This document shows positions 1-52,692 of a DNA stretch of 52,692 bases, in pieces (positions within the stretch are counted from its first letter, which is position 1; the number at the start of each line of letters is the position of its first letter). Location of the stretch: IMG/VR virus record IMGVR_UViG_3300010885_044795, positions 1-52,692 of that record. The stretch is one strand, 5' to 3'. The notes under the pieces are model-generated. The model had not been told where the DNA came from and made no database searches. It worked only from the letters and a program-made list of their open reading frames with translations. The DNA comes from a virus. The translations under genes were made by a program, and so were the position numbers.

Positions 1-918
1 ACCATAGCCAGCAGCACCACCATTACCAGCACTTGCGCCATTAGTATTACCAGCCGCACCAGGATTACCAGCACTACCACGACCAAGTGTATTGTAGGCA
101 CCGCCTGCGCCTCCTCCACCACCACCGCCGCCAGCTTGTCCTGCATTACCCGCTGTTCCTGCGTTTCCAGCAGCACCACCAGTTCCACCGTTACCGCCAG
201 CACCGCCATTACCACCACTACTACCGCTGCCGCCCGTGCCGCCATTATTACCAAAAAAAGATGTTACACCAACAAGTGATGTTGCATTGCCCGCATTACC
301 AGACGCACCACTACTTCCTGTTGCACCTTGTAGACCACTGTTACCAGTAGAACCACTATTACCAGCGGCACCACTTGTGCCAGCGTTGCCAGCGACTCCT
401 GCGCCGCCTCCGCCGCCTCCGCCGCCTCCACCACCGCTGTGGAAGGTCATAAATCCATTTGTTCCGTCAGTGCTGCTATCACCACCAGCACCGCCATTAC
501 CACCAATACCACTACCACCGCTACCGCCGTATGCACGACCCCATTCGTTAGCATAGTTTTGACCTGCATTACCAGAATTAGCACCATTGCCGCCAGCACC
601 ACCTGTGCCACCTGCGCCTTCATTAGTTGTAGTATAACCAGTGGATGTTCTTACACCTTGCCCAAAACCACCGCCTTGTCCACCAGTTCCACCAGCACCA
701 CCATTACCAGCTACGCCATTTGTGCCAGCGTTACCACTATTACCACGTCCACCTTGACCACCTTGACCACCTTGACCGCCATTTCCGCCATTACCACCAT
801 TACCGCCAACACCTGTTATACTAACACGTCTTACACCAAATGGTGGTGTCCATGTAGTGCTACTATTAAAAGTAACTGAACCGCCGTTTACACGTGAAGA
901 AAGAAATATACTTCGCAT
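1..918 (-). CDS. Glycine-rich tail-fibre/adhesin-like protein, C-terminus beyond window
   Basis: The minus-strand frame is open from an ATG at 918 to the left edge, about 306 codons, so the C-terminus is missing. The start overlaps the stop of the upstream fibre gene by one base (TAATG), implying translational coupling. After about 20 ordinary residues comes TWTPPFGVRRVSITGVGG, resembling the tWxxPxGV..v.vtgvGGGG opening of phage glycine-rich tail domains. The rest is almost entirely Gly with Asn, Ala, Thr, Ser and Gln (GGNGG, GQGGQGGQGG, a run of about 12 Gly near residue 170). Such polyglycine regions occur in receptor-binding tips of T-even phages (gp38 adhesins). Its place at the end of the tail operon fits a fibre or adhesin. 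The real product is on this strand; plus-strand frames here are low-complexity mirrors. Family role is inference. Confidence 0.75.
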   Translation of the reverse strand, partial: MRSIFLSSRVNGGSVTFNSSTTWTPPFGVRRVSITGVGGNGGNGGNGGQGGQGGQGGRGNSGNAGTNGVAGNGGAGGTGGQGGGFGQGVRTSTGYTTTNEGAGGTGGAGGNGANSGNAGQNYANEWGRAYGGSGGSGIGGNGGAGGDSSTDGTNGFMTFHSGGGGGGGGGGGAGVAGNAGTSGAAGNSGSTGNSGLQGATGSSGASGNAGNATSLVGVTSFFGNNGGTGGSGSSGGNGGAGGNGGTGGAAGNAGTAGNAGQAGGGGGGGGAGGAYNTLGRGSAGNPGAAGNTNGASAGNGGAAGYG

Positions 919-2411
919 TATAGTATCACCGCCTCAATCAACCCAATATCTGTATTGGTATAATTTTCTAATGCAATTGCAAAAGTTGTTGCAATAGTTT
1001 CTGATTGTGAGTATGCAATTCCGTGTGCTGTGCCAGCTAGTGAATCACCTTTTTTAACTGGACCCAATACTTTTACTGGAACACGTCCTTTAAGTGCAAT
1101 ATAAGTTCCACCTTCTAATCCATCATTCATTTTATATGCTGGATGCGCAGATACTACACCAATTGCACGAACACTACTGCCATTATGCTGTGTTACTTCA
1201 GCACTTCCGCCAACCATCACCACAGTTCCGATTTCGTATTCGGTATCCGTTAAATATTTTTCTGCCAAGTCAGCATATTGTGCCGTGGTTGAAACTCCAT
1301 AAAAACTTGTTCCATAAAAATTATTAGCGAAACTATAGCTAAACATTGTATTAATGTTGCCAATATTTGCACTTAAATTACCATTTGTTAAAAATATATT
1401 TCTAGAACCAATGTTGGCGGTGTTTGTTGGAAGATATGCCGCAACGTTACTGTTACTATATAAACCAGTAATAGTTGCTGAAAGAGCAACGCCATTTGCC
1501 CAATAATATTGTGGACTATATGTTGCTGTATTGGCAACAAAATTACCAGCGCCAACATTACTGACTACGTTGAGGCTGCTATAAGCACTTATATTGCTAC
1601 TTGCAGAAATTGTTGTAAATGCGCCGCTATTAGCAGTGTTGGCACCAATTGCACCAGTATGATAACCGATTAACTGACCACCACTTGAAGTAGTTACAGA
1701 TGTAGCAATCACGCTATTAGGTGTATTTGCGCCAAGTGCGCCTGTTAAGTAACCAATATGTTGACCACCGCTGCTTGTTGTTACACTTGTAGCTACAACA
1801 CTATTTGGTGTATTTGCACCAATTGCGCCAGTATGATAACCAAATACTTGTCCGCCACCAGTTGCATAGAAATTATCCGCAGCGGCATCATTATTGATAG
1901 TAGTTCTGCCAGTCATTGCGCCAATGCTTACAGTCGTAGCCGCACCACCAATGTTTACAGTTGTAGCATTTGCGTTATACAGATTTCCATATGTAGATGT
2001 AGTGAATATATCACCACCATTTACGTTTATATTACCACTGAAGATACCAGTTGTGCCATTAAGATTTGTTATATTGGCCGTTGTTGTATTAAGTGCACTT
2101 GATAATATAGAACCATTAACACTTAAACTTGATAAATTTCCATATACCGTATTCCATTTAGAACCATCGTATACGTTAAGAAATTTAAAAGTGCTATCCC
2201 ACCATAGCTGCCCTTGGACTGCATAAGGTGGTGGATTGGCACTATCACTACTGAAATTTTCAGTTAACCAAACAAAGTTCTGGTTAAAGTAAGTTCCATA
2301 GTTGGGCAAACTTTTACCCAAAAGTGTCAAACTTACTGCGTTCGTATTAGCAGTGCTGTCGTTGACAGTGTATGTTACAGTTCCTGCAAAGTTTTTAATG
2401 TTATATGACAT
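918..2411 (-). CDS. Tail fibre-like structural protein with 29-residue repeats
   Basis: A 497-residue probable fibre or appendage protein. The N-terminal ~90 residues (SLTLLGKSLPNYG, QNFVWLTENF, QGQLWWDS, then YDGSKW) form a module repeated in the upstream gene and common in structural proteins of marine T4-like phages. The middle is Asn/Thr/Ser/Gly-rich and contains three tandem 29-residue repeats around GYHTGAIGANTPNS (about residues 186-272). The C-terminal ~130 residues (QYADLAEKYL, VVMVGGSAEV, IALKGRVPVKV, GDSLAGT) look like a compact C-terminal domain often found at the end of phage fibre proteins. The start follows an AATAAATA late-type promoter by 16 bases. Its stop overlaps the next start by one base. 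Assignment as a fibre rests on domain style and position; receptor binding is inferred. Confidence 0.7.
   Translation of the reverse strand: MSYNIKNFAGTVTYTVNDSTANTNAVSLTLLGKSLPNYGTYFNQNFVWLTENFSSDSANPPPYAVQGQLWWDSTFKFLNVYDGSKWNTVYGNLSSLSVNGSILSSALNTTTANITNLNGTTGIFSGNINVNGGDIFTTSTYGNLYNANATTVNIGGAATTVSIGAMTGRTTINNDAAADNFYATGGGQVFGYHTGAIGANTPNSVVATSVTTSSGGQHIGYLTGALGANTPNSVIATSVTTSSGGQLIGYHTGAIGANTANSGAFTTISASSNISAYSSLNVVSNVGAGNFVANTATYSPQYYWANGVALSATITGLYSNSNVAAYLPTNTANIGSRNIFLTNGNLSANIGNINTMFSYSFANNFYGTSFYGVSTTAQYADLAEKYLTDTEYEIGTVVMVGGSAEVTQHNGSSVRAIGVVSAHPAYKMNDGLEGGTYIALKGRVPVKVLGPVKKGDSLAGTAHGIAYSQSETIATTFAIALENYTNTDIGLIEAVIL
1596..1856 (-). repeat. Three tandem 87-bp (29-residue) coding repeats
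   Basis: Three in-frame units of 87 bases lie inside the fibre-like gene, at 1770-1856, 1683-1769 and 1596-1682. Each encodes GGQ-x-x-GY-x-TGA-x-GANT-x-NS followed by a Val/Thr/Ser-rich stretch. The first two units are nearly identical in protein; the third diverges at its C-terminal end. The exact register shows recent tandem duplication, typical of length variation in fibre shafts. Confidence 0.85.
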
Positions 2412-2427
2412 GCTGTTTACCCAATAT

Positions 2428-2435
2428 TATTTATT
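2428..2435 (-). promoter_or_regulatory. T4-type late promoter candidate (AATAAATA)
   Basis: AATAAATA on the minus strand, one mismatch from T4 late TATAAATA. It lies in the 26-base gap before the fibre-like gene that starts at 2411. The 16-base spacing to the ATG matches that at the gp6 gene (15 bases). Confidence 0.5.
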
Positions 2436-2437
2436 GG

Positions 2438-3379
2438 TTAAGCAACTAATCTTATACTCAACGTTGAGTTGCTGTTGTCAATTTGTCCATTTGAATCGGC
2501 AGCCATAATCAATTGTAATGTATCACCAGCAGCACATTGCACATAACCAGTAGCAATCATTGGAGTATCAAAACTTTCACTTGTAATACTTGCTGGATTT
2601 TGTGCTTGACAACTTATATAAGTGGTCACACCATTCTTCCACCATTCAAGTTTTTGATAAGGTGCTGGCGTACTATTATAACCCAAACTTATTGCAGTTC
2701 CAGTAACTTGGTAGACGCCAGCAACAGGGCAAGTAAAAACACCTGTGCTACCATTATAGTAACTACCAGTGTTTATTGAAATTGTTGCAGGTATAACTGT
2801 TTGTGGACTCAATAATCCGCTACCCGTAAAAGGCGTTCCTGTTGCAAAACCATAGCCTTGAACAACAGGATTATAAGCTGCATTTACTCGACCATAAGCA
2901 TCAACAGTAAAAACATTATTTCCACCGATCTGCACAATAAAACTATTTGTTCCACTTACACGATTAAGTCCATCATTAGTAGTCTGTGGACCAATCGTAA
3001 TCCAGTTACGATTATCATAGTATTTTAACTGTTGGTTTGTGCTATCCCACCAGAAATCATTTTGTTGTGGGCTAGTTGGAGTATTTTTACTATAAAGAAT
3101 ATTAGCCACATCTTGCCAATAATTACTTGATGAACCACCACGATAATATTTAATTACGCTATTTCCACTATCATACCATAACTGACCAACTAGTGGATAG
3201 TTAGGACTTGTGCTATTTGCCCAATTTTCTAACATACTTACCAAGTCTTGGTTAAGCAATTGACCATAAGTTGGAAAATTTTTACCAATAAGTGTTAAAC
3301 TTGTGGATGTAGTATTAATTGTACCATCGCTGATTGCAGTTAAATTGGCACCATTTGTATAGTTAATATAAAAAGTCAT
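2438..3379 (-). CDS. Fibre-like structural protein with C1q-like C-terminal domain
   Basis: A 313-residue virion protein. Its N-terminal half carries the same module as the downstream fibre gene (SLTLIGKNFPTYGQLLNQDL, MLENWA, VGQLWYDS), followed by a second FWWDSTNQQLKYYDNRNW unit. The two genes are therefore paralogues. The C-terminal ~115 residues (NTGSYYNGSTGVFTCPVAG, VYQVTGTA, then alternating hydrophobic strands ending STLSIRLVA) have the G-x-Y/F-x-C/V-PxxGxYxV look of C1q/TNF-like jelly-roll domains, often found as trimeric tips in phage fibres. The C1q call comes from motif shape, not a search. The gene sits four bases after the preceding gene in the tail operon. Confidence 0.65.
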   Translation of the reverse strand: MTFYINYTNGANLTAISDGTINTTSTSLTLIGKNFPTYGQLLNQDLVSMLENWANSTSPNYPLVGQLWYDSGNSVIKYYRGGSSSNYWQDVANILYSKNTPTSPQQNDFWWDSTNQQLKYYDNRNWITIGPQTTNDGLNRVSGTNSFIVQIGGNNVFTVDAYGRVNAAYNPVVQGYGFATGTPFTGSGLLSPQTVIPATISINTGSYYNGSTGVFTCPVAGVYQVTGTAISLGYNSTPAPYQKLEWWKNGVTTYISCQAQNPASITSESFDTPMIATGYVQCAAGDTLQLIMAADSNGQIDNSNSTLSIRLVA

Positions 3380-3382
3380 GCG

Positions 3383-4069
3383 TTATACCTGCGAACTTAA
3401 GTTAGTTAGAGTTTGAACACGAATCGTGTAGTCAATTTGTATAAGACGATTTAAACTTTTCTGAATAGGGTGAAAGATAACATGAGTTAATAGATTACCT
3501 TTATCAACTGTGCTACCATTCCAACTCTTAATACCAAGTTCGTCAAATACAAATGTATCATTAAAGTTTGTAGTATTATCAAATGCTTGTTGACCATTTG
3601 GCTCACCATAATCAAGGGTGCAGGTAATAAAGATATCACTATATACTGTGCCAGCAGTGTGACGAATTTCAATCTTATTACGTGTTGGATCATTATTATA
3701 AATGCTATAATTGTCTACAACTTTATAATATGTTTGATTGTAAAGTGCGCTATTGCTACCAGTTGTATTCGTTGGAAGATATGTAATAACACCAGTTGGG
3801 TCTACAGAGGTTCCACCATTACCAAATGCCATTTCATGAATCCAACCTTGCTGTGCATTGCTCACGCTTTGAGCAAGCGCATAGCTGAAGTTTTCATAAT
3901 GTATAGCATTGCGCTTGTTTACAAATATTTCACCACTTTGAGGGTCAAATATCTTTATATGTCCACTTACTGCAATGCCACCACGTTCATTAGGTTGATT
4001 CATTTTTTGTTTTCCGCTATCTATACCAGTAGATGTATTTATTGGTTTAATTTGCTCTGGTTTTTTCAT
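3383..4069 (-). CDS. Conserved virion structural protein, role unknown
   Basis: A 228-residue protein. Residues ~33-75 read GHIKIFDPQSGEIFVNKRNA then IHYENFSYALAQS, followed by IHEMAFGNGGT. I recall this combination from structural proteins of marine T4-like phages, but I cannot give it a T4 gene name. The N-terminal ~30 residues are charged and probably flexible. The remainder is strand-rich with many Asn and Thr, ending in a short YTIRVQTLTNL strand. The ATG shares one base with the stop of the giant gene (TAATG), suggesting coupled translation and a role in the same assembly, probably linking baseplate to fibres. Confidence 0.6.
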   Translation of the reverse strand: MKKPEQIKPINTSTGIDSGKQKMNQPNERGGIAVSGHIKIFDPQSGEIFVNKRNAIHYENFSYALAQSVSNAQQGWIHEMAFGNGGTSVDPTGVITYLPTNTTGSNSALYNQTYYKVVDNYSIYNNDPTRNKIEIRHTAGTVYSDIFITCTLDYGEPNGQQAFDNTTNFNDTFVFDELGIKSWNGSTVDKGNLLTHVIFHPIQKSLNRLIQIDYTIRVQTLTNLSSQV

Positions 4070-7000
4070 TATTGTGACCTTATAAACTCTGCATATGGAT
4101 TTGTAGAATCTTGTAAGCTAGTTCCAAAATTCTGAATAAGTGTTCCTTGTCTTATATAACTGTTTGCACTAACCAACATTTTATTTGATATACCTTGATT
4201 TATAGTAATTTTATCAAGAATTTGTAAATTTGCATTCGCATTTACAGTCTGATTACTGCTTATTGCAATTACAATATAAGGAGCACTGTTGCTTACATTT
4301 GTAATAGTAGTTGATGGGTATAAGTTACCACCAATTATAGCTTGACCAATCATTGCATTGCTTACAGTTGTATATGTGTTGCTTATATAAATGTTGCCAT
4401 TGCTGCTTGTGATATTAGCAAGCGCAAAAGTTCCTAAGTTCACATTACTGTTAATAATTACGCTATTTTCACTTATTACATAATCACTATTAGCAGCAAG
4501 AGTTGTTGAATTTTTAACAACACTTACCTGAACAACGGCATTTGCGCTATTATTCATGATCGGAACAAGTGGAAGTGTTCTATTAACAATATTATTGCTT
4601 GTATAACTGTTAGCATAAGTTGTAAACAGCCCACTGCTTATATAAGTTGCAATAGGTGTTTGAACATAAGTTTCACGGCTATTAGGTATTTCTAAAGTGC
4701 TGCTGCTATCATAAACAGTTGTGCCTTTAACAATTACATTTGGTGTTCCTGTGCCAGCGGTTCCACGACGCAGATTACCTAAACGATTATTAACACGATC
4801 TAAAATACCATAAGAAATGCGTTCACCATTTATAATAACAATACCTGCATCGTTGGCAGTATTACCAGGTGATTGCAAATAGTTTACATTATCAACATAA
4901 ATGTAACTTGCATTTGCATTAAGATTTTGCGTAAGTATAGGTTTTTTTGACTTTACAGCATACAATCTTGTATTTTCACGCATATCTTTGAAAATTCTGT
5001 ATTCAAGAGTGCTTTGACGCACTGGATCACCAAATATACGAACAGCGATAACACTTGTGGCACTTATATTAAGAGCAGTATCCAACACTATTGTAGTTGG
5101 AGTTACTAGTTTGAAATCACGATATGGCAATAGTGGGAAACCACCAGTTGTAAATGGTGCTTTATGTGTAATATAAATTTGATTGATATTTGTTACAGCA
5201 CGTGGTAGAGTATAATATACTGCACCAATATAACTGCTTAACTCGTTATCAAATCCAACGCTATCAAACCCAGTAGTATCCAGACCATTGTCAATAACAC
5301 TTGTATTAGTTGTGCTACCACTGAACAATTTGGTATATTGTTCATTAGGATCGTGATTGCCTTGTGTCAACACAGTAAGTTTACTATTATTAGTAATAGT
5401 TACTTGAGGACTTATCCATAATTGATTGCCATAAATCTTGAAATCACACTGACTACTGTCACTTATAACAATTCTTGCACCACTTGATGGTGCAACTGTA
5501 AATTGTATAACTGGTGTAGCTGTATTTGATGGATCATGATATACCGTATAATCTTGACCATTAACCTGTGTAACATTATCAACTACAACTATAATTTCAG
5601 GGTCAACAATATTTGCAATTGTTTCAACCCAACTATTAGTCATGCTGAAATTAGTAGTAACACCATCGCCAAAATAATAGCTTTGTTGTGGTGGTAACAA
5701 ATCACTGCCATTTAGTCGAACAATTGGGAATGAGCTTACAGGTTCAACATAAAATTCTGCACGGTTCAATGTAAAGTTATAGTTTACTGGATAAGTTGCA
5801 CTTGGAATGATAAATGTTTGCTCATACCATTCGCTATATGCTGTAGTTCCAAGTGCTACGTTATAAAGATGAATTTGAACATAATCATTTGCGCTCGGTG
5901 CAGTATTAAATCTTACAGCAAGTAATGTTCTGCCGTTTTCAAGTTTGTTTACCAAACTCCAGTTAGTTACCAATTGTCCATTAATCTTTACATATGCTTG
6001 TTGAATTGGTGTTGTAACAAAATCTGGAATATCAAAATCAGTTTGAACACCATCTGCATAATAATCAAGATCATCAACTGGTGTTACACCATTGCTACCA
6101 AACATAATCACATAAAAGAATGTGCCAGTTGCTGGTGTATAAAGTGTTGTAATTGTTTTTGCTTGATAGTTAACAGTATAATGATACGTTTCAGCAATTG
6201 GACCAAGATTGCGGTCAATCACGTAAAACTTTTCAATACCACCCTGTGGTAATGGCACACCAGTTATTGCTGGATCGTAACTAAAGGTATTGCTACCAAC
6301 ATAGTTACTTGTAAAGATCATAATATCTGGTCCACCATTGCGATCAGGCAATGTATTAACCTTGATATCCAACGTATCAACAAGTTGACCAGGCACTAAC
6401 TCTTCTGGTGCATGACTGCTATAAGTGTCAATAAATCCACCACCAACTATATCAATATCTTGTGGACGCAGACCCAAACCTGTATCAGTAAACAAACTAC
6501 GAATGATAGTATCTTCACTTTGAACACCATAGATGTCATAAACATTTTCAATGTCTTTGGTTGAATAATCATATGGAATATAATCATAATAGTTTACATC
6601 ATAGCCTGGAACTTGATTAAATCCTGGTCCAATTACTTGGTTGCCTGGATAATAAATTCCTGTCATAACTTGTGCAAGGTCACGACCAGCCATACCACTC
6701 AATGGTGAATAGTAAGCCCATACACGGTCACAAGCATTATCTAACCATAGACCGCTATAAACAGACAAGTTTGTAGTGGTAAATGTTAGACCACTTGTGA
6801 AAGCAGTAGTTACAACATAACTACTATTATTATAAACAACAATGTCATTTAAGTTATAAGTTGTTTTAGGATACCAGACTTTAACAATCAATACCAAGAA
6901 TTTTGTAGCATCAAATGTTGCACCACTTGTATGTGCTATAATGCATCTATACGGAAGTTCTTGGTGAACAACAACATCGTTGACAGAATAATTTGTATTT

Positions 7001-10000
7001 GCTGACCAATCTTTTACATTATTAAAATATTGATTACGATCAAACTTTATAATGGCATTCATGTTTCTTGAAAGGCTAGTGCCTATCACTGCTTCAGCTT
7101 TTGCACCAACACCAATACCATAAATTTCAATATTAGCATATGTATAATTTTGTCCAGGTTTAATAACTTCTATTGTATAAACGCTACCATTAAGAATATA
7201 GGGTTTTACAACAGCGCCACTACCATCACCAGTTACAACTGCAGTCGTTGAACCATCATAACCAGCACCACCATTAACCATAGTTACAAGGTCAATGCTA
7301 TATTTGTGATTATTAACCCATGGTTGATATACTGCTGTGTAAGTAAGTGCATCAGTATCTAGACTGTTACCAAGCTGTGGACTGCGATATTGACCAGTCA
7401 AACTATTTTTATATGGTTGTAAATCAAAGTCAGTGATGCTTGCATATGCTGTATCAATATTATTGCCGTTATCATATATTGCAACATACTGTTTAAGTTT
7501 TGTATGATATGGTTTAGCTTCATTAAAGAAATCGGTTACTGTATTTTCTGGTTGTGGTAGATAAACAGGCAACTGATCCAAACCACGAACACGATGATAT
7601 AGGTCAACAAGACTTGTTTTCATCTGCCAATCTGTTTGTTGGTGTTGACTTGCAACTATATCAATAAGCAGCGCAATAGCTTCTTTATATTCACTGCGAT
7701 ATTCATTGATAAGAAGATAATCACGAATAACAGCAAATATAGCACTAAATTCAAGACTGCTATCTGTATCAAATCCTACACTTTGGTAACTACTTGTTTG
7801 GAATCCTTGTGAGGCTGCAGCAAGATTATAAAGGTTCGAAGTAAATTGTATAGTTGCATTTTGTTGTGCAACCAATTCAAGATCATTTGTGTTTACAAGA
7901 ACTAGTTTCCATCCACCACTATTACTATTTGTAACATAAATCAAATCATTAACATTCAATGTTAAATTAGCAATGTCATTTTCAGTTGTGACTGTATGGT
8001 TTACTGGTGCTTGCGAATTATATTTTGTGCTATACCAATCAGCATAAGTCCAATAATCATTTACATTGTAAGTTTGCACACGAACATATTCCCAACGTCT
8101 TACATAACTTACTGTGTTAAACACTAGTTTAAACAAACTCCAACCATTATTATAACTGTTGCTATCTTGCAGAACAAGGACTTGTGTTCCAATAGGATAA
8201 GCAGCGGTGTTAATATAACCAAGTTCAGTTAAGTTGTTAACAGTAAGTGTATATTCGGTTGAATTAGGTATTGGATCAATATTGTTTAACTGATTAATAG
8301 CATCACTGCGAGTTAATACCATTGGATATTTGATACAAATTTGGTTGATTTTTTCAATGTACAACATACGAGCATAATAGTTGTCTTTAAAGAGGCTTTG
8401 ACGCAGATCAACGCTCATACCATACTTTTGACCGATTGGAAGATTAAAGTCTGGTACAATACGACCGCTTACATCTTGACCTGTTAAACTATCGTTTAAC
8501 TTGTTTAAGAACTCAACTGCAACACCTAAATCACTACCATCATCAAACATAGTCCATTCGCTATGAATAAGTTGTGGTTCAAGTGTGTTTTTGTATTCAA
8601 TAGCAAGATTTGTATCAACACTTACTAGATTTTGTGCATTAAAGATACCAATTGCATTTTTATTAATTACTGCCGCAAATGGTTCATTGTTATTACGTGG
8701 ACTTATAAGTGCTGCTTGTATTTCACGTGCACTTGGTCGATTTGCATTTGCAAGAATACTATTTTTTACCCAGAAATAATATTTGGTTACAGCTTGTCCA
8801 GTTTTTTCATCGATTGTAATTTGTGAACTATAAACATCATTGATTGTATAAAGTGGCGTATTGCTGGGGCTGCTTCCCACATAATTCTTTGGTTGAACAT
8901 CACTTTCAATCCATTCATAAATGTTAATGGTGCTTGATGGAAAGGCAAGACCCCAATAGTTAAAGCGGTTAACATTATTACCTTGTGTGTTATCATAATA
9001 TTTTATACTATTGATATCCCACCATAGTTTACCAACTTGTTCACTGCCCCATGCATTTTTGCGATCAAAACTAAAACTTATAGTTGTTGGCACTTGATTA
9101 TAAACAGCAGGATCATAGTTTACGGTATAATCAATATAACTTTCGCTACTATTTGGTAGATAACCATATGGAAGGTCAAGAACTGGTAATTCAGTAATTA
9201 ATCTTGCAGTCGTGCTATTATACAGATAAACACGGTCAATATTACGACTATCATAATCAACGCCGCCGCTGCGAATAGTTTGCCATACAGGTGCAGCATT
9301 ATGATTATAATAGATATACATTGCACCTACTGGATTACCTAATAGATGTGCGTGCGGTGCTCCTACCATTAAAAAGTTATCGCTGATGTCAACACCACTT
9401 GCATAGCGGTCGTAGCTATTTGCAAATTGATCTTGAACAAGACTCGCATAAGCAAAACTGCCATAGTTATTATAGTTTTCATTGGCAAGGGTTTGGTATT
9501 CATAAAGATGAGCAGCACCACTGCGATATACAGTATCACGGAAGCGTGTTCCATAACGATCAAATGTAGTAGTCTTACTATCAAACGTAACGGTAGTTTT
9601 TGTATTTGATAGTGTGCTTCCAACAACCATACTGTTAGCATCTGGACTTAAAGCAAGTATTTCACCAAAACGTGCGGTGTCTTGAGCAATCGGGTTAGTA
9701 AGTTTTTGCACAAGCTGCCATTGTGTGATACCAAATGTGCCAAGTATATCACTGCCTTCATTACGAAGTTTAAGCATTGGCATTGCAGTAGTATCACTGC
9801 TACTAATATAGATAGCACCGTTTGGTGTTTTGCCAGCAGTAACATATGGTATCTTCGCATTGTTTATTGTTGTTATAACTTGGTCAACATTGCTTCTATA
9901 ATAAATTGGAGCATAAGGTGGTCTAAATGTTTGACCAAATGTTACAAGATAATCATTAATTCTTATTGTGCTGTTTGCAGCAACTGTCCATCCAGTTTTA

Positions 10001-13000
10001 CTACCAACAACATTACCATACATTTTTGGAATATTAATTAAACGGAACACAGCACCGTTTTGTGTGCTGCTTGTAGCATAACCAGGCGCACCACTGAATA
10101 CAACTGATCCATTTCGATCCATCTTTACAGCAGAACCATAATTACTGTTTTCTTGTCCTACATCAGTATAAGAAATTACAGTATTAACAAACTGATTTGT
10201 TTCTACTCTTACAATGCTACCATTTGTAGGAGGTGATGCAAAGGTAACTTGATTAGTGTTTACATTAAACACAGCAAGTGTTTCTACAGCATCTACAGTT
10301 ACACTTGGATGTGTAATAAGATTTGGGGTTGTGATTGTAGTAAGACTACTTAATGCATTGCTTAATTGGAATGTTTGAACACTACCATTTGCAACAAAAA
10401 TTTCAGCAGTGCGGTCATAGATATAAGTTTTACCGCTGTTAGCCAGTGTTGTTACACTATTAACACTGCTGTTAGCAGCACCAATTACAACAGTGCTACC
10501 ATCATAGTTTGTGCTTACGCTTGTGCCAAATCCACTTGCATCTGGATCATCAGTAACAATGCGATTAACTTCTGCATAGTGATCTTCATATACAAGATTA
10601 ATAATATCGCTTGCACTTGGTGCTACATCAAATGTAATAATATCTTGACCAGGTGTTTTGATATAATCAAAATTTGGAATTTTAAGAATGCCGTTTACAT
10701 ATACTTTAATATCAAGTGCACTGCCAGTTGATCCAGAAGGATAACTGAAACTGGTTTGTGAACCATCGCCTTGACGCAAACTGCTATTTGCATTAACATA
10801 GGTATATTTGTAAACATAAACACTGTTTGTTGTTGGCTCACCAACATACAACCATTTACCATCACCACTTGTGCTTATACTATAACCAAAGTTACTGTTA
10901 GGCTGCACATTTGGATAGATGCCAATTTTTGTAGATGCGCCAATGTTAACATTACTGCTTACGCCAAGAACATTATAAGCAGGTCCGATGAACAAATTAC
11001 TTATAACAGTGCCATTTGCAAGACTTGAACTTATAACAGGTTGACCGTTAGCAACACCATATAGACTAGTAGCACCACTTACAATAAAATGGTTATTAGA
11101 ACTTGTTGCTACACTTGTTACACCGCTTTGAACAACGCCAGCATTTGTGCTTACAAATGTAAGTAAACTTCCACTTGGAACTGTTACGTTGGTGCTTAAA
11201 GTTAAAACCTTATAGCCAGTGATGTTGCTTATATTAGCAATATAAGTTCCGTTTGGAATACCGCTGCCAATAACAGGCATAGTGTTTGCCATTATACCTG
11301 CAATGCTTTGTCCTGTATTGCCAATATAGACATTTGCATTTGCACTCGTAACGTTTGCATAAAGTGTAGTATAGATACTGCTATTAGCTTGTAGAATTGT
11401 AGCACTTGTGCCATTTGTAATACTATAAATGCTTGAATTGCCATTTGATGCAGAAAGAACAATATCATTGGTCGCAGCTTTAGTAGTAACACTTGTAATA
11501 ACTGTACCAGCATTTACACCTAAACCACCAACACCCATACCAACTTTGAAGTTAGCTACACTATAACTTGCTTGAGCAGCAATATTTGCAGTGCTATCAA
11601 AACTATAAACAGTTGTAAGCAAGATGCTATTATTAGTTTGGCTGAAGCCAGCACTTATAGCATAAAGGTTATCATAGTGAATTGCTTGAGTTAACTTCAC
11701 TTGTTGGCTGTTCACGTTAGCCGCATAAACAATACCTTTAAATGCACTCGGAGCACTTACGATTGCAAAATTACTGTCATTTATATCAACATTTGCGCCA
11801 AAGGTTGTGACACGACTGTCTGGTGCTAGAATACCAATTTCTTGGAATGAATTATCTTCACGCTTGCCATACACAAAAGCACTGCCAGTGCCATTTTTAT
11901 TGCTACTACCAACTACAGTAAAACCTTGTGTTGAATTAATTCTTACGCTGCTACCAAAATTATCGGTTGGTCCAGTAAATACTGGACTCTTGGTTTGTGT
12001 GTAAATCCAGCTATTGCTGTTTTGAAGTACATTATAACCATTAGGACCGTTATCAATATAAACAATTTCATTGGTATTCCAACCACGAACAGGCACAAAG
12101 TTACTAAAATCATTTGCTGTTGTATAACGTACATCTACTAGTTTGTAAAGTATTGCGTTAAGTGCACCAGTGCCTATAGTTGTGTTATCAGCAATCTTTA
12201 CATTAAATGTTGTATTCGTAACACTTCGCACACGATAAAAACCGCTCATATCAGTAACACTGCCACCAGTTGTTGGCGCAGAAATACGACCATTTTTAAG
12301 CATAATATAATCATATGCAACCAAATTATGTGGCAGATTTGTAGTAAACTGCAGTTCAGTTGGACTTAATTGATTAATATAAGTTACAAATACTTGGCCA
12401 GGTTGACTTAAACGATATACTCCCCATTGGTTAGCACTATCTGCTGCAACCCATACTTTACTGCCTTCACTTAATATTGTGTTAAGTGCGCTTATATTAT
12501 AAATCTTATTGATATCATAAACAGTTGCATCAACATCATTTGGACTTACTGGACCAGCAGTTGGTATAACTTCTTTATTGTTTTGTGTCTTTGCAAAGAT
12601 ATCTGGTGTATATGTGCGTGGCTTATACAGCAAATCGCTTGGTTTAATTGTGTTGGTGTGTGCAATACGTTGATCAGTTTGATTAATAAGTTCAAACAAA
12701 TATTGGTTATTGATTGTGATAGCATTACCAATATTAAATTCTAGTTTGTCGTTCTTATTAGTACCACCGTAACTATCAAGTTTAATTGCCCACTGTTCAA
12801 CTAACTTAATATCACTGTCAATACGTTTTTGTTTGTTGCGAAGATAAGCATTAAGAACAGCTTGTGTTCCTTTTTGACTTACCATACCAAGATAGAACTT
12901 ATATTGACTAGTGTTATCTAAACCTAAATCAGTGAAGTACTGTCGTGGACTAAATCCTGTTTCACTCTTACTCAACAAATCAGCAGCACTGTTAAGATCA

Positions 13001-16000
13001 GTAGTATCAGGATCATGGAAATTAATAAATTGTGCGGCACCACTTGCCATATTTGGAATAAGATTTTTACTTAATAAATCACCGTTAATAAGATACCAGT
13101 TACTGCTTTTAAATTGTGCAGTACCTGGTATAAAATTTTGTGCAGCATAATACTGATTCTTGAATAGAATAATATCGCCTTTATAATAATCAGTATAAGC
13201 AACCCACTGTGGAATTTCACTTACGTTTACAAAGAAACCAGGCGCATAAAGACTGCCATTCCAATCATTTGTTTTTGCGCCATCAAGACGTAATCGGAAT
13301 TGACGACTGCCAACTTGCTCATCATAAAGAATATCATTGAACACAGTATTGTTATCAAGTATAAGTGTATGTTCATACTGAATGATTGCAAGGTCTATAA
13401 GATGCACACCTTTTTGTGCGTTCTTGAGTTCAAGTTGGAACAAATTATCTCTGCGATATACACGATAATCGCTGCCAGTAAGTGTAACATTATCACTGTT
13501 AATAACTTTAGTATAATTGTTTGTGTTTGATAGAGTATCAACAACACCAAAGGTGCTTTCAAATCTGATATTTGTGCCAGCAGGTGTAAGAGAGATAATA
13601 GTATCATCGCCCCATTGCTGTTGATTCCAGAATAAAAATTCTTTAGCTGCTAGAACCCAGTCGCTTTTAGTAGTCTTATCGCCTAAAAATTCTTCAAATA
13701 CAAAACCCTGTGATTGTAGATAACGACCATAACTTACAAGAAAATCTACTACTTGTTGCTTTGTATTAAAAATACTGCCATAAGGATAGCTATAAATGTT
13801 ATCGCTGCTATCTGTATAAATGATAGCACGTTCATTGCCCACACTTATAGTATAATTGTTATTGCTCACACGACTTGGAATAGTCAAGAAGTAAGGGCGT
13901 TCACGATCAAATCCACGAACTTGATAACCATTTACAACTTTCTGCACAATTACTGCGCTATAAACAGCACGAGCAACAGGCGCACTCTTGGTTACTTTAA
14001 CAGTGTAGTTTTCTTGTGGAATAATAACACTGCTGTTAGTGCTTTGTGGACTTACTTGGTCAGCAACAATAGTAAGATAACTCTTGTCAGTAAAAGAACC
14101 CATCTTATAAACAAGATTGAATGTGCTGTTTTCTGCTACATTGATCCAGTTCTCTATAATATCAAGATTGTTATTTGTAAGATAATCACGTAACCATACA
14201 TTGTAACCAGGTATAAAGTCACTATCACCAGTTGCACTGAAATCAAACTGACGATTATTATGCTTTTTATTAATGAACTGATTTAATAATGTATTATAAG
14301 TTAGGTCACGAGTGTTATACTTAAGCGCAGTCCACTCTGCTGGTTTTGCAAGACACCATGCCATCATAACAGCAAAAGGATAATCTACACTTCGACGCCA
14401 TGCAGTTTCAGCAGGACTTTGGTCACCTACTACCCAGTTTTGTGCAGCATAGTTTGCATCATAGTTACGCAATACCGAAAAGTTTGGATTCAATAAATTA
14501 CCATGTTCATCAACAGGAATAATGCTTGTAAGACCTGGTCTTGCATAACGACTATTATAGTAAGCATCATTTGGATTACCATTATAAACATAACCTGCTT
14601 CAAGATCGCTCCACAGAACGCCGTTTTCACTTGTATAAGGTGCTGGTCCATAGCGATTTGTCCACCATGTTGGACGTAAGGTAAAACCTAACATTTCCCA
14701 TGGTTTTGTGTGAGGATGATCGGTATCATAAAAATACTTGTAGATACCACGCCAGTAACCAGGTACTGGCTTACCAAATAATTTGTCTATGCCTGTTGCA
14801 TAGTTAAAAGTAAATGGATCACCTGTAACAGTTGAATTTGTAAAGATATCAACATTATTGGTATGTGCCCAACGTAAGTATGATGGTGCAAGTAATTGTG
14901 TCCACTCATCAATTGTATAGTTAGTAACACGAAAAGCACCTGGCACAACGCTACTTAAATCAACATCGCTGTTTTCACTATATGTTGTAGTGATATTATT
15001 ATAAACACGTTTTTCAAACTCAAGTAGAATATTATCACGATAATCATTAAAACCTTTTGTAAAGCTGCCATCATGACCAATTATGCCAAGCGTTGGCGTA
15101 ACATAGGTATTGTCTGTAAGTATTTCAGGTTTAAACTTCGGATACATACCAAGTTTAGTTGGGGTTGACGGAATGTTACAACCACGAGTGCTGTTATACT
15201 CATATACTTCAATCTTGTCGTTACGAGCAATTGTAACACTATCACTTATAGTAATTGTGCGATTACCAATGGTATAATCAATATTCTTTAAAAGTAGCAC
15301 ACTGTTAAGATAAACTAGCAGTGAACGATAGCCTTTTGTATCATCTGCAAAATCTTGAGTAAGATTATAACGACGATATGTTGTATTTGCAACTGTATAG
15401 CTATTTTTTATATAATTGGTTCCAAAACCAATCATATCAGTATAATAGAATGGCTGGCCAATATTTGCTACTTTACTGAACTCTTGTAGAACCAAATCTA
15501 AACTTTCACGATAGTTTGTTGGATTTGGAAATTCGGTGCTACTTATATAATTAAGCAATTGATTTTTGAAGATGTTATAGCTATCACTAGCATAACGAAT
15601 AAACTGCAGTGGGTCTACATCATGGTCAGCAAATAGCAGTGAAGCTGGTCGCATACTTGCACTATGTTGTAGAAGTTTACCACCAACATAGTTATAGTTC
15701 AAATCTCGGAAGTTATTTGCGCCAGCAGGTTCACCAACAAGGTCTAATAAATTATTTCCAATTTCAATAAGGTGATTACGAACTTGCCCAAGCGTAATAG
15801 TTGTAAATTCTGTATTCTCACTATTGTTAGTAAGATTACGTGGCATAGTATATGTTTCTTTATATGCAGCACTTGTGCCATAAATTTTTATAAAGACACG
15901 ATCATCTACATTCAAATCTTGGTTAAAAACAACCACACTCGTAATACTGCTTGTTTTGAGTGTATAAGTTGTATTTGATTGCAGCTTACCATTAACATAA

Positions 16001-18762
16001 ACAAATATGTTGTTTTCATAATAGCTGTTATTGTAAACAATTTTAAGATCAAAATTATTAAGTTGTACCGCACTTGCAGTATAAACTTTTGTAATATATT
16101 GCTTGCTCTTGTCACTTACACGTGACCAGCCATTAGCAAGAGTATAATTGTTCCAGCCAATAATAAGTGCAGCAAATCCCTGATTGATACTTTCTTTTTG
16201 GTCAACTTGATTTAAACTATACTGAAATGTATCGGTTTGATAATAGTTTTTGAAAACAATATCACCAAGATTGCCAATGCTCTTGTAAACAAGTGGAAAA
16301 CCTAGTTCACTATCACGTTTACCAGTTCCAACAGCATAACCAAAAAGTTCACTACCACTAAAATCACTACTTGCATAAACTGTTTGATCGCTTAAACTAT
16401 AGCCATTTTTATCAATAATATCAAACAGCGGAAATTGTGGGCGACTATTACGTATTTGGGCAATCTTCCATACACCATCTACAAAGTAAAACATGTTACC
16501 TTGGTTAGTAACACCTTCCATTGCAACTACACTATCACCATTCGTAAATGTTTTGATAGGAACAAGATGTATTTGATCATAGCTGTTATCAAATGTAATT
16601 GTAGTGCCTGCAGGAACATCTTGTGTTAATTTATTGCTTAAGTAAACACGATCAAGTGTTGCATCAATGCTTATGATTGTAGTATAGTTTGGAATACCTA
16701 GTCCAGTAACATGCTGACCTACTGCTAAATTTGCAATATCATTAATGTTAAGAATGTTTGAATTATTATTGCTGAAAGCATATGTGGTTTTATTATATGT
16801 TGCGCTTACACGAGTTTTATTATTTTGCACACGGTATAGCGTAGCACGCTTTACGGGATCGCTTTCTTTTGTAAAAATTACAGTCAAACCATTTAATAGC
16901 TGTATACCATCACTGTTATATACACCATTGGTTTTAACCGCATAACTATTAAATCCTTCTACTTGAGAAAAAGCACTTGTAGTGATACTATCAATACAAG
17001 TTACATTATCAACATAATTTGTTCCATAATTGTATAGTTTTAAGTTTGGTAAGAACTCAACAATAGGACGTTTTGCTTGTTGATTACTATCAAAACTATA
17101 ACTTACATTATTATAATTTGCTGCTGCTTGTAATACATCACGGTGGAACCAACGGTTATTGCGACTCCAACTATTGCCATCTATGCTTGCACGATTAATT
17201 GTAATATAATCTTTTTGCTCTGGACTATTTGTGGTGCCATCAAATCCTGTGCCATCAGCATCATAACCACGACTATTACCAAATGAACTACCAAGGTTAG
17301 TATTGATAGTTTCTGGCGTAACAAGGTCACTATACTTGATAAGTTTAATACTGTTACCAACACCCTCAACAATATATTCGTTACCCTGATATTCTTGTGG
17401 AACAACAACACCAGTAAACTTTACTTTAAGACCGCTTGTAAATTGCACACCATTAGGACTTGTATAATTTTTACGACCAAGAATATCATTTACATTTAAT
17501 AAACTATTTGGTTGTGGATCAACAAGCTGAATAGTTCCATAAACAAGTGGATTTGTAGCATCAACATAGTAAAGCACGTTTTGAGCAGCACTTAATGTTG
17601 GAAATTTTTGAACTATATTAAAGATATCTTTATAAGCATATACGTGACCATAAAAATCACCTTGAGTAACAAATACTTTGTTTAACACTGGCCAATCAGC
17701 AACATAAGTTAGACTCATAAGGCGATAATCAGGCTTTGTTGCATCATTGCCAACATTTATACGCCATACGCCACCCCATTGAGTAGAATCAACATCACTC
17801 CAACCAGTAGTGCTTGTAAGCACAATATATTTGCCATCAAATGCACGAACGCCATCTAAACTATGAGACAAAATAAATGAATCATAATTTTGTCCCTGTA
17901 ATTGTTCATATGTAATATAATCAACAACCAAATCAACAGTTTGATTAAGCGTTGTATAGTTAATAAGATAATCCTGTGCAGTGCTTAATGGAACTGTAAA
18001 AGTAATTTTTCCACTCTTTGCACCATTATCGCTTACACCCAATACATCACGTGTGCTTATATTATTTTGAACAGAACTTTCACCACTGGTTCCAATTTCA
18101 GTTTGAATCCAAAAATCAGTATCTTGATTAACATAAAAATTATAACTGCCACCACGAACAAGTGTAAGCGTAGGATTGATAACATTGGTATAACCGTCTA
18201 CGCTATAACCTGTTGCACCTAATGCAGCACTTTGTAGTTCAGTTTCATTGTTAGCAACATAACTGTTACGATGAATATAAAAATCTTTTTGTGTAGGCGT
18301 ATTCTCTGCAGTAACATCAACTGTGAGTGGACCACCTGGCACCCAATAATATTGACGATAGTTCGTTAGTTTATCAAGGTCAATAAAACCATTATAACTG
18401 TAATAACGGTTTGAAAACAATCTATCATGATTATTGTTAAGACCACCATCAGCACTTATTTGATTAAGCAAATCAACATAGTTATAAACATTATTAACTT
18501 TGTAGGTGTTAGTGCCATACTGACGTTTTTTAATTACAACGCCTGGTTCAAGTTGATAGAACTGACTGTAACTATCATTTTCATTTATATAGTAATCACC
18601 TTTTTCAAACACAGGACTTTGATCCTGTTGTCCAATGTAACCATACATCTTTTTAAGACTTGGTTCTTGAATAAGAGGGTCTATAGTGGCATTTAAGAAT
18701 CTGCGATTGCTTAAAGTTCTAAAAGTTTGTGGTAAAAAGTTTTCACTTTTACGTTTTGCCAT
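4069..18762 (-). CDS. Giant 4,897-residue baseplate/fibre virion protein
   Basis: A single uninterrupted frame of 14.7 kb (about 540 kDa), directly after gp6 where T4 has gp7/gp8; I recognise no T4 homologue. Visible modules: an N-terminal ~250-residue region (LPQTFRTLSNRRFLNATIDP); several fibre-type beta domains with a (V/I)YVNG..L.....Y motif near residues 950, 1160, 2680 and 4390; seven FG-GAP-like units (FGSSVRI, FGANVDI, FGYSIST, FGTSVST, YGSAVKM, FGEILAL, YASGVDI) between about 2265 and 3125, suggesting an integrin-like propeller with insertions; at least five copies of a VGM.V.G.GIP.GT..I domain near 680, 2405, 2495, 2570 and 4805; and three W...Y..(G/N)D(I/V)V carbohydrate-binding-like motifs near 1855, 3920 and 3970. 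No signal peptide or enzymatic motif is visible. The composition suggests a host-contacting peripheral baseplate protein (inference). Confidence 0.8.
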   Translation of the reverse strand: MAKRKSENFLPQTFRTLSNRRFLNATIDPLIQEPSLKKMYGYIGQQDQSPVFEKGDYYINENDSYSQFYQLEPGVVIKKRQYGTNTYKVNNVYNYVDLLNQISADGGLNNNHDRLFSNRYYSYNGFIDLDKLTNYRQYYWVPGGPLTVDVTAENTPTQKDFYIHRNSYVANNETELQSAALGATGYSVDGYTNVINPTLTLVRGGSYNFYVNQDTDFWIQTEIGTSGESSVQNNISTRDVLGVSDNGAKSGKITFTVPLSTAQDYLINYTTLNQTVDLVVDYITYEQLQGQNYDSFILSHSLDGVRAFDGKYIVLTSTTGWSDVDSTQWGGVWRINVGNDATKPDYRLMSLTYVADWPVLNKVFVTQGDFYGHVYAYKDIFNIVQKFPTLSAAQNVLYYVDATNPLVYGTIQLVDPQPNSLLNVNDILGRKNYTSPNGVQFTSGLKVKFTGVVVPQEYQGNEYIVEGVGNSIKLIKYSDLVTPETINTNLGSSFGNSRGYDADGTGFDGTTNSPEQKDYITINRASIDGNSWSRNNRWFHRDVLQAAANYNNVSYSFDSNQQAKRPIVEFLPNLKLYNYGTNYVDNVTCIDSITTSAFSQVEGFNSYAVKTNGVYNSDGIQLLNGLTVIFTKESDPVKRATLYRVQNNKTRVSATYNKTTYAFSNNNSNILNINDIANLAVGQHVTGLGIPNYTTIISIDATLDRVYLSNKLTQDVPAGTTITFDNSYDQIHLVPIKTFTNGDSVVAMEGVTNQGNMFYFVDGVWKIAQIRNSRPQFPLFDIIDKNGYSLSDQTVYASSDFSGSELFGYAVGTGKRDSELGFPLVYKSIGNLGDIVFKNYYQTDTFQYSLNQVDQKESINQGFAALIIGWNNYTLANGWSRVSDKSKQYITKVYTASAVQLNNFDLKIVYNNSYYENNIFVYVNGKLQSNTTYTLKTSSITSVVVFNQDLNVDDRVFIKIYGTSAAYKETYTMPRNLTNNSENTEFTTITLGQVRNHLIEIGNNLLDLVGEPAGANNFRDLNYNYVGGKLLQHSASMRPASLLFADHDVDPLQFIRYASDSYNIFKNQLLNYISSTEFPNPTNYRESLDLVLQEFSKVANIGQPFYYTDMIGFGTNYIKNSYTVANTTYRRYNLTQDFADDTKGYRSLLVYLNSVLLLKNIDYTIGNRTITISDSVTIARNDKIEVYEYNSTRGCNIPSTPTKLGMYPKFKPEILTDNTYVTPTLGIIGHDGSFTKGFNDYRDNILLEFEKRVYNNITTTYSENSDVDLSSVVPGAFRVTNYTIDEWTQLLAPSYLRWAHTNNVDIFTNSTVTGDPFTFNYATGIDKLFGKPVPGYWRGIYKYFYDTDHPHTKPWEMLGFTLRPTWWTNRYGPAPYTSENGVLWSDLEAGYVYNGNPNDAYYNSRYARPGLTSIIPVDEHGNLLNPNFSVLRNYDANYAAQNWVVGDQSPAETAWRRSVDYPFAVMMAWCLAKPAEWTALKYNTRDLTYNTLLNQFINKKHNNRQFDFSATGDSDFIPGYNVWLRDYLTNNNLDIIENWINVAENSTFNLVYKMGSFTDKSYLTIVADQVSPQSTNSSVIIPQENYTVKVTKSAPVARAVYSAVIVQKVVNGYQVRGFDRERPYFLTIPSRVSNNNYTISVGNERAIIYTDSSDNIYSYPYGSIFNTKQQVVDFLVSYGRYLQSQGFVFEEFLGDKTTKSDWVLAAKEFLFWNQQQWGDDTIISLTPAGTNIRFESTFGVVDTLSNTNNYTKVINSDNVTLTGSDYRVYRRDNLFQLELKNAQKGVHLIDLAIIQYEHTLILDNNTVFNDILYDEQVGSRQFRLRLDGAKTNDWNGSLYAPGFFVNVSEIPQWVAYTDYYKGDIILFKNQYYAAQNFIPGTAQFKSSNWYLINGDLLSKNLIPNMASGAAQFINFHDPDTTDLNSAADLLSKSETGFSPRQYFTDLGLDNTSQYKFYLGMVSQKGTQAVLNAYLRNKQKRIDSDIKLVEQWAIKLDSYGGTNKNDKLEFNIGNAITINNQYLFELINQTDQRIAHTNTIKPSDLLYKPRTYTPDIFAKTQNNKEVIPTAGPVSPNDVDATVYDINKIYNISALNTILSEGSKVWVAADSANQWGVYRLSQPGQVFVTYINQLSPTELQFTTNLPHNLVAYDYIMLKNGRISAPTTGGSVTDMSGFYRVRSVTNTTFNVKIADNTTIGTGALNAILYKLVDVRYTTANDFSNFVPVRGWNTNEIVYIDNGPNGYNVLQNSNSWIYTQTKSPVFTGPTDNFGSSVRINSTQGFTVVGSSNKNGTGSAFVYGKREDNSFQEIGILAPDSRVTTFGANVDINDSNFAIVSAPSAFKGIVYAANVNSQQVKLTQAIHYDNLYAISAGFSQTNNSILLTTVYSFDSTANIAAQASYSVANFKVGMGVGGLGVNAGTVITSVTTKAATNDIVLSASNGNSSIYSITNGTSATILQANSSIYTTLYANVTSANANVYIGNTGQSIAGIMANTMPVIGSGIPNGTYIANISNITGYKVLTLSTNVTVPSGSLLTFVSTNAGVVQSGVTSVATSSNNHFIVSGATSLYGVANGQPVISSSLANGTVISNLFIGPAYNVLGVSSNVNIGASTKIGIYPNVQPNSNFGYSISTSGDGKWLYVGEPTTNSVYVYKYTYVNANSSLRQGDGSQTSFSYPSGSTGSALDIKVYVNGILKIPNFDYIKTPGQDIITFDVAPSASDIINLVYEDHYAEVNRIVTDDPDASGFGTSVSTNYDGSTVVIGAANSSVNSVTTLANSGKTYIYDRTAEIFVANGSVQTFQLSNALSSLTTITTPNLITHPSVTVDAVETLAVFNVNTNQVTFASPPTNGSIVRVETNQFVNTVISYTDVGQENSNYGSAVKMDRNGSVVFSGAPGYATSSTQNGAVFRLINIPKMYGNVVGSKTGWTVAANSTIRINDYLVTFGQTFRPPYAPIYYRSNVDQVITTINNAKIPYVTAGKTPNGAIYISSSDTTAMPMLKLRNEGSDILGTFGITQWQLVQKLTNPIAQDTARFGEILALSPDANSMVVGSTLSNTKTTVTFDSKTTTFDRYGTRFRDTVYRSGAAHLYEYQTLANENYNNYGSFAYASLVQDQFANSYDRYASGVDISDNFLMVGAPHAHLLGNPVGAMYIYYNHNAAPVWQTIRSGGVDYDSRNIDRVYLYNSTTARLITELPVLDLPYGYLPNSSESYIDYTVNYDPAVYNQVPTTISFSFDRKNAWGSEQVGKLWWDINSIKYYDNTQGNNVNRFNYWGLAFPSSTINIYEWIESDVQPKNYVGSSPSNTPLYTINDVYSSQITIDEKTGQAVTKYYFWVKNSILANANRPSAREIQAALISPRNNNEPFAAVINKNAIGIFNAQNLVSVDTNLAIEYKNTLEPQLIHSEWTMFDDGSDLGVAVEFLNKLNDSLTGQDVSGRIVPDFNLPIGQKYGMSVDLRQSLFKDNYYARMLYIEKINQICIKYPMVLTRSDAINQLNNIDPIPNSTEYTLTVNNLTELGYINTAAYPIGTQVLVLQDSNSYNNGWSLFKLVFNTVSYVRRWEYVRVQTYNVNDYWTYADWYSTKYNSQAPVNHTVTTENDIANLTLNVNDLIYVTNSNSGGWKLVLVNTNDLELVAQQNATIQFTSNLYNLAAASQGFQTSSYQSVGFDTDSSLEFSAIFAVIRDYLLINEYRSEYKEAIALLIDIVASQHQQTDWQMKTSLVDLYHRVRGLDQLPVYLPQPENTVTDFFNEAKPYHTKLKQYVAIYDNGNNIDTAYASITDFDLQPYKNSLTGQYRSPQLGNSLDTDALTYTAVYQPWVNNHKYSIDLVTMVNGGAGYDGSTTAVVTGDGSGAVVKPYILNGSVYTIEVIKPGQNYTYANIEIYGIGVGAKAEAVIGTSLSRNMNAIIKFDRNQYFNNVKDWSANTNYSVNDVVVHQELPYRCIIAHTSGATFDATKFLVLIVKVWYPKTTYNLNDIVVYNNSSYVVTTAFTSGLTFTTTNLSVYSGLWLDNACDRVWAYYSPLSGMAGRDLAQVMTGIYYPGNQVIGPGFNQVPGYDVNYYDYIPYDYSTKDIENVYDIYGVQSEDTIIRSLFTDTGLGLRPQDIDIVGGGFIDTYSSHAPEELVPGQLVDTLDIKVNTLPDRNGGPDIMIFTSNYVGSNTFSYDPAITGVPLPQGGIEKFYVIDRNLGPIAETYHYTVNYQAKTITTLYTPATGTFFYVIMFGSNGVTPVDDLDYYADGVQTDFDIPDFVTTPIQQAYVKINGQLVTNWSLVNKLENGRTLLAVRFNTAPSANDYVQIHLYNVALGTTAYSEWYEQTFIIPSATYPVNYNFTLNRAEFYVEPVSSFPIVRLNGSDLLPPQQSYYFGDGVTTNFSMTNSWVETIANIVDPEIIVVVDNVTQVNGQDYTVYHDPSNTATPVIQFTVAPSSGARIVISDSSQCDFKIYGNQLWISPQVTITNNSKLTVLTQGNHDPNEQYTKLFSGSTTNTSVIDNGLDTTGFDSVGFDNELSSYIGAVYYTLPRAVTNINQIYITHKAPFTTGGFPLLPYRDFKLVTPTTIVLDTALNISATSVIAVRIFGDPVRQSTLEYRIFKDMRENTRLYAVKSKKPILTQNLNANASYIYVDNVNYLQSPGNTANDAGIVIINGERISYGILDRVNNRLGNLRRGTAGTGTPNVIVKGTTVYDSSSTLEIPNSRETYVQTPIATYISSGLFTTYANSYTSNNIVNRTLPLVPIMNNSANAVVQVSVVKNSTTLAANSDYVISENSVIINSNVNLGTFALANITSSNGNIYISNTYTTVSNAMIGQAIIGGNLYPSTTITNVSNSAPYIVIAISSNQTVNANANLQILDKITINQGISNKMLVSANSYIRQGTLIQNFGTSLQDSTNPYAEFIRSQ

Positions 18763-18765
18763 TTA

Positions 18766-21700
18766 TTAATATCCCTGATACAGATTTACGCCAGCACTAT
18801 TAATGCCACTTAATACGCTTTGAACTATTTCTACATTATCAACAGTTGCAGCACTTAAGAAAATTTCATTTGGTTGACAACGAATTTCAAAAAGACTACC
18901 AAAATAACTTGTTGCATCATTAGGAACTAGCACAATGCTACTGATATAGTTACTTAACTTACTGTGAAGATAGCCAGCTAATTCACTGAAATAGAAAGTA
19001 TCACCAAAATCCCAGTTATCTAGTGCAAAATATTGGTTTATCTCATCTATCACACGTGTCTTGATTTCTGTATCACTTAATGTAGTATTGCTGTTCTTAA
19101 TTACTTGAAAGTTAGCACGTAATTGAACGTCTGCTTTATTGCCAAACAGTAATTTGTAAACACCAGCATTAAGAATCATTTCATCACTTATCATCTTATA
19201 GTTAAACAAACCACTATAACTGTTGTTAAGTTGAACTGTATCTAGATCAGCAGGTTTTGCAACAGTGCCAGTGTTATCATAAACATAGTTACGATAGCCT
19301 TCGTCATAGCTGCGTGTGAGAATATAAGAGTCAATAAGGTTTGTAGCTGCAGGATCAAGACGACGAGTGTTTTCAGCATTATGTTGATATTCAAATACCA
19401 TATCTTGGCGACCATAATAAGCAAGATAACTGCTGCTTACATCAGTAAGATATGTTACAGTATTAGTAATATCAATTCTGTAAAATAATTTATCAGTAAG
19501 TGCATAAAATACTGTGCCAACTGGATAATTGTTGCGTACAAAGTTAATATCGCTGTATGTATTGAATATAGCAATCACCGTTCCAGTAGATAGCAACTTA
19601 TAACGCACAAGATTTTGAGAATCATTATAACGTTGATAAAAAAGCAATATAGGAGCAGCAGCAGTTGCTTCACTGAAAATACTTGGGTCAGTTGGTAACT
19701 GATTTGTATTACTGATTGGATAAGTTACATACACACGACTTGTATCACTGTAACCATCGCTTGTTGTAAAATTCTTGTAAACATTCATGTTTACATCTTT
19801 AGTTAATCCACTATTAACTTTTGTAAGGCGAATGTTATCACGCACACGTGTATTGGTCGCAGCATCATATACAATCTGCGGATTAGTATTGATAAATGCT
19901 ACTTGACTTTGACTACCAAACACAAAATCAAGCTGACGATACTTTACAGTATACTTTAATGTATCTGTTGTAAACAAAAATAACCAACTACTATCGCTTG
20001 TGCTGTATTGACTGCTTAAATTAAAATCACCAGTTTGATTTACGTTTGCAATAGGAATAATAGTCCATGGATCATTAACGCCACTTGTTTTAGTATAATC
20101 ATAGATAAGCGCAAACTCTGTTTTGTTTAAAACATAGTTGACCATTGTGTTAATTGTAGTATACTGGAAGTTAGTTGTAAATGGCACATAAACTGAACTT
20201 ATAATAGCACCGCTTGGAATACTTTCACTTATTGTTACAGCACCAATATTACGACCAGCTACCAATACAGTTGTAGCACCACTACCAGTAATGCTTTGAA
20301 TACTTGCCCATACATAGGTGCGGTCACTGCTTAATGTAGGATTGCCCAATACAAGAGTATTAGTTGCATCAAAATAATAACCAGCAGGCGCACTGAACTT
20401 AATCAAGCTACCAACCTGCAAGAATTTGCGATATGTTGTTGTACTATTGCCAATCTGCTGCGGTGTATGTGTACTATCAGCAGGATCAAGAAAGAAACCT
20501 GTTGAACTTGTTGTATCATCTGTGCTGCGGCTCCAAGTAGTTGGTTGCAGTGTAGCAAAATCGATTGGTGTATAGTTTTCAAAATAGAAATGACGCATTG
20601 GAAAATCTTGAACAATTGGCAAGATTTGTGAGTTAATTACATTAATAATATCATTGCGACTATTATATGTAAATGTTAATAATTGGTTATATTGGTTCTT
20701 ATACAGCGCACCATCACGTGCATATAAATCAGTAGAAGTATATTTGCCAGTTGGGTCAGTGATATCTAAACCACGACTCACGCCACTGGCAAAACGATTC
20801 ACAGATTTTACTTTAACAATATCACTATAACTTGTATATGGAAAAGTATTATAATCTTCGCCATTTACCATACGGTTTTGACTGTAATATGCCTGCGGTG
20901 CTTTGACTTTAATTTCGCTTGTTAAATCACGACGTGAACTATTGCTTACAGTATATTGTAAGCTGGCAGTGATTGTAAGTGTTTCTGGCTTACCACTGCC
21001 ACTTATATAAGGCACAGCAACTGTTACGTTGCTTAAATCATTTGGTGTAATGCGATAAGTTAAGCCATTAGATACACGATAATAAGCACGATAGTTACCA
21101 ATAGGAATATCAGCAAAACTACCATCACCAAATACAAGTGAAATCTGATCATTGATACGTGTATTAACACTATACAGTGTGCGAATACCACGTGCAGTAG
21201 AGTTATAAATTGCACTGCTGCTACTTGTAGATGGAACTTGTGTCCAGTTAGTGCCAATAGTTCCGTTTGTAATTTCATACATCCAGATATCACTGTTATT
21301 AATGTTAGCAACATTAATATCAATAATACGGTTAGCAATCTTTTCTGTGATCAAGAAATCTGTTGAATTTAAACTACCTTGTTTAAAATATAAGAAGTAT
21401 CCTGTGTTTGAAGAAGCATTACCACGGCTATCATTTTGGTAAATCATACCAAATTGACCACGAGCACCTGGTTCATATTCACTTATTGTATCTGTATTCA
21501 GAATATTTGCACTTACAATTTCAAAGTTAGTAGCAACATCATTAATAGTGCTGCTAAAAGCAAAGATCGGTAAAATAGTATTCGGCACTGCAATGTTATA
21601 TTGTTCAGTGCGAATGTTATTAATAGTCTTGCTTGCATATGGCTTACCAATCTTTGTAGATTTGGTAATAGCAGCATTAAGAACTTGTGTGAACTGACTT

Positions 21701-22158
21701 ACCCAAGCAGCATTGTTGGCATCATTCCAGTTAACTGTTACACGACTTAAGTTAATACCATTGACATCAAAAATGTTTTCAGTTGTATTAACAGACTTAA
21801 TTTTCAATAATCCATTAGCTGCACGATTGCGGTTTGGAACATAGTTGAGTTGCTTTGCTAGTTTAAGGACGCTATCACGGCGTTCTGCTGTTTCAAGAAA
21901 ATTTTCACGAGCATTAAGGTCTGTACGAAAAGCTACACTTTGTCCCATAAATGCAATAAGGTCAAGTAGTGCTACATATTCACTGCTTTCAATAAAATCA
22001 TTAAAATCTTCTGCATAGTAGGTTTTTATATAATCAACTAATACTTTGCGCAGTGTTTCAAAGTCATAACTTTGGAAATCCGCATTGGAAAATGTAGTAT
22101 AAACTTTTTTCCAATCTTCAGCAGCAAATATATTAGTTTGACGTGTATTAGTAGCCAT
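18766..22158 (-). CDS. gp6: Baseplate wedge protein gp6
   Basis: A 1,130-residue protein, larger than T4 gp6 (660). The N-terminal ~110 residues are diagnostic: FQSYDFETLRKVLVDYIKTY, then FIESSEYVALLDLIAFMGQS, then FRTDLNARENFLETAERRDS and LAKQLNYVPNR. These match the gp6/P2 gpJ baseplate wedge family. The C-terminus keeps the usual VYKLLFGNKADVQLRANFQV and DEINQYFALDNWDFGDTFYF helices. gp6 dimers form the inner ring of the baseplate wedge, joining gp25 and gp53. The start has an AGAGG Shine-Dalgarno and an AATAAATA late-type promoter 15 bases upstream. Mid-protein expansions of Tyr/Asn/Thr-rich sequence account for the extra length. Confidence 0.92.
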   Translation of the reverse strand: MATNTRQTNIFAAEDWKKVYTTFSNADFQSYDFETLRKVLVDYIKTYYAEDFNDFIESSEYVALLDLIAFMGQSVAFRTDLNARENFLETAERRDSVLKLAKQLNYVPNRNRAANGLLKIKSVNTTENIFDVNGINLSRVTVNWNDANNAAWVSQFTQVLNAAITKSTKIGKPYASKTINNIRTEQYNIAVPNTILPIFAFSSTINDVATNFEIVSANILNTDTISEYEPGARGQFGMIYQNDSRGNASSNTGYFLYFKQGSLNSTDFLITEKIANRIIDINVANINNSDIWMYEITNGTIGTNWTQVPSTSSSSAIYNSTARGIRTLYSVNTRINDQISLVFGDGSFADIPIGNYRAYYRVSNGLTYRITPNDLSNVTVAVPYISGSGKPETLTITASLQYTVSNSSRRDLTSEIKVKAPQAYYSQNRMVNGEDYNTFPYTSYSDIVKVKSVNRFASGVSRGLDITDPTGKYTSTDLYARDGALYKNQYNQLLTFTYNSRNDIINVINSQILPIVQDFPMRHFYFENYTPIDFATLQPTTWSRSTDDTTSSTGFFLDPADSTHTPQQIGNSTTTYRKFLQVGSLIKFSAPAGYYFDATNTLVLGNPTLSSDRTYVWASIQSITGSGATTVLVAGRNIGAVTISESIPSGAIISSVYVPFTTNFQYTTINTMVNYVLNKTEFALIYDYTKTSGVNDPWTIIPIANVNQTGDFNLSSQYSTSDSSWLFLFTTDTLKYTVKYRQLDFVFGSQSQVAFINTNPQIVYDAATNTRVRDNIRLTKVNSGLTKDVNMNVYKNFTTSDGYSDTSRVYVTYPISNTNQLPTDPSIFSEATAAAPILLFYQRYNDSQNLVRYKLLSTGTVIAIFNTYSDINFVRNNYPVGTVFYALTDKLFYRIDITNTVTYLTDVSSSYLAYYGRQDMVFEYQHNAENTRRLDPAATNLIDSYILTRSYDEGYRNYVYDNTGTVAKPADLDTVQLNNSYSGLFNYKMISDEMILNAGVYKLLFGNKADVQLRANFQVIKNSNTTLSDTEIKTRVIDEINQYFALDNWDFGDTFYFSELAGYLHSKLSNYISSIVLVPNDATSYFGSLFEIRCQPNEIFLSAATVDNVEIVQSVLSGINSAGVNLYQGY

Positions 22159-22173
22159 TTAAGAACCTCTTAT

Positions 22174-22181
22174 TATTTATT
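22174..22181 (-). promoter_or_regulatory. T4-type late promoter candidate upstream of gp6
   Basis: AATAAATA on the minus strand in the 43-base gap between gp25 and gp6, 15 bases before the gp6 ATG and just upstream of its AGAGG ribosome site. It would let gp6, the giant gene and the fibre genes be transcribed separately from the hub genes. Confidence 0.5.
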
Positions 22182-22201
22182 TTAAGAATAATATGCTACT
22201 A

Positions 22202-22588
22202 TTATAATACGTATAGTTTATTGGTGTTCTTGTCAAACAATAGACTTAAATCTACAATTTTGTTTCCACCACTGAATTGTAAGCTGAAACTCAACACTAA
22301 TCCATGACCATCTGGACTTTCTTGAACCACAGTATCACTTACAACCGTAAAGCGTGGGTCATAAGAAATAATTCTATCTAAATCTGCTTTAATTTCATTC
22401 TTTAATGCTGGTGTAAGTGGATCAAATAATCGTGCCCATATAATACTACCAAAGTTTGGGTTATGTAGCTTTTCACCTTTGCGTATGTTTAAGTGATTAA
22501 GCAAATCCTGTATGATAAGATCATTATCAGTTATTGCAAATGGTCCAAAATCTCTGTTTACGCTGCTGTAGCCTTTGTATAATGCCAT
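22202..22588 (-). CDS. gp25: Baseplate wedge protein gp25 (gpW-type lysozyme-like fold)
   Basis: 128 residues, the usual gp25 length (T4: 132). The family pattern is complete: DFGPFAITDNDLIIQDLLNH, then IRKGEKLHNPNFGSIIWARL, FDPLTPALKNEIKADLDRII, then YDPRF. gp25 joins the sheath to the wedge through a core bundle with gp6 and gp53 and is the most conserved baseplate protein of contractile systems. The gene sits eight bases after the gp5-like gene and 43 bases before gp6. High confidence. Confidence 0.96.
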   Translation of the reverse strand: MALYKGYSSVNRDFGPFAITDNDLIIQDLLNHLNIRKGEKLHNPNFGSIIWARLFDPLTPALKNEIKADLDRIISYDPRFTVVSDTVVQESPDGHGLVLSFSLQFSGGNKIVDLSLLFDKNTNKLYVL

Positions 22589-22596
22589 ACTACTAT

Positions 22597-25500
22597 TTAA
22601 CAGGACTTACCGCCTGCTCCTGTGCTGCTACTTCCTTGTGGTGTTTTTTGTCCACCATTAGCACCGTTGGTACCTGGTGCACTCGCACCACCTGTGATTG
22701 GTTGTTGACGGAAATCATTTTCAGTTGCTACAGATTTAGGACTGCTTGGCGTTGATGAGTCAACACCAACGACTTCGCCTGTTCTTGGATCATATGTAAG
22801 CACAGGTCGATTTGCTTCTACTGCTTGCGCTTTTACATACTCTTCTGCATTTTTCTCACCAGCATAATCGCTGTTGATTGGTAGATTTTGTCTACCAGTA
22901 CTACTTGCTGGTCCATAATTAGGTATAGTTGAATCTTGTCTGCCACTGCTTTGATATGTAAAGTCGCCAACAGTCGCTCCACGACCCATCATGCCTGCTT
23001 GTTGTTCTGCAGTTGGTGTGGTATTATCAAGCACAATAGGTTGATTTTGTCTACCAACACTGCCAGCATAATCACGATCAAATGTGGTATCAGTTGCAGT
23101 TGGTGTTGTATTATAGAGATACGAATTATCGGTTGTGGTTGGTGCTTTATTATACAGATATGTTGTATCTGTAGTATTTGGTTTAAAATCTGTATCTGGC
23201 GTTGGCTGTGCGTTTACAGCCGTGCCTGTTGTAGGATCATAATAAGGATACGAAGTTGACTGTGAAGGATCATTGTTTACAACTTTACCTGTAGTTGGAT
23301 CGTAATAAGGATATGATACAGTGTTACTTTGTGTTGCCTTCATATCACGTGCAGCATCTGCTTCAATTGGTGCCGCATCTTCTGGCGGTCTTTCAGGTGG
23401 CAGTGGAACTTGTGGAGGCGGTGGCGTATCAACTTGTGAGTATTGTTGTGTTTGAGTAACATTAGCACCGCTCAGTGCAGTAGGACTTTGCACTTGATAC
23501 ATGTTGTTAAATGTTTCATTATTTACGCTTAATGCTTTTACAGGATAAAAAGCAGTATGTGGTGGTTGACCAATATATTGTTCAGTAACATAAGCGCCAG
23601 TAATATTACCAGCACTATCACGTGTATAATTGTTGAATATAACTGTGTGATTTTCACCACTTATACCTTTATAAGTGCCATCAGCCGAGAATGTAGCATA
23701 TACATCACCAGGTTGTGCTGTACCATCTTTGATAGAACCACCTGCTGTCCAAGTAGAAGTTAGTCCAAGATTAGGTGCATAAGTCTGCGCTAATGTAGCA
23801 CAACCACCACTGCCTTGTGTTCCATTATTAATGATTCCATCAAAACGCACACTTGCGCCTACGGCTTCATTAGTTGCGCCACCAAATTGTTGAACACCAG
23901 TAACAGTATTGCCGTCATTATTAACAAAAGTAACACTACCACCACCAAGCGTAAAGGTGCTGCCATCTGCATATCTTATTGTGGTTCCAACAGGTAGATT
24001 AGGATTATTATTAAGATACGCCATTGCTTCTTCACGAGTAGCAAATTGTAATACTTGAGATTGATTACTACGTTGATCGCCTTGAATAAAGCTGCCAATT
24101 AATCCACCAACAATACCACCTTGTAATGCGTTGCCAATAGTTTGTAGCGGACTGCTACCACGCTGAACAACATTATTATTCTGTGCAGGATTTACAAAGC
24201 CACTCAATGGATTATAACCATTATTATTTTGCCATGGTTTGGTAATTGGTTGAATACCTTGCAAGAAATCTGTTACAGATACGTTTAGGCTCATAGCACA
24301 ACCTGTTACAACTTGGTCATAGGTATAAATCAATCTACCTTGTGTATATTGTATTGCATAAGAAACCCAACCAATGCGTGTATTAGGATCATGTAGCGCA
24401 ACATAATCATCAGCAACAATACCTAAATTCTGATGCATATAACGTGTCATATCAATAACTTTAGGATCAGTATTACTCTTGGCATTTAAGAAACCTTGAA
24501 TAATATCAATGCTGCGTGTAGTTGAACTTGTGTTAAGCGCATCAAATGCAAGTGCAAGTGCGGCTATACCTGCTTCGGGTTTAGCATATACAGCAAGGTT
24601 ATTATTATATCCCACAGCAAATTTATCGCTACTATTATATGGCAAATTGCCTGGATTATTTTGTGCTTCGCCTACACTTAACTTGTTATCATTACTGCCA
24701 CTTACATTATAACTACTGCCGCCACCAAATACAATGCCTGCAACAGCACCAGCGACCGCACCAGCCACTGTCCAGTTAATTCCACCATTGTTAGCTTGAG
24801 GCGACTGATAGGCACCAGCGGTGCTTCCCTGACCTTGTAAACTGCCTTGTGGTCCATTGTTATAAACAATTGGTTGATTGTTATTAGTTTGGTTACCAAC
24901 ATTGTTTGGAACATCACTACTGCCAAAATTCTTTGTAGCACCATATGGATTGTTTGGATTACTTGCCGCACTATTTTTAGTATTAGCAGTTGGACTGCTT
25001 GTAAGACTGCCAGCATTTTTATTGCGTGGTTCACTGGCTGGCATATTATCTGGTTTTTTAGCTTCACTTGCTTCTTGTGCTTTTGTTGCGCCAGCAGTGT
25101 TGATAGTATGGCAACTGCTATCTGCGTCAATGTGACCATCGCTCTTGATTTGAATACAAGCATCGCCAGTAAGATAAGTGTTTTTTCCTTTAAGATGTAA
25201 TCCTTGTTTTGCACTTATTTTATTTGTGCCGCTTGCTAATACATTAATATCAGCAGCAGTGATGTTTAAACTTGTTTCACTTACGATATCAACAGTTTTG
25301 CCTTTCATCTTTAAACTGCCTTGTGTTTCTAGTGAGAAACCATCTTTAGCAGTAATGTTCATTTGGCTTTGTGAAAATATGTTGATAGCACCTTTGGCAT
25401 CCATTTCAACCCATGCTGTGCCTTGCGAATTGATAATATAAATGAACTCTTTAGTATCATTCATAAGAATCATATGACCAGCGGCACTGCGCATACGAAA

Positions 25501-26304
25501 CATCTGGTTATTACCATCACTGTCGCCATCATCCATTATAAATGTATGACCACCTTTACGACCCATAACACCAGTAAGTTGACCAGGTGCTTTTTGTGTT
25601 GTGCCGCCGCTTGTAAATCCTATATTATCAGGATACAGTTTAGGATCATCATCCATGATAGGACGACCAGGCGTAGATATACCAAATACTGCACTTGGTG
25701 TTTCACGTTGTGCGCTACTGCGACCTGGTCCACGATCTGGGTCTTGAGTAAGACCTTGCTTATCCCATATCGCACGTTGATTTTCATGAATATATTTGTC
25801 AAGGCTACGAACGGCTGACAAACCTTGCGGATCATCTTTGCTATCATAGTGATCTACAACAGGTGCTACACCACTCTTATCAACTGGTGCAGCAATACCA
25901 GGCAACATATGCATAGCTGGCCAATCAGGAATACAAGCAAACCAATAGCCTTTTGCAGGGTCACCATTAGCAAATATACATAACACTTTATTATCAATAT
26001 CAGGTGGCACAAACCACATACCATAACTGTGTGGACTGCCAGCATAACTGCTGCCATCTTGAATGTTGGTGCGACCATAAAATGGTGTCGCATACATCAT
26101 ATTCTTCCAACTAGTTTTGTCAGTTGGGTCGCCGCCTAATTCAGGAATATAAACTTGTAGAACACCACTGTATAGCGGATCAATAACGTTTTTAACGATA
26201 CCAATATACGGACCAGGACTTATACGATTGCCAGCACTTTTTTCGGCAACCGTATTATGTGATGTTTTACTTGTTTCCTGTTCTGTAAACCAGGTATCTA
26301 CCAT
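22597..26304 (-). CDS. gp5: gp5-like baseplate spike/hub with two predicted cell-wall hydrolase domains
   Basis: 1,235 residues (T4 gp5: 575). Residues ~28-135 are an OB-fold (GPYIGIVKNVIDPLYSGVLQ, GDPAKGYWFACIPD). Residues ~250-400 are a gp5/VgrG-type beta-helix with repeating short strands (MNITAK, LKMKGKTVDI, LNITAADINV). Then come a linker and a glycine-zipper stretch (WTVAGAVAGAVAGIVFGGG, 511-529). Residues ~545-650 (QNNPGNLPYN, YAKPEAGIAALALAFDALN) resemble virion lysozyme/transglycosylase domains of the NNPGN...F..P..GI.A type. A second zipper lies at 724-742. Residues ~815-925, with GGC835 and ENH886, resemble the BPSL0067/CHAP-like amidase pattern (GxC ... W..G ... G....TF...G.Y ... 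H). The last 280 residues are Pro/Thr-rich with two SYPYYDPTTG repeats. T4 gp5 carries only one lysozyme domain. An AGGAAC Shine-Dalgarno precedes the start. Confidence 0.82.
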   Translation of the reverse strand: MVDTWFTEQETSKTSHNTVAEKSAGNRISPGPYIGIVKNVIDPLYSGVLQVYIPELGGDPTDKTSWKNMMYATPFYGRTNIQDGSSYAGSPHSYGMWFVPPDIDNKVLCIFANGDPAKGYWFACIPDWPAMHMLPGIAAPVDKSGVAPVVDHYDSKDDPQGLSAVRSLDKYIHENQRAIWDKQGLTQDPDRGPGRSSAQRETPSAVFGISTPGRPIMDDDPKLYPDNIGFTSGGTTQKAPGQLTGVMGRKGGHTFIMDDGDSDGNNQMFRMRSAAGHMILMNDTKEFIYIINSQGTAWVEMDAKGAINIFSQSQMNITAKDGFSLETQGSLKMKGKTVDIVSETSLNITAADINVLASGTNKISAKQGLHLKGKNTYLTGDACIQIKSDGHIDADSSCHTINTAGATKAQEASEAKKPDNMPASEPRNKNAGSLTSSPTANTKNSAASNPNNPYGATKNFGSSDVPNNVGNQTNNNQPIVYNNGPQGSLQGQGSTAGAYQSPQANNGGINWTVAGAVAGAVAGIVFGGGSSYNVSGSNDNKLSVGEAQNNPGNLPYNSSDKFAVGYNNNLAVYAKPEAGIAALALAFDALNTSSTTRSIDIIQGFLNAKSNTDPKVIDMTRYMHQNLGIVADDYVALHDPNTRIGWVSYAIQYTQGRLIYTYDQVVTGCAMSLNVSVTDFLQGIQPITKPWQNNNGYNPLSGFVNPAQNNNVVQRGSSPLQTIGNALQGGIVGGLIGSFIQGDQRSNQSQVLQFATREEAMAYLNNNPNLPVGTTIRYADGSTFTLGGGSVTFVNNDGNTVTGVQQFGGATNEAVGASVRFDGIINNGTQGSGGCATLAQTYAPNLGLTSTWTAGGSIKDGTAQPGDVYATFSADGTYKGISGENHTVIFNNYTRDSAGNITGAYVTEQYIGQPPHTAFYPVKALSVNNETFNNMYQVQSPTALSGANVTQTQQYSQVDTPPPPQVPLPPERPPEDAAPIEADAARDMKATQSNTVSYPYYDPTTGKVVNNDPSQSTSYPYYDPTTGTAVNAQPTPDTDFKPNTTDTTYLYNKAPTTTDNSYLYNTTPTATDTTFDRDYAGSVGRQNQPIVLDNTTPTAEQQAGMMGRGATVGDFTYQSSGRQDSTIPNYGPASSTGRQNLPINSDYAGEKNAEEYVKAQAVEANRPVLTYDPRTGEVVGVDSSTPSSPKSVATENDFRQQPITGGASAPGTNGANGGQKTPQGSSSTGAGGKSC

Positions 26305-26309
26305 TGTCG

Positions 26310-29300
26310 TTATGTTCCTGTATCTTCATTCCACGTATTTTTTGGTGTAACAAGACCAACACGTGGATCAGTTATGTTATAGGTTGGTTGATTATTAGTT
26401 GAACCAGTATTAGTTCCAGCAGCAATACTTAAGCGTGGGTCATTTGGTATTACTAAAGAAGTTGTAGCTTTTTCTGCTTTTGGATTAGTTGTTAATTGTG
26501 TAAGATAGTTTCCGCTTCCACCAGCAGTTTGTGCTGCAGTATCTGTTCTTATAGCAGTTGTTTGCACAGTATCTTGATTACGTACACGGAAGTTGCTTAA
26601 CTTCTGTGTAAACTTACCATTGGTAAAATTACTTTTAACACTTATCACTTGGTAGATACCACTGAACTCGCTATAATTGTTTTTATCATCAAACAATCCA
26701 GTTGTATCATTATAATCTGTATTAGGTGTAGCAAAGTAAAAGTTAAAATAAACTGTATTACTAAAGTTGATACTGCCATTTTGTAGATAAGAACCACTGC
26801 CTACAAGACTTGGATGCATAAGCGGATAATCTTGACTTATCCAATCTGGATCGCCAACAATAGTAATATCTAATGAAATCATATCACCACGATTATCAAA
26901 TAGTTTTTCCATAAGTTCTTGAACACCAATAGTTGCTAGATCAACCGTTGTTGGACCAGTGTTTTGACGGTTAGCCAAACCATTTGTATAAGCATAACGT
27001 GGCATAAAGAATTTCTTAATCGTTGAAGGTGCTTGATTAGCAGTTTGACTTTGTGCTTGACCTGGTGTTTGACCATCACGATCAAGATAGTTATATGGCA
27101 CACCATTCTTTAATTCAAAAAACGCCATTTGAAAATCAATATTAGCATCCAACACATCTTGGTTGTTGCCGCTGTAGATATATTTGTAGGTCTTTACAAT
27201 ACGGTTTTGTTCTACACGTGCTTGACCAAAGTTTGGTGCATCTTGACCATAGGTTAAGTATGGTTTTACAACATATGTAACATCACGTGCATAAAAGTTA
27301 GTTGATTCATCTATATCATTAAACTGCACAACAGGCGTAATCTTCCAAGTCCAGATCGGTGCACCACTATTATCACCACTTGTATTATGCTGTGATGTCA
27401 TATATGTGCTTACACTTAACACACTGTTAATAAAATCTGTAATGCGTGTGCCTGGGTTTGCACGAAACACACCGCTTTTTAAATCAGCAACAAGAGAACC
27501 TACTTTACCTTGTTTAATCTCATTAGCATCTTTACCACTTGTGCCAGGCACACCTTGTATTTTAAAATAACCTGCTGGATCAACAACACTTGCACTCTTA
27601 ATTAAGTTATCAAAATCAAACTTGTAGGTGTTTGGTTTCTTTTGTGTTTTCTGTGCTACCTTTTGCTCTTCGTTAGCATTAAGTGCTTGAGAAAGACCTT
27701 TCTTAACTGTGGTATTACCGCCGTTTACTGTATTTTGTTGTGTAGTAAATACTTGCTTTTCTTGGTTTGTTCTGCCACTGCCACTTACAACATCAGTTGT
27801 GCTACTCAAGTCACCATTAAAGATATCATTTATTGTTATACCACTTACTTCAACGTGAAATGGTATTTGATTATCAAGTGCAGTAAGTGCAAGCGCATTT
27901 ACTGGTATAGCATCTATACTATATTTTCCACCACTGCCACTTACATTAAACTTCATATTCAACATAGTAAATGGTATGAACTTTGTGGTGTTTGGAATAG
28001 TATCGCCACCACTGCTTGGAATAATAGGTTGACCATTATCAGTATATCCTGTAAACTCAATCTTTAATACAAAAAACATTGTGCTCCAATTACCATTTGG
28101 ATTTACCGTGGCACTTAACTTCATAAGTCTGCCAAGGAAATTTACGGTATATGGTTCAATAATATCAAACTTTAACTTGATAACATCAGTTGCACGTGTT
28201 CTGCTATTGTTTGAGTTGACGATAGTATCTAATTCAAGATTGTCAATTGTTAAATCAACTGGAAAATTATCATTGCGTGTGTTGCCGCCTTGACCACTAT
28301 CACTGCAAATCCAAACACTATTATTAAGAATACTTTGGTTTGTTGGTGTAGTATCACTTGCAAAGATTGCATTTACTGTTTCACGTGGTATAGCATATAA
28401 ACTTAATCTATATGTGTAGTTTACATAATTGTGTAGTTTATTAGGACGTGAAGAAGTGCTGCTAGTAGGTGATGCAGAGTTTTTGTTAGGGTTAGCACTT
28501 GAAGTATCATCGTTAGTAGCAGTGCCTTGTTTTGTAATGCTTACGCTATTGCTACCGTTTGTAGTTGCATCGGTGCCACTTGGATTTGTACTTGGCAACC
28601 CACGACCCATCATAGCACTTTTTTGTTGGTCAGTATATACTGGATTATCTGTAGCTGCAGTTGTTGCGCCATTTTGCGGATTATCTTCTGCTGCGCTATT
28701 GTTTGTGCCTGATAAACCTCTGGTTACTGGTGTTGCGTCAGCTAACCTATCACGATTAAAATTTTGTGCATTTGAAATTTGTGTTTGTGTAGTAACATCG
28801 CTGCCACCGCCACTGCTTTGTGCACTATTTGTATCGTTAGTAGATTCAATTTTTTGTTGCTGTTGTTGTAATTGTTCTTGTTGTGCAGCATTGGTATCAG
28901 CTTTAGCAGCCGCTACTGCAGCAGTAGTATCAATATTTTGTGTTGTTACGCCAGTTATCTCTTGTCCTGTTTGTTGATTTTTTGCACTGCTTGCTGCCTG
29001 TGCTTCAGGACTAGACGTTACTGTAGTATCTACGGCTGGCGTATTTTGTGATTGAGCTTGCAGAGCTTCTAGGCGAGCTTTAGCTGCAGTAAGTGCATCC
29101 TGTGCACGTTTAGCGTCTGCCGCACTATTTTCTGTGGCTAATTTGCTTGATAAAATTTGTGCAGATTCATATGCTTGCTGTGCAGCTGCTACTTGTTCTG
29201 CGTTATCAGCAGTAACTACTGTGCCATTATTATTAAGCAATGGTGTGCCATTCCAATTGCCACCACGTATAGGTGATATTATTCCGCTATTAGCATCGCC

Positions 29301-29576
29301 TACCACATAGAACTCTGGTAAAGTATCAACAGGATTGCCGTTAACATCTAATAGTGTTTGATTGTATGTTTGTGATACACCAAAACTACCTAAATCAAGT
29401 GCAGGATAAGCACCACTGTTTAATATAGCAGTTTTTGCTGCAAGCACATCACTAGCAGTAATAGGACCAGTGCCATTTGCTACAAGTTGATTGATTTGAT
29501 TTTTAAATTGTAAGTTAGCTGCATCTAACTGTTGTTGTGGTGTTAAACCAGTTGGACTTAATGTATTGTTTGGCAT
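26310..29576 (-). CDS. Large baseplate hub-like protein with disordered N-terminal third
   Basis: 1,088 residues. Residues 1-100 are a small folded-looking region. Residues ~120-380 are low complexity, Ala/Gln/Thr/Ser-rich with coiled-coil segments (AAAKADTNAAQQEQLQQQQQ) and an AMMGRG hexapeptide at 321-326. Residues ~380-1040 are a structured core (LHNYVNYTYRLSLYAIPRET; IIPSSGGDTIPNTTKFIPF; YAFP-type strands; GIYQVISVKSNFTNGKFTQK near the end). The last pattern, a domain ending in VxSxFxNGxFxQxLxxxR, recalls hub proteins of the gp27/gpD class, and the gene directly precedes the spike gene, where a hub ring is expected. I cannot confirm gp27 homology by eye. It also shares the MMGRG peptide with the spike protein. 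The ATG follows the gp53 stop directly. Confidence 0.6.
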   Translation of the reverse strand: MPNNTLSPTGLTPQQQLDAANLQFKNQINQLVANGTGPITASDVLAAKTAILNSGAYPALDLGSFGVSQTYNQTLLDVNGNPVDTLPEFYVVGDANSGIISPIRGGNWNGTPLLNNNGTVVTADNAEQVAAAQQAYESAQILSSKLATENSAADAKRAQDALTAAKARLEALQAQSQNTPAVDTTVTSSPEAQAASSAKNQQTGQEITGVTTQNIDTTAAVAAAKADTNAAQQEQLQQQQQKIESTNDTNSAQSSGGGSDVTTQTQISNAQNFNRDRLADATPVTRGLSGTNNSAAEDNPQNGATTAATDNPVYTDQQKSAMMGRGLPSTNPSGTDATTNGSNSVSITKQGTATNDDTSSANPNKNSASPTSSTSSRPNKLHNYVNYTYRLSLYAIPRETVNAIFASDTTPTNQSILNNSVWICSDSGQGGNTRNDNFPVDLTIDNLELDTIVNSNNSRTRATDVIKLKFDIIEPYTVNFLGRLMKLSATVNPNGNWSTMFFVLKIEFTGYTDNGQPIIPSSGGDTIPNTTKFIPFTMLNMKFNVSGSGGKYSIDAIPVNALALTALDNQIPFHVEVSGITINDIFNGDLSSTTDVVSGSGRTNQEKQVFTTQQNTVNGGNTTVKKGLSQALNANEEQKVAQKTQKKPNTYKFDFDNLIKSASVVDPAGYFKIQGVPGTSGKDANEIKQGKVGSLVADLKSGVFRANPGTRITDFINSVLSVSTYMTSQHNTSGDNSGAPIWTWKITPVVQFNDIDESTNFYARDVTYVVKPYLTYGQDAPNFGQARVEQNRIVKTYKYIYSGNNQDVLDANIDFQMAFFELKNGVPYNYLDRDGQTPGQAQSQTANQAPSTIKKFFMPRYAYTNGLANRQNTGPTTVDLATIGVQELMEKLFDNRGDMISLDITIVGDPDWISQDYPLMHPSLVGSGSYLQNGSINFSNTVYFNFYFATPNTDYNDTTGLFDDKNNYSEFSGIYQVISVKSNFTNGKFTQKLSNFRVRNQDTVQTTAIRTDTAAQTAGGSGNYLTQLTTNPKAEKATTSLVIPNDPRLSIAAGTNTGSTNNQPTYNITDPRVGLVTPKNTWNEDTGT

Positions 29577-29891
29577 TTAGATACCCAACGCATTTTGTAG
29601 TGTAGCTTTCTTTGGCAAGTATATAACAGTATTGGCTGCAAAGTCCCAAAGTGGATCAATAAGTGTATTAGGATTACGCACAGCAAATACCCACCAAAGT
29701 GTAGGGTCTCCATATAAGTCATATGCTAATAGGTCTGGACGATATTCATACTGTGGTGGAATAGTAAACAATATATCATCTACTAATTTTGGCACAGGAC
29801 GATAGTTAAGCAAATCAAGAAATTCATTATTATCAAAACTTGGTGTGCTGAAGTAACTGCTACTTGGAGGATACTGTGGGTTAGTTGCCAT
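29577..29891 (-). CDS. gp53: Baseplate wedge protein gp53
   Basis: 104 residues from the ATG at 29891. The gp53 family core is clear: YFSTPSFDNNEFLDLLNYRP, then DDILFTIPPQYEYRPDLLAY, DLYGDPTLWWVFAVRNPN and ID-P-WDF. gp53 (LysM-like fold) clamps adjacent wedges around gp6 and gp25. An in-frame ATG lies three codons upstream, at 29900. The 29891 start is preferred because its ATG shares one base with the stop of the preceding gene (TAATG) and a GGAGG site lies nine bases upstream. The next gene begins immediately after its stop. Confidence 0.9.
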   Translation of the reverse strand: MATNPQYPPSSSYFSTPSFDNNEFLDLLNYRPVPKLVDDILFTIPPQYEYRPDLLAYDLYGDPTLWWVFAVRNPNTLIDPLWDFAANTVIYLPKKATLQNALGI

Positions 29892-30937
29892 TAAATCCAT
29901 CCTCCACTGCGGTTACCTTGACCACTTGTTTTGAGACTTCCCTTACTATAGTTTTCTAAACCAAACTCATTGCTTACTTTATTGCGGCTATATGTAGGTG
30001 TTAAGTTAAGATTTACAGTAAGAGTTGTAGGAACTTTTTGGCGTGAACCCATTATGTTACAACTTATATAGTCAACATCATTTGGCAATGTATAATCAAA
30101 ACTTGTAACCACAACAGGTATATGATCAAACGTATAAGGACCATAACCATCAAGGAATAACACAGGCGGTGGAGTGCCAGCTAATTGGTCTTGACCATAA
30201 AACATCTTTGTAGCAGTGCGGAAAAAATGCATCATAGCAATAATATACTCTGCTTCTGCACGATAATTTGCTGTAAATAATCCTTGTATATTGATAGTTT
30301 CAATAGCACTATGCTGATATGCTGGTGTAGGATAATTGGTATGCACTAACTGCAACATCTCGTAACTTGCTTTGTGATTAACCTGAATAGTAGGTGTATA
30401 GGGAAATAGCACACCTCCTGTATTTTTAAGTGGTTTGAATATATCACTTTGACCTATGAATCTACCTGTTTGATCATAGATAATAACACGATCTTCTTTG
30501 CCATCATCTGGGTTTACACGTGGATTTTGTGCTGGCAGCAGTTGCGCAGGTGTAGCACCTTGCTGAACACCAGTGCCACTTAACCGACCATTAGTAGGGT
30601 CAGTTGATGGTCCACCAGTTAATCCATATACCAATCCAGTAAGTGCTGCATTAATAGCAACATCTTTTAAACTAGTTTTAAGTGTTTGTGTTCCAAACAA
30701 ACCAGGACTGTTTACACCATAATTGTAGAAGTTCTGCGTAGGTAATCTATAACCCTGTGTTCCAACAGTAATCGCACCAACGGCGGCACCATAACCAAGA
30801 TAGCCTGCGATATCAGGTTGTTTGCCATATCCAGTAGGTTGTAATTCACCAGGATTATAGAAAGTAGCTGGGTTTTGGTTAAAGCCAGGCGTTCGACTAT
30901 AATAGTTTTGTGGTGCGAAATTAAATAATGATGCCAT
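29891..30937 (-). CDS. Baseplate tail-tube cap/initiator-like protein (gp48/gp54-like)
   Basis: 348 residues, close to T4 gp48 (364) and gp54 (320). The first ~150 residues are Gly/Pro/Asn-rich with an alanine/glycine stretch (AGYLGYGAAVGAITVG). The second half is folded: FPYTPTIQVNHKASYEMLQL, then TNYPTPAYQHSAIETINIQG, FTANYRAEAEYIIAMMHFFR and GTPPPVLFLDGYGPYTFDHI. This resembles a tube-initiator domain seen in several myophages. It is the first gene of the leftward tail operon, next to gp53, as expected for a central baseplate component. I assign the gp48/gp54 class from size, position and this domain; which of the two is uncertain. Confidence 0.6.
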   Translation of the reverse strand: MASLFNFAPQNYYSRTPGFNQNPATFYNPGELQPTGYGKQPDIAGYLGYGAAVGAITVGTQGYRLPTQNFYNYGVNSPGLFGTQTLKTSLKDVAINAALTGLVYGLTGGPSTDPTNGRLSGTGVQQGATPAQLLPAQNPRVNPDDGKEDRVIIYDQTGRFIGQSDIFKPLKNTGGVLFPYTPTIQVNHKASYEMLQLVHTNYPTPAYQHSAIETINIQGLFTANYRAEAEYIIAMMHFFRTATKMFYGQDQLAGTPPPVLFLDGYGPYTFDHIPVVVTSFDYTLPNDVDYISCNIMGSRQKVPTTLTVNLNLTPTYSRNKVSNEFGLENYSKGSLKTSGQGNRSGGWI

Positions 30938-30959
30938 ATGAAAAAATTCTCAACAAAAA

Positions 30960-30967
30960 TATTTATT
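30960..30967 (-). promoter_or_regulatory. T4-type late promoter candidate for the tail operon
   Basis: AATAAATA on the minus strand in the 60-base divergent gap, 22 bases before the first gene of the leftward tail operon. A sigma70-type -10 box for the rightward genes lies 18 bases away on the other strand, so the gap may serve two programmes. Confidence 0.55.
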
Positions 30968-30984
30968 TTATTAAAATAACCATA

Positions 30985-30990
30985 TATAAT
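30985..30990 (+). promoter_or_regulatory. -10 box of a leaderless promoter (sigma-factor gene)
   Basis: A perfect TATAAT ends seven bases before the ATG at 30998. Transcription starting at the usual +7 distance would begin on the start codon. No Shine-Dalgarno is present and no good -35 box is seen. It belongs to the set at 31866, 32895, 33717 and 38370. Confidence 0.6.
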
Positions 30991-30997
30991 AGTAACC

Positions 30998-31840
30998 ATG
31001 ACAATAACAAAAACACCCGTAAAAAGAACACCATACCTTACAAATAAAGAACTACTTAAAGAGATTGCTCGCAGTAAAAATTTATATTGCGAGTTTTTAA
31101 CACCCGAAGATTGTGTTTATGATCTTATTCTTCCAAGCATTACTAAAATAAATCAAAAAACAGTTGCAGAAGCCAAACGTGCACGTGCCGATAGGTTAGC
31201 AAAGCAAGCATGGGAAGCATCAAATGTTGATGGTAAGAAAACTAAACTAGACCAACACACAGTTGATTGGCAATCAATTCCAAAAACAGAAGTAATTTTT
31301 AGAATTGTAACATGGGATCATATTCCGCTTGCGCCTGGTCGCAAGAAAAGTCTTAAGACAACTGCTGACCATCATGTAAAAGTAAATTTTCCACCATTTC
31401 AACATTATAGATACAACGAAGCAGGTGAACTTATCTGCTGTGGCAAATCACACTGGGAAGGCGGACTTGAAAATGGTTGCTTTAACCGTGATCATGGCAA
31501 GATTACTAACAACCTTGCTCGTATGTTTATTAAGCTATGCGAACGTTATGGTTCAAAAGGTAACTGGCGTGGCTATACATACAATGACGAGATGCGTTCT
31601 CAAGCATTGCTACAACTATCACAGGTAGGATTACAATTTGATGAAAGTAAAAGTAATAACCCTTTTGCTTATTATACTGCTACTATCACCAATAGTTTTA
31701 CTAGAGTTCTTAACGTTGAAAAGAGGAACCAAAACCTTCGTGACGATATCCTTGAAGCCAATGGACTCAACCCAAGTTATACCCGCCAAACAGACAATGC
31801 CATAAGAGGTGGTGGTGGTGATTTTGGTTTTAATGAATAA
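30998..31840 (+). CDS. gp55: Late-transcription sigma factor, gp55-like
   Basis: 280 residues, longer than T4 gp55 (185). The sigma-like core lies at about residues 190-260: NWRGYTYNDEMRSQALLQL, then LQFDESKSNNPFAYYTATIT, NSFTRVLNVEKRNQNLRDDI and PSYTRQ. This matches gp55-type factors of marine T4-like phages (YxNDEM, KSNNPFAY, EKRNQNLRDD). The factor directs host RNA polymerase to TATAAATA-type late promoters with the sliding clamp and gp33. The N-terminal 110 residues are Lys/Arg-rich. A Cys/His-containing stretch (ICCGKSHWEGGLENGCFNRD) could bind a metal. The protein ends FGFNE after a Gly run, perhaps a clamp-binding tail (inference). The gene appears leaderless. Confidence 0.8.
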   Translation: MTITKTPVKRTPYLTNKELLKEIARSKNLYCEFLTPEDCVYDLILPSITKINQKTVAEAKRARADRLAKQAWEASNVDGKKTKLDQHTVDWQSIPKTEVIFRIVTWDHIPLAPGRKKSLKTTADHHVKVNFPPFQHYRYNEAGELICCGKSHWEGGLENGCFNRDHGKITNNLARMFIKLCERYGSKGNWRGYTYNDEMRSQALLQLSQVGLQFDESKSNNPFAYYTATITNSFTRVLNVEKRNQNLRDDILEANGLNPSYTRQTDNAIRGGGGDFGFNE

Positions 31841-31842
31841 TA

Positions 31843-31871
31843 TTGACAAATAATTTCGTATCTGTTAAGTT
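31843..31871 (+). promoter_or_regulatory. Sigma70-type leaderless promoter for gp47
   Basis: TTGACA (31843-31848), 17-base spacer, TAAGTT (31866-31871), then six bases to the ATG at 31878. The -35 is perfect; the -10 is weak. No Shine-Dalgarno lies between. Confidence 0.6.
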
Positions 31872-31877
31872 AGTAAC

Positions 31878-32891
31878 ATGTCAAACCTGTTCAAAAAAGC
31901 TGCGGTTTTTACCGACCTTCACCTTGGTTATAAGCAAAATAGCCAGTTATTTTTAAACGATTGTGATCGATATATGGATTGGTTCTTGAATCTTGTCAAG
32001 ACCGAAGAGTGTGACACCCTGTTATTTCTCGGAGATTTCCATGATACACGCAATAGTCTTAATATTAACACGATGGACTATAGTCTACGCATTCTGGATC
32101 GCCTTAATAATCTTGGGCTTCGTATTCTATTCATACCTGGCAACCATGACCTTTATCACAAAGACCGCAGAACAGTAACCTCTATCCGTTATATTGAAAA
32201 GTTTAAAAATATTGAATTGGTTATGGACCAACATACCGAAGGCGATGTTACTTTTGTGCCATGGTTAATTGGCGAAGAACACAAGAATATGCGCAAGATC
32301 AAATCACGTTATGTGATGGGTCACTTTGAATTACCGCAATTTATGATGAACGCCATGGTAGAAATGCCTGACCATGGTGGACTTAAAGGCGAGGAGTTTG
32401 ACAATGTTGGAACGGTTTTTACAGGACATTTTCATAAACGGCAGCGTCGTGGCAACATTCATTATATTGGCAATGCCTTTCCTCATAATTATGCTGATGC
32501 TTGGGACGATGCTCGTGGTGCAATGATTCTCACTTGGGGAGCGGAACCAGTATATCATGATTGGACTGATGCTCCACGCTATCGTGTGTTGACGCTTTCA
32601 CAACTTATCGACGAAGCCGATGTGCACTTGAACAATAATACATATGCACGAGTAAACATAGATATTAACATTTCGTATGAAGAAGCAACCTTTATTAAAG
32701 AAGAAATGGTTAAAACATTTGGTGTTCGTGAATTAAGTCTTATTCAACAGCGTGGTGAAGTGTTACGTGAAGATACGCTTGGTGATGTTAAGTTTGAAAG
32801 TGTAGATCAAATTGTGTTAAATCAGATACAAAATCTAGACACACAACACTATGATACCAAGTTGTTGATGGAAATTTATAACAATTTGTAA
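31878..32891 (+). CDS. gp47: Recombination exonuclease subunit gp47 (Mre11/SbcD-like)
   Basis: 337 residues, as in T4 gp47 (339). Calcineurin-type phosphoesterase motifs are all visible: TDLHLGYKQN (D13, H15), LLFLGDFHDTRNS, LFIPGNHDLYHKD, then GHFELPQF and FTGHFHKRQRR. With gp46 it forms the Mre11/Rad50-like complex that resects double-strand ends for recombination-dependent replication and degrades host DNA. gp46 follows after one intervening gene. Translation is probably leaderless: the ATG is six bases from a -10 box and no ribosome site is present. Confidence 0.95.
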   Translation: MSNLFKKAAVFTDLHLGYKQNSQLFLNDCDRYMDWFLNLVKTEECDTLLFLGDFHDTRNSLNINTMDYSLRILDRLNNLGLRILFIPGNHDLYHKDRRTVTSIRYIEKFKNIELVMDQHTEGDVTFVPWLIGEEHKNMRKIKSRYVMGHFELPQFMMNAMVEMPDHGGLKGEEFDNVGTVFTGHFHKRQRRGNIHYIGNAFPHNYADAWDDARGAMILTWGAEPVYHDWTDAPRYRVLTLSQLIDEADVHLNNNTYARVNIDINISYEEATFIKEEMVKTFGVRELSLIQQRGEVLREDTLGDVKFESVDQIVLNQIQNLDTQHYDTKLLMEIYNNL

Positions 32892-32894
32892 GTC

Positions 32895-32900
32895 TATAAG
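32895..32900 (+). promoter_or_regulatory. -10 box of a possible leaderless promoter
   Basis: TATAAG ends seven bases before the ATG at 32908, in the 16-base gap after gp47. No convincing -35 is seen. It is listed because the spacing repeats that of the neighbouring genes. Confidence 0.4.
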
Positions 32901-32907
32901 TATCAAC

Positions 32908-33708
32908 ATGCTAGATGATTTGCGTTTAAATTTACCAGAATGTAATGCAATTAATTTGCAAACACTTGGTATAGATTGGCAAAATTTTAATTTAGCTTGT
33001 GTAAAATATTATAATAAGTGGTCGCATCTGTCAACGAATGTTAATATCAAGACATTTGTTCCTACACAATCGCCAGCAGAACAGGTAAAAAACTTTTATA
33101 CTGGTTATACATTTTATGAAGATAGCAGTGATATATTTTCAAGAGTAAACGAAATCTTTGCTCAAACACCACTGACTGATGAAATGATGCCGCCAGAACA
33201 ATCTTATAACTGGTATAACAGTGATATTATTGATGAATTTGCAATCATTAAAACTGTTATTTCTCGAATAGAAACCTACATAAACGTGGAATTTGGTCAT
33301 GTAAAACTGCGTTATGTAGGTCCACGTGATGTAGAAACCATACACACAGACTATGGTTCTTATCGTTATCACTTACCTATAGTAACAAATGATAGCGTAT
33401 TTTTTGTAAGTGGCAATAAGTTATTTCATATGCTTAATAGTGATAAACTTTATATTTTAGATACTAACACACCACACACTATTGTAAATGCAGCTGGTGT
33501 TCAAGGTAGATTGCATCTTATTGCTACAAATAAAACTACAGAATATAAATTTACTAATGCAGATTTACGAAAAACTGCAGTAAATTATGCAAATCATGCG
33601 CAACAAGCACTTGAAAAACTATCGCCCGCAGACCTTGAACTTAACAGTGAAGTATATAAAAAAACAAAAATTCAACTTTTAAAATTAAAAAAATTGAATA
33701 ATCAGTAA
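32908..33708 (+). CDS. Aspartyl/asparaginyl hydroxylase-like 2OG-Fe(II) oxygenase
   Basis: 266 residues. The C-terminal half carries an iron-binding facial triad: H146-T-D148 in IHTDYGSYRYHLPI, then a distal histidine in NTPHTIVNAAG (H190) and an arginine in GRLHLIATN (R201) suited to bind 2-oxoglutarate. The HxDYGxxRYHLPI ... HxxxN arrangement is that of the aspartyl/asparaginyl beta-hydroxylase family. The N-terminal ~110 residues are unassigned. Similar oxygenases are frequent in marine T4-like phages, mostly with unknown substrates. It sits between the two subunits of the recombination nuclease, which suggests a DNA- or protein-modifying role but does not prove one. Confidence 0.75.
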   Translation: MLDDLRLNLPECNAINLQTLGIDWQNFNLACVKYYNKWSHLSTNVNIKTFVPTQSPAEQVKNFYTGYTFYEDSSDIFSRVNEIFAQTPLTDEMMPPEQSYNWYNSDIIDEFAIIKTVISRIETYINVEFGHVKLRYVGPRDVETIHTDYGSYRYHLPIVTNDSVFFVSGNKLFHMLNSDKLYILDTNTPHTIVNAAGVQGRLHLIATNKTTEYKFTNADLRKTAVNYANHAQQALEKLSPADLELNSEVYKKTKIQLLKLKKLNNQ

Positions 33709-33722
33709 TTTTGTAGTATAGT
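33694..33722 (+). promoter_or_regulatory. Sigma70-type leaderless promoter for gp46
   Basis: TTGAAT (33694-33699), 17-base spacer, TATAGT (33717-33722), then six bases to the ATG at 33729. The -35 lies within the end of the preceding gene. No Shine-Dalgarno is present. Confidence 0.6.
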
Positions 33723-33728
33723 AGTATC

Positions 33729-35840
33729 ATGTTGAAACTTAAAAGTCTTACCGCTAAAAACTTTATGAGCGTGGGTAATGCAACCCAGGCTGTACACTTT
33801 GACCGTAGTGACCTAACTCTTGTACTCGGAGAGAACTTGGATTTAGGAGGTGATGATACTGGAGCACGTAATGGAACAGGTAAGACAACCATTATAAATG
33901 CTTTGAGTTATGGTCTCTATGGTCAAGCCCTTACTAACATCAAAAAAGATAATCTTATCAACAAAACCAATGCCAAAAACATGGTTGTTACGGTTGATTT
34001 TGAAGTTGGTGGGCGAGATTATCGTATTGAACGTGGTCGTAAACCTACGTTTACCAAGTTGTATATTGATGGCAATGAACAAACTGATTATGTAGATGAT
34101 AGTCAAGGCGACAGTCGTGAAACACAGAACGATATTGAACGATTACTTGGTATGACACATGATATGTTCAAGCATGTTGTGGCTCTTAACACCTATACTG
34201 AACCATTCTTGGCTATGAGAGCCAATGACCAACGTCAAATCATTGAACAACTACTTGGTGTTACTATCTTAAGTGAAAAAGCTGAACAGCTTAAAAGTCA
34301 GATTAAAAATACAAAAGATAACATACAGGAAGAAAAAATACGTATTAAAGCGCAGCAAGATGCTAACTTGCGTATTGCTGAACAAATTGAAAATCTTAAG
34401 AAACGTCAGAAGCTGTGGCAGTCAAAGCATGATGAAGATTGTAACAAAATTGAACGCAATCTTATATCGTTAAGTGAAATCAATATTGATGCAGAAATTG
34501 CTAATCATCGGTTACAAGAACGTTATATTGCATTTAAGAAACTTGAAGATCAGTTAAAAGGCATTGTAACTCGTCAGAAACTGTGGGAAAAGAAACAACT
34601 TGATGATTGTGACGCAATAAAATTACAAATCGGTGAACTTTCTACTATTGACATTGATAGTGAAATTGCTATTCATCGTGATATTGCTGAATATGATGCT
34701 AAAGTAAAACGACGTGATGAAGCAAAACGTTGGATTGCAAGTATTGATGCTGCCAATGCTAAAGAAGAAAAAACACAAGCCAAGTTAAAAAAAGAGATCG
34801 AAGACCTAAAAAATCACAAATGTTATGCTTGTGGTAGCGAACTACATGATGATAATCAAGCAGATATTTTACAAGCAAAAGAAACAGCATTGCGTGAAAG
34901 CGCAATGCAAATCATTGCTAATGAAGGTCAGCGCATGGACCATCATGATACTCTTGCAGAGATCGGTGAATTAATCGCACCACCAAAACCATATTACAAA
35001 ACACTTGAAGCAGCATTAAACCATCGCAATACTCTTGAAAATATGAATACTAGTCTTGAGAGTCGTATGCTTGAAACTAGTCCGTTTGCTGAACAGATTA
35101 TGGAACTTGCTACAGAATTAGGCAATAAAGAGTATATTGATGAGAGCCAAATTGGTAAATTTCACTATGATACTATAGAAGATGCTCTTAATCATCGTAA
35201 CACGCTAGAGCAATTAGCAAGCGCACTGCTTGACAAACAGGGTGAAAGCGATCCATATGCTGACCAGATCAGTGATATGGAAACAAATGCTGTTATTGAA
35301 ATTACATGGGATACAATTAATAACCTTACACAAATACAAGAGCATCAAGAGTTTCTGCTTAAAATGCTTGTAAGCAAAGATAGTTTTGTGCGTAAACGCA
35401 TTATTGATCAAAACCTTGCTTATCTTAATAGTCGCCTTGGAAGCTACTTAAGTGCTATTGGATTGCCGCATGAAGTTAGGTTTATCAATGACTTAAGTGT
35501 AGAAATCACTGAACTTGGTCGTGATCTTGACTTTGATAATCTATCTCGTGGTGAACGCAATCGTCTTATTCTTTCGCTTTCATGGGCTTTTCGTGATGTG
35601 TGGGAAAACCTATACCAACATATCAATTTGTTGTTTATCGACGAATTGATTGATAGTGGTATGGATGCCAGTGGCGTTGAAAATAGTTTGGCTATTCTTA
35701 AGCGCATGAACCGTGAACGTGGCAAAAGTATCTTCCTTGTATCACATCGTGAGGAATTAAGTGGTCGTGTTAACAATATCCTGACAGTTACCAAAGAAAA
35801 TGGTTTCACCAGTTATGGCAATGATTTAACCACAGCTTAA
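33729..35840 (+). CDS. gp46: Recombination ATPase subunit gp46 (Rad50/SbcC-like)
   Basis: 703 residues (T4 gp46: 560). Walker A is GARNGTGKTT (residues 45-54). A zinc hook KCYACGS with C365 and C368 lies in the middle of a long coiled coil. The ABC signature LSRGERNRLILSLSWAFRD and Walker B LLFIDELIDSG lie near residues 600-640. Partner of gp47 in DNA end resection. The coiled coil contains internal duplications: RQKLW..K..DDC...I at about 226-261 and again at 282-317, and Y.T.E.ALNHRNTLE in two copies after the hook. These account for most of the extra length. The gene probably has a leaderless mRNA. Confidence 0.95.
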   Translation: MLKLKSLTAKNFMSVGNATQAVHFDRSDLTLVLGENLDLGGDDTGARNGTGKTTIINALSYGLYGQALTNIKKDNLINKTNAKNMVVTVDFEVGGRDYRIERGRKPTFTKLYIDGNEQTDYVDDSQGDSRETQNDIERLLGMTHDMFKHVVALNTYTEPFLAMRANDQRQIIEQLLGVTILSEKAEQLKSQIKNTKDNIQEEKIRIKAQQDANLRIAEQIENLKKRQKLWQSKHDEDCNKIERNLISLSEINIDAEIANHRLQERYIAFKKLEDQLKGIVTRQKLWEKKQLDDCDAIKLQIGELSTIDIDSEIAIHRDIAEYDAKVKRRDEAKRWIASIDAANAKEEKTQAKLKKEIEDLKNHKCYACGSELHDDNQADILQAKETALRESAMQIIANEGQRMDHHDTLAEIGELIAPPKPYYKTLEAALNHRNTLENMNTSLESRMLETSPFAEQIMELATELGNKEYIDESQIGKFHYDTIEDALNHRNTLEQLASALLDKQGESDPYADQISDMETNAVIEITWDTINNLTQIQEHQEFLLKMLVSKDSFVRKRIIDQNLAYLNSRLGSYLSAIGLPHEVRFINDLSVEITELGRDLDFDNLSRGERNRLILSLSWAFRDVWENLYQHINLLFIDELIDSGMDASGVENSLAILKRMNRERGKSIFLVSHREELSGRVNNILTVTKENGFTSYGNDLTTA

Positions 35841-35860
35841 GTGTGGAGATTAAATAATTC

Positions 35861-36850
35861 ATGTCTTTTTGCAAATTTATAGTTGAATCTAATAAACCAA
35901 TTAGTGCTGAACTTGTAAACAAGAACAAATCTGTAACTATCGCAAATATAACTCAAGAGTTTGAATTATTAGATGGTTGGCAAATTATCTTAATCAACGT
36001 AAAAGATTTTATTCCGTTTACTATACATGATATCTGTATTGATGGTAAAAGCATAGAAGAATTGCTTTTAACAAGTTGGGTACAAACTTATAAAAATGTG
36101 CCGCTTCAACCTTTCAATAAGTTTTTGTATAAAATGAGTGGAACATGGAAAATTGTTCTGCACAGTGATTTAAGTGTTTTGCAAGAACGCTGCTATAACT
36201 CAATTACTTCAAGTGACTATGGCACAAACTTATTTGCAAATTATGATATATTTGTTGATCTTGGGCATGATTTACAAAATCCTGCAAAATTTAATAGTGA
36301 TATCAATAATTTTTTTAGTAGACCACAAGGTATACATTTTTATAAAAAAACCCCTAAACTAGAAATTCCATTCTTGCATTTGGATATAGCTGTTCCCACA
36401 GAAGAACTTTTATATGAGATACAAAAATTAGATATGCATAATTTGCATAAAGTTGAAAGTTGGAGTTATCTTAAAGTTTATAGAAATGAATGTCCAGAAT
36501 TTATTGTGCAATGGTTAAGCAGCATTGGTATACATCAATTTTCACAAATCACAGTATTTTGTCTTGAACCATATGGACATCTAGATTTGCATCGTGATGA
36601 TTCGGTTGGTGCAGATGAATTGAATAGAATTCATATTAATCTTGGTAAAGATGAACATAATCAATTTAAATTTTCTTGTGCTGGTTTAGTTCCAAAAGGT
36701 GCAAATTTTACTAAAGTATATAAATTTGCGCACACAGTTTATAACGAAAGTGCAGAACCAAGATATAGTTTTAATATCGTGCTTGATAAAAACAGTGAGA
36801 CTAATGCTTGGATAAGAAGCAAATCAATACAACAGGCACTATTAATTTAA
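35861..36850 (+). CDS. Putative 2OG-Fe(II) oxygenase with unknown N-terminal domain
   Basis: 329 residues. The first ~220 show no motif I recognise. The C-terminal ~90 carry EPYGHLDLHRDD (H244-R-D246), RIHINLGKD, then YKFAHTVYNESAEPRYSFNI (H291, R301). The HxD...H...R order and the HTVxNxSxExR context fit the aspartyl hydroxylase-type 2OG-Fe(II) fold. It follows gp46 by 20 bases, with GGAG 13 bases before the ATG, and is followed with no gap by a radical SAM gene. The pairing suggests a joint modification pathway (inference). Confidence 0.6.
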   Translation: MSFCKFIVESNKPISAELVNKNKSVTIANITQEFELLDGWQIILINVKDFIPFTIHDICIDGKSIEELLLTSWVQTYKNVPLQPFNKFLYKMSGTWKIVLHSDLSVLQERCYNSITSSDYGTNLFANYDIFVDLGHDLQNPAKFNSDINNFFSRPQGIHFYKKTPKLEIPFLHLDIAVPTEELLYEIQKLDMHNLHKVESWSYLKVYRNECPEFIVQWLSSIGIHQFSQITVFCLEPYGHLDLHRDDSVGADELNRIHINLGKDEHNQFKFSCAGLVPKGANFTKVYKFAHTVYNESAEPRYSFNIVLDKNSETNAWIRSKSIQQALLI

Positions 36851-37720
36851 ATGTTTAACATATCAAACGTTAAAGTTTTACATCTTGAACCTACAAGCAA
36901 ATGTAATGCGGCATGTCCACAATGCGCACGTTATGCAGATGATGGAGTTACACTTAATCCTTATATTGAAATTCGTGATTTAACCCTTACCCAAATTATA
37001 GAAAAGTTAGATAGTAATTTTATCGCTCAATTAGATAAAATGTTTATGTGTGGAACATATGGCGATCCTGCTGCAAACAACGAAGCACTGTTAATATATG
37101 ATTGGTTTCGTCATATTAATCCAGTGATAACACTTGGAATGAATACTAATGGTAGTTTACGTAACCCACATTGGTGGTCGTTATTAGGTCAAAGATTGAA
37201 TAGACTAGAGGATTACTGTGTATTCAGTATAGATGGATTAGCGGATACTAATCACATCTATCGTCGCAATACTATCTGGTCTAAAATAATGAAGAATGCA
37301 CAATCATTTATTGAAGCTGGTGGACGTGCTCATTGGGATATGCTTGTGTTTAAACATAATGAACATCAGGTTGATGAATGCATGAGACTAGCGAAAGAAA
37401 TGGGGTTTACAGCATTTCGTGCAAAAGTAAGTAAGCGTTTTTCATATAAGCCTATTTCTGGACTAGAACCACCACAAATTTATAATCCACAGTTAAGTTA
37501 TGGTGCAGTAGATTGTCATGCTCTTAAAGAACGCAGCATCTATATGGATTATCGTGGAGAACTGTTACCATGTTGTTGGTTAGCAGCAGAAAAATATACT
37601 ATCCATGATTTTAATGATATAATAGATAACTGGACACCAACATGTGTTACTAACTGCACAGTAGTAAATGATAGTAGTAACTTTGGTAAACAGTGGTTCA
37701 GAGAAGAATATTTTGTATGA
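36851..37720 (+). CDS. Radical SAM protein with SPASM-like C-terminal cysteines
   Basis: 289 residues. The [4Fe-4S]/SAM motif is SKCNAACPQC (C18, C22, C25; CxxxCxxC), with MCGTYGDPAAN as the GGE-like element and NTNGSL strand following. Five further cysteines near the end (C222, C241, C242, C265, C269; GELLPCCW and CVTNC) resemble a SPASM/twitch domain holding an auxiliary cluster. SPASM enzymes usually modify peptides or proteins; some act on small molecules. The ATG follows the upstream stop directly. The TGA overlaps the next ATG (ATGA). No precursor peptide gene is obvious nearby. The substrate is unknown. Confidence 0.8.
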   Translation: MFNISNVKVLHLEPTSKCNAACPQCARYADDGVTLNPYIEIRDLTLTQIIEKLDSNFIAQLDKMFMCGTYGDPAANNEALLIYDWFRHINPVITLGMNTNGSLRNPHWWSLLGQRLNRLEDYCVFSIDGLADTNHIYRRNTIWSKIMKNAQSFIEAGGRAHWDMLVFKHNEHQVDECMRLAKEMGFTAFRAKVSKRFSYKPISGLEPPQIYNPQLSYGAVDCHALKERSIYMDYRGELLPCCWLAAEKYTIHDFNDIIDNWTPTCVTNCTVVNDSSNFGKQWFREEYFV

Positions 37721-38232
37721 CAAGTAAAAGCAAGAACAAAGGCAATAGTTGGGAACGTGATGTTGCCAAACACCTTACAGAATTATATGGCGAGTCTTTT
37801 ATACGTGTGCCAAACAGTGGTGCTTATATTGGTGGCGCTAATACAAAACGTAAGCAATTCTTACATGAAGGACAAGTTCGTTCATTCAAAGGCGATATCA
37901 TACCTGGCCAAAGTTTTCCAAAGTTTAACTGCGAATGTAAAAGTTATGCTGATTTTCCATTTCATCAATTGTTCAGCGGTGAGTGTAAGCAGCTTAATAT
38001 ATGGTTAGACCAATTGACAGAAGTTGCTGATGATACAGATTTTAATATTCTTATCATGAAGTTTAATCGCAAAGGCAAGTTTATTGCTATAGAATTTGAC
38101 CAATATTATGATGTTCCATTATTTGTAGAATATCATATGCTTTATCAGTATAAAGATGTTCGTTGGGCAATTATGGATTATGATCGTTTTTGGTCACTTA
38201 ATAAAGATTTTGTAGCACTTGCTTGTGCTTAA
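37717..38232 (+). CDS. PD-(D/E)XK family nuclease, resolvase-like
   Basis: 171 residues from the ATG at 37717, chosen because it overlaps the preceding TGA (ATGA) and starts a basic segment MTSKSKNKGNSWERDV. An in-frame ATG eight codons upstream is less likely. Motifs: GNSWERDV (E13), SFIRVPNSGAYIGG, FKGDIIP (D60) and NCECKSYADFPF (E73-x-K75). This E...D...ExK order is that of PD-(D/E)XK nucleases such as archaeal-type Holliday junction resolvases. A role in resolving recombination or packaging intermediates fits its place after gp46/gp47; restriction-like activity is an alternative. Confidence 0.7.
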   Translation: MTSKSKNKGNSWERDVAKHLTELYGESFIRVPNSGAYIGGANTKRKQFLHEGQVRSFKGDIIPGQSFPKFNCECKSYADFPFHQLFSGECKQLNIWLDQLTEVADDTDFNILIMKFNRKGKFIAIEFDQYYDVPLFVEYHMLYQYKDVRWAIMDYDRFWSLNKDFVALACA

Positions 38233-38238
38233 TAAATA
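38231..38238 (+). promoter_or_regulatory. T4-type late promoter candidate upstream of structured leader
   Basis: AATAAATA overlapping the nuclease stop codon, one mismatch from TATAAATA. Transcripts from here would carry the hairpin-rich segment 38247-38320 before the PP-loop gene. Confidence 0.45.
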
Positions 38239-38246
38239 ATTCTGTA

Positions 38247-38320
38247 ACGCCATTGGCGTCAGCAAAAAAACGACGCAAGGATAAAAGAATCCTTTATCAG
38301 GTTGATAACCAAGAGACGCC
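38247..38320 (+). ncRNA. Structured leader or small RNA with competing hairpins
   Basis: This segment holds several perfect stems: ACGCC/GGCGT (38247-38251 with 38255-38259, 3-base loop), AAGGAT/ATCCTT (38277-38282 with 38289-38294), and GGTT/AACC (38300-38303 with 38307-38310). GGCGTC at 38255-38260 could instead pair with GACGCC at 38315-38320, or its GCGTC part with GACGC at 38272-38276, so mutually exclusive folds exist. No open frame is present. It lies between a late-type promoter and the leaderless promoter of the next gene. It matches no riboswitch class I know. Confidence 0.4.
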
Positions 38321-38346
38321 GTGCTGTATGCAGTAATGCTAACAAA

Positions 38347-38375
38347 TTGACAATTTACTTGTAATAGGTTAAATT
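38347..38375 (+). promoter_or_regulatory. Sigma70-type leaderless promoter for the PP-loop/Tct operon
   Basis: TTGACA (38347-38352), 17-base spacer, TAAATT (38370-38375), then six bases to the ATG at 38382. Same geometry as the gp47 and gp46 promoters. No Shine-Dalgarno is seen. Confidence 0.65.
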
Positions 38376-38381
38376 TAATAG

Positions 38382-39503
38382 ATGTTAGATCCTGCAACAA
38401 TACCACACTTTGCACAGAATTTTGGTTTCTGGTTAGTTGATAACGAAATAGTTTTTAGTAAAGTTAAAAGCATATTACGTGCGCAAGAACGCAAAACACG
38501 TGACGTTCGTTATTATTTCTATGATCATATATTTGCAAGCTATGATTGGGCTATAGAACCACAGCAATCATTACAAGAACTTTATATTGCTCGTGCGAAA
38601 CAGTTACGTGAGAAATATGATTATCTTATATTGCTGTATAGTGGTGGCAGTGATAGCAGCAATGCGCTTAAAACATTCGTTAATCATGGCATTAAATTAG
38701 ATGAAGTTGCATATTGGTATACAAGTTACAACGAAGATACTAACATAACAAATCTTGAATTGCTATATGCTGCTAGTGGTATGTTAGAAAAAGTGCGTGA
38801 TGTTCATGGTATACCAGTACGCAAAATTGATGAACGACAATTTATAACTCGTTCTAATCTTAACAATGCTGATTGGGTGTTAGGCGCAGAACCGCTATTA
38901 GTTGCTGCTCAAATAAGCAAAGAACCTATGATATATGAAACAGTAGACTGGCGAAATATAGCAGAAAGCGGTAAACGTATTGGTATTATTCTTGGATTAG
39001 AAAAACCACGTATATTTTATGATAACGGTTGGCATGCGGCTTTTCTAGATGTTGCACATACATGGAATACAGAAAATCAACATATTTCACCTAAACATAT
39101 TACTCTCGAAAGTTTTTATACAAGTGGTGATGCTCCACTTATTACTATTAAACAAAGTCATGTGTTAAAAAATCATATCAGTAAAATGTATGATTTGGAT
39201 TATATAAAAACTCGGTTTGATTATACAAAGAACTTTAAACAAGATGAGTATATGAAACTTTGCAGAGACACTCTTTATCCTTACTGGGATGATAACACAT
39301 ATAGTTTAGGCAAAAGCATAAACAAACCGCCACTTACGCAAAAATATGAATGGTTGTGGAACAGCAACACAGATATAAGCAACAATTATTTGGATGGGTT
39401 GCGTTGGCTTAATAATATTGTTGATCCATATTGGTGCAATAGCGGTGATTTTTATAAAGGATTTGTGGGCGCATGGAGTCGAAGGTATAGTTTAGATGGT
39501 TGA
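38382..39503 (+). CDS. PP-loop ATP pyrophosphatase (asparagine-synthase-like)
   Basis: 373 residues. The adenylation motif YLILLYSGGSDSS (SGGSDSS at 87-93) is the PP-loop signature of N-type ATP pyrophosphatases (asparagine synthase C-domain, QueC, TilS, NAD synthase and relatives). These activate a substrate by adenylation for amidation, thiolation or ligation. The N-terminal ~80 residues precede the loop, and no glutaminase domain (Cys at position 2) is present, so it is not a complete asparagine synthetase. The C-terminal half is Tyr/Trp-rich and unassigned. It starts a four-gene operon with the Tct genes and a 2OG oxygenase and overlaps tctA by eight bases. The substrate is unknown. Confidence 0.7.
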   Translation: MLDPATIPHFAQNFGFWLVDNEIVFSKVKSILRAQERKTRDVRYYFYDHIFASYDWAIEPQQSLQELYIARAKQLREKYDYLILLYSGGSDSSNALKTFVNHGIKLDEVAYWYTSYNEDTNITNLELLYAASGMLEKVRDVHGIPVRKIDERQFITRSNLNNADWVLGAEPLLVAAQISKEPMIYETVDWRNIAESGKRIGIILGLEKPRIFYDNGWHAAFLDVAHTWNTENQHISPKHITLESFYTSGDAPLITIKQSHVLKNHISKMYDLDYIKTRFDYTKNFKQDEYMKLCRDTLYPYWDDNTYSLGKSINKPPLTQKYEWLWNSNTDISNNYLDGLRWLNNIVDPYWCNSGDFYKGFVGAWSRRYSLDG

Positions 39504-40803
39504 ACTGCTTGTGTTTTGTTTAGTTGGATGCGCATATGGGTTAGTAATTGGGTTACTACCAGGTGCTAGTATGAGTGTAGGTATGGTATTGGCTTATCCA
39601 TTGCTTATGAAATGTGCGCCGCATGATGTAATTGCTTTTTATATAAGCATGGCAACAAGTGTTCAATACTTTGGTGGTGCAAGTGCTACGCTACTTGGCA
39701 TACCAACAGAACTTACTTGTTTGCCAAGTGTCAAAGAAGGTTACGGATTAGTCAACCGTGGTAAAGTAAGCGAGGCATTAAGCAGCGGTGTTTTAAGTAG
39801 TTTTATAGGCAGTATGATTGCAATTGTGCTTACTCTTGCAATATTTTGGATAGGTAACAATTATAGTTTACTATTCAATTTTAAATTTCAACTTGCATTA
39901 TTGTTATTAACTTGTGCAATTACTGTTGCAAGTCATCGTAATATTATTACTGGAATAGCATTACTGGGTTCTGGTTACTTTCTTGGTATGGTTGGTGTGA
40001 ATCAAATAACAAGAAAACCATTTATGACCTTTGATATTCCTCAACTTGTAGGCGGCATACCACTTATTGTTGTTTTAGTATTCTTATATGGTTTACCATT
40101 GCTATTATCAATAAACTATACTAAAACAACAATTAATATAAGGGAAAAACTTAAACTTCAAGTTGTTGTGCCACTGGTTACTATAATTCGAAGCAGTATA
40201 ATTGGTTTTGTCTGTGGTTTTATTCCTATGCTTGGTATTATATTGAGCAGTAATTTAAGTTATAGTTTAACCAAATTTTTGCATCGTAGCGATTATGATC
40301 ATGGTGGCGATGTGCGTGGACTAGCAAGTAGTGATGCTGGTCATAACGCTGGATTGGTTGCTAGTTTAGTTCCACTATTTTGTTTTGGTGTGCCTATCCT
40401 AACAAGTGAGTATATTCTTTATGATATTACTACTAATCGTGGGTTAACTTATAATTTAGAATGGTTACTGCACAATTACTGGTGGATATTTGGTATTTTT
40501 GCAGTAGCAAATATATTTGGGTTTATTACAAGTTGGCCACTTGCCATACATTTAGTAAAATTTATTATAAATTACATGAAACTTTTCAAAGTTTTTGGAA
40601 TATCACTTATGTTAATATCAGTGTTATTAATAGCAACAAATTTGAATCAGTTAGGTTTTTATGTTATATTAAGTTTAATATTCTTGCCTATTGGTTATGC
40701 ACTTCGGCGGATTGATATGCTGCCATTTATTCTTGGATTTCTTATATCACAACAGTTTGATTCAACTTTAAGAATCGTTTACAATTTACATTTTGGAGGA
40801 TAA
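39496..40803 (+). CDS. tctA: TctA-like membrane permease (tripartite tricarboxylate transporter large subunit)
   Basis: 435 residues, slightly short for TctA (about 500), with roughly ten or more hydrophobic segments. Both family signatures are present: the first-half LVIGLLPGASMSVGMVLAYP, then FGGASATLLGIPTEL and EGYGLVNRGKVSEAL; the second-half CGFIPMLGIILSSNLSYSL, then ASSDAGHNAGLVASLVPLF and CFGVPILTSEY. TctA forms the inner-membrane channel that imports tricarboxylates or other carboxylates with sodium or protons, using TctC capture. It starts eight bases inside the PP-loop gene and ends two bases before the TctC-like gene. No TctB small subunit is seen. It is a strong candidate for a host-derived auxiliary metabolic gene. 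Confidence 0.85.
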   Translation: MVELLVFCLVGCAYGLVIGLLPGASMSVGMVLAYPLLMKCAPHDVIAFYISMATSVQYFGGASATLLGIPTELTCLPSVKEGYGLVNRGKVSEALSSGVLSSFIGSMIAIVLTLAIFWIGNNYSLLFNFKFQLALLLLTCAITVASHRNIITGIALLGSGYFLGMVGVNQITRKPFMTFDIPQLVGGIPLIVVLVFLYGLPLLLSINYTKTTINIREKLKLQVVVPLVTIIRSSIIGFVCGFIPMLGIILSSNLSYSLTKFLHRSDYDHGGDVRGLASSDAGHNAGLVASLVPLFCFGVPILTSEYILYDITTNRGLTYNLEWLLHNYWWIFGIFAVANIFGFITSWPLAIHLVKFIINYMKLFKVFGISLMLISVLLIATNLNQLGFYVILSLIFLPIGYALRRIDMLPFILGFLISQQFDSTLRIVYNLHFGG

Positions 40804-40804
40804 C

Positions 40805-41668
40805 ATGATTCGTAAACTATTACCATTACTATTAAGTCTTGTAACATTGCCAGCTATGGCAATGGATATTACTGTAAGCGCACCGCCAGGTGGCAATGCA
40901 GGCAGAACAGCAAATGCTATGCTTGATGTGTTACACAGTAATAATATAAGTGGTGAAGTAAAATATAACACTACTTGCGCCGTTGTAAAGAATGATATTG
41001 AAAACAATAATGCAAGCATGGTTTACCTCAATACTGCATGGGGCTTGCTTGATCCTATTTGCAGTATAAACATTGACGGTAAAAAAGTAAAAATGATTGA
41101 CCAAATCTATTATTATACGCTTGGTCTGTGCTATCGCCGTGAACGAAGTGGTCTTGGATGGGATGATTTTACAAGTAATCGCAAGAAGAACATTGCTGTA
41201 AGCATTGTTGCCGAAGCACCAAGCAAGAAAATCTTTAATAAAATGAAACTTGTTGATAATATCAATTTAGTTGTAGTAGGCAATAGTGGTAAAACTCGTG
41301 AAGTTGTGTTAGGCAATGAGTTTGATTATACAATTGTTGACGCAGATTTTGTTGCCAAGAACAGTGATAAGGTAGATTGCTTGTTTATTGGTACAGATAA
41401 AGAGCAAACACTTAACGGTAATCATTTTGCTAGTTTACCAGAAGTAATGCGCAATCGGTTTAAAACTGAACCAGATGCTAGTCTACAAGATGTTTGGGCA
41501 GTAATTGGTGTAAATCTTACACCAGAACAAGAAGCAAATGTAAAAAAAGAACTAGCAATAATTGAAGGCAATACAAAGTGGCAAGAATTTATCCACGAAT
41601 TTGGCAAAGATAAAACTAATCTTACCGAAGATAGATTTACAAAGATCACTAAAACTTTAAAGGAATAA
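40805..41668 (+). CDS. tctC: TctC-like periplasmic solute-binding protein
   Basis: 287 residues from the ATG at 40805. This start is chosen over an in-frame ATG at 40793 because GGAGGA lies just upstream and a signal peptide follows directly (MIRKLLPLLLSLVTLPAMA, cleavage after AMA). The mature N-terminus DITVSAPPGGNAGRTANAML carries the PPGG substrate-loop motif of TctC (Bug family). Later segments (NLVVVGNSGKTREVVLGNEF, FDYTIVDADF) fit the two-lobed fold but are divergent. It would capture a carboxylate in the periplasm and deliver it to the TctA-like permease directly upstream. The ligand is not predictable. The stop is two bases before the next gene. Confidence 0.7.
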   Translation: MIRKLLPLLLSLVTLPAMAMDITVSAPPGGNAGRTANAMLDVLHSNNISGEVKYNTTCAVVKNDIENNNASMVYLNTAWGLLDPICSINIDGKKVKMIDQIYYYTLGLCYRRERSGLGWDDFTSNRKKNIAVSIVAEAPSKKIFNKMKLVDNINLVVVGNSGKTREVVLGNEFDYTIVDADFVAKNSDKVDCLFIGTDKEQTLNGNHFASLPEVMRNRFKTEPDASLQDVWAVIGVNLTPEQEANVKKELAIIEGNTKWQEFIHEFGKDKTNLTEDRFTKITKTLKE

Positions 41669-41670
41669 TA

Positions 41671-42204
41671 ATGTATTATCAAATTTTAGATCATTTACCA
41701 CAAGTTCCACAGCACTTTATTGATAAGATTATGAATAATATTGATAATCTTAACTTTGATGAATATATGAAAGGCAGACGAACACCTGTTGCTGGCAACA
41801 AAATGTTTCCACGCTCACCCGTGGAAGATGATCTTAAAGATTGGATAATCACCCATATTACGGATCGTGGGCACCTTATTGATGTGGCTGTAACAGACTA
41901 TGATAACAATAAGGTTGCCCTTCGACCACATACAGACAGAACTCGTGAGTATACACTTATGTATTTGTTAAAAACTGGCGGTGATGATCATAGAACTGTA
42001 TTTTATAAACCTAAAGATACTACAATTAATGTTGTAAGAAACATGGATTTTGATTACAATGAATTAAATGAAATTGACAGTATACATGTTCCACTGTATA
42101 CTTGGACTTTATTACATGCAGTAACAGTTCACAGCGTAGAAAACATACCTGGTATGCGTGTAGCGATACAAATTGGACTAGAAGAAAACTTTGTTGGCTT
42201 GTAA
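41671..42204 (+). CDS. Small 2OG-Fe(II) oxygenase-like protein
   Basis: 177 residues. Triad candidates are LRPHTDRTREYTLMYLL (H87-x-D89) and VHSVENIPGMRVAIQIGL (H154, with R163 placed for 2-oxoglutarate). The length and the HTDxxRxYTLMYLL pattern match short oxygenases common in marine T4-like phages. It is the last gene of the PP-loop/Tct operon, with AAGGA before the ATG. The substrate is unknown; it could modify the product of the PP-loop enzyme or a host envelope component (speculative). Confidence 0.7.
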   Translation: MYYQILDHLPQVPQHFIDKIMNNIDNLNFDEYMKGRRTPVAGNKMFPRSPVEDDLKDWIITHITDRGHLIDVAVTDYDNNKVALRPHTDRTREYTLMYLLKTGGDDHRTVFYKPKDTTINVVRNMDFDYNELNEIDSIHVPLYTWTLLHAVTVHSVENIPGMRVAIQIGLEENFVGL

Positions 42205-42219
42205 AAATTAATATATACT
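42191..42219 (+). promoter_or_regulatory. Promoter candidate for the structured RNA
   Basis: TTGTTG (42191-42196), 17-base spacer, TATACT (42214-42219) straddling the end of the oxygenase gene. The predicted start is near G42226. The spacer length equals that of the other sigma70-type promoters in the window; the -35 is weak. Confidence 0.45.
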
Positions 42220-42225
42220 ATAACT

Positions 42226-42649
42226 GGCTCATTCGGCATATAGGCTCATTGGCACCATAATCCCAAATAAGAAATATATTGAAGGTTGTCAGCACCCCGA
42301 CATTGCTGTATGGATAACGTTTGGCTGACGATAGGCTAAACGATGAGGCTCTGGGAAAAAGCAACCTCAACTACTATAAGTTCGTTAGCAAGGGTTTATA
42401 GTGGGTCCGTTGGTAAAAATCTACAGGAAGTGATGGGGTACAGGCTAACCGCCCCACTTGGTTTCAAGTTCCGTTTGCTAATGTCCTTATGATAGCTCAA
42501 ATGAAGCTGTTTGGATATGGATTTCCTGCTTAAGGAAATCTATGTCCAAAATCCAGTCTAAATGAAACTATTATTAATTCTCCTAGAGAAATGAAAGAAG
42601 AAAAGAAAGTGAAGGGACGACAGTCCCTGAACAGATGCCTACGGCATCT
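42226..42649 (+). ncRNA. Large structured noncoding RNA candidate, class unknown
   Basis: A gene-free stretch of about 440 bases with much more G+C than its surroundings (45 % and 52 % in two 60-base lines counted) and dense complementarity. Stems on the plus strand: 42286-42293/42324-42331 (8 bp), 42345-42348/42365-42368, 42373-42379/42396-42402 (7 bp), 42428-42431 plus 42435-42438 with 42452-42459, and a 16-bp hairpin 42511-42526/42534-42549 with a 7-base loop and two G-U pairs. TTAGCAA in the loop of the third stem (42385-42391) is perfectly complementary to TTGCTAA at 42475-42481, predicting a pseudoknot. GGCTCATT is repeated at the 5' end (42226, 42243). It is not tmRNA (no tRNA-like ends or tag), not RNase P, and I see no group I or II core. 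The 3' end is uncertain. Confidence 0.6.
42613..42649 (-). terminator. Tandem hairpins after the gp26-like operon
   Basis: Two perfect hairpins lie just beyond the minus-strand stop: 42633-42639/42643-42649 (7 bp, loop of 3) and 42613-42618/42623-42628 (6 bp, loop of 4). The second is followed on the minus strand by a pyrimidine-rich tract (TCACTTTCTTTTC). They sit between convergent genes and may also form the 3' end of the plus-strand RNA. Confidence 0.45.
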
Positions 42650-42879
42650 TAAAAGAAAGGCAAACCTGACTTCTTGGTAGTTTCTAAATTATCCTCAACG
42701 ATCTTGTTGATAAGATTTCTCTCATTAAGACTTAACTCATGTGCTTCGCTATAAGTTAATCCACCACGCATATACCAACAAAGTTTAAGTAAATTAGATT
42801 TTATAGCATTTACATCTTTTTCATATTTTGCCACTAACTCAAGAATTTCTTCGTGTTTAAGACTTAAGATAGTGGCTCG
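42649..42879 (-). CDS. -1 frame extension: tail-assembly chaperone T-like domain
   Basis: A 76-codon open frame overlapping the end of the gp26-like gene in its -1 frame. The sequence reads SLKHEEILELVAKYEKDV, then LLKLCWYMRGGLTYSEAHEL and ends TTKKSGLPFF. A GTG at 42834 could start a 61-residue version, but it has no ribosome site, and the conserved-looking helix extends upstream of it to the slippery site. Expression by -1 frameshifting would give a fusion of about 352 residues. The LSxxER pattern and position resemble the T domains of lambda gpGT-type chaperones. T4 gp51 lies next to gp26 and could be the counterpart (inference). Confidence 0.6.
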   Translation of the reverse strand, partial: RATILSLKHEEILELVAKYEKDVNAIKSNLLKLCWYMRGGLTYSEAHELSLNERNLINKIVEDNLETTKKSGLPFF

Positions 42880-43706
42880 AAAAAATTTGCATAATCAAAA
42901 GTAATGCTTACACTATATTCTGTATTACATTCTTCACATGATATTTTTGGTTTAGGTAGTGCAACCATATCTGCATATTGTTGAAGTTTTTCTTTAACTG
43001 CACGTATTACAGAATTGTTAGCATTCTCATAAAACTCCATAATATGTTGTGGATCAACTACTACTATGCCATCTTCTGTTGTAATGCTTACTGTGCTTAA
43101 AGCAATAATATTGTTATTGGCTTCAATAATTTTTTGTAAATGCACTTCAAATTGTGCTTTGCGTGTTTCACTATCAATATTTTCATCATTGATCACCTGT
43201 AGTAATCTTTGTTCTTCAAACTGCATGATATTATTTTTAGTGCTTTGCATATAATTCAATGGTTTAAATCTTATAGTCAATCCTTCTATGGCGAGAGTAT
43301 CATCATAGTTAGGACTGCGTAATGAAGTTAATAGCCCACTTATATTATATTGATTGCGGTTTTCTGCTTTACAATGTGGACATTCACTATCAATATCCAT
43401 ATTTTCGCCGTAAGTTGCAATACGAATAGCAATAAGAATAGCATCAACATCAATAGTTGGTGTAGCCCATGCATTTAAGATTTGTGGTATGCAGCTTTGC
43501 ATTACGCTTACTACACCTTGACCATTCATAAGTGCATCAGGGGTGCGAAGCAATATTTCATCTTTGGCTGTCATTGGCATTACGCCTAATTCATTGTTTG
43601 CTGGCATTTCAATAGTATTGGGTAACCAATATTTGCCATTGCTTGGTAGTTTTAAAAATACTGCTGGTTGGCGAAAATGCTTTGTTAATGGGTTGCTTGA
43701 CATCAT
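42864..43706 (-). CDS. gp26: gp26-like baseplate hub/tail-assembly protein
   Basis: 280 residues from the ATG at 43706; a TTG ten codons upstream has no ribosome site, and a second ATG follows at 43703. Family features: AVFLKLPSNGKYWLPNTIEM, then ELGVMPMTAKDEILLRTPDA, VMQSCIPQIL, IRIATYGENMDIDSECPHC. Two CxxC pairs (C109/C112 and C257/C260) suggest a zinc-binding unit. T4 gp26 is a baseplate hub assembly protein. Here the gene is divergent from the tape-measure gene and ends with a tandem slippery site, arguing for a chaperone role in tail-tube/tape-measure assembly. Confidence 0.78.
   Translation of the reverse strand: MMSSNPLTKHFRQPAVFLKLPSNGKYWLPNTIEMPANNELGVMPMTAKDEILLRTPDALMNGQGVVSVMQSCIPQILNAWATPTIDVDAILIAIRIATYGENMDIDSECPHCKAENRNQYNISGLLTSLRSPNYDDTLAIEGLTIRFKPLNYMQSTKNNIMQFEEQRLLQVINDENIDSETRKAQFEVHLQKIIEANNNIIALSTVSITTEDGIVVVDPQHIMEFYENANNSVIRAVKEKLQQYADMVALPKPKISCEECNTEYSVSITFDYANFFEPLS
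42879..42888 (-). promoter_or_regulatory. Tandem -1 frameshift slippery site
   Basis: The minus strand reads AAATTTTTTC in phase GC-A AAT TTT TTC. It contains two canonical X XXY YYZ heptamers, A AAT TTT and T TTT TTC. Slipping -1 on either leads into the same open frame of 76 codons. The zero-frame stop follows four codons later. Confidence 0.65.
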
Positions 43707-43717
43707 AATTTTGGTTC

Positions 43718-43725
43718 CATAAATA
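43718..43725 (+). promoter_or_regulatory. T4-type late promoter candidate for the tape-measure gene
   Basis: CATAAATA, one mismatch from TATAAATA, 45 bases before the ATG at 43771, in the gap between the divergent gp26-like and tape-measure genes. Confidence 0.4.
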
Positions 43726-43770
43726 ATATTTGACAAGTTATTTACAGTTTAGAATTTTTAGGTAAAATTA

Positions 43771-46116
43771 ATGACAGAAATAAGTGACGTAGAATTAGAA
43801 AATTTTAACAATGCTATAAAAGACGTTAATACTCGTTATGGCGACTTGAATAGTTTGTTAAAAACTATGAACGCTTATACAACATCAGGTATAAATGACA
43901 AAAAAGAAGAACGTGAACTATTTCGTCGTATTATACGAGAAAGAAAAATAGAAGAAAAAGAAATACTTGAATCACGTCGTAGGGGTACAATCACTGCAAA
44001 ACAAGCAGATATTGCGCTTAAAAAGTTAAATCAAGATATTTCGGAAGTAATTCCTGATAATTTGCAAGGTGAATTTAAGAAAGTTATCGAAGTCTCACGT
44101 ATTTTGGTAAAGCGTGAAGCAGATTTTGCTGATGCTGTTAAAGTAACAACACCAACTATTAAATTTATGGGTTCTACTGCTGGAATAGCTGGCAATAGTT
44201 TAAAAGGTTTTGTTGATAGTTTTACAAAAGGTGGCAGCGATATAAGTGCAGCTACAAGTTTTACAAGTATTGCCTTAAATGTCGTTGCCGATACAACGAA
44301 AGCCACTGGTGATGCGTTAAAAGAAACAGGTAGTGCCGTAAGCGGTTTGGGTAATACTACATCCAAAGCTGGCAAGGCAATGAAAATATTTGGCGGCGCA
44401 CTTGAAGTAGGTGGCTTTGTATTAAGTTTCTTTGGCAAAGGTTTAAGTGAACTCGCCAAATCTGCAATACCAATTTTAAATGCAGAATTAGAAAAAACGT
44501 TTAACTCATTTTTACAAATCAGTGCTAGTGGTGCTATTTTTACTAATGGTTTAAATGGTATGATTAATAGTGCTACAGCATCATATCTTACACTAGATGA
44601 ATTTAGTGATGTTATTAAATCAAACAGTGAAATTTTAGCCAAATCTGGTTTAGGTGTAGCTGCAGCCGCCACACAAATAGGTAATGTAAGTATAGCACTT
44701 CGCCGTGGCGGACTTGACAGACAACTTTACAATTTAGGTTTTACATATAAAGAACAAGCTGAATTGGTTGCTGAAACTATGGCACTTATGCGCCAAAGTG
44801 GTGGCAGACTAACGGCAAGTGATGCAGTTGTTGCAGAACAAACTCAAAAGTATGCAGAAAATCTACGTATTATTGCTTCTATTACTGGTGAAGATGCAAA
44901 ATCTAAAATAAAAGCTGCACAAGAAGCTGCAAATGAATTAGCATTTCAACAAAAATTAGCTGGAATGGATGAAACTACTCGTGCAGGCACTATAGAAGCT
45001 ATGGCTAGTATGAGTGATATACAACGCAAAGCCTTTATGGAACAAGTTGTATTTGGCACACAGATTACACGTGAAACTGCTTATGCTGTTAATAATATAG
45101 CTGGTTTAGGTGAAAGTGTAAATGCCTATGTTCAAGCATTTAATGATAGAACTATAAGTGCACAAAAAAGTTTAGAAATACAAAATCAATTTGGTGGCAC
45201 TATTAAAAATGCACTACTTCAAGAACAAGACCTTGCACGTGCTGGCATGGCTAATATTGATGTTGCTAAAAGTTTAACTGATGCCTTTGGTAAAGAACTA
45301 CAATTCCGTAATAAATTTACTGAAGATGCAACTGCGGCTGCTGCTCGTAATGTTACGGCGATTGAAGAAGGTGGTGGTGGAAAATTACAAAAATCAATGT
45401 TTGATGCAGCAGAAGCTGCTCGTGATTTAAAAATAGCAATTCAAAGTGAATTGCTTGGTAAAGAGGGTGCTATTTTTTCATATGCAAGCGTTGTAAAAGA
45501 AGCAAATCAAACAATTCTTGATGCAATCAAAGCGTTGAAAAAAGAAAAAGGAATACCTGAAAGTGGAAGTAATACTACAACAGAAAATCAAACATTTTTG
45601 GGACCATATTTTAAACAGTTAGGTGAAACTTTTGCTTGGTTGAAAGAAAACCAAGCTATAAGCAAAGGTTTATATGGAGGTGCAGCAGCAGCACAACTGA
45701 CAGCGGCATTAACCGCACCAGCGGCTGTTTCTGGAATTGGTGCCGCTGCGCCTGTAAGTGCAGGGACAGTTGCTGCAGTTCTAGGTGGAGCAGGTTTTGT
45801 AGCAAGTTTATTTGGCTATGCAGATGGTGGTATTGCAAGTGGACCTACAAGTGGATATTTGGCAAAACTACATGGAACAGAAGCAGTATTGCCACCAGAT
45901 TTAACAGATATGTTGGTAAGTTCTGCAACAACGTCATCACCAGCACAAATTGTTGAAGCATATAATAATTTACAATCAACCACAAATCAACACCTTAATG
46001 CAACACAAGATACAAATGAATTGTTATCAATGCTTAATGAAAAATTTAGAGACATGATCGAACTCATGGATGATGTTGCTGGTAATACACAACGCACTGC
46101 TGCACGTGTTGCATAA
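43771..46116 (+). CDS. Tail tape measure protein
   Basis: 781 residues, Ala/Ser/Lys-rich and mainly helical. The C-terminus FGYADGGIASGPTSGYLAKL then HGTEAVLPPDL is the classic end motif of tape measure proteins (DGGxxxGP...HGTEAV). Hydrophobic segments at about 203-225 (MKIFGGALEVGGFVLSFFGK) and 650-690 fit membrane insertion during DNA delivery. Helical N-terminus (KKEERELFRRIIRERKIEEK). It is the functional counterpart of T4 gp29 (590 residues). At about 1.5 angstrom per residue it would specify a tail near 115 nm (rule of thumb). Neighbours are the gp26-like/chaperone pair (divergent) and the portal gene. Confidence 0.85.
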   Translation: MTEISDVELENFNNAIKDVNTRYGDLNSLLKTMNAYTTSGINDKKEERELFRRIIRERKIEEKEILESRRRGTITAKQADIALKKLNQDISEVIPDNLQGEFKKVIEVSRILVKREADFADAVKVTTPTIKFMGSTAGIAGNSLKGFVDSFTKGGSDISAATSFTSIALNVVADTTKATGDALKETGSAVSGLGNTTSKAGKAMKIFGGALEVGGFVLSFFGKGLSELAKSAIPILNAELEKTFNSFLQISASGAIFTNGLNGMINSATASYLTLDEFSDVIKSNSEILAKSGLGVAAAATQIGNVSIALRRGGLDRQLYNLGFTYKEQAELVAETMALMRQSGGRLTASDAVVAEQTQKYAENLRIIASITGEDAKSKIKAAQEAANELAFQQKLAGMDETTRAGTIEAMASMSDIQRKAFMEQVVFGTQITRETAYAVNNIAGLGESVNAYVQAFNDRTISAQKSLEIQNQFGGTIKNALLQEQDLARAGMANIDVAKSLTDAFGKELQFRNKFTEDATAAAARNVTAIEEGGGGKLQKSMFDAAEAARDLKIAIQSELLGKEGAIFSYASVVKEANQTILDAIKALKKEKGIPESGSNTTTENQTFLGPYFKQLGETFAWLKENQAISKGLYGGAAAAQLTAALTAPAAVSGIGAAAPVSAGTVAAVLGGAGFVASLFGYADGGIASGPTSGYLAKLHGTEAVLPPDLTDMLVSSATTSSPAQIVEAYNNLQSTTNQHLNATQDTNELLSMLNEKFRDMIELMDDVAGNTQRTAARVA

Positions 46117-46138
46117 TTATTAAAACCGCACATTTGTC

Positions 46139-46146
46139 TATAAATA
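46139..46146 (+). promoter_or_regulatory. Perfect T4-type late promoter upstream of the portal gene
   Basis: TATAAATA, identical to the T4 late consensus, 19 bases before the gp20 ATG. An AAGGA ribosome site lies between. It is the best late-promoter match in the window. Confidence 0.7.
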
Positions 46147-46165
46147 TTCTACAAGGATTTCACAT

Positions 46166-47953
46166 ATGGGTTGGAAAAAGCATTGGCGTATCGTAAGTGA
46201 TGGTGCATATAGCCCTGTAAACGGTAGCGTAACAGACTATAGCAGCTATAACTATCTTGGTTCTCAAGCAAACGCAGCATATCGTAACTATCAAAGCATG
46301 TTACCAGATGTGTATAGTGGTCACCCTAATCGTATTGACCGTTATACTCAATATGAGAACATGGATTTAGATAGTGAAGCTAACAGTGCAATGGATATTC
46401 TAGCAGAGTTTTGCACTCAAATGAGTGAAGAAACTAAAACTCCTTTTAATATTCAGTTTAATGAAGAAGCAACTGAAAATGAAATCATGATTCTTAAAGA
46501 ACAACTTAAGTCTTGGTGCAAACTACAAGATTTTGAACAACGTATCTTTAAGATGTTCCGTAATACACTAAAATATGGCGATCAAGTATTCGTGCGTGAT
46601 CCAGAAACCTACAAGTGGTTCTGGACTGAAATGAATCGTGTAAGCAAGGTTATTGTTAACGAAAGTAAGGGCAAAGAACCTGAAATTTATTATATTCGTG
46701 ACCTAAATCCTAACTTACAAAACTCTACAATTACACGTCCACCAGGTCCAAATGACAGTTATGCCTTTGCTCCTTATATGGGTGGTAGTCGTTCTTATAC
46801 AGCAGGTGGTGAAGTATTTTCACCGAATACACGTTTTGGTGCTGGTAATAATGAGTTCCCTGTCGGTGCAGAACATATTGTTCACTTAAGTTTAACAGAA
46901 GGTTTGGATGTTTGCTGGCCGTTTGGCGTTAGTATTCTTGAAAGTATCTTTAAAGTATTCAAGCAAAAAGAATTGTTAGAAGATGCAATTCTAATCTATC
47001 GCATTAGTCGTGCACCAGAGCGCCGTATCTTTAAGATTGACGTTGGTAATATGCCAGCACACCTTGCTATGCAATTTGTTGAACGTGTTAAGAACGAAAT
47101 CAATCAACGTCGTATTCCTACACAAAGTGGTGGTGGTAGTAATCTAATGGACGCCAGTTATAATCCAATGAGCATGAACGAAGATTTCTTCTTTCCTGTA
47201 ACTGCCGAAGGTCGTGGCAGCGATGTTACTACACTAGCTGCAGGTCAAAATCTTGGTGAAATTGATGATTTGCGTTATTTCCAAAACAAGATGTATCGTT
47301 CACTTCGTATTCCAAGTAGCTATCTTCCAACTGGTCCAGAAGACAGTGACCGTGCATTTACTGATGGTAAAGTAACTACTGCTCTTATTCAAGAGCATCG
47401 TTTTAACGAATACTGCAAGAGATTACAAAAGTATATAAGTCCAAAATTTGATCTTGAGTTTAAGATGTATCTTAAGCATAAAGGTTTTAACCTTGATAAC
47501 AGTCTATTTGAATTGCGTTTCACTGAACCACAGAACTTCGCTGCTTACCGTGAAACTGAATTAAATTCAACTCGTATTACTGCATTTACACAAATAAATC
47601 AAACAGATTACCTTTCAAAACGTTTCATGTTAAAGAAATATCTTGGATTAAGTGATATGGAATTAGCTGAAAATGATAGAATGTGGCACGAAGAACGTGG
47701 CACAGATCAGCCAAAAACTGATATCCAAGGTTCTGATCTACGTAGTGTTGGAGTTACGCCTGGTGCTATAAGCACTGACCTTGAAACTGTAAGCGATATA
47801 CAAGCAGCAGAACAAGGTGGTGGATTTGGCGGACCAGGCACACCGCCTATTGGTGGTGAAGTTGGTGCTGCTGGTGTTCCAAGCCCAACAGGTGGTGCTG
47901 GTGGCGGTGCGGCAGGTGGTGCAACTGCTGGTGCTGCTCTTGGTGGTGCATAA
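46166..47953 (+). CDS. gp20: Portal vertex protein gp20
   Basis: 595 residues (T4: 524). Family sequence is clear: YRNYQSMLPDVYSGHPNRID, YENMDLDSEANSAMDILAEF, FRNTLKYGDQVFVRDPET, DVCWPFGVSILESIFKVFKQ, DAILIYRISRAPERRIFKID then VGNMPA, and YFQNKMYRSLRIPSSYLP. Twelve copies form the DNA gateway at the capsid vertex and nucleate prohead assembly. The C-terminal ~70 residues are an Ala/Gly/Pro-rich tail (GGAGGGAAGGATAGAALGGA) not found in T4. It has AAGGA upstream and a TATAAATA late promoter. Confidence 0.97.
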   Translation: MGWKKHWRIVSDGAYSPVNGSVTDYSSYNYLGSQANAAYRNYQSMLPDVYSGHPNRIDRYTQYENMDLDSEANSAMDILAEFCTQMSEETKTPFNIQFNEEATENEIMILKEQLKSWCKLQDFEQRIFKMFRNTLKYGDQVFVRDPETYKWFWTEMNRVSKVIVNESKGKEPEIYYIRDLNPNLQNSTITRPPGPNDSYAFAPYMGGSRSYTAGGEVFSPNTRFGAGNNEFPVGAEHIVHLSLTEGLDVCWPFGVSILESIFKVFKQKELLEDAILIYRISRAPERRIFKIDVGNMPAHLAMQFVERVKNEINQRRIPTQSGGGSNLMDASYNPMSMNEDFFFPVTAEGRGSDVTTLAAGQNLGEIDDLRYFQNKMYRSLRIPSSYLPTGPEDSDRAFTDGKVTTALIQEHRFNEYCKRLQKYISPKFDLEFKMYLKHKGFNLDNSLFELRFTEPQNFAAYRETELNSTRITAFTQINQTDYLSKRFMLKKYLGLSDMELAENDRMWHEERGTDQPKTDIQGSDLRSVGVTPGAISTDLETVSDIQAAEQGGGFGGPGTPPIGGEVGAAGVPSPTGGAGGGAAGGATAGAALGGA

Positions 47954-47977
47954 ACCTAAATAAAAAGTGGAGCAGTT

Positions 47978-48202
47978 ATGTTTTTGAATGAAATGTTTAA
48001 TGCAGATAATGGAGCCTTTCAAGATTTATCACGTGATGATAGCGTGAATAAAATTCATGATTTGCGTAAAACACGTTTAACACTTGCTCAAATCAACCAA
48101 TTACGTAAGATGAACGACCAACGCACAGTCGAATTTGTTGAAAAAATTAAATTAGTGCGTCAACAATATGGTGCGCCTGCTGGCGGTCAACCAGGTTTGT
48201 AA
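47978..48202 (+). CDS. Small conserved protein between portal and core genes
   Basis: 74 residues, with a charged helical middle (DLRKTRLTLAQINQLRKMND) followed by VEFVEKIKLVRQQY and a Gly/Pro tail. In T4 the small prohead core proteins gp67 and gp68 lie between gp20 and gp21, so a core role is likely by position. I do not see direct similarity. GGAG lies seven bases before the ATG. CCTAAATA (47955-47962), two mismatches from the late consensus, is a weak promoter candidate. Confidence 0.6.
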   Translation: MFLNEMFNADNGAFQDLSRDDSVNKIHDLRKTRLTLAQINQLRKMNDQRTVEFVEKIKLVRQQYGAPAGGQPGL

Positions 48203-48263
48203 TTCACAAATATTTCAAAAAACTGTAAAATTAGGCTATTTGAGGCACTATTTAAATCCATAG

Positions 48264-48271
48264 TTTAAATA
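48264..48271 (+). promoter_or_regulatory. Late promoter candidate inside an inverted repeat
   Basis: TTTAAATA, one mismatch from TATAAATA, 35 bases before the ATG at 48307. It is the right arm of a perfect 8-base inverted repeat with TATTTAAA at 48249-48256. Two TATAAT-like boxes follow at 48270 and 48283. AGGAG lies before the ATG. Confidence 0.4.
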
Positions 48272-48306
48272 TAATCACAGGATATAATTCCACAGGAGTT
48301 TTTTAT

Positions 48307-49173
48307 ATGCGTAGTCAGTACGAACAACTTATTGAATACATCATTAATGATGAACAGGACAAGGCAAAGGAATTATTCCACAACCTTGTTGTATCTAAAA
48401 GCCGTGATATCTACAACGAAATCGTTGCAGAAGAAATGGATGAAGAAATTGAAGAAACCGAAGACATGGAAGAAAACTATGACCATGACATGGACGAAGC
48501 TGGCGATGACATGAGCATGGACCAGACTGACGACATGATGCAAGATATTGAAGCAGATCATGACGGTATGGACAGTTCAGATGACGAAATGGGCATGGAC
48601 AGCGATGACATGGACATGGGTGACCATGATGAAGCTGGTGAAGGCGATGTTGAAGATCGTGTTATGGACCTTGAAGATGCGCTTGACGAACTCAAGGCTG
48701 AGTTTGAAAAGTTGATGTCACAAGAAGCAAATGAGCCAGAACATCAAGATCACGCTGAAGAAGGCGTTGTTCGTGAATACGTTGAAAAGGTTGGTGAGTT
48801 CTACAAAGGCGAGTTTGGTGCTGCACCAAATGGTAAGCCAGTAGGCGCAGGAACTGGTGAATTTGTAAAGACTGGTGAAACAAATCCAAAGAGCGTTGTT
48901 GCTGGCAAGAACGACATGGGTGGCACTTCAAAGAATCTTGCACAAAGTTTCCGTAACGAAGACCCAGATGGCAAGGCTTACAAGGCTCCAAGTAATGAAT
49001 ATACTAAGGGTCGTGGTGAACTAAAGGCTGGCTCAGGCAAGTTCCTCAATGCACCAGGTCAAGATGCTGGTAAGAAAGGTTTCTCAAATGCTAAGAAGCC
49101 ACAAAGTGCAGAAGGCAAGTTTGCAACTGGCGGTGGTCCAAACGTAAACAAGAAGAGCAATCTTCCAAAGTAA
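48307..49173 (+). CDS. Acidic prohead core/scaffold protein
   Basis: 288 residues in two contrasting halves. Residues 1-40 are a helix (YEQLIEYIINDEQDKAKELF then HNLVVSKSRDIYNEIV). Residues ~40-150 are extremely acidic, rich in Asp, Glu and Met (EEIEETEDMEEN, MGMDSDDMDMGDHDEAG). Residues ~165-288 are Gly/Lys/Asn-rich and basic, ending NVNKKSNLPK. Position before the protease matches T4 prohead core proteins (gp67/gp68), which are internal and cleaved during maturation. A homologue by name is not recognised. Charge segregation suggests a core that holds space for DNA or binds capsid internally. Confidence 0.6.
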   Translation: MRSQYEQLIEYIINDEQDKAKELFHNLVVSKSRDIYNEIVAEEMDEEIEETEDMEENYDHDMDEAGDDMSMDQTDDMMQDIEADHDGMDSSDDEMGMDSDDMDMGDHDEAGEGDVEDRVMDLEDALDELKAEFEKLMSQEANEPEHQDHAEEGVVREYVEKVGEFYKGEFGAAPNGKPVGAGTGEFVKTGETNPKSVVAGKNDMGGTSKNLAQSFRNEDPDGKAYKAPSNEYTKGRGELKAGSGKFLNAPGQDAGKKGFSNAKKPQSAEGKFATGGGPNVNKKSNLPK

Positions 49174-49182
49174 GGAATTGTA

Positions 49183-49809
49183 ATGAATAATTTGCTTATT
49201 GAAAATCTTAGTTACGATCAAGCAAAAATGGAAATGACCCATAGCGATGAAGGTAAAAACCTTTATCTTAAGGGTATCTGCATCCAAGGTGGTGTGAAGA
49301 ACGCTAATCAACGTGTTTATCCTATCACTGAAATTAATCGTGCTATTGATACACTTAATAAGCAAATTAAGACAGGTTATAGTGTGTTGGGTGAAGTAGA
49401 TCACCCAACCAACCTACGCATTAACCTTGACCGTGTAAGTCATATGATTACAGAAATGTGGTTAGATGGACCAAATGGTTATGGGAAAATGAAGATTTTG
49501 CCTACACCAATGGGCAATTTAGTTCGCACCATGTTAGAAAGTGGTGTAAAACTAGGAGTAAGTAGTCGTGGAAGTGGTAATGTAAACGAAAACGACGGTG
49601 CAGTAAGCGATTTTGATATCGTTACTGTTGATATTGTAGCACAACCAAGTGCACCAAATGCCTATCCTACAGCAGTCTATGAAGGACTCATGAATATGAA
49701 GGGTGGTCATCGTATCTTGGAAATGGCTAAAGAATTAAATCAAGATCAACGAGTTCAGAAATACTTGCAACACGAAGTTGCCAAGTTTATCTCTGAATTA
49801 AAGATATAA
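49183..49809 (+). CDS. gp21: Prohead maturation protease gp21
   Basis: 208 residues (T4: 212). Serine protease of the herpesvirus-assemblin-like class. Catalytic candidates are H74 in LGEVDHPTN and S127/S128 in KLGVSSRGSG, with D150 and PSAPNA following. NANQRVYP near residue 41 is also family-typical. It cleaves scaffold, core and capsid proteins after an LxE/IxE-type site. It lies between the acidic core gene and scaffold gene, with AAGGA before the ATG. The order core-21-22-23 is as in T4. Confidence 0.95.
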   Translation: MNNLLIENLSYDQAKMEMTHSDEGKNLYLKGICIQGGVKNANQRVYPITEINRAIDTLNKQIKTGYSVLGEVDHPTNLRINLDRVSHMITEMWLDGPNGYGKMKILPTPMGNLVRTMLESGVKLGVSSRGSGNVNENDGAVSDFDIVTVDIVAQPSAPNAYPTAVYEGLMNMKGGHRILEMAKELNQDQRVQKYLQHEVAKFISELKI

Positions 49810-49824
49810 GTTCAGGAGAAATTA

Positions 49825-50922
49825 ATGTTCGAAGCTCTAAAACCATTACTTGAAAGCGGACTACTGAACGAAGATACCCGCAAGCAACTTGAAGAAGCAT
49901 GGAATGTAAAACTTGAAGAAGCTCGTGGCGAAATTCGTAATGAAATCCGTGAAGAAATGGCTAGTCGTTATGAACACGACCGTGCTAATATGGTTGAGGC
50001 TCTGGACAAGATGGTTAACGAATCACTTACAGACGAATTGTCAAAAATTCGTGCCGAACGTGAAATGGTTAGCGAAGACCGTGTAAAGTTCACACAACAA
50101 ATGATGAACAAAGCTAAGAATTTTGATTCTTACTTAAGTGAATCACTTGCTCGTGAAGTTGCTGAACTTCGTAGTGATCGTGCCAATATGCATAAGGCAA
50201 TTTCAAAGTTAGAAGCATTCGTTGCTGAAAACCTACAAAATGAAATTGCAGAATTTGCACATGACAAGGCTGATCTTGCTCGCACCAAGGTTGCAGTAGT
50301 AACCGAAGGTCGTAAGAAACTTGAAACACTTCGTGATAGTTTCGTTAAGAAAGCAAGTGCACTTGTAGAAGGTACAGTTACAAATCATCTACGTACAGAA
50401 TTAAATCAACTCAAAACAGATATTCAGGAAGCCAAGGAAAATAACTTCGGTCGTAAGATTTTTGAAGCCTTTGCTACTGAGTTTGGCGCAAGCTACCTTA
50501 ATGAACGTGCAGACATCAAGAAACTTACTGGTAAGATTGAGTTAATGGCTCGTCAAATCAGCGAAGCTCGTGATGCTCAAGAACGTGCGTTGACTGAAGT
50601 TAAGGCAAAAGAAGTAGAAATCCGTAAAATCAATGAATCAATTGCTCGTAACGGAAAGCTCAATGAATTGCTAGGACCACTTAGCAAGGACAAAGCCGCT
50701 GTGATGTCACAACTGCTGGAATCAGTACCAACAGATAAACTAGACGCAGCATACAAAAAGTACTTAAACCCAGTAATGGAAGGCAACACTCCAAAGATGG
50801 ATGCTACAAAGCAAACTATCGTTGAGAGCAAGAAAGAAGTTACAGGTGATCGTGCTGTTAAAACAGAACAGAAAGAATCTTCAAACATTATTGAAATGAA
50901 GCGTCTTGCTGGTCTAAAGTGA
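49825..50922 (+). CDS. gp22: Prohead scaffold protein gp22
   Basis: 365 residues (T4: 269), almost entirely charged coiled coil (LEEARGEIRNEIREEMASRY, SLAREVAELRSDRANMHKAI). Conserved gp22-like features are the N-terminal LLESGLLNEDTRKQLEEAW and a C-terminal PVMEGN followed by a short basic tail. It forms the prohead core on which gp23 assembles and is later destroyed by gp21. AGGAG lies before the start. It sits between the protease and major capsid genes, as in T4. Confidence 0.92.
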   Translation: MFEALKPLLESGLLNEDTRKQLEEAWNVKLEEARGEIRNEIREEMASRYEHDRANMVEALDKMVNESLTDELSKIRAEREMVSEDRVKFTQQMMNKAKNFDSYLSESLAREVAELRSDRANMHKAISKLEAFVAENLQNEIAEFAHDKADLARTKVAVVTEGRKKLETLRDSFVKKASALVEGTVTNHLRTELNQLKTDIQEAKENNFGRKIFEAFATEFGASYLNERADIKKLTGKIELMARQISEARDAQERALTEVKAKEVEIRKINESIARNGKLNELLGPLSKDKAAVMSQLLESVPTDKLDAAYKKYLNPVMEGNTPKMDATKQTIVESKKEVTGDRAVKTEQKESSNIIEMKRLAGLK

Positions 50923-50946
50923 TAAATTTAAATTGGAGAAGACCCT

Positions 50947-52146
50947 ATGTCACAAGAATTAATTGAAAGTCGTTGGGACGAAACCAAGACAGCCCTGTTG
51001 GAAGGTCTAAGCGGTAATCGTCGTACAACAATGAGCATGGTGCTCGAAAATACTAAAAGGTATCTTAGTGAAAGCGCAACAGCAGGTGGAACTGCTTCTG
51101 GTAACATTGCAACACTTAACCGTGTTATTCTACCTGTTATCCGTCGTGTTATGCCTACTGTTATTGCAAACGAAATCGTTGGTGTTCAGCCAATGACTGG
51201 ACCTGTTGCACAGATTCACACTCTACGTGTTCGTTATGCTGAAACATTTACATCATCTGCAAGCGGTCAAGCTGGTACTGACGTAAACCTAAATGATGAA
51301 GCACTTTCACCATTTAAGATTGCAAGTGGTTATTCTGGAACTGCACCAGGTGTTAGCAGCACTGACGGTAAGGCTGGTTTCACTGCTGCTATGGAAGGTA
51401 CACCAGGTCGTAAGCTCAATGTTCAAATCCTAAAGCAACCTGTTGAAGCAAAGACTCGTAAGTTAAGCGCACGCTGGACTTTTGAAGCTGCGCAAGACGC
51501 ACAGGCTATGCATGGTCTTGACATTGAAGCAGAAATCATGGCTGCTCTTGCACAAGAAATCACTGCTGAAATTGATCAGGAAATTCTATACAGCCTACGT
51601 TCATTAGCTGCACAAGAATTTACTTTCAACCAAGCTACTGTTTCTGGTACTGCAACATTCGTTGGTGACGAACATGCTGCTCTAGCTGTTCTTATCAACC
51701 GTGCTGCTAACCTTATTGCACAACGCACTCGTCGTGGTGCAGGTAACTGGGCTGTTGTTTCGAGTGCTGCATTGACTGTTCTTCAGTCTGCAACTACTTC
51801 AGCATTTGCTCGTACTACTGAAGGTGCTTTTGAAGCTCCAACAAACACTAAGTTCGTTGGCACTCTCAACGGTGCAATGCGCATTTATGTTGACTCATAT
51901 GCAGATGATACTATTCCTGTTCTAGTTGGTTATAAGGGTACAAGCGAAGCAGATGCTGCTGCGTTCTATTGCCCATATATTCCTCTAATGAGCAGTGGTG
52001 TTATCCTTGATCCAACTACATTCGAACCAGTAGTTGGCTTCATGACTCGTTATGGTTATGTAGAACTCACTAACGTAGCAAGCAGCTTCGGTAACGCAGC
52101 TGACTACCTAAGTGAAATCAACGTAAGCAACCTTTCATTCCAGTAA
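50947..52146 (+). CDS. gp23: Major capsid protein gp23
   Basis: 399 residues (T4: 521). gp23 hallmarks: IATLNRVILPVIRRVMPTVI then ANEIVGVQPMTGPVAQIHTL; LSARWTFEAAQDAQAMHGLD; IDQEILYSLRS; GAGNWAVVSSAALTVLQS; and a C-terminal MTRYGYVELTN. HK97-type fold. The N-terminal delta region (SGNRRTTMSMVLENTKRYLS) probably ends at YLSE|S (after E42), an LxE-type site for gp21. It is shorter than T4 mainly through loss of loop insertions. GGAG lies before the ATG. The gene is followed by a strong terminator. Confidence 0.97.
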   Translation: MSQELIESRWDETKTALLEGLSGNRRTTMSMVLENTKRYLSESATAGGTASGNIATLNRVILPVIRRVMPTVIANEIVGVQPMTGPVAQIHTLRVRYAETFTSSASGQAGTDVNLNDEALSPFKIASGYSGTAPGVSSTDGKAGFTAAMEGTPGRKLNVQILKQPVEAKTRKLSARWTFEAAQDAQAMHGLDIEAEIMAALAQEITAEIDQEILYSLRSLAAQEFTFNQATVSGTATFVGDEHAALAVLINRAANLIAQRTRRGAGNWAVVSSAALTVLQSATTSAFARTTEGAFEAPTNTKFVGTLNGAMRIYVDSYADDTIPVLVGYKGTSEADAAAFYCPYIPLMSSGVILDPTTFEPVVGFMTRYGYVELTNVASSFGNAADYLSEINVSNLSFQ

Positions 52147-52169
52147 GATTTACGGAATACAGAAAAAGA

Positions 52170-52195
52170 AAAAGCCCCTTTTCAGGGGCTTTTTT
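52170..52195. terminator. Bidirectional rho-independent terminator
   Basis: GCCCC (52174-52178) pairs with GGGGC (52185-52189), extended by A/T pairs on both sides, with the 6-base loop TTTTCA. It is followed by a T-run on the plus strand and by TTTTTCTTTTT on the minus strand. It ends both the gp23 operon and the convergent DUF1127 gene. Confidence 0.9.
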
Positions 52196-52218
52196 ATTTT
52201 TTAATTTTTAAAAAAAAA

Positions 52219-52380
52219 TTAACGATTAACAAAACCAGCAGCAATACGTGGAATGTCACAACGTGCAATACCGATATCAGCAAGATCACGGTTTGTAAGA
52301 TTGCTTAACTCAACAACTGTGCGACGATATCTGTTATAGTTTTCTATCTTTTTAGCTATGATTTTAACAAGGGTATTCAT
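52219..52380 (-). CDS. DUF1127 family small protein
   Basis: 53 residues, read directly from the sequence. It starts MNTLVKIIAKKIENYNRYRR and continues TVVELSNLTNRDLADIGIAR, CDIP. The (Y)RR...EL..L..R.L.DIGI.R.DI pattern is the DUF1127 (YjiS-type) domain. Such short basic proteins are abundant in alpha- and gammaproteobacteria and some bind RNA or affect its turnover. The role in a phage is unknown; altering host RNA metabolism is a guess. GGAG lies seven bases before the ATG and a near-consensus promoter lies upstream. It is convergent with gp23 and shares its terminator. Confidence 0.85.
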   Translation of the reverse strand: MNTLVKIIAKKIENYNRYRRTVVELSNLTNRDLADIGIARCDIPRIAAGFVNR

Positions 52381-52402
52381 TTAATTTCTCCAATTGATAT
52401 GC

Positions 52403-52431
52403 ATTATACGCATATATTTATTGCAGTGCAA
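52403..52431 (-). promoter_or_regulatory. Sigma70-type promoter for the DUF1127 gene
   Basis: On the minus strand TTGCAC (52431-52426), 17-base spacer, perfect TATAAT (52408-52403), then about 22 bases with GGAG to the ATG. AATAAATA occurs within the spacer (52415-52422) and again upstream (52432-52439). TTGCAGTGCAA (52421-52431) and ACTGCAGT (52442-52449) are small palindromes at and just beyond the -35. Confidence 0.65.
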
Positions 52432-52530
52432 TATTTATTTTACTGCAGTGTAGAAATACCTGATATGCAGATTTGTTATGGGTTCTTAAACAATACTTTT
52501 ATGGTAAATATAAGATATTAGGATATAAGC

Positions 52531-52692
52531 ATGGCACTGCGTCGTTATTTTGGTAAGATTAGTCCTCTTGCAATTGGTAATCTTGTTGGACACAATGGTG
52601 AATTGGTCATTGATGAAACAACAGATTATGTATACATTATGGATGGTACAACGCCAGGTGGTCAACGTATTCTTTATACCAATGTTAATGCT
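52531..52692 (+). CDS. Structural protein N-terminus, runs off the window
   Basis: An open frame of 54 codons from the ATG at 52531 to the right edge, beginning MALRRYFGKISPLAIGNLVG, then GELVIDETTDYVYIMDG and TPGGQRI. The GELVIDxxTxxVYxMDGxTPGG pattern is common at the start of phage structural or fibre-like proteins. AGG lies nine bases before the ATG. Function is not determinable from this fragment. Confidence 0.6.
   Translation, partial: MALRRYFGKISPLAIGNLVGHNGELVIDETTDYVYIMDGTTPGGQRILYTNVNA

Follow-up and report, generated by a model that had tools for sequence, protein, structure and literature searches.

A TctA and TctC-like gene pair without TctB in a T4-like phage: a predicted two-component transporter beside putative processing enzymes

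The window analysed here, a 52,692-base piece of the record IMGVR_UViG_3300010885_044795, represents an incomplete phage genome. It is a fragment of a T4-like phage, in which a T4 baseplate hub, SbcC/SbcD, a resolvase and a portal surround a pair of transporter genes (Table 1). As the earlier note had proposed, a TctA-family and a TctC-family protein are encoded side by side on this phage DNA, with no TctB. A point absent from that note is that the pair belongs to a four-gene block in the order PP-loop ATPase, tctA, tctC-like gene and probable 2OG-Fe oxygenase. The PP-loop ORF and tctA overlap by 8 bases, and the ATG of the tctC-like gene follows the tctA stop codon (40801-40803) after a single base, not after the two bases first reported. 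The TTG listed at 40793 is an unlikely start for the tctC-like gene, since the ATG at 40805 sits behind a GGAGG.

Table 1. Features of the transporter block and its borders in the window.
Feature	Coordinates	Strand	Basis
PDDEXK endonuclease / RusA-like resolvase, flanking phage gene	37717..38232	+	PF24608 E 2.1e-28, phrog_244
PP-loop (HUP-type) ATP pyrophosphatase-like protein, 373 aa, first block gene	38382..39503	+	ORF, motif, fold
TctA-family permease, 435 aa, ATG start, without bacterial C-terminal extension	39496..40803	+	PF01970, hhalign, tree
GGAGG ribosome-binding site of the tctC-like gene, within the end of tctA	40795..40799	+	sequence
TctC/Bug-type periplasmic solute-binding protein, 287 aa	40805..41668	+	hhalign, fold comparison, alignment
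Probable 2-oxoglutarate/Fe(II) oxygenase, 177 aa	41671..42204	+	motif only: H87, D89, distal H154, R163
T4-type baseplate hub protein, flanking phage gene, right border	42864..43736	-	PF12322 E 2.6e-16, phrog_150

The permease is a clear member of the TctA family. It matches PF01970 over residues 5-408 with 184.1 bits (cut-off 28.9; E 4.5e-54), and a profile of the phage TctAs aligns with 12 cellular TctAs over 422 columns (hhalign 100%, E 8.3e-49). The TctA motif G-x3-G-x2-P, taken from the part of PMC5812351 that gives it, is present in both halves of the window protein (GCAYGLVIGLLPGAS; SSIIGFVCGFIPMLG) and, in this relaxed form, in both halves of all eight phage and all 12 cellular TctAs. 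However, the PG of the second repeat is replaced, by PM in four of five lineage-A phages (the group that includes the window) and by PS in the fifth. Thus, the two TctA signatures announced from the first reading of the sequence are both there, but only in the relaxed form. A C-terminal extension containing a hydrophobic stretch is found in 12/12 bacterial comparison TctAs and in none of the eight phage TctAs. A crude hydropathy count gives 8-11 helices for the phage proteins and 7-11 for the cellular ones, too coarse a measure to judge the number of about 12 expected for tripartite tricarboxylate transporters (TTT). In a tree with 28 bacterial rows (8 of 80 genome-contig loci, 8 best matches and 12 plasmid loci), all phage TctAs group in a single clade, separate from the bacterial ones. 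Since this tree holds neither archaeal nor TctB-less cellular TctAs, the clade is separate from bacterial TctAs only, and the tree has long branches to the phage groups and an unusual composition in five phage rows. No PDB chain matches the phage TctA profile, so the mechanism is without a template here.

A close cellular source of this TctA was not found among plasmids searched by tblastn (608 records; about 25-29% identity in the 40 matches listed). A scan of genome contigs with two short peptide patterns also gave no TctA relative, although such patterns cannot exclude one. Six of 50,697 phage reference records contain a TctA match, at 22-26% identity. One of them, H1, is a Salmonella contig of 691 kb, while the rest are unannotated, several being short contigs; we therefore do not count them as true phage TctAs. 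Queries with the other three block proteins matched none of these 50,697 records.

The binding protein is far more diverged and has no match to Pfam TctC (PF03401). The name TctC-like is nevertheless the right one, by way of profile-profile and fold comparison rather than sequence families. Its profile aligns with 11 cellular TctCs over 255 columns (hhalign 97.7%, E 1.6e-12), as against E 0.28 for a reversed TctC profile and E 0.24-0.80 for ten column-shuffled ones. In a fold comparison of the predicted structure, rows 1-11 are all Bug/TctC proteins (Z 11.3-12.8; next row 9.9), including Bug27, BugD, TctC 4x9t and 5oei as well as 2dvz, TphC, TBP and MatC, which we take to be members of this family. 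The AF2 model was built from only four sequences and is of low confidence (pLDDT 57.6, pTM 0.54), so the fold result leans partly on a weak model. The signal peptide noticed earlier is predicted, by eye from the sequence, at about residues 1-19 with an A-M-A cleavage site, and the PPGG motif is genuine, its PGG being invariant in 9/9 aligned phage relatives. The alignment further reveals four conserved cysteines, while the Asp that follows the GG loop of TctC is absent in lineage A. Together with the PM or PS of the second TctA repeat, this missing Asp means that activity could be altered in lineage A. Of 398 genomes of one phylum, eight gave weak matches to a profile of the four-cysteine binding proteins, all within the first ~55 positions of the profile; judged by eye, one of these matches (L119) is a TctC of the ordinary kind.

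TctB was not found in the window, as first noted, and PF07331 has no match at E<=1 in any of six phage records, namely the window and five relatives, one of them of 338,435 bases; all six, that one included, may be fragments. Because the window is incomplete, it is this long relative that suggests that the complete phage has no TctB. A TctB profile of our own recovers TctB at 11/11 leave-one-out loci, in L024 and at 8/8 further TctA loci, always at E<=1.2e-4, and TctB was seen at all 20 cellular TctA loci examined. The same profile found none in the phage loci, where the best score was E 0.26. A TctB hidden as a short ORF is thus rejected as far as this profile can detect one. TctB is poorly conserved, with three invariant columns across 11 sequences, and a phage TctB could therefore be missed.

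The two enzyme-like proteins of the block are harder to place. The first carries the PP-loop motif, SGGSDSS in five of six aligned proteins and TGGTDSH in the sixth (L017). Its AF2 model (pLDDT 74.2, pTM 0.79) finds PP-loop enzymes as its best structural rows (Z 8.1-9.4). It has no match in Pfam, NCBIfam or PHROGs, and comparisons with these, PDB sequences, folds and AsnB, QueC and PAPS-reductase profiles assigned it to no subfamily; the profile sets were weak for QueC (2/8 loci) and PAPS (1/8, after a motif filter), and that for AsnB used 8/12 loci. As regards the asparagine synthetase B / beta-lactam synthetase group, the AsnB structure covers model residues 1-362, with 280 aligned positions at rmsd 5.9 and a Z of 8.9 that other structures equal, and the Asn_synthase sequence profile matches only at the loop (probability 16.9%). 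In glutamine-dependent asparagine synthetase B the N-terminal Cys is the nucleophile. A Cys at position 2 occurs in none of the six phage proteins, whereas seven of eight cellular comparison proteins begin with MC. The PP-loop family has no match in the 398 genomes; since the query does match 8/10 phage records, this negative result is not a failure of the query. The last block protein fits the HxD...H...R pattern of 2OG-Fe(II) oxygenases, its H87, D89, H154 and R163 being invariant in 6/6 aligned relatives. It has no Pfam or other convincing family match, and a PDB profile search returned a prolyl 4-hydroxylase at E 0.037, ranked below unrelated xylanase matches.

The block recurs, with order and place kept, in five distinct phages that make up lineage A (the window, L001, L002 = L004, L003 and L011). 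This repetition argues that the pairing of TctA with the TctC-like protein is not due to chance. Its left border is the PDDEXK/RusA-like gene in all lineage-A relatives (84-96% identity in four of them). In the window, L001 and L003, a radical SAM gene is found a short way upstream. For all four block genes, changes between lineage-A phages follow the codon-position order 3>1>2 (8/8 comparisons), which indicates that the proteins are constrained. In a second lineage (L007, L017, L018, L126 and L127), TctA is again accompanied by a member of the four-cysteine binding-protein family. Its L017 has a PP-loop gene directly upstream of tctA, but no such gene is visible in L018, L126 and L127 (3/5), so a processing step would not be universal. 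L018 encodes nearby an Asp/Arg-hydroxylase-like protein, which matches PF05118 at E 0.003 but does not reach the cut-off of that family; L126 and L127 have counterparts of it.

We propose that the pair probably forms a TctB-independent, two-component, binding-protein-dependent secondary transporter of a T4-like large phage. The binding protein would be exported by the host machinery during infection and, through its PPGG loop, would capture a solute in the periplasm. It would then hand the solute to the phage TctA, which would move it inward on an ion gradient with no need of TctB, as seems to be the case for archaeal TctAs. The solute imported through this pair is presumably carboxylate-like. 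Since the block also encodes the PP-loop ATPase and the probable 2OG-Fe oxygenase, import appears to be coupled with processing rather than merely to raise host uptake. Perhaps the imported solute is modified inside the cell by these enzymes: the PP-loop ATPase might activate it, its fold pointing most nearly to adenylation of a carboxylate, and the oxygenase might oxidise it. The block might thus be an import-and-modify module whose product the phage needs.

It is very hard to credit that the segment is host DNA captured during assembly. Transporter genes are usually cellular, but independent phage contigs have identical borders, the resolvase and the baseplate hub, and on this ground we ruled out host DNA or an assembly artefact and accept that the genes are phage-borne, as the earlier note held. 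In addition, the plasmid relatives listed (40 of 608 records) do not exceed about 29% identity, and the two peptide patterns gave no relative in the genome collection. The same note had left a choice between a host TctB and a two-part system. If the phage proteins borrowed a host TctB, the result would be a three-part transporter of the usual kind, by which the host would take up more carboxylate. The lack of a phage TctB is compatible with borrowing, and hosts with such systems would have a TctB to offer, given its presence at 20/20 cellular loci. However, the poor conservation of TctB makes the fit of a foreign one to the phage TctA less likely, and the phage supplies a dedicated binding protein where it might have relied on that of the host. 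With no TctB in 6/6 records and with phage TctAs that form a separate clade and have no C-terminal extension, the evidence favours the two-part alternative, and borrowing is unlikely.

It is possible, if on balance not probable, that the block is not nutritional at all, and that the compound would serve a phage-specific purpose, for example to modify nucleic acid or protein or to protect the infected cell; the PP-loop enzyme and the oxygenases would then be the key parts. Indeed, both enzyme genes stay with the transporter in 5/5 distinct lineage-A phages; the upstream radical SAM gene and the Asp/Arg-hydroxylase-like protein of the second lineage fit as well. Moreover, the four block genes are strongly divergent even where the phages compared have near-identical nucleases and portal, as host-facing functions would be. 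However, adjoining genes diverge too (hub, 59-63%; ORF 43771, 28-36%), so divergence is not peculiar to the block, and the PP-loop protein matches no single subfamily. Least probable among the functional readings, and in our view improbable, is that the proteins are TctA and TctC by descent only, the binding protein acting as a sensor or decoy and TctA being a relic or disturbing the membrane. The changed motif of the second TctA repeat and the lost loop Asp would agree with this, as would the orphan TctC proteins that, according to the relevant part of PMC5812351, are common in bacteria without a known membrane partner. Yet each of the ten distinct phage sequences that are long enough to show the two genes has them together, and lineage-A changes are concentrated at third codon positions. 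Returning to the two-component transporter, a bolder extension, which we regard as speculative and rather doubtful, is a self-sufficient import-and-activation module, in which a TctB-free pair with a phage-only, disulfide-bearing binding protein would supply a specific carboxylate to a PP-loop ligase and an oxygenase to make a virus-specific metabolite or modification, the rapidly diverged versions of related phages being tuned to different compounds or hosts.

If the proposal is correct, a virus equipped with capture protein, channel and processing enzymes would import a compound of its own choice. According to a section of the review PMC5812351, the role of TctB is unknown and no structure of TctA or TctB had been solved. 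The phages would provide a natural test of what TctB is for and of whether a TctA that depends on a binding protein can do without it, and the small, compact pair would be a good object for both the TctB and the structural question.

Like the TTT systems TctCBA of Salmonella and BctCBA of Bordetella, the phage locus encodes, in adjacent genes, a TctA-family permease and a periplasmic binding protein with the TctC/Bug fold. Unlike them, it has no TctB, and its order is A then C. At the cellular loci seen, by contrast, B stands immediately in front of A, or almost so, and C either precedes B or lies somewhere else. The phage binding protein lies below Pfam detection and has four conserved cysteines, the phage TctA of about 435 aa ends without the C-terminal extension, and the pair is phage-encoded and linked to PP-loop and oxygenase-like genes. 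The archaeal TctA homologues, as outlined in part of PMC5812351, likewise occur without TctB and have fewer predicted helices; they are reported there without TctC as well, whereas the phages keep a dedicated binding protein. Among the papers listed by searches of the open-licence PMC literature, none describes a phage TctA-TctC pair, the nearest being a TctA domain on a virus-labelled SUP05 contig (PMC4164917; mentioned in the review PMC6359870). In the portion of PMC4164917 concerned, its role is called unknown and it is a domain match only, with no TctC or gene block described. As far as accounts of cyanophage PstS go, that protein resembles the present system in that a phage gives the infected cell a periplasmic binding protein. 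PstS serves the ABC-type phosphate transporter of the host and, to our knowledge, most known phage uptake genes likewise provide a single binding protein for a transporter of the host; here, by contrast, the phage encodes the channel as well as the capture protein, and they are of the secondary transporter type.

In the window, a phage-borne TctA permease and a TctC-like binding protein without TctB had been proposed in an earlier note at 39496-41668, and this claim is confirmed by the phage context, by the families of both proteins and by searches for TctB. The DNA around the pair is phage DNA: the source is an IMG/VR virus record of 52,692 bases, with typical phage genes nearby (see table). 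For a 1235-residue hub/lysozyme-type protein, the annotated records among the 20 of 60 matches listed come from large phages (about 280-490 kb), with 25-35% identity over part of the protein. A minus-strand reading frame of 4,897 residues (4069-18762) adjoins baseplate and tail-type genes.

Features near the transporter genes in the window, and related IMG/VR contigs carrying the block
Feature	Position or record	Remarks
SbcD- and SbcC-like exonuclease subunits	31878-35840	phage gene
PDDEXK/RusA-like resolvase	ends 38232	phage gene
PP-loop protein	38382-39503	373 aa; overlaps tctA by 8 bases
TctA permease	39496-40803	435 aa; Pfam TctA, E 4.5e-54, nearly full length
tctC-like ORF	40793-41668	better start ATG 40805, preceded by GGAGG
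Probable 2OG-Fe oxygenase	41671-42204	177 aa; begins two bases past tctC-like stop; H-x-D...H...R pattern
T4-type baseplate hub	42864-43736	minus strand; phage gene
Portal	46166-47953	phage gene
L001	3300032225_002053	block in order; oxygenase-like gene in two tandem copies
L002 and L004	3300032334_001259 and 3300037189_011323	block in order; mutually identical over 17,299 bases
L003	3300032225_002288	block in order
L011	3300006103_000114	block in order
L012	3300006105_000053	identical to L011 over 6,002 bases; stops within PP-loop gene

The names TctA and TctC are correct at the level of family, since profile matches support both and fold comparison supports TctC. The alignment of eight phage TctAs matches a profile of 12 cellular TctAs with 100% probability. 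All eight end about 50-60 residues short of the 12 at the C-terminus and lack their last hydrophobic stretch. The phylogeny called for earlier was drawn for TctA, from eight phage and 28 bacterial rows with archaeal rows left out; the phage proteins form one clade (support 100/100) separate from these bacterial rows and divided into two lineages. The best TctA match in the phage collection is AGRM01000002.1, a contig of 691,452 bases from Salmonella enterica subsp. houtenae that appears to be bacterial DNA filed as a phage record.

The tctC-like product begins with a signal peptide and has the PPGG loop, but no convincing family match to it was found in Pfam, NCBIfam or PHROG. It is nevertheless a remote member of the TctC family: a profile of nine phage binding proteins matches TctC from 11 plasmid loci (97.7%, E 1.6e-12, 255 columns), as against E 0.28 for the reversed TctC profile and 0.24 to 0.80 for ten column shuffles, and each phage lineage singly gives the match (E 3.9e-8 and 7.5e-11). 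In a weak AlphaFold model (pLDDT 57.6), the first eleven structural rows are all Bug/TctC (Z 11.3-12.8), with other binding proteins ranking after them (Z 9.9 and lower). Binding proteins of the two lineages are only 14-16% identical, yet all nine aligned share four invariant cysteines, whereas the eleven aligned cellular TctCs have no conserved cysteine column. To judge from sequence, these cysteines likely form two periplasmic disulfides. The second lineage retains the Asp that TctC has after its GG loop, and the window's lineage has lost it.

No TctB was found by Pfam (E<=1) in any of six phage records, one of 338,435 bases and another that of L007 in the second lineage. Our own profile, built from 11 plasmid TctBs, scored no better than E 0.26 against the 1,328 frames from nine phage loci and the window, and gave none in L007, L017 and L018, the three of five second-lineage contigs covered. 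In controls, the same profile detected TctB at E 1.2e-4 or better in 11/11 loci (leave-one-out), in a twelfth comparison locus (L024, gene annotated hypothetical) and beside 8/8 further genomic TctA genes. There is precedent for a TctB-free TctA, since archaeal TctAs, predicted to have 7-11 helices where bacterial ones have 9-12, are reported to occur without TctB and TctC (PMC5812351); in the accessible text of that review we found no description of TctA and TctC without TctB.

The pair belongs to a four-gene block whose order is conserved downstream of the resolvase in five distinct sequences, window included (seven records, complete in six), with the baseplate hub gene beyond it wherever the DNA extends that far. 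Between the window and four relatives, block genes are 37-60% identical, against 84-96% for the resolvase, 67-96% for the SbcC-like protein and 86-93% for the portal (two relatives). Rapid change is not peculiar to the block, however, because the hub (59-63%) and ORF 43771 (28-36%) are likewise divergent. In all four block genes changes are most frequent at third codon positions and rarest at second ones (window versus L001 and versus L011), and thus the proteins are under constraint.

The second lineage comprises five shorter contigs (L007, L017, L018, L126 and L127) with TctA, 28-29% identical to that of the window (three aligned), together with a four-cysteine-family binding protein. L017, which has a phage tail-fibre connector gene (phrog_677), repeats the order PP-loop, tctA, tctC-like, and L007 opens, at its contig end, with a 59-residue match to the L017 PP-loop protein just upstream of the binding-protein gene; no PP-loop gene was seen in contigs L018, L126 and L127. 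In L018 (2102-6225) and L127 (5556-9679), one tctA is flanked by genes for two distinct four-cysteine-type binding proteins, about 40% identical mutually, which possibly serve a single channel; ATP-grasp-looking proteins (by eye; no Pfam match) lie in between. An IscA/ErpA-type iron-sulfur protein is encoded near tctA in L007 (3362-3682, TIGR00049 above its cut-off) and L017 (2974-3261, 89% identical over 93 residues).

As to the enzymes of the block, an AlphaFold model of the PP-loop protein from six sequences (pLDDT 74.2, pTM 0.79) retrieves mainly PP-loop enzymes among fifty structural rows (Z 8.1-9.4, most over about 150 residues). Asparagine synthetase B and beta-lactam synthetase align over almost the full length of the protein (up to 281 residues), with a poor rmsd of 5.7-6.6 and tied Z, and profile comparison favours no single subfamily; AsnB-type carboxylate activation may be taken as the first candidate chemistry. 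Upstream, two more products (32908-33708 and 35861-36850, the latter with no convincing family match) show by eye H-x-D ... H patterns like Asp/Asn-hydroxylase-type oxygenases, which with the block's own would bring the number of oxygenase-like genes within 10 kb to three, and a radical SAM protein (PF04055) lies at 36851-37720. Beyond the block, before a small minus-strand frame, the non-coding stretch 42213-42640 has the look of a structured phage RNA not described before. It aligns with L002 and L011, mean column identity over the whole 659-base spacer being 79%. Its predicted structure is strong (z -3.83; MFE -106.1 kcal/mol for 348 nt), 13/119 predicted pairs show a two-sided change in three sequences, and Rfam returned no family.

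The pair may boost host carboxylate uptake, as first suggested; the enzymes linked to it, however, point to a purpose more specific than that. We infer that a carboxylate-like solute, captured in the periplasm by the phage binding protein, is imported through the phage TctA without TctB; the two neighbouring block enzymes might then activate and oxidise the imported compound. Among the papers listed by our literature searches, none deals with a TctA-TctC pair in a phage. A 2014 study noted a TctA domain on a viral contig of SUP05 and called its role unknown (PMC4164917). The phage proteins are of the tripartite tricarboxylate transporter type, yet they do not constitute such a system in the strict three-part sense.

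What the first reader, a model, noticed from the sequence alone, without database searches (positions are those of the whole stretch)
42205..42649. Large structured noncoding RNA with predicted pseudoknot and own promoter
A gene-free 440-base stretch in a dense phage genome has locally high G+C, a promoter-like TTGTTG-17-TATACT, at least six helices including a 16-bp hairpin, and a perfect 7-bp loop-to-distal pairing (42385-42391 with 42475-42481) that makes a pseudoknot. It matches no RNA class I can recognise. Such long folded RNAs in phages (for example GOLLD, ROOL and HEARO types) are rare, so this may be a new class.
Basis: partly seen in the sequence, partly recalled or inferred. Interest (0 to 1): 0.82.

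Follow-up and report, generated by a model that had tools for sequence, protein, structure and literature searches.

The report
New structured RNA in jumbo phages
Many of the largest bacterial viruses carry a previously uncatalogued, intricately folded RNA that displays two copies of the same short sequence, and that sequence changes from virus to virus, which suggests that the RNA recognises a specific partner during infection.

Summary
Window 42205-42649 is a gene-free, highly structured + strand RNA (z -4.3). It has no Rfam match, and its fold, including the 7-bp pseudoknot, shows strong covariation: 32 of 72 pairs carry compensatory changes, 0/500 shuffles. It is not rare. One 19-nt core pattern finds more than 120 viral contigs, and a covariance model recovers it in 15 of 17 long records. 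The window is probably part of a RaK2/PA5oct/Atu_ph07-like jumbo myovirus. The RNA lies 3' of the gp26 baseplate-hub gene. A remote counterpart sits unannotated at the same place in cultured jumbo phages (121Q, Serratia BF), which carry up to about five paralogues each. The unexpected feature is a pair of 7-nt segments (window 42499-42505 and 42560-42566) that are identical within one RNA but hypervariable between RNAs: 29 versions of (C)UC/UCU-N5-A-N. I propose a trans-acting RNA whose pseudoknotted scaffold presents twin recognition loops, most likely for base-pairing with one target. The target was not found. No transcript was observed here. Sequence homology between the window clade and the enterobacterial copies is weak and rests mainly on synteny and shared architecture.

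The parts
42191..42219 (+). putative promoter TTGTTG-17-TATACT (weak match)
   Evidence: sequence; below cut-off; relatives in cultured phages have a conserved TGARAC..TGnTATAAT box
42226..42259 (+). 5' leader with GGC(U/A) repeats, poorly conserved
   Evidence: alignment
42283..42288 (+). 5' strand of closing long-range helix (AGGUUG) pairing with 42554-42559
   Evidence: helix 1, 94% of cells paired but no double change
42290..42308 (+). hairpin CAGCA/UGCUG with compensatory C-G to U-A changes
   Evidence: helix 2
42345..42368 (+). stem GAGG/CCUC around the conserved loop CUCUGRGAAAAAGCAA
   Evidence: helix 4; conserved into clade B
42371..42404 (+). long hairpin that presents the pseudoknot loop 42384-42391
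   Evidence: helix 6: 11 of 13 pairs with double compensatory changes
42385..42391 (+). pseudoknot 5' strand UUAGCAA
   Evidence: helix 7; covaries with 42475-42481
42407..42412 (+). conserved CCGUUG motif, shared with cultured jumbo-phage copies
42435..42455 (+). most conserved hairpin GGGGUACAGGCUAACCGCCCC
42456..42469 (+). hairpin ACUUG/CAAGU
   Evidence: helix 11, double changes
42475..42481 (+). pseudoknot 3' strand UUGCUAA
   Evidence: helix 7
42499..42505 (+). twin segment X1 (AAAUGAA), in the loop of a small hairpin (AUAGC-UCAAAUGAA-GCUGU)
42510..42550 (+). long hairpin between the twin segments
   Evidence: helix 14: 7 of 10 counted pairs with double changes
42554..42559 (+). 3' strand of closing helix (C..AGUCU), ends in the UCU that precedes X2
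42560..42566 (+). twin segment X2 (AAAUGAA), identical to X1
42613..42649 (.). two hairpins (42613-42628 and 42633-42649) in the convergent intergenic end; the first is terminator-like for the minus-strand genes and may also bound the RNA
   Evidence: position conserved

Best explanation
The region encodes a dedicated phage RNA of roughly 350-430 nt, apparently non-coding, that acts in trans. A conserved scaffold (closing helix, pseudoknotted hairpin, CCGUUG plus the GGGUACAG..AACCGCCC hairpin) holds out two identical short segments, X1 in a hairpin loop and X2 next to the closing helix, each of the form UC/CU-N5-A-N. Inferred mechanism: the twin segments recognise the same partner, most likely by base-pairing with a phage or host RNA (or DNA) strand; when the partner's sequence changes, both copies change together. 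Transcription is probably early and by host RNA polymerase, because the cultured copies have a sigma-70-like extended -10 box. Shown here: RNA fold, pseudoknot, conservation, twin identity and hypervariability, conserved position. Inferred: transcription, base-pairing mode, the target and the benefit to the phage.
For: Covariation is strong in two clades examined separately: window clade, 32/72 pairs with double changes, 0/500 shuffles, slid controls 4-9 times lower on covariation score; marine clade B, 31/55 pairs. The pseudoknot is also kept in cultured phages through different sequences such as GUCGAAU/AUUCGAC, AUUGUAU/AUACAAU and AUCGAAU/AUUCGAU. Twin segments: 29 distinct versions in 96 non-redundant RNAs, within-RNA identity 1.0 against cross-RNA 0.29-0.41 at N1-N5, A6 invariant. 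The flanks CUC and UCU differ consistently between the two copies, so gene conversion does not explain the identity. An alignment blind to the repeat gives permutation p below 5e-5 in clade B, and in the window clade both copies change together: AAAUG, AUAUG, AGAUG. The next gene is convergent in the window and in phage 121Q, so this copy cannot be a leader of that gene.
Against: No complement of X was found inside the RNA, at a fixed aligned position, or at a recurrent gene-relative site, and neither X nor its complement is clearly enriched in the contigs or upstream of genes in RaK2 or Atu_ph07. The base-pairing partner is therefore unidentified. In the enterobacterial phages X is nearly constant (CGUCAR), which also fits protein binding. 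Twins were mostly found by searching for repeats of at least 6 nt, so the within-RNA identity is partly by construction. No expression data were available.
Confidence: 0.45

Rival explanations
1. Twin protein-binding sites: the two loops are half-sites for a dimeric or oligomeric phage RNA-binding protein (regulator, antiterminator or packaging factor) that co-evolves with X.
For: Invariant A6 and the fixed UC/CU flank look like a protein recognition frame. X is nearly constant (CGUCAR) in enterobacterial and Xanthomonas jumbo phages and is shared by paralogues within one genome.
Against: N1-N5 vary almost freely among close marine relatives (29 versions), which is fast for a protein specificity. 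No single protein gene accompanies every copy.
Confidence: 0.27
2. Scaffold or cage RNA of the ROOL/GOLLD type that self-assembles into homo-oligomers, with the twin loops as assembly or cargo contacts.
For: Large, ornate, pseudoknotted phage RNA of unknown function; ROOL and GOLLD form RNA-only cages (PMC12286853).
Against: X1 and X2 are direct repeats and no complementary loop lies elsewhere in the RNA, so X is unlikely to be a kissing loop between like molecules. No Rfam match to GOLLD, ROOL or OLE.
Confidence: 0.1
3. Cis-acting genome element, for example an origin or primer RNA (RNAII-like) or a packaging or segregation mark.
For: Cultured RaK2-like phages carry up to five copies on one strand, spaced rather evenly (gaps of about 52-84 kb in the four five-copy genomes; chance of so large a minimum gap about 0.001-0.005 per genome, but these genomes are related).
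Against: The 338-kb window-clade record has one detectable copy. The strand is the one favoured by GC skew and presumably by most genes. Paralogues keep long-range RNA helices, and the twin loops need no such role.
Confidence: 0.12
4. 5' leader or riboswitch for a downstream gene, or an ordinary convergent-terminator region.
For: Several paralogues lie upstream of same-strand genes, such as the dam methylase region in RaK2 and Munch.
Against: In the window and at the 121Q hub locus the next gene is convergent, as it is in L003; the fold is far larger than a terminator and covaries throughout.
Confidence: 0.06

Closest known systems
GOLLD, ROOL and OLE RNAs (large ornate RNAs of bacteria and phages; PMC12286853)
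   Same: Large, heavily structured non-coding RNA; GOLLD and ROOL are encoded by phages and prophages, with function unknown.
   Different: No sequence or structure match in Rfam; shorter; no tRNA in the window, whereas ROOL and GOLLD are often near tRNA islands; twin identical hypervariable loops.
Plasmid copy-control antisense RNAs (ColE1 RNAI/RNAII, IncFII CopA/CopT; from own knowledge)
   Same: Hypervariable short loops in a conserved scaffold as specificity determinants.
   Different: No antisense partner found; two identical loops rather than a complementary pair; much larger scaffold.
Bridge RNA of IS110 elements (from own knowledge)
   Same: Structured RNA with two programmable loops.
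   Different: Both loops carry the same sequence here; no recombinase gene recognised beside it; one conserved genomic position in the window clade.
tmRNA, RNase P RNA, 6S RNA, group I introns
   Same: Stable structured RNAs of this size range.
   Different: No ARAGORN hit, no Rfam hit, not inserted in a gene.

Membership tests
GOLLD / ROOL / OLE / HEARO (Rfam) | Match to the covariance model at gathering score | tested here: not met
   0 hits for the window and for nine relatives; no such hit at E up to 5 locally or at E up to 1 in six cultured-phage loci
GOLLD / ROOL | RNA-only homo-oligomer | not testable with these tools
   needs cryo-EM or mass photometry
tmRNA / tRNA | tRNA-like domain, tag reading frame | tested here: not met
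   ARAGORN none
Group I or II intron | Catalytic core and insertion in a gene | tested here: not met
   no Rfam hit; lies between complete ORFs
Riboswitch / mRNA leader | Same-strand gene directly downstream | tested here: not met
   downstream gene is convergent in the window and at the hub locus of 121Q
Any Rfam 15 family | Gathering-score match | tested here: not met
This new family (window clade to cultured jumbo phages) | Pseudoknotted hairpin, CCGUUG, conserved-loop hairpin, distal pseudoknot strand, twin X around a hairpin | tested here: met
   a 6-9-nt complementary pair and twin X found in 26 of 27 cultured copies, though for a few copies the automatic search reported another complementary word than the pseudoknot
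This new family (window clade to cultured jumbo phages) | Significant covariance-model match across clades | tested here: inconclusive
   R1 finds Atu_ph07 (3.1e-4) and PA5oct (4.5e-4), but BF (0.45) and RaK2 (0.83) only as the best places in their genomes; the reverse model R2 finds almost nothing in the environmental set

The most novel reading that the evidence does not exclude
A new class of sequence-programmable phage RNA: a conserved pseudoknotted scaffold that presents two identical, freely evolving 5-7-nt guides against one target, used across a whole lineage of jumbo phages.
Probability: 0.33. Interest if true: 0.93.

Novelty: categorically new. Interest (0 to 1): 0.83.

Why it matters
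It is a conserved structured RNA, present in laboratory jumbo phages of E. coli, Klebsiella, Salmonella and Pseudomonas, that annotation has passed over. Two identical but hypervariable loops in a conserved scaffold are an arrangement I know of in no described RNA family. If they are guides, jumbo phages own a programmable RNA regulator or recogniser. Because related phages are recorded on E. coli K-12 MG1655 (Sharanji) and P. aeruginosa PAO1 (Paride), the question can be tested directly.

Tried and rejected
Rfam at gathering score and at loose E-values: only microRNA-hairpin and other noise. BLAST of the window RNA against cultured phages: none; a marine clade-B query gave only three spurious matches of about 31 nt in Enterococcus phage tail genes. 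A cis partner for X: none. Genome-wide enrichment of X or its complement: none. A recurrent gene-relative complementary site: none beyond permutations. tRNA complementarity in RaK2: only a common TTGAA in two tRNA-Ser. An internal switch in which X1 and X2 compete for one upstream strand (GACGA in BF and CBB): rejected as general, because in the 93/94-kb paralogues X changes to CCGUCAG in both copies without a matching partner, and marine X1 lies in a loop. SegE-like GIY-YIG nuclease as obligatory partner: adjacent in 32 of 53 loci but not in the window clade. Host origin: the genome-collection scan gave 84 pattern hits, of which only two, both on MAG contigs, pass a test for the neighbouring RNA motif. 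Literature searches found no description; open-access papers only.

Full report
Observation. The stretch 42205-42649 contains no gene of 60 aa or more, only small overlapping frames, and is richer in G+C than its surroundings. Its + strand folds at -131 kcal/mol, z -4.27, none of 100 shuffles as good. The promoter hexamers exist but are weak by consensus.

Whose genome. gp26 baseplate (42864-43736, minus) and gp20 portal (46166-47950) mark a T4-like myovirus. Their nearest cultured relatives are jumbo phages: Phosso, Atu_ph07, PA5oct, the Erwinia/Serratia BF group and RaK2. A window-clade record is 338 kb long. The window is therefore probably a 53-kb fragment of a jumbo phage.

Homologues. 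A scan with the gp26 protein fetched 80 loci. Most of those 57-66% identical carry the RNA beside gp26, and remoter ones carry a diverged copy about 2 kb away. Of 84 hits in prokaryotic genomes only two, on a Betaproteobacteria MAG contig and a Candidatus Pelagibacter MAG contig, pass the test for the neighbouring RNA motif, probably as phage contamination. Model R1 finds one copy in 15 of 17 long viral records.

Structure. In 14 window-clade sequences the drawn structure with pseudoknot pairs 96.8% of cells; 32 of 72 pairs have changes on both sides, against 15.5 in shuffles; the covariation score is 0.361 against 0.169 shuffled and 0.04-0.08 for slid partners. The structure was partly derived from the same alignment, which favours it over the slid controls. 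Clade B, folded separately, has 31 of 55 pairs with double changes. The closing helix 42283-42288/42554-42559 is kept but has no double change, so it is less certain.

Twin segments. Downstream of the pseudoknot nearly every member has a hairpin flanked by two copies of a short sequence. Over 96 non-redundant RNAs there are 29 versions. After CUC (first copy) or UCU (second copy), five bases vary freely but equally in both copies, the sixth is always A, and the seventh agrees in 79%. Because copies were mostly picked as repeats of at least 6 nt, the identity is partly by construction; the invariant A and the fixed, different flanks are not. An alignment made without this knowledge gives 6 of 10 distinct pairs identical in clade B, the rest mostly shifted by one column, with permutation p below 5e-5. 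About ten loci gave no clear twin. X1 sits in the loop of a small hairpin (for example GAUAC-UCACAUGAU-GUAUC in L098).

Cultured phages. R1, built only from environmental sequences, finds Atu_ph07 (3.1e-4) and PA5oct (4.5e-4), and, as the best but not significant places, RaK2 and BF. BLAST from these places finds the same element in 31 records of RaK2-like phages and 11 of PA5oct-like phages, mostly in unannotated DNA or under small hypothetical genes. In E. coli phage 121Q one copy lies between endonuclease VII and the gp26 hub, the position that corresponds to the window's. 121Q has four detected copies, Munch, CBB, BF and XbC2 five each, and RaK2 three. A complementary pair consistent with the pseudoknot, and twin X segments (CGUCAR, or CUUCAAG in RaK2), occur in 26 of 27 copies; in a few copies the automatic search reported another complementary word. 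TATAAT boxes precede 22 of 24 copies. The reverse model R2 does not find the environmental copies, so homology between the two halves of the family rests on position and architecture more than on sequence.

Function. No partner of X was found in cis, in the contigs or upstream of genes of complete genomes. A convergent downstream gene argues against a leader role for the window copy. A conserved scaffold with two identical, fast-evolving loops is best explained by recognition of one partner by both loops. Free variation at five positions favours base-pairing; the near-constant X in enterobacterial phages and the invariant A keep protein binding open. Copy spacing of about 52-84 kb in the five-copy genomes leaves a genome-organising role possible, but the copies follow the strand favoured by GC skew and the window clade has one copy.

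Novelty. No Rfam family, no tmRNA, no intron, and no description in the searchable open-access literature. The nearest comparison is with GOLLD, ROOL and OLE (PMC12286853), to which it shows no match.

Noticed in passing
L386, L391, L412-L434 (121Q, CBB, BF, XbC2, Munch) and RaK2: Up to five paralogues of the RNA per cultured jumbo-phage genome, all on one strand and, in the five-copy genomes, rather evenly spaced (about 52-84 kb).
   Followed up: partly
5' of the cultured copies: A promoter-like element of the form TGARAC..TGnTATAAT precedes most of the RNA copies.
   Followed up: partly
53 representative loci, mostly 250-400 nt upstream of the core hairpin: A single-domain SegE-like GIY-YIG nuclease (PF19835, phrog_447) is close to the RNA in 32 of 53 loci, on either strand.
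   Followed up: partly
marine clade loci, e.g. L066: A 63-aa Hc1-like (histone H1-like) protein gene lies 0.7-2.5 kb upstream of the RNA in 17 loci.
   Followed up: no
window 39496-40803: A TctA tripartite tricarboxylate transporter gene in a phage genome, a possible host-metabolism gene.
   Followed up: no
window 4069-18762: A single 4897-aa open reading frame on the minus strand.
   Followed up: no
Atu_ph07 382155-384353 and from 489782 across the origin to 244: Two paralogues in unannotated gaps; their twin segments seem to differ from each other, unlike those of the enterobacterial phages.
   Followed up: partly
L293 (Candidatus Pelagibacter MAG contig CAJQJC010000044.1): The RNA sits on a contig binned with SAR11, a hint at the host of the marine clade.
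   Followed up: no

Follow-up and report, generated by a model that had tools for sequence, protein, structure and literature searches.

A conserved slip site near the end of gp26 very probably gives one gene of a giant T4-like phage a short and a long tail assembly chaperone

Does the gp26-like gene of a giant T4-like phage end at its own stop codon, or is it also read, one base back, into the small open reading frame beyond? The question is posed by the window analysed here (the whole 52,692-nucleotide stretch of IMG/VR virus record IMGVR_UViG_3300010885_044795), which also encodes T4-like portal gp20, head protease, major head protein, baseplate wedge, hub/lysozyme, SbcCD-like and late sigma genes. 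It contains, in addition, a gene for a 4897-aa virion structural protein (phrog_10938; 4069-18762, minus strand), very large for a phage gene. An earlier reading, made from the sequence alone, had proposed that a programmed -1 frameshift joins the two frames. The lambda G and GT proteins and their counterparts are a short protein and its -1-extended long form, with a slip site near the 3' end of a gene next to the tape-measure gene; the sequences of G/GT-type ORFs differ strongly between phage groups, and G-T frameshifting is described as widespread in long-tailed phages 'except T4' (Atkins 2016 review, PMC5009743). The T4 gp26 and gp51 proteins are hub assembly chaperones (PMC3004832). The argument turns on the following features, with positions given in the window.

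42867..43706, minus strand: gp26-like gene, predicted short form of a tail assembly chaperone (ATG at 43706, TAA at 42866-42864, 280 aa; PF12322, phrog_150)
42882..42888, minus strand: heptamer A AAT TTT, in -1 phase and overlapping T TTT TTC; the sole heptamer in relatives L047 and L094
42879..42885, minus strand: T TTT TTC, the -1 slip site and conserved heptamer (102/105 gp26 loci and 80/80 further cyanophage-type loci)
42830..42876, minus strand: hairpin, possible stimulator (stem GCCACUA/UAGUGGC and an inner stem), 2 nt past T TTT TTC and 5 nt past A AAT TTT
42652..42878, minus strand: -1 frame extension of 76 codons, stop at 42651-42649, all helical in the model
43771..46116, plus strand: probable tape-measure protein (781 aa), presumed chaperone client, divergent neighbour of gp26

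The gene on which the shift would operate is a gp26 relative over most of its product: residues 25-277 align to positions 14-219 of the PF12322 profile, above the curated cut-off (E 2.7e-16; 60.4 bits against 24.5), and the profile search also matches it to phrog_150 (baseplate hub; E 1.4e-19). The program-made ORF list starts this ORF further upstream, at TTG 43736. In AlphaFold2 models, for which gp26 and the extension were treated as two separate chains with alignment rows from the window and IMG/VR only, gp26 has a pLDDT of 91 that falls below 50 only at residues 275-280, at or beyond the slip; the predicted disorder starts exactly where the slip does. Foldseek comparison of this model with BFVD returned gp26/hub assembly and baseplate hub proteins of T4-like phages, with E-values as low as 1e-23 and TM of about 0.5-0.9, and the window gp26, as modelled, has the fold common to other members of the gp26 family. 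Among solved structures, neither gp26 nor gp51 had a significant match by sequence, and Foldseek with the models found nothing at E <= 0.001; VIA-align gave middling matches to long helices, mostly over residues 133-249, that weigh neither for nor against a relation.

The 3' end of the gene reads GCA AAT TTT TTC GAG CCA CTA TCT TAA on the minus strand. As the sequence-only reading had noted, two overlapping canonical -1 heptamers stand in the correct phase, four codons (E P L S) before the TAA; all that this reading gave as fact about the site holds. Relatives were drawn from isolate genomes and 80 IMG/VR loci, making 105 homologous gp26 loci in total; the three that do not have in-phase TTTTTTC carry A_AAT_TTT (two loci) or T_TTT_TTT (one, Xanthomonas phage XacN1). 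Among 64 representatives with <70% identity to each other the exact in-phase TTTTTTC occurs in 62, with G as the next base in 58 of those 62, and the gp26 stop is variable, lying 2-13 codons past the slip site. From the encoded residues and the codon use of each gene, TTTTTTC would be expected at a rate of ~10% per lineage; the joint log10 P of about -62 for this conservation is descriptive, since the lineages share ancestry and are not independent. Phe-Phe pairs elsewhere in the same gp26 genes are spelled in many ways, with no fixation of codons. By these comparisons, conservation of the slip site is more than chance. A sequencing error in the T run, which would have removed the basis of the proposal, is ruled out because the run is conserved across independent assemblies and isolates. 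Across the family there was no enrichment of a Shine-Dalgarno-like stimulator 5' of the slip site, and a search for an Rfam family over the slip region found none.

Beyond the slip, the -1 frame encodes FF-RATILSLKHEEILELVAKYEKDVNAIKSNLLKLCWYMRGG...GLPFF and is open for 76 codons, to 42649, as had been claimed; in every locus that no contig end truncates, it continues open past the gp26 stop. Substitutions in this frame, counted over 34 independent pairs, fall mostly at third positions (524/311/1066 by codon position); amino-acid identity is 75%, and there are 0 stops, where the other two frames have 506 and 467. Judged by this pattern, the extension is coding and under purifying selection. 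Its AlphaFold2 model (pLDDT 88) consists of helices at residues 2-8, 11-38, 45-50 and 53-73, the first of which begins at the slip FFR. Directly 3' of the extension stop lie two short inverted repeats, AGATGCCGTAGGCATCT and GGGACTGTCGTCCC (about 42600-42650, minus strand), which perhaps mark a transcription end.

The hairpin just 3' of the slip site has a predicted stability of -18.3 kcal/mol (z -4.4), which was matched by 0 of 200 shuffles. Both of the nearest relatives, L035 and L055, preserve its outer stem, L055 with both partners of one pair changed. Family-wide, the stretch just 3' of the site is more strongly structured (mean z -0.7 to -0.9) than other parts of the gene (about -0.2; Mann-Whitney p 7e-4); in several relatives downstream structure is absent. 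The usual distance from slip site to hairpin is 5-9 nt, and the 2 nt from T TTT TTC in the window are closer. This hairpin probably helps ribosomes to slip.

A conserved programmed -1 ribosomal frameshift that generates a short/long tail-assembly-chaperone pair from one gene is, we are confident, the best explanation of this locus; in this giant T4-like phage a single gene very probably makes both a short and a long tail-building helper. The majority of ribosomes would read gp26 to its own stop and yield the short chaperone. A smaller share, whose tRNAs stand on AAT-TTT or TTT-TTC, would move back one base on the T run and, probably aided by the hairpin, translate the further 76 codons to yield the long chaperone. 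If the two forms act as lambda G and GT do, the gp26 part common to both would coat the tape-measure protein, and tail-tube subunits would be brought in by the helical extension.

The presumed client of these chaperones adjoins the gp26-like gene in divergent orientation. That this neighbour is the tape-measure gene, as the sequence-only reading had it, is made probable by its position and by the annotation of relatives, in which the gene at the same position is called 'putative tape measure protein' or 'similar to ... tail tape measure protein'. Profile support is lacking: a profile search of 43771..46116 returned no profile that names the product, and tblastn of the window protein in phages found no match. 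Its C-terminal YADGGIASGPTSGYLAKLHGTEAVLPP resembles the ends of tape-measure proteins. In SP-15 and the immuto phages the gp26 gene has the tail tube region on one side and an annotated tape-measure gene directly downstream. This gene order in SP-15 and Flavobacterium immuto, together with the lambda G/GT model and the tape-measure neighbour, suggests that the gp26 pair may chaperone the tape-measure protein.

Annotators file the small ORF as a separate gene, and among the annotated isolate records examined no joined gp26-extension product is annotated. Read in that way the ORF would have its own start, or be reached by termination and reinitiation after the gp26 stop, and no frameshift would occur; cyanophages do conserve an ATG, one codon beyond the end of gp26, and may therefore make a stand-alone product additionally. 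In the window, however, the nearest -1-frame start 3' of the slip is GTG 42834, which has no ribosome site (this, too, had been seen from the sequence alone), and the first in-frame ATG is only the 37th codon after the slip and likewise lacks a Shine-Dalgarno-like sequence. Among jumbo-branch representatives the small ORF has no positionally conserved start, and a start with 4 or more SD bases occurs before codon 20 in only 15 of 62; the annotated starts vary between relatives and truncate the conserved N-terminal part. A separate gene would also leave unexplained an invariant T TTT TTC that is followed by a moving gp26 stop, as well as the T4 gp51 fusion. With neither a conserved start nor an SD, a separate gene with its own start was rejected, and the wider alternative, reinitiation included, is very improbable. 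What homologues keep is the slip site and the open -1 frame and not the start, the opposite of the outcome that the sequence-only reading had named as evidence against itself, and this supports the frameshift.

The same fusion could in principle be made without any ribosomal slip if RNA polymerase added a U on the T run in some mRNAs, since a homopolymer run exists and an inserted U yields the same frame. Six T's are short for polymerase slippage, however, and the run is almost never longer among relatives; L047 and L094 have five T's only and yet carry an in-phase A AAT TTT, which fits slipping by tRNAs. Transcriptional slippage at this site is, in our estimate, highly unlikely. That the T run is a mere trace of a Phe-Phe pair at the gp26 end, followed by the remains of a decaying split gene, scarcely deserves credence: FF is indeed conserved in the protein, T4 gp26 included (KEFFELL), but the codon choice and the preceding third base are fixed too, far above the roughly one lineage in ten expected, other FF pairs in the same genes have no such fixation, and the downstream frame is under purifying selection.

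The frameshift reading extends beyond the jumbo branch. Cyanophages such as Synechococcus phage Sf-FS3 have the identical T TTT TTC and -1 extension; they differ from the window in their shorter gp26 (240 aa) and in the conserved ATG just past the gp26 stop, which may give free gp51. In all 80 cyanophage-type loci the slip site leads into an ORF annotated as gp51, 'baseplate hub assembly catalyst'. These loci (L124-L203) keep both the slip site and the ATG, and gp51 may be made in them as a fusion and alone. T4 gp26 and gp51 are of the same protein family as the window gp26 but are encoded in T4 by two divergent genes with no slip site, where the window has one gene: T4 gp26 reads GAG TTC TTT GAG at the slip position, which is not slippery, and gene 51 is separate. 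The gp26 family therefore does not strictly need the shift.

The relation of the two T4 proteins to the two products of the slip-site genes is brought out by their spans. In T4 gp51, residues 1-201 match PF12322, and the match to phrog_150 runs as far as its position 280, against 235 for gp26. Positions 231-277 of phrog_150 are matched by the cyanophage extension, which shares with gp51 a match to phrog_634. Pairwise alignments, scored by pairwise E-values, are end to end for the jumbo and cyanophage fusions (99.9%) and for the cyanophage fusion and the T4 gp51 family (97.7%, 234 columns including the extension); the jumbo fusion aligns with the gp51 family at 89.9% over 203 columns. Since the jumbo extension alone gives no significant match to gp51 (1.5%), the link between them runs via the whole fusion and the cyanophages. 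By these matches T4 gp51 is a gp26 domain with a homologous C-terminal extension and corresponds to the long form, gp26 to the short form; T4 appears to carry the two forms as two genes. The earlier suggestion that gp26/gp51 are the T4 version of the G/GT pair is supported by the PF12322 and phrog_150 spans and by the cyanophage fusion that aligns end to end with gp51. In an unrooted 42-row gp26/gp51 tree, T4 gp26 and gp51 (the latter on a long branch) share a clade (95/95) that lies next to cyanophages with the slip site; the jumbo branch stands apart (98/98). A gene duplication that replaced the frameshift in the T4 line would fit. The heptamer is missing from one further locus, that of Pseudomonas phage Cygsa01 (L112, about 3280-3320), in which the gp26 stop and the start of the next gene overlap or nearly do so; coupling may have replaced the shift there.

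A second kind of shift is suggested by a sister branch. In Flavobacterium immuto, Mel-JY01, SP-15, RM378 and related phages (L204-L283, L108, L021, L109-L111 and L113) the extension at the gp26 3' end is in the +1 (or -2) frame. In immuto-like phages the gp26 end is nearly invariant, TTT [C/T]T[T/A] TGG CCT GA(C/A) in 61 of 62 loci, and substitutions in the sister-branch shifted frame number 185/118/436 by codon position. The immuto-like site is reminiscent of the prfB +1 site with its CUU U core, and a conserved, putative +1-type shift in a phage chaperone gene is indicated for this branch. We lean slightly towards a history in which frameshifted chaperones are ancestral to the entire T4-like superfamily, T4 and its kin having given up the shift for a duplicated gene, with gp26 as the short and gp51 as the long copy, and the sister branch (immuto, SP-15, Mel-JY01 and RM378 types) using a +1 (or -2) shift, placed in immuto-like phages at [C/T]TT TGG, at the same protein position.

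A chaperone pair made by frameshifting is of a known kind, that of lambda G/GT, and the window is a new, well-supported case of it, not a new kind. Common to lambda G/GT and the window gp26, compared by arrangement, are an in-phase slip site near the 3' end and an open shifted frame, which in the window would likewise yield a short protein and a -1-extended long form; the neighbouring gene in the window is a probable tape-measure gene. The window gene is a gp26 (PF12322) relative that diverges from this neighbour, where lambda G/GT lies upstream of the tape-measure gene. The TAC gene of Vandenendeviridae/Andersonviridae, formerly annotated as a separate hypothetical gene, uses a -1 shift on a GTTTTT motif (PMC12846349). 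Compared by mechanism, it is like the window in being a myophage TAC gene with a -1 shift on a T run; it differs in its motif and in lying directly upstream of the tape measure. For T4-like phages, TAC genes were identified by Vladimirov et al. 2022, who, as relayed by the PRFect paper (PMC10885494), found separate short and long genes in some of them and, as relayed by the Adele paper (PMC12846349), poly-T slip signals in their chaperone genes. To call the arrangement notable for a T4-like phage, as the sequence-only reading did, was therefore too strong: as far as that work is represented in the papers citing it, the gp26/gp51 idea had largely been proposed already, and it is T4 itself that is the exception.

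Evidence from many relatives suggests that the frameshift is common to large branches of the T4-like superfamily, T4 itself excepted. A large group of giant T4-like phages, with many environmental contigs, would join those that set the ratio of their tail chaperones by frameshifting, and an ORF that records list under 'hypothetical protein' or 'baseplate hub assembly catalyst' would really be the end of gp26. The relation offers a reason why T4 needs gp26 plus gp51, two proteins to which contradictory roles in hub assembly have been ascribed. What the ratio does could be tested cleanly by comparing the cyanophage and jumbo forms and, if the proposed history is true, a single family holds a natural series in which the same ratio of proteins is set by three different means.
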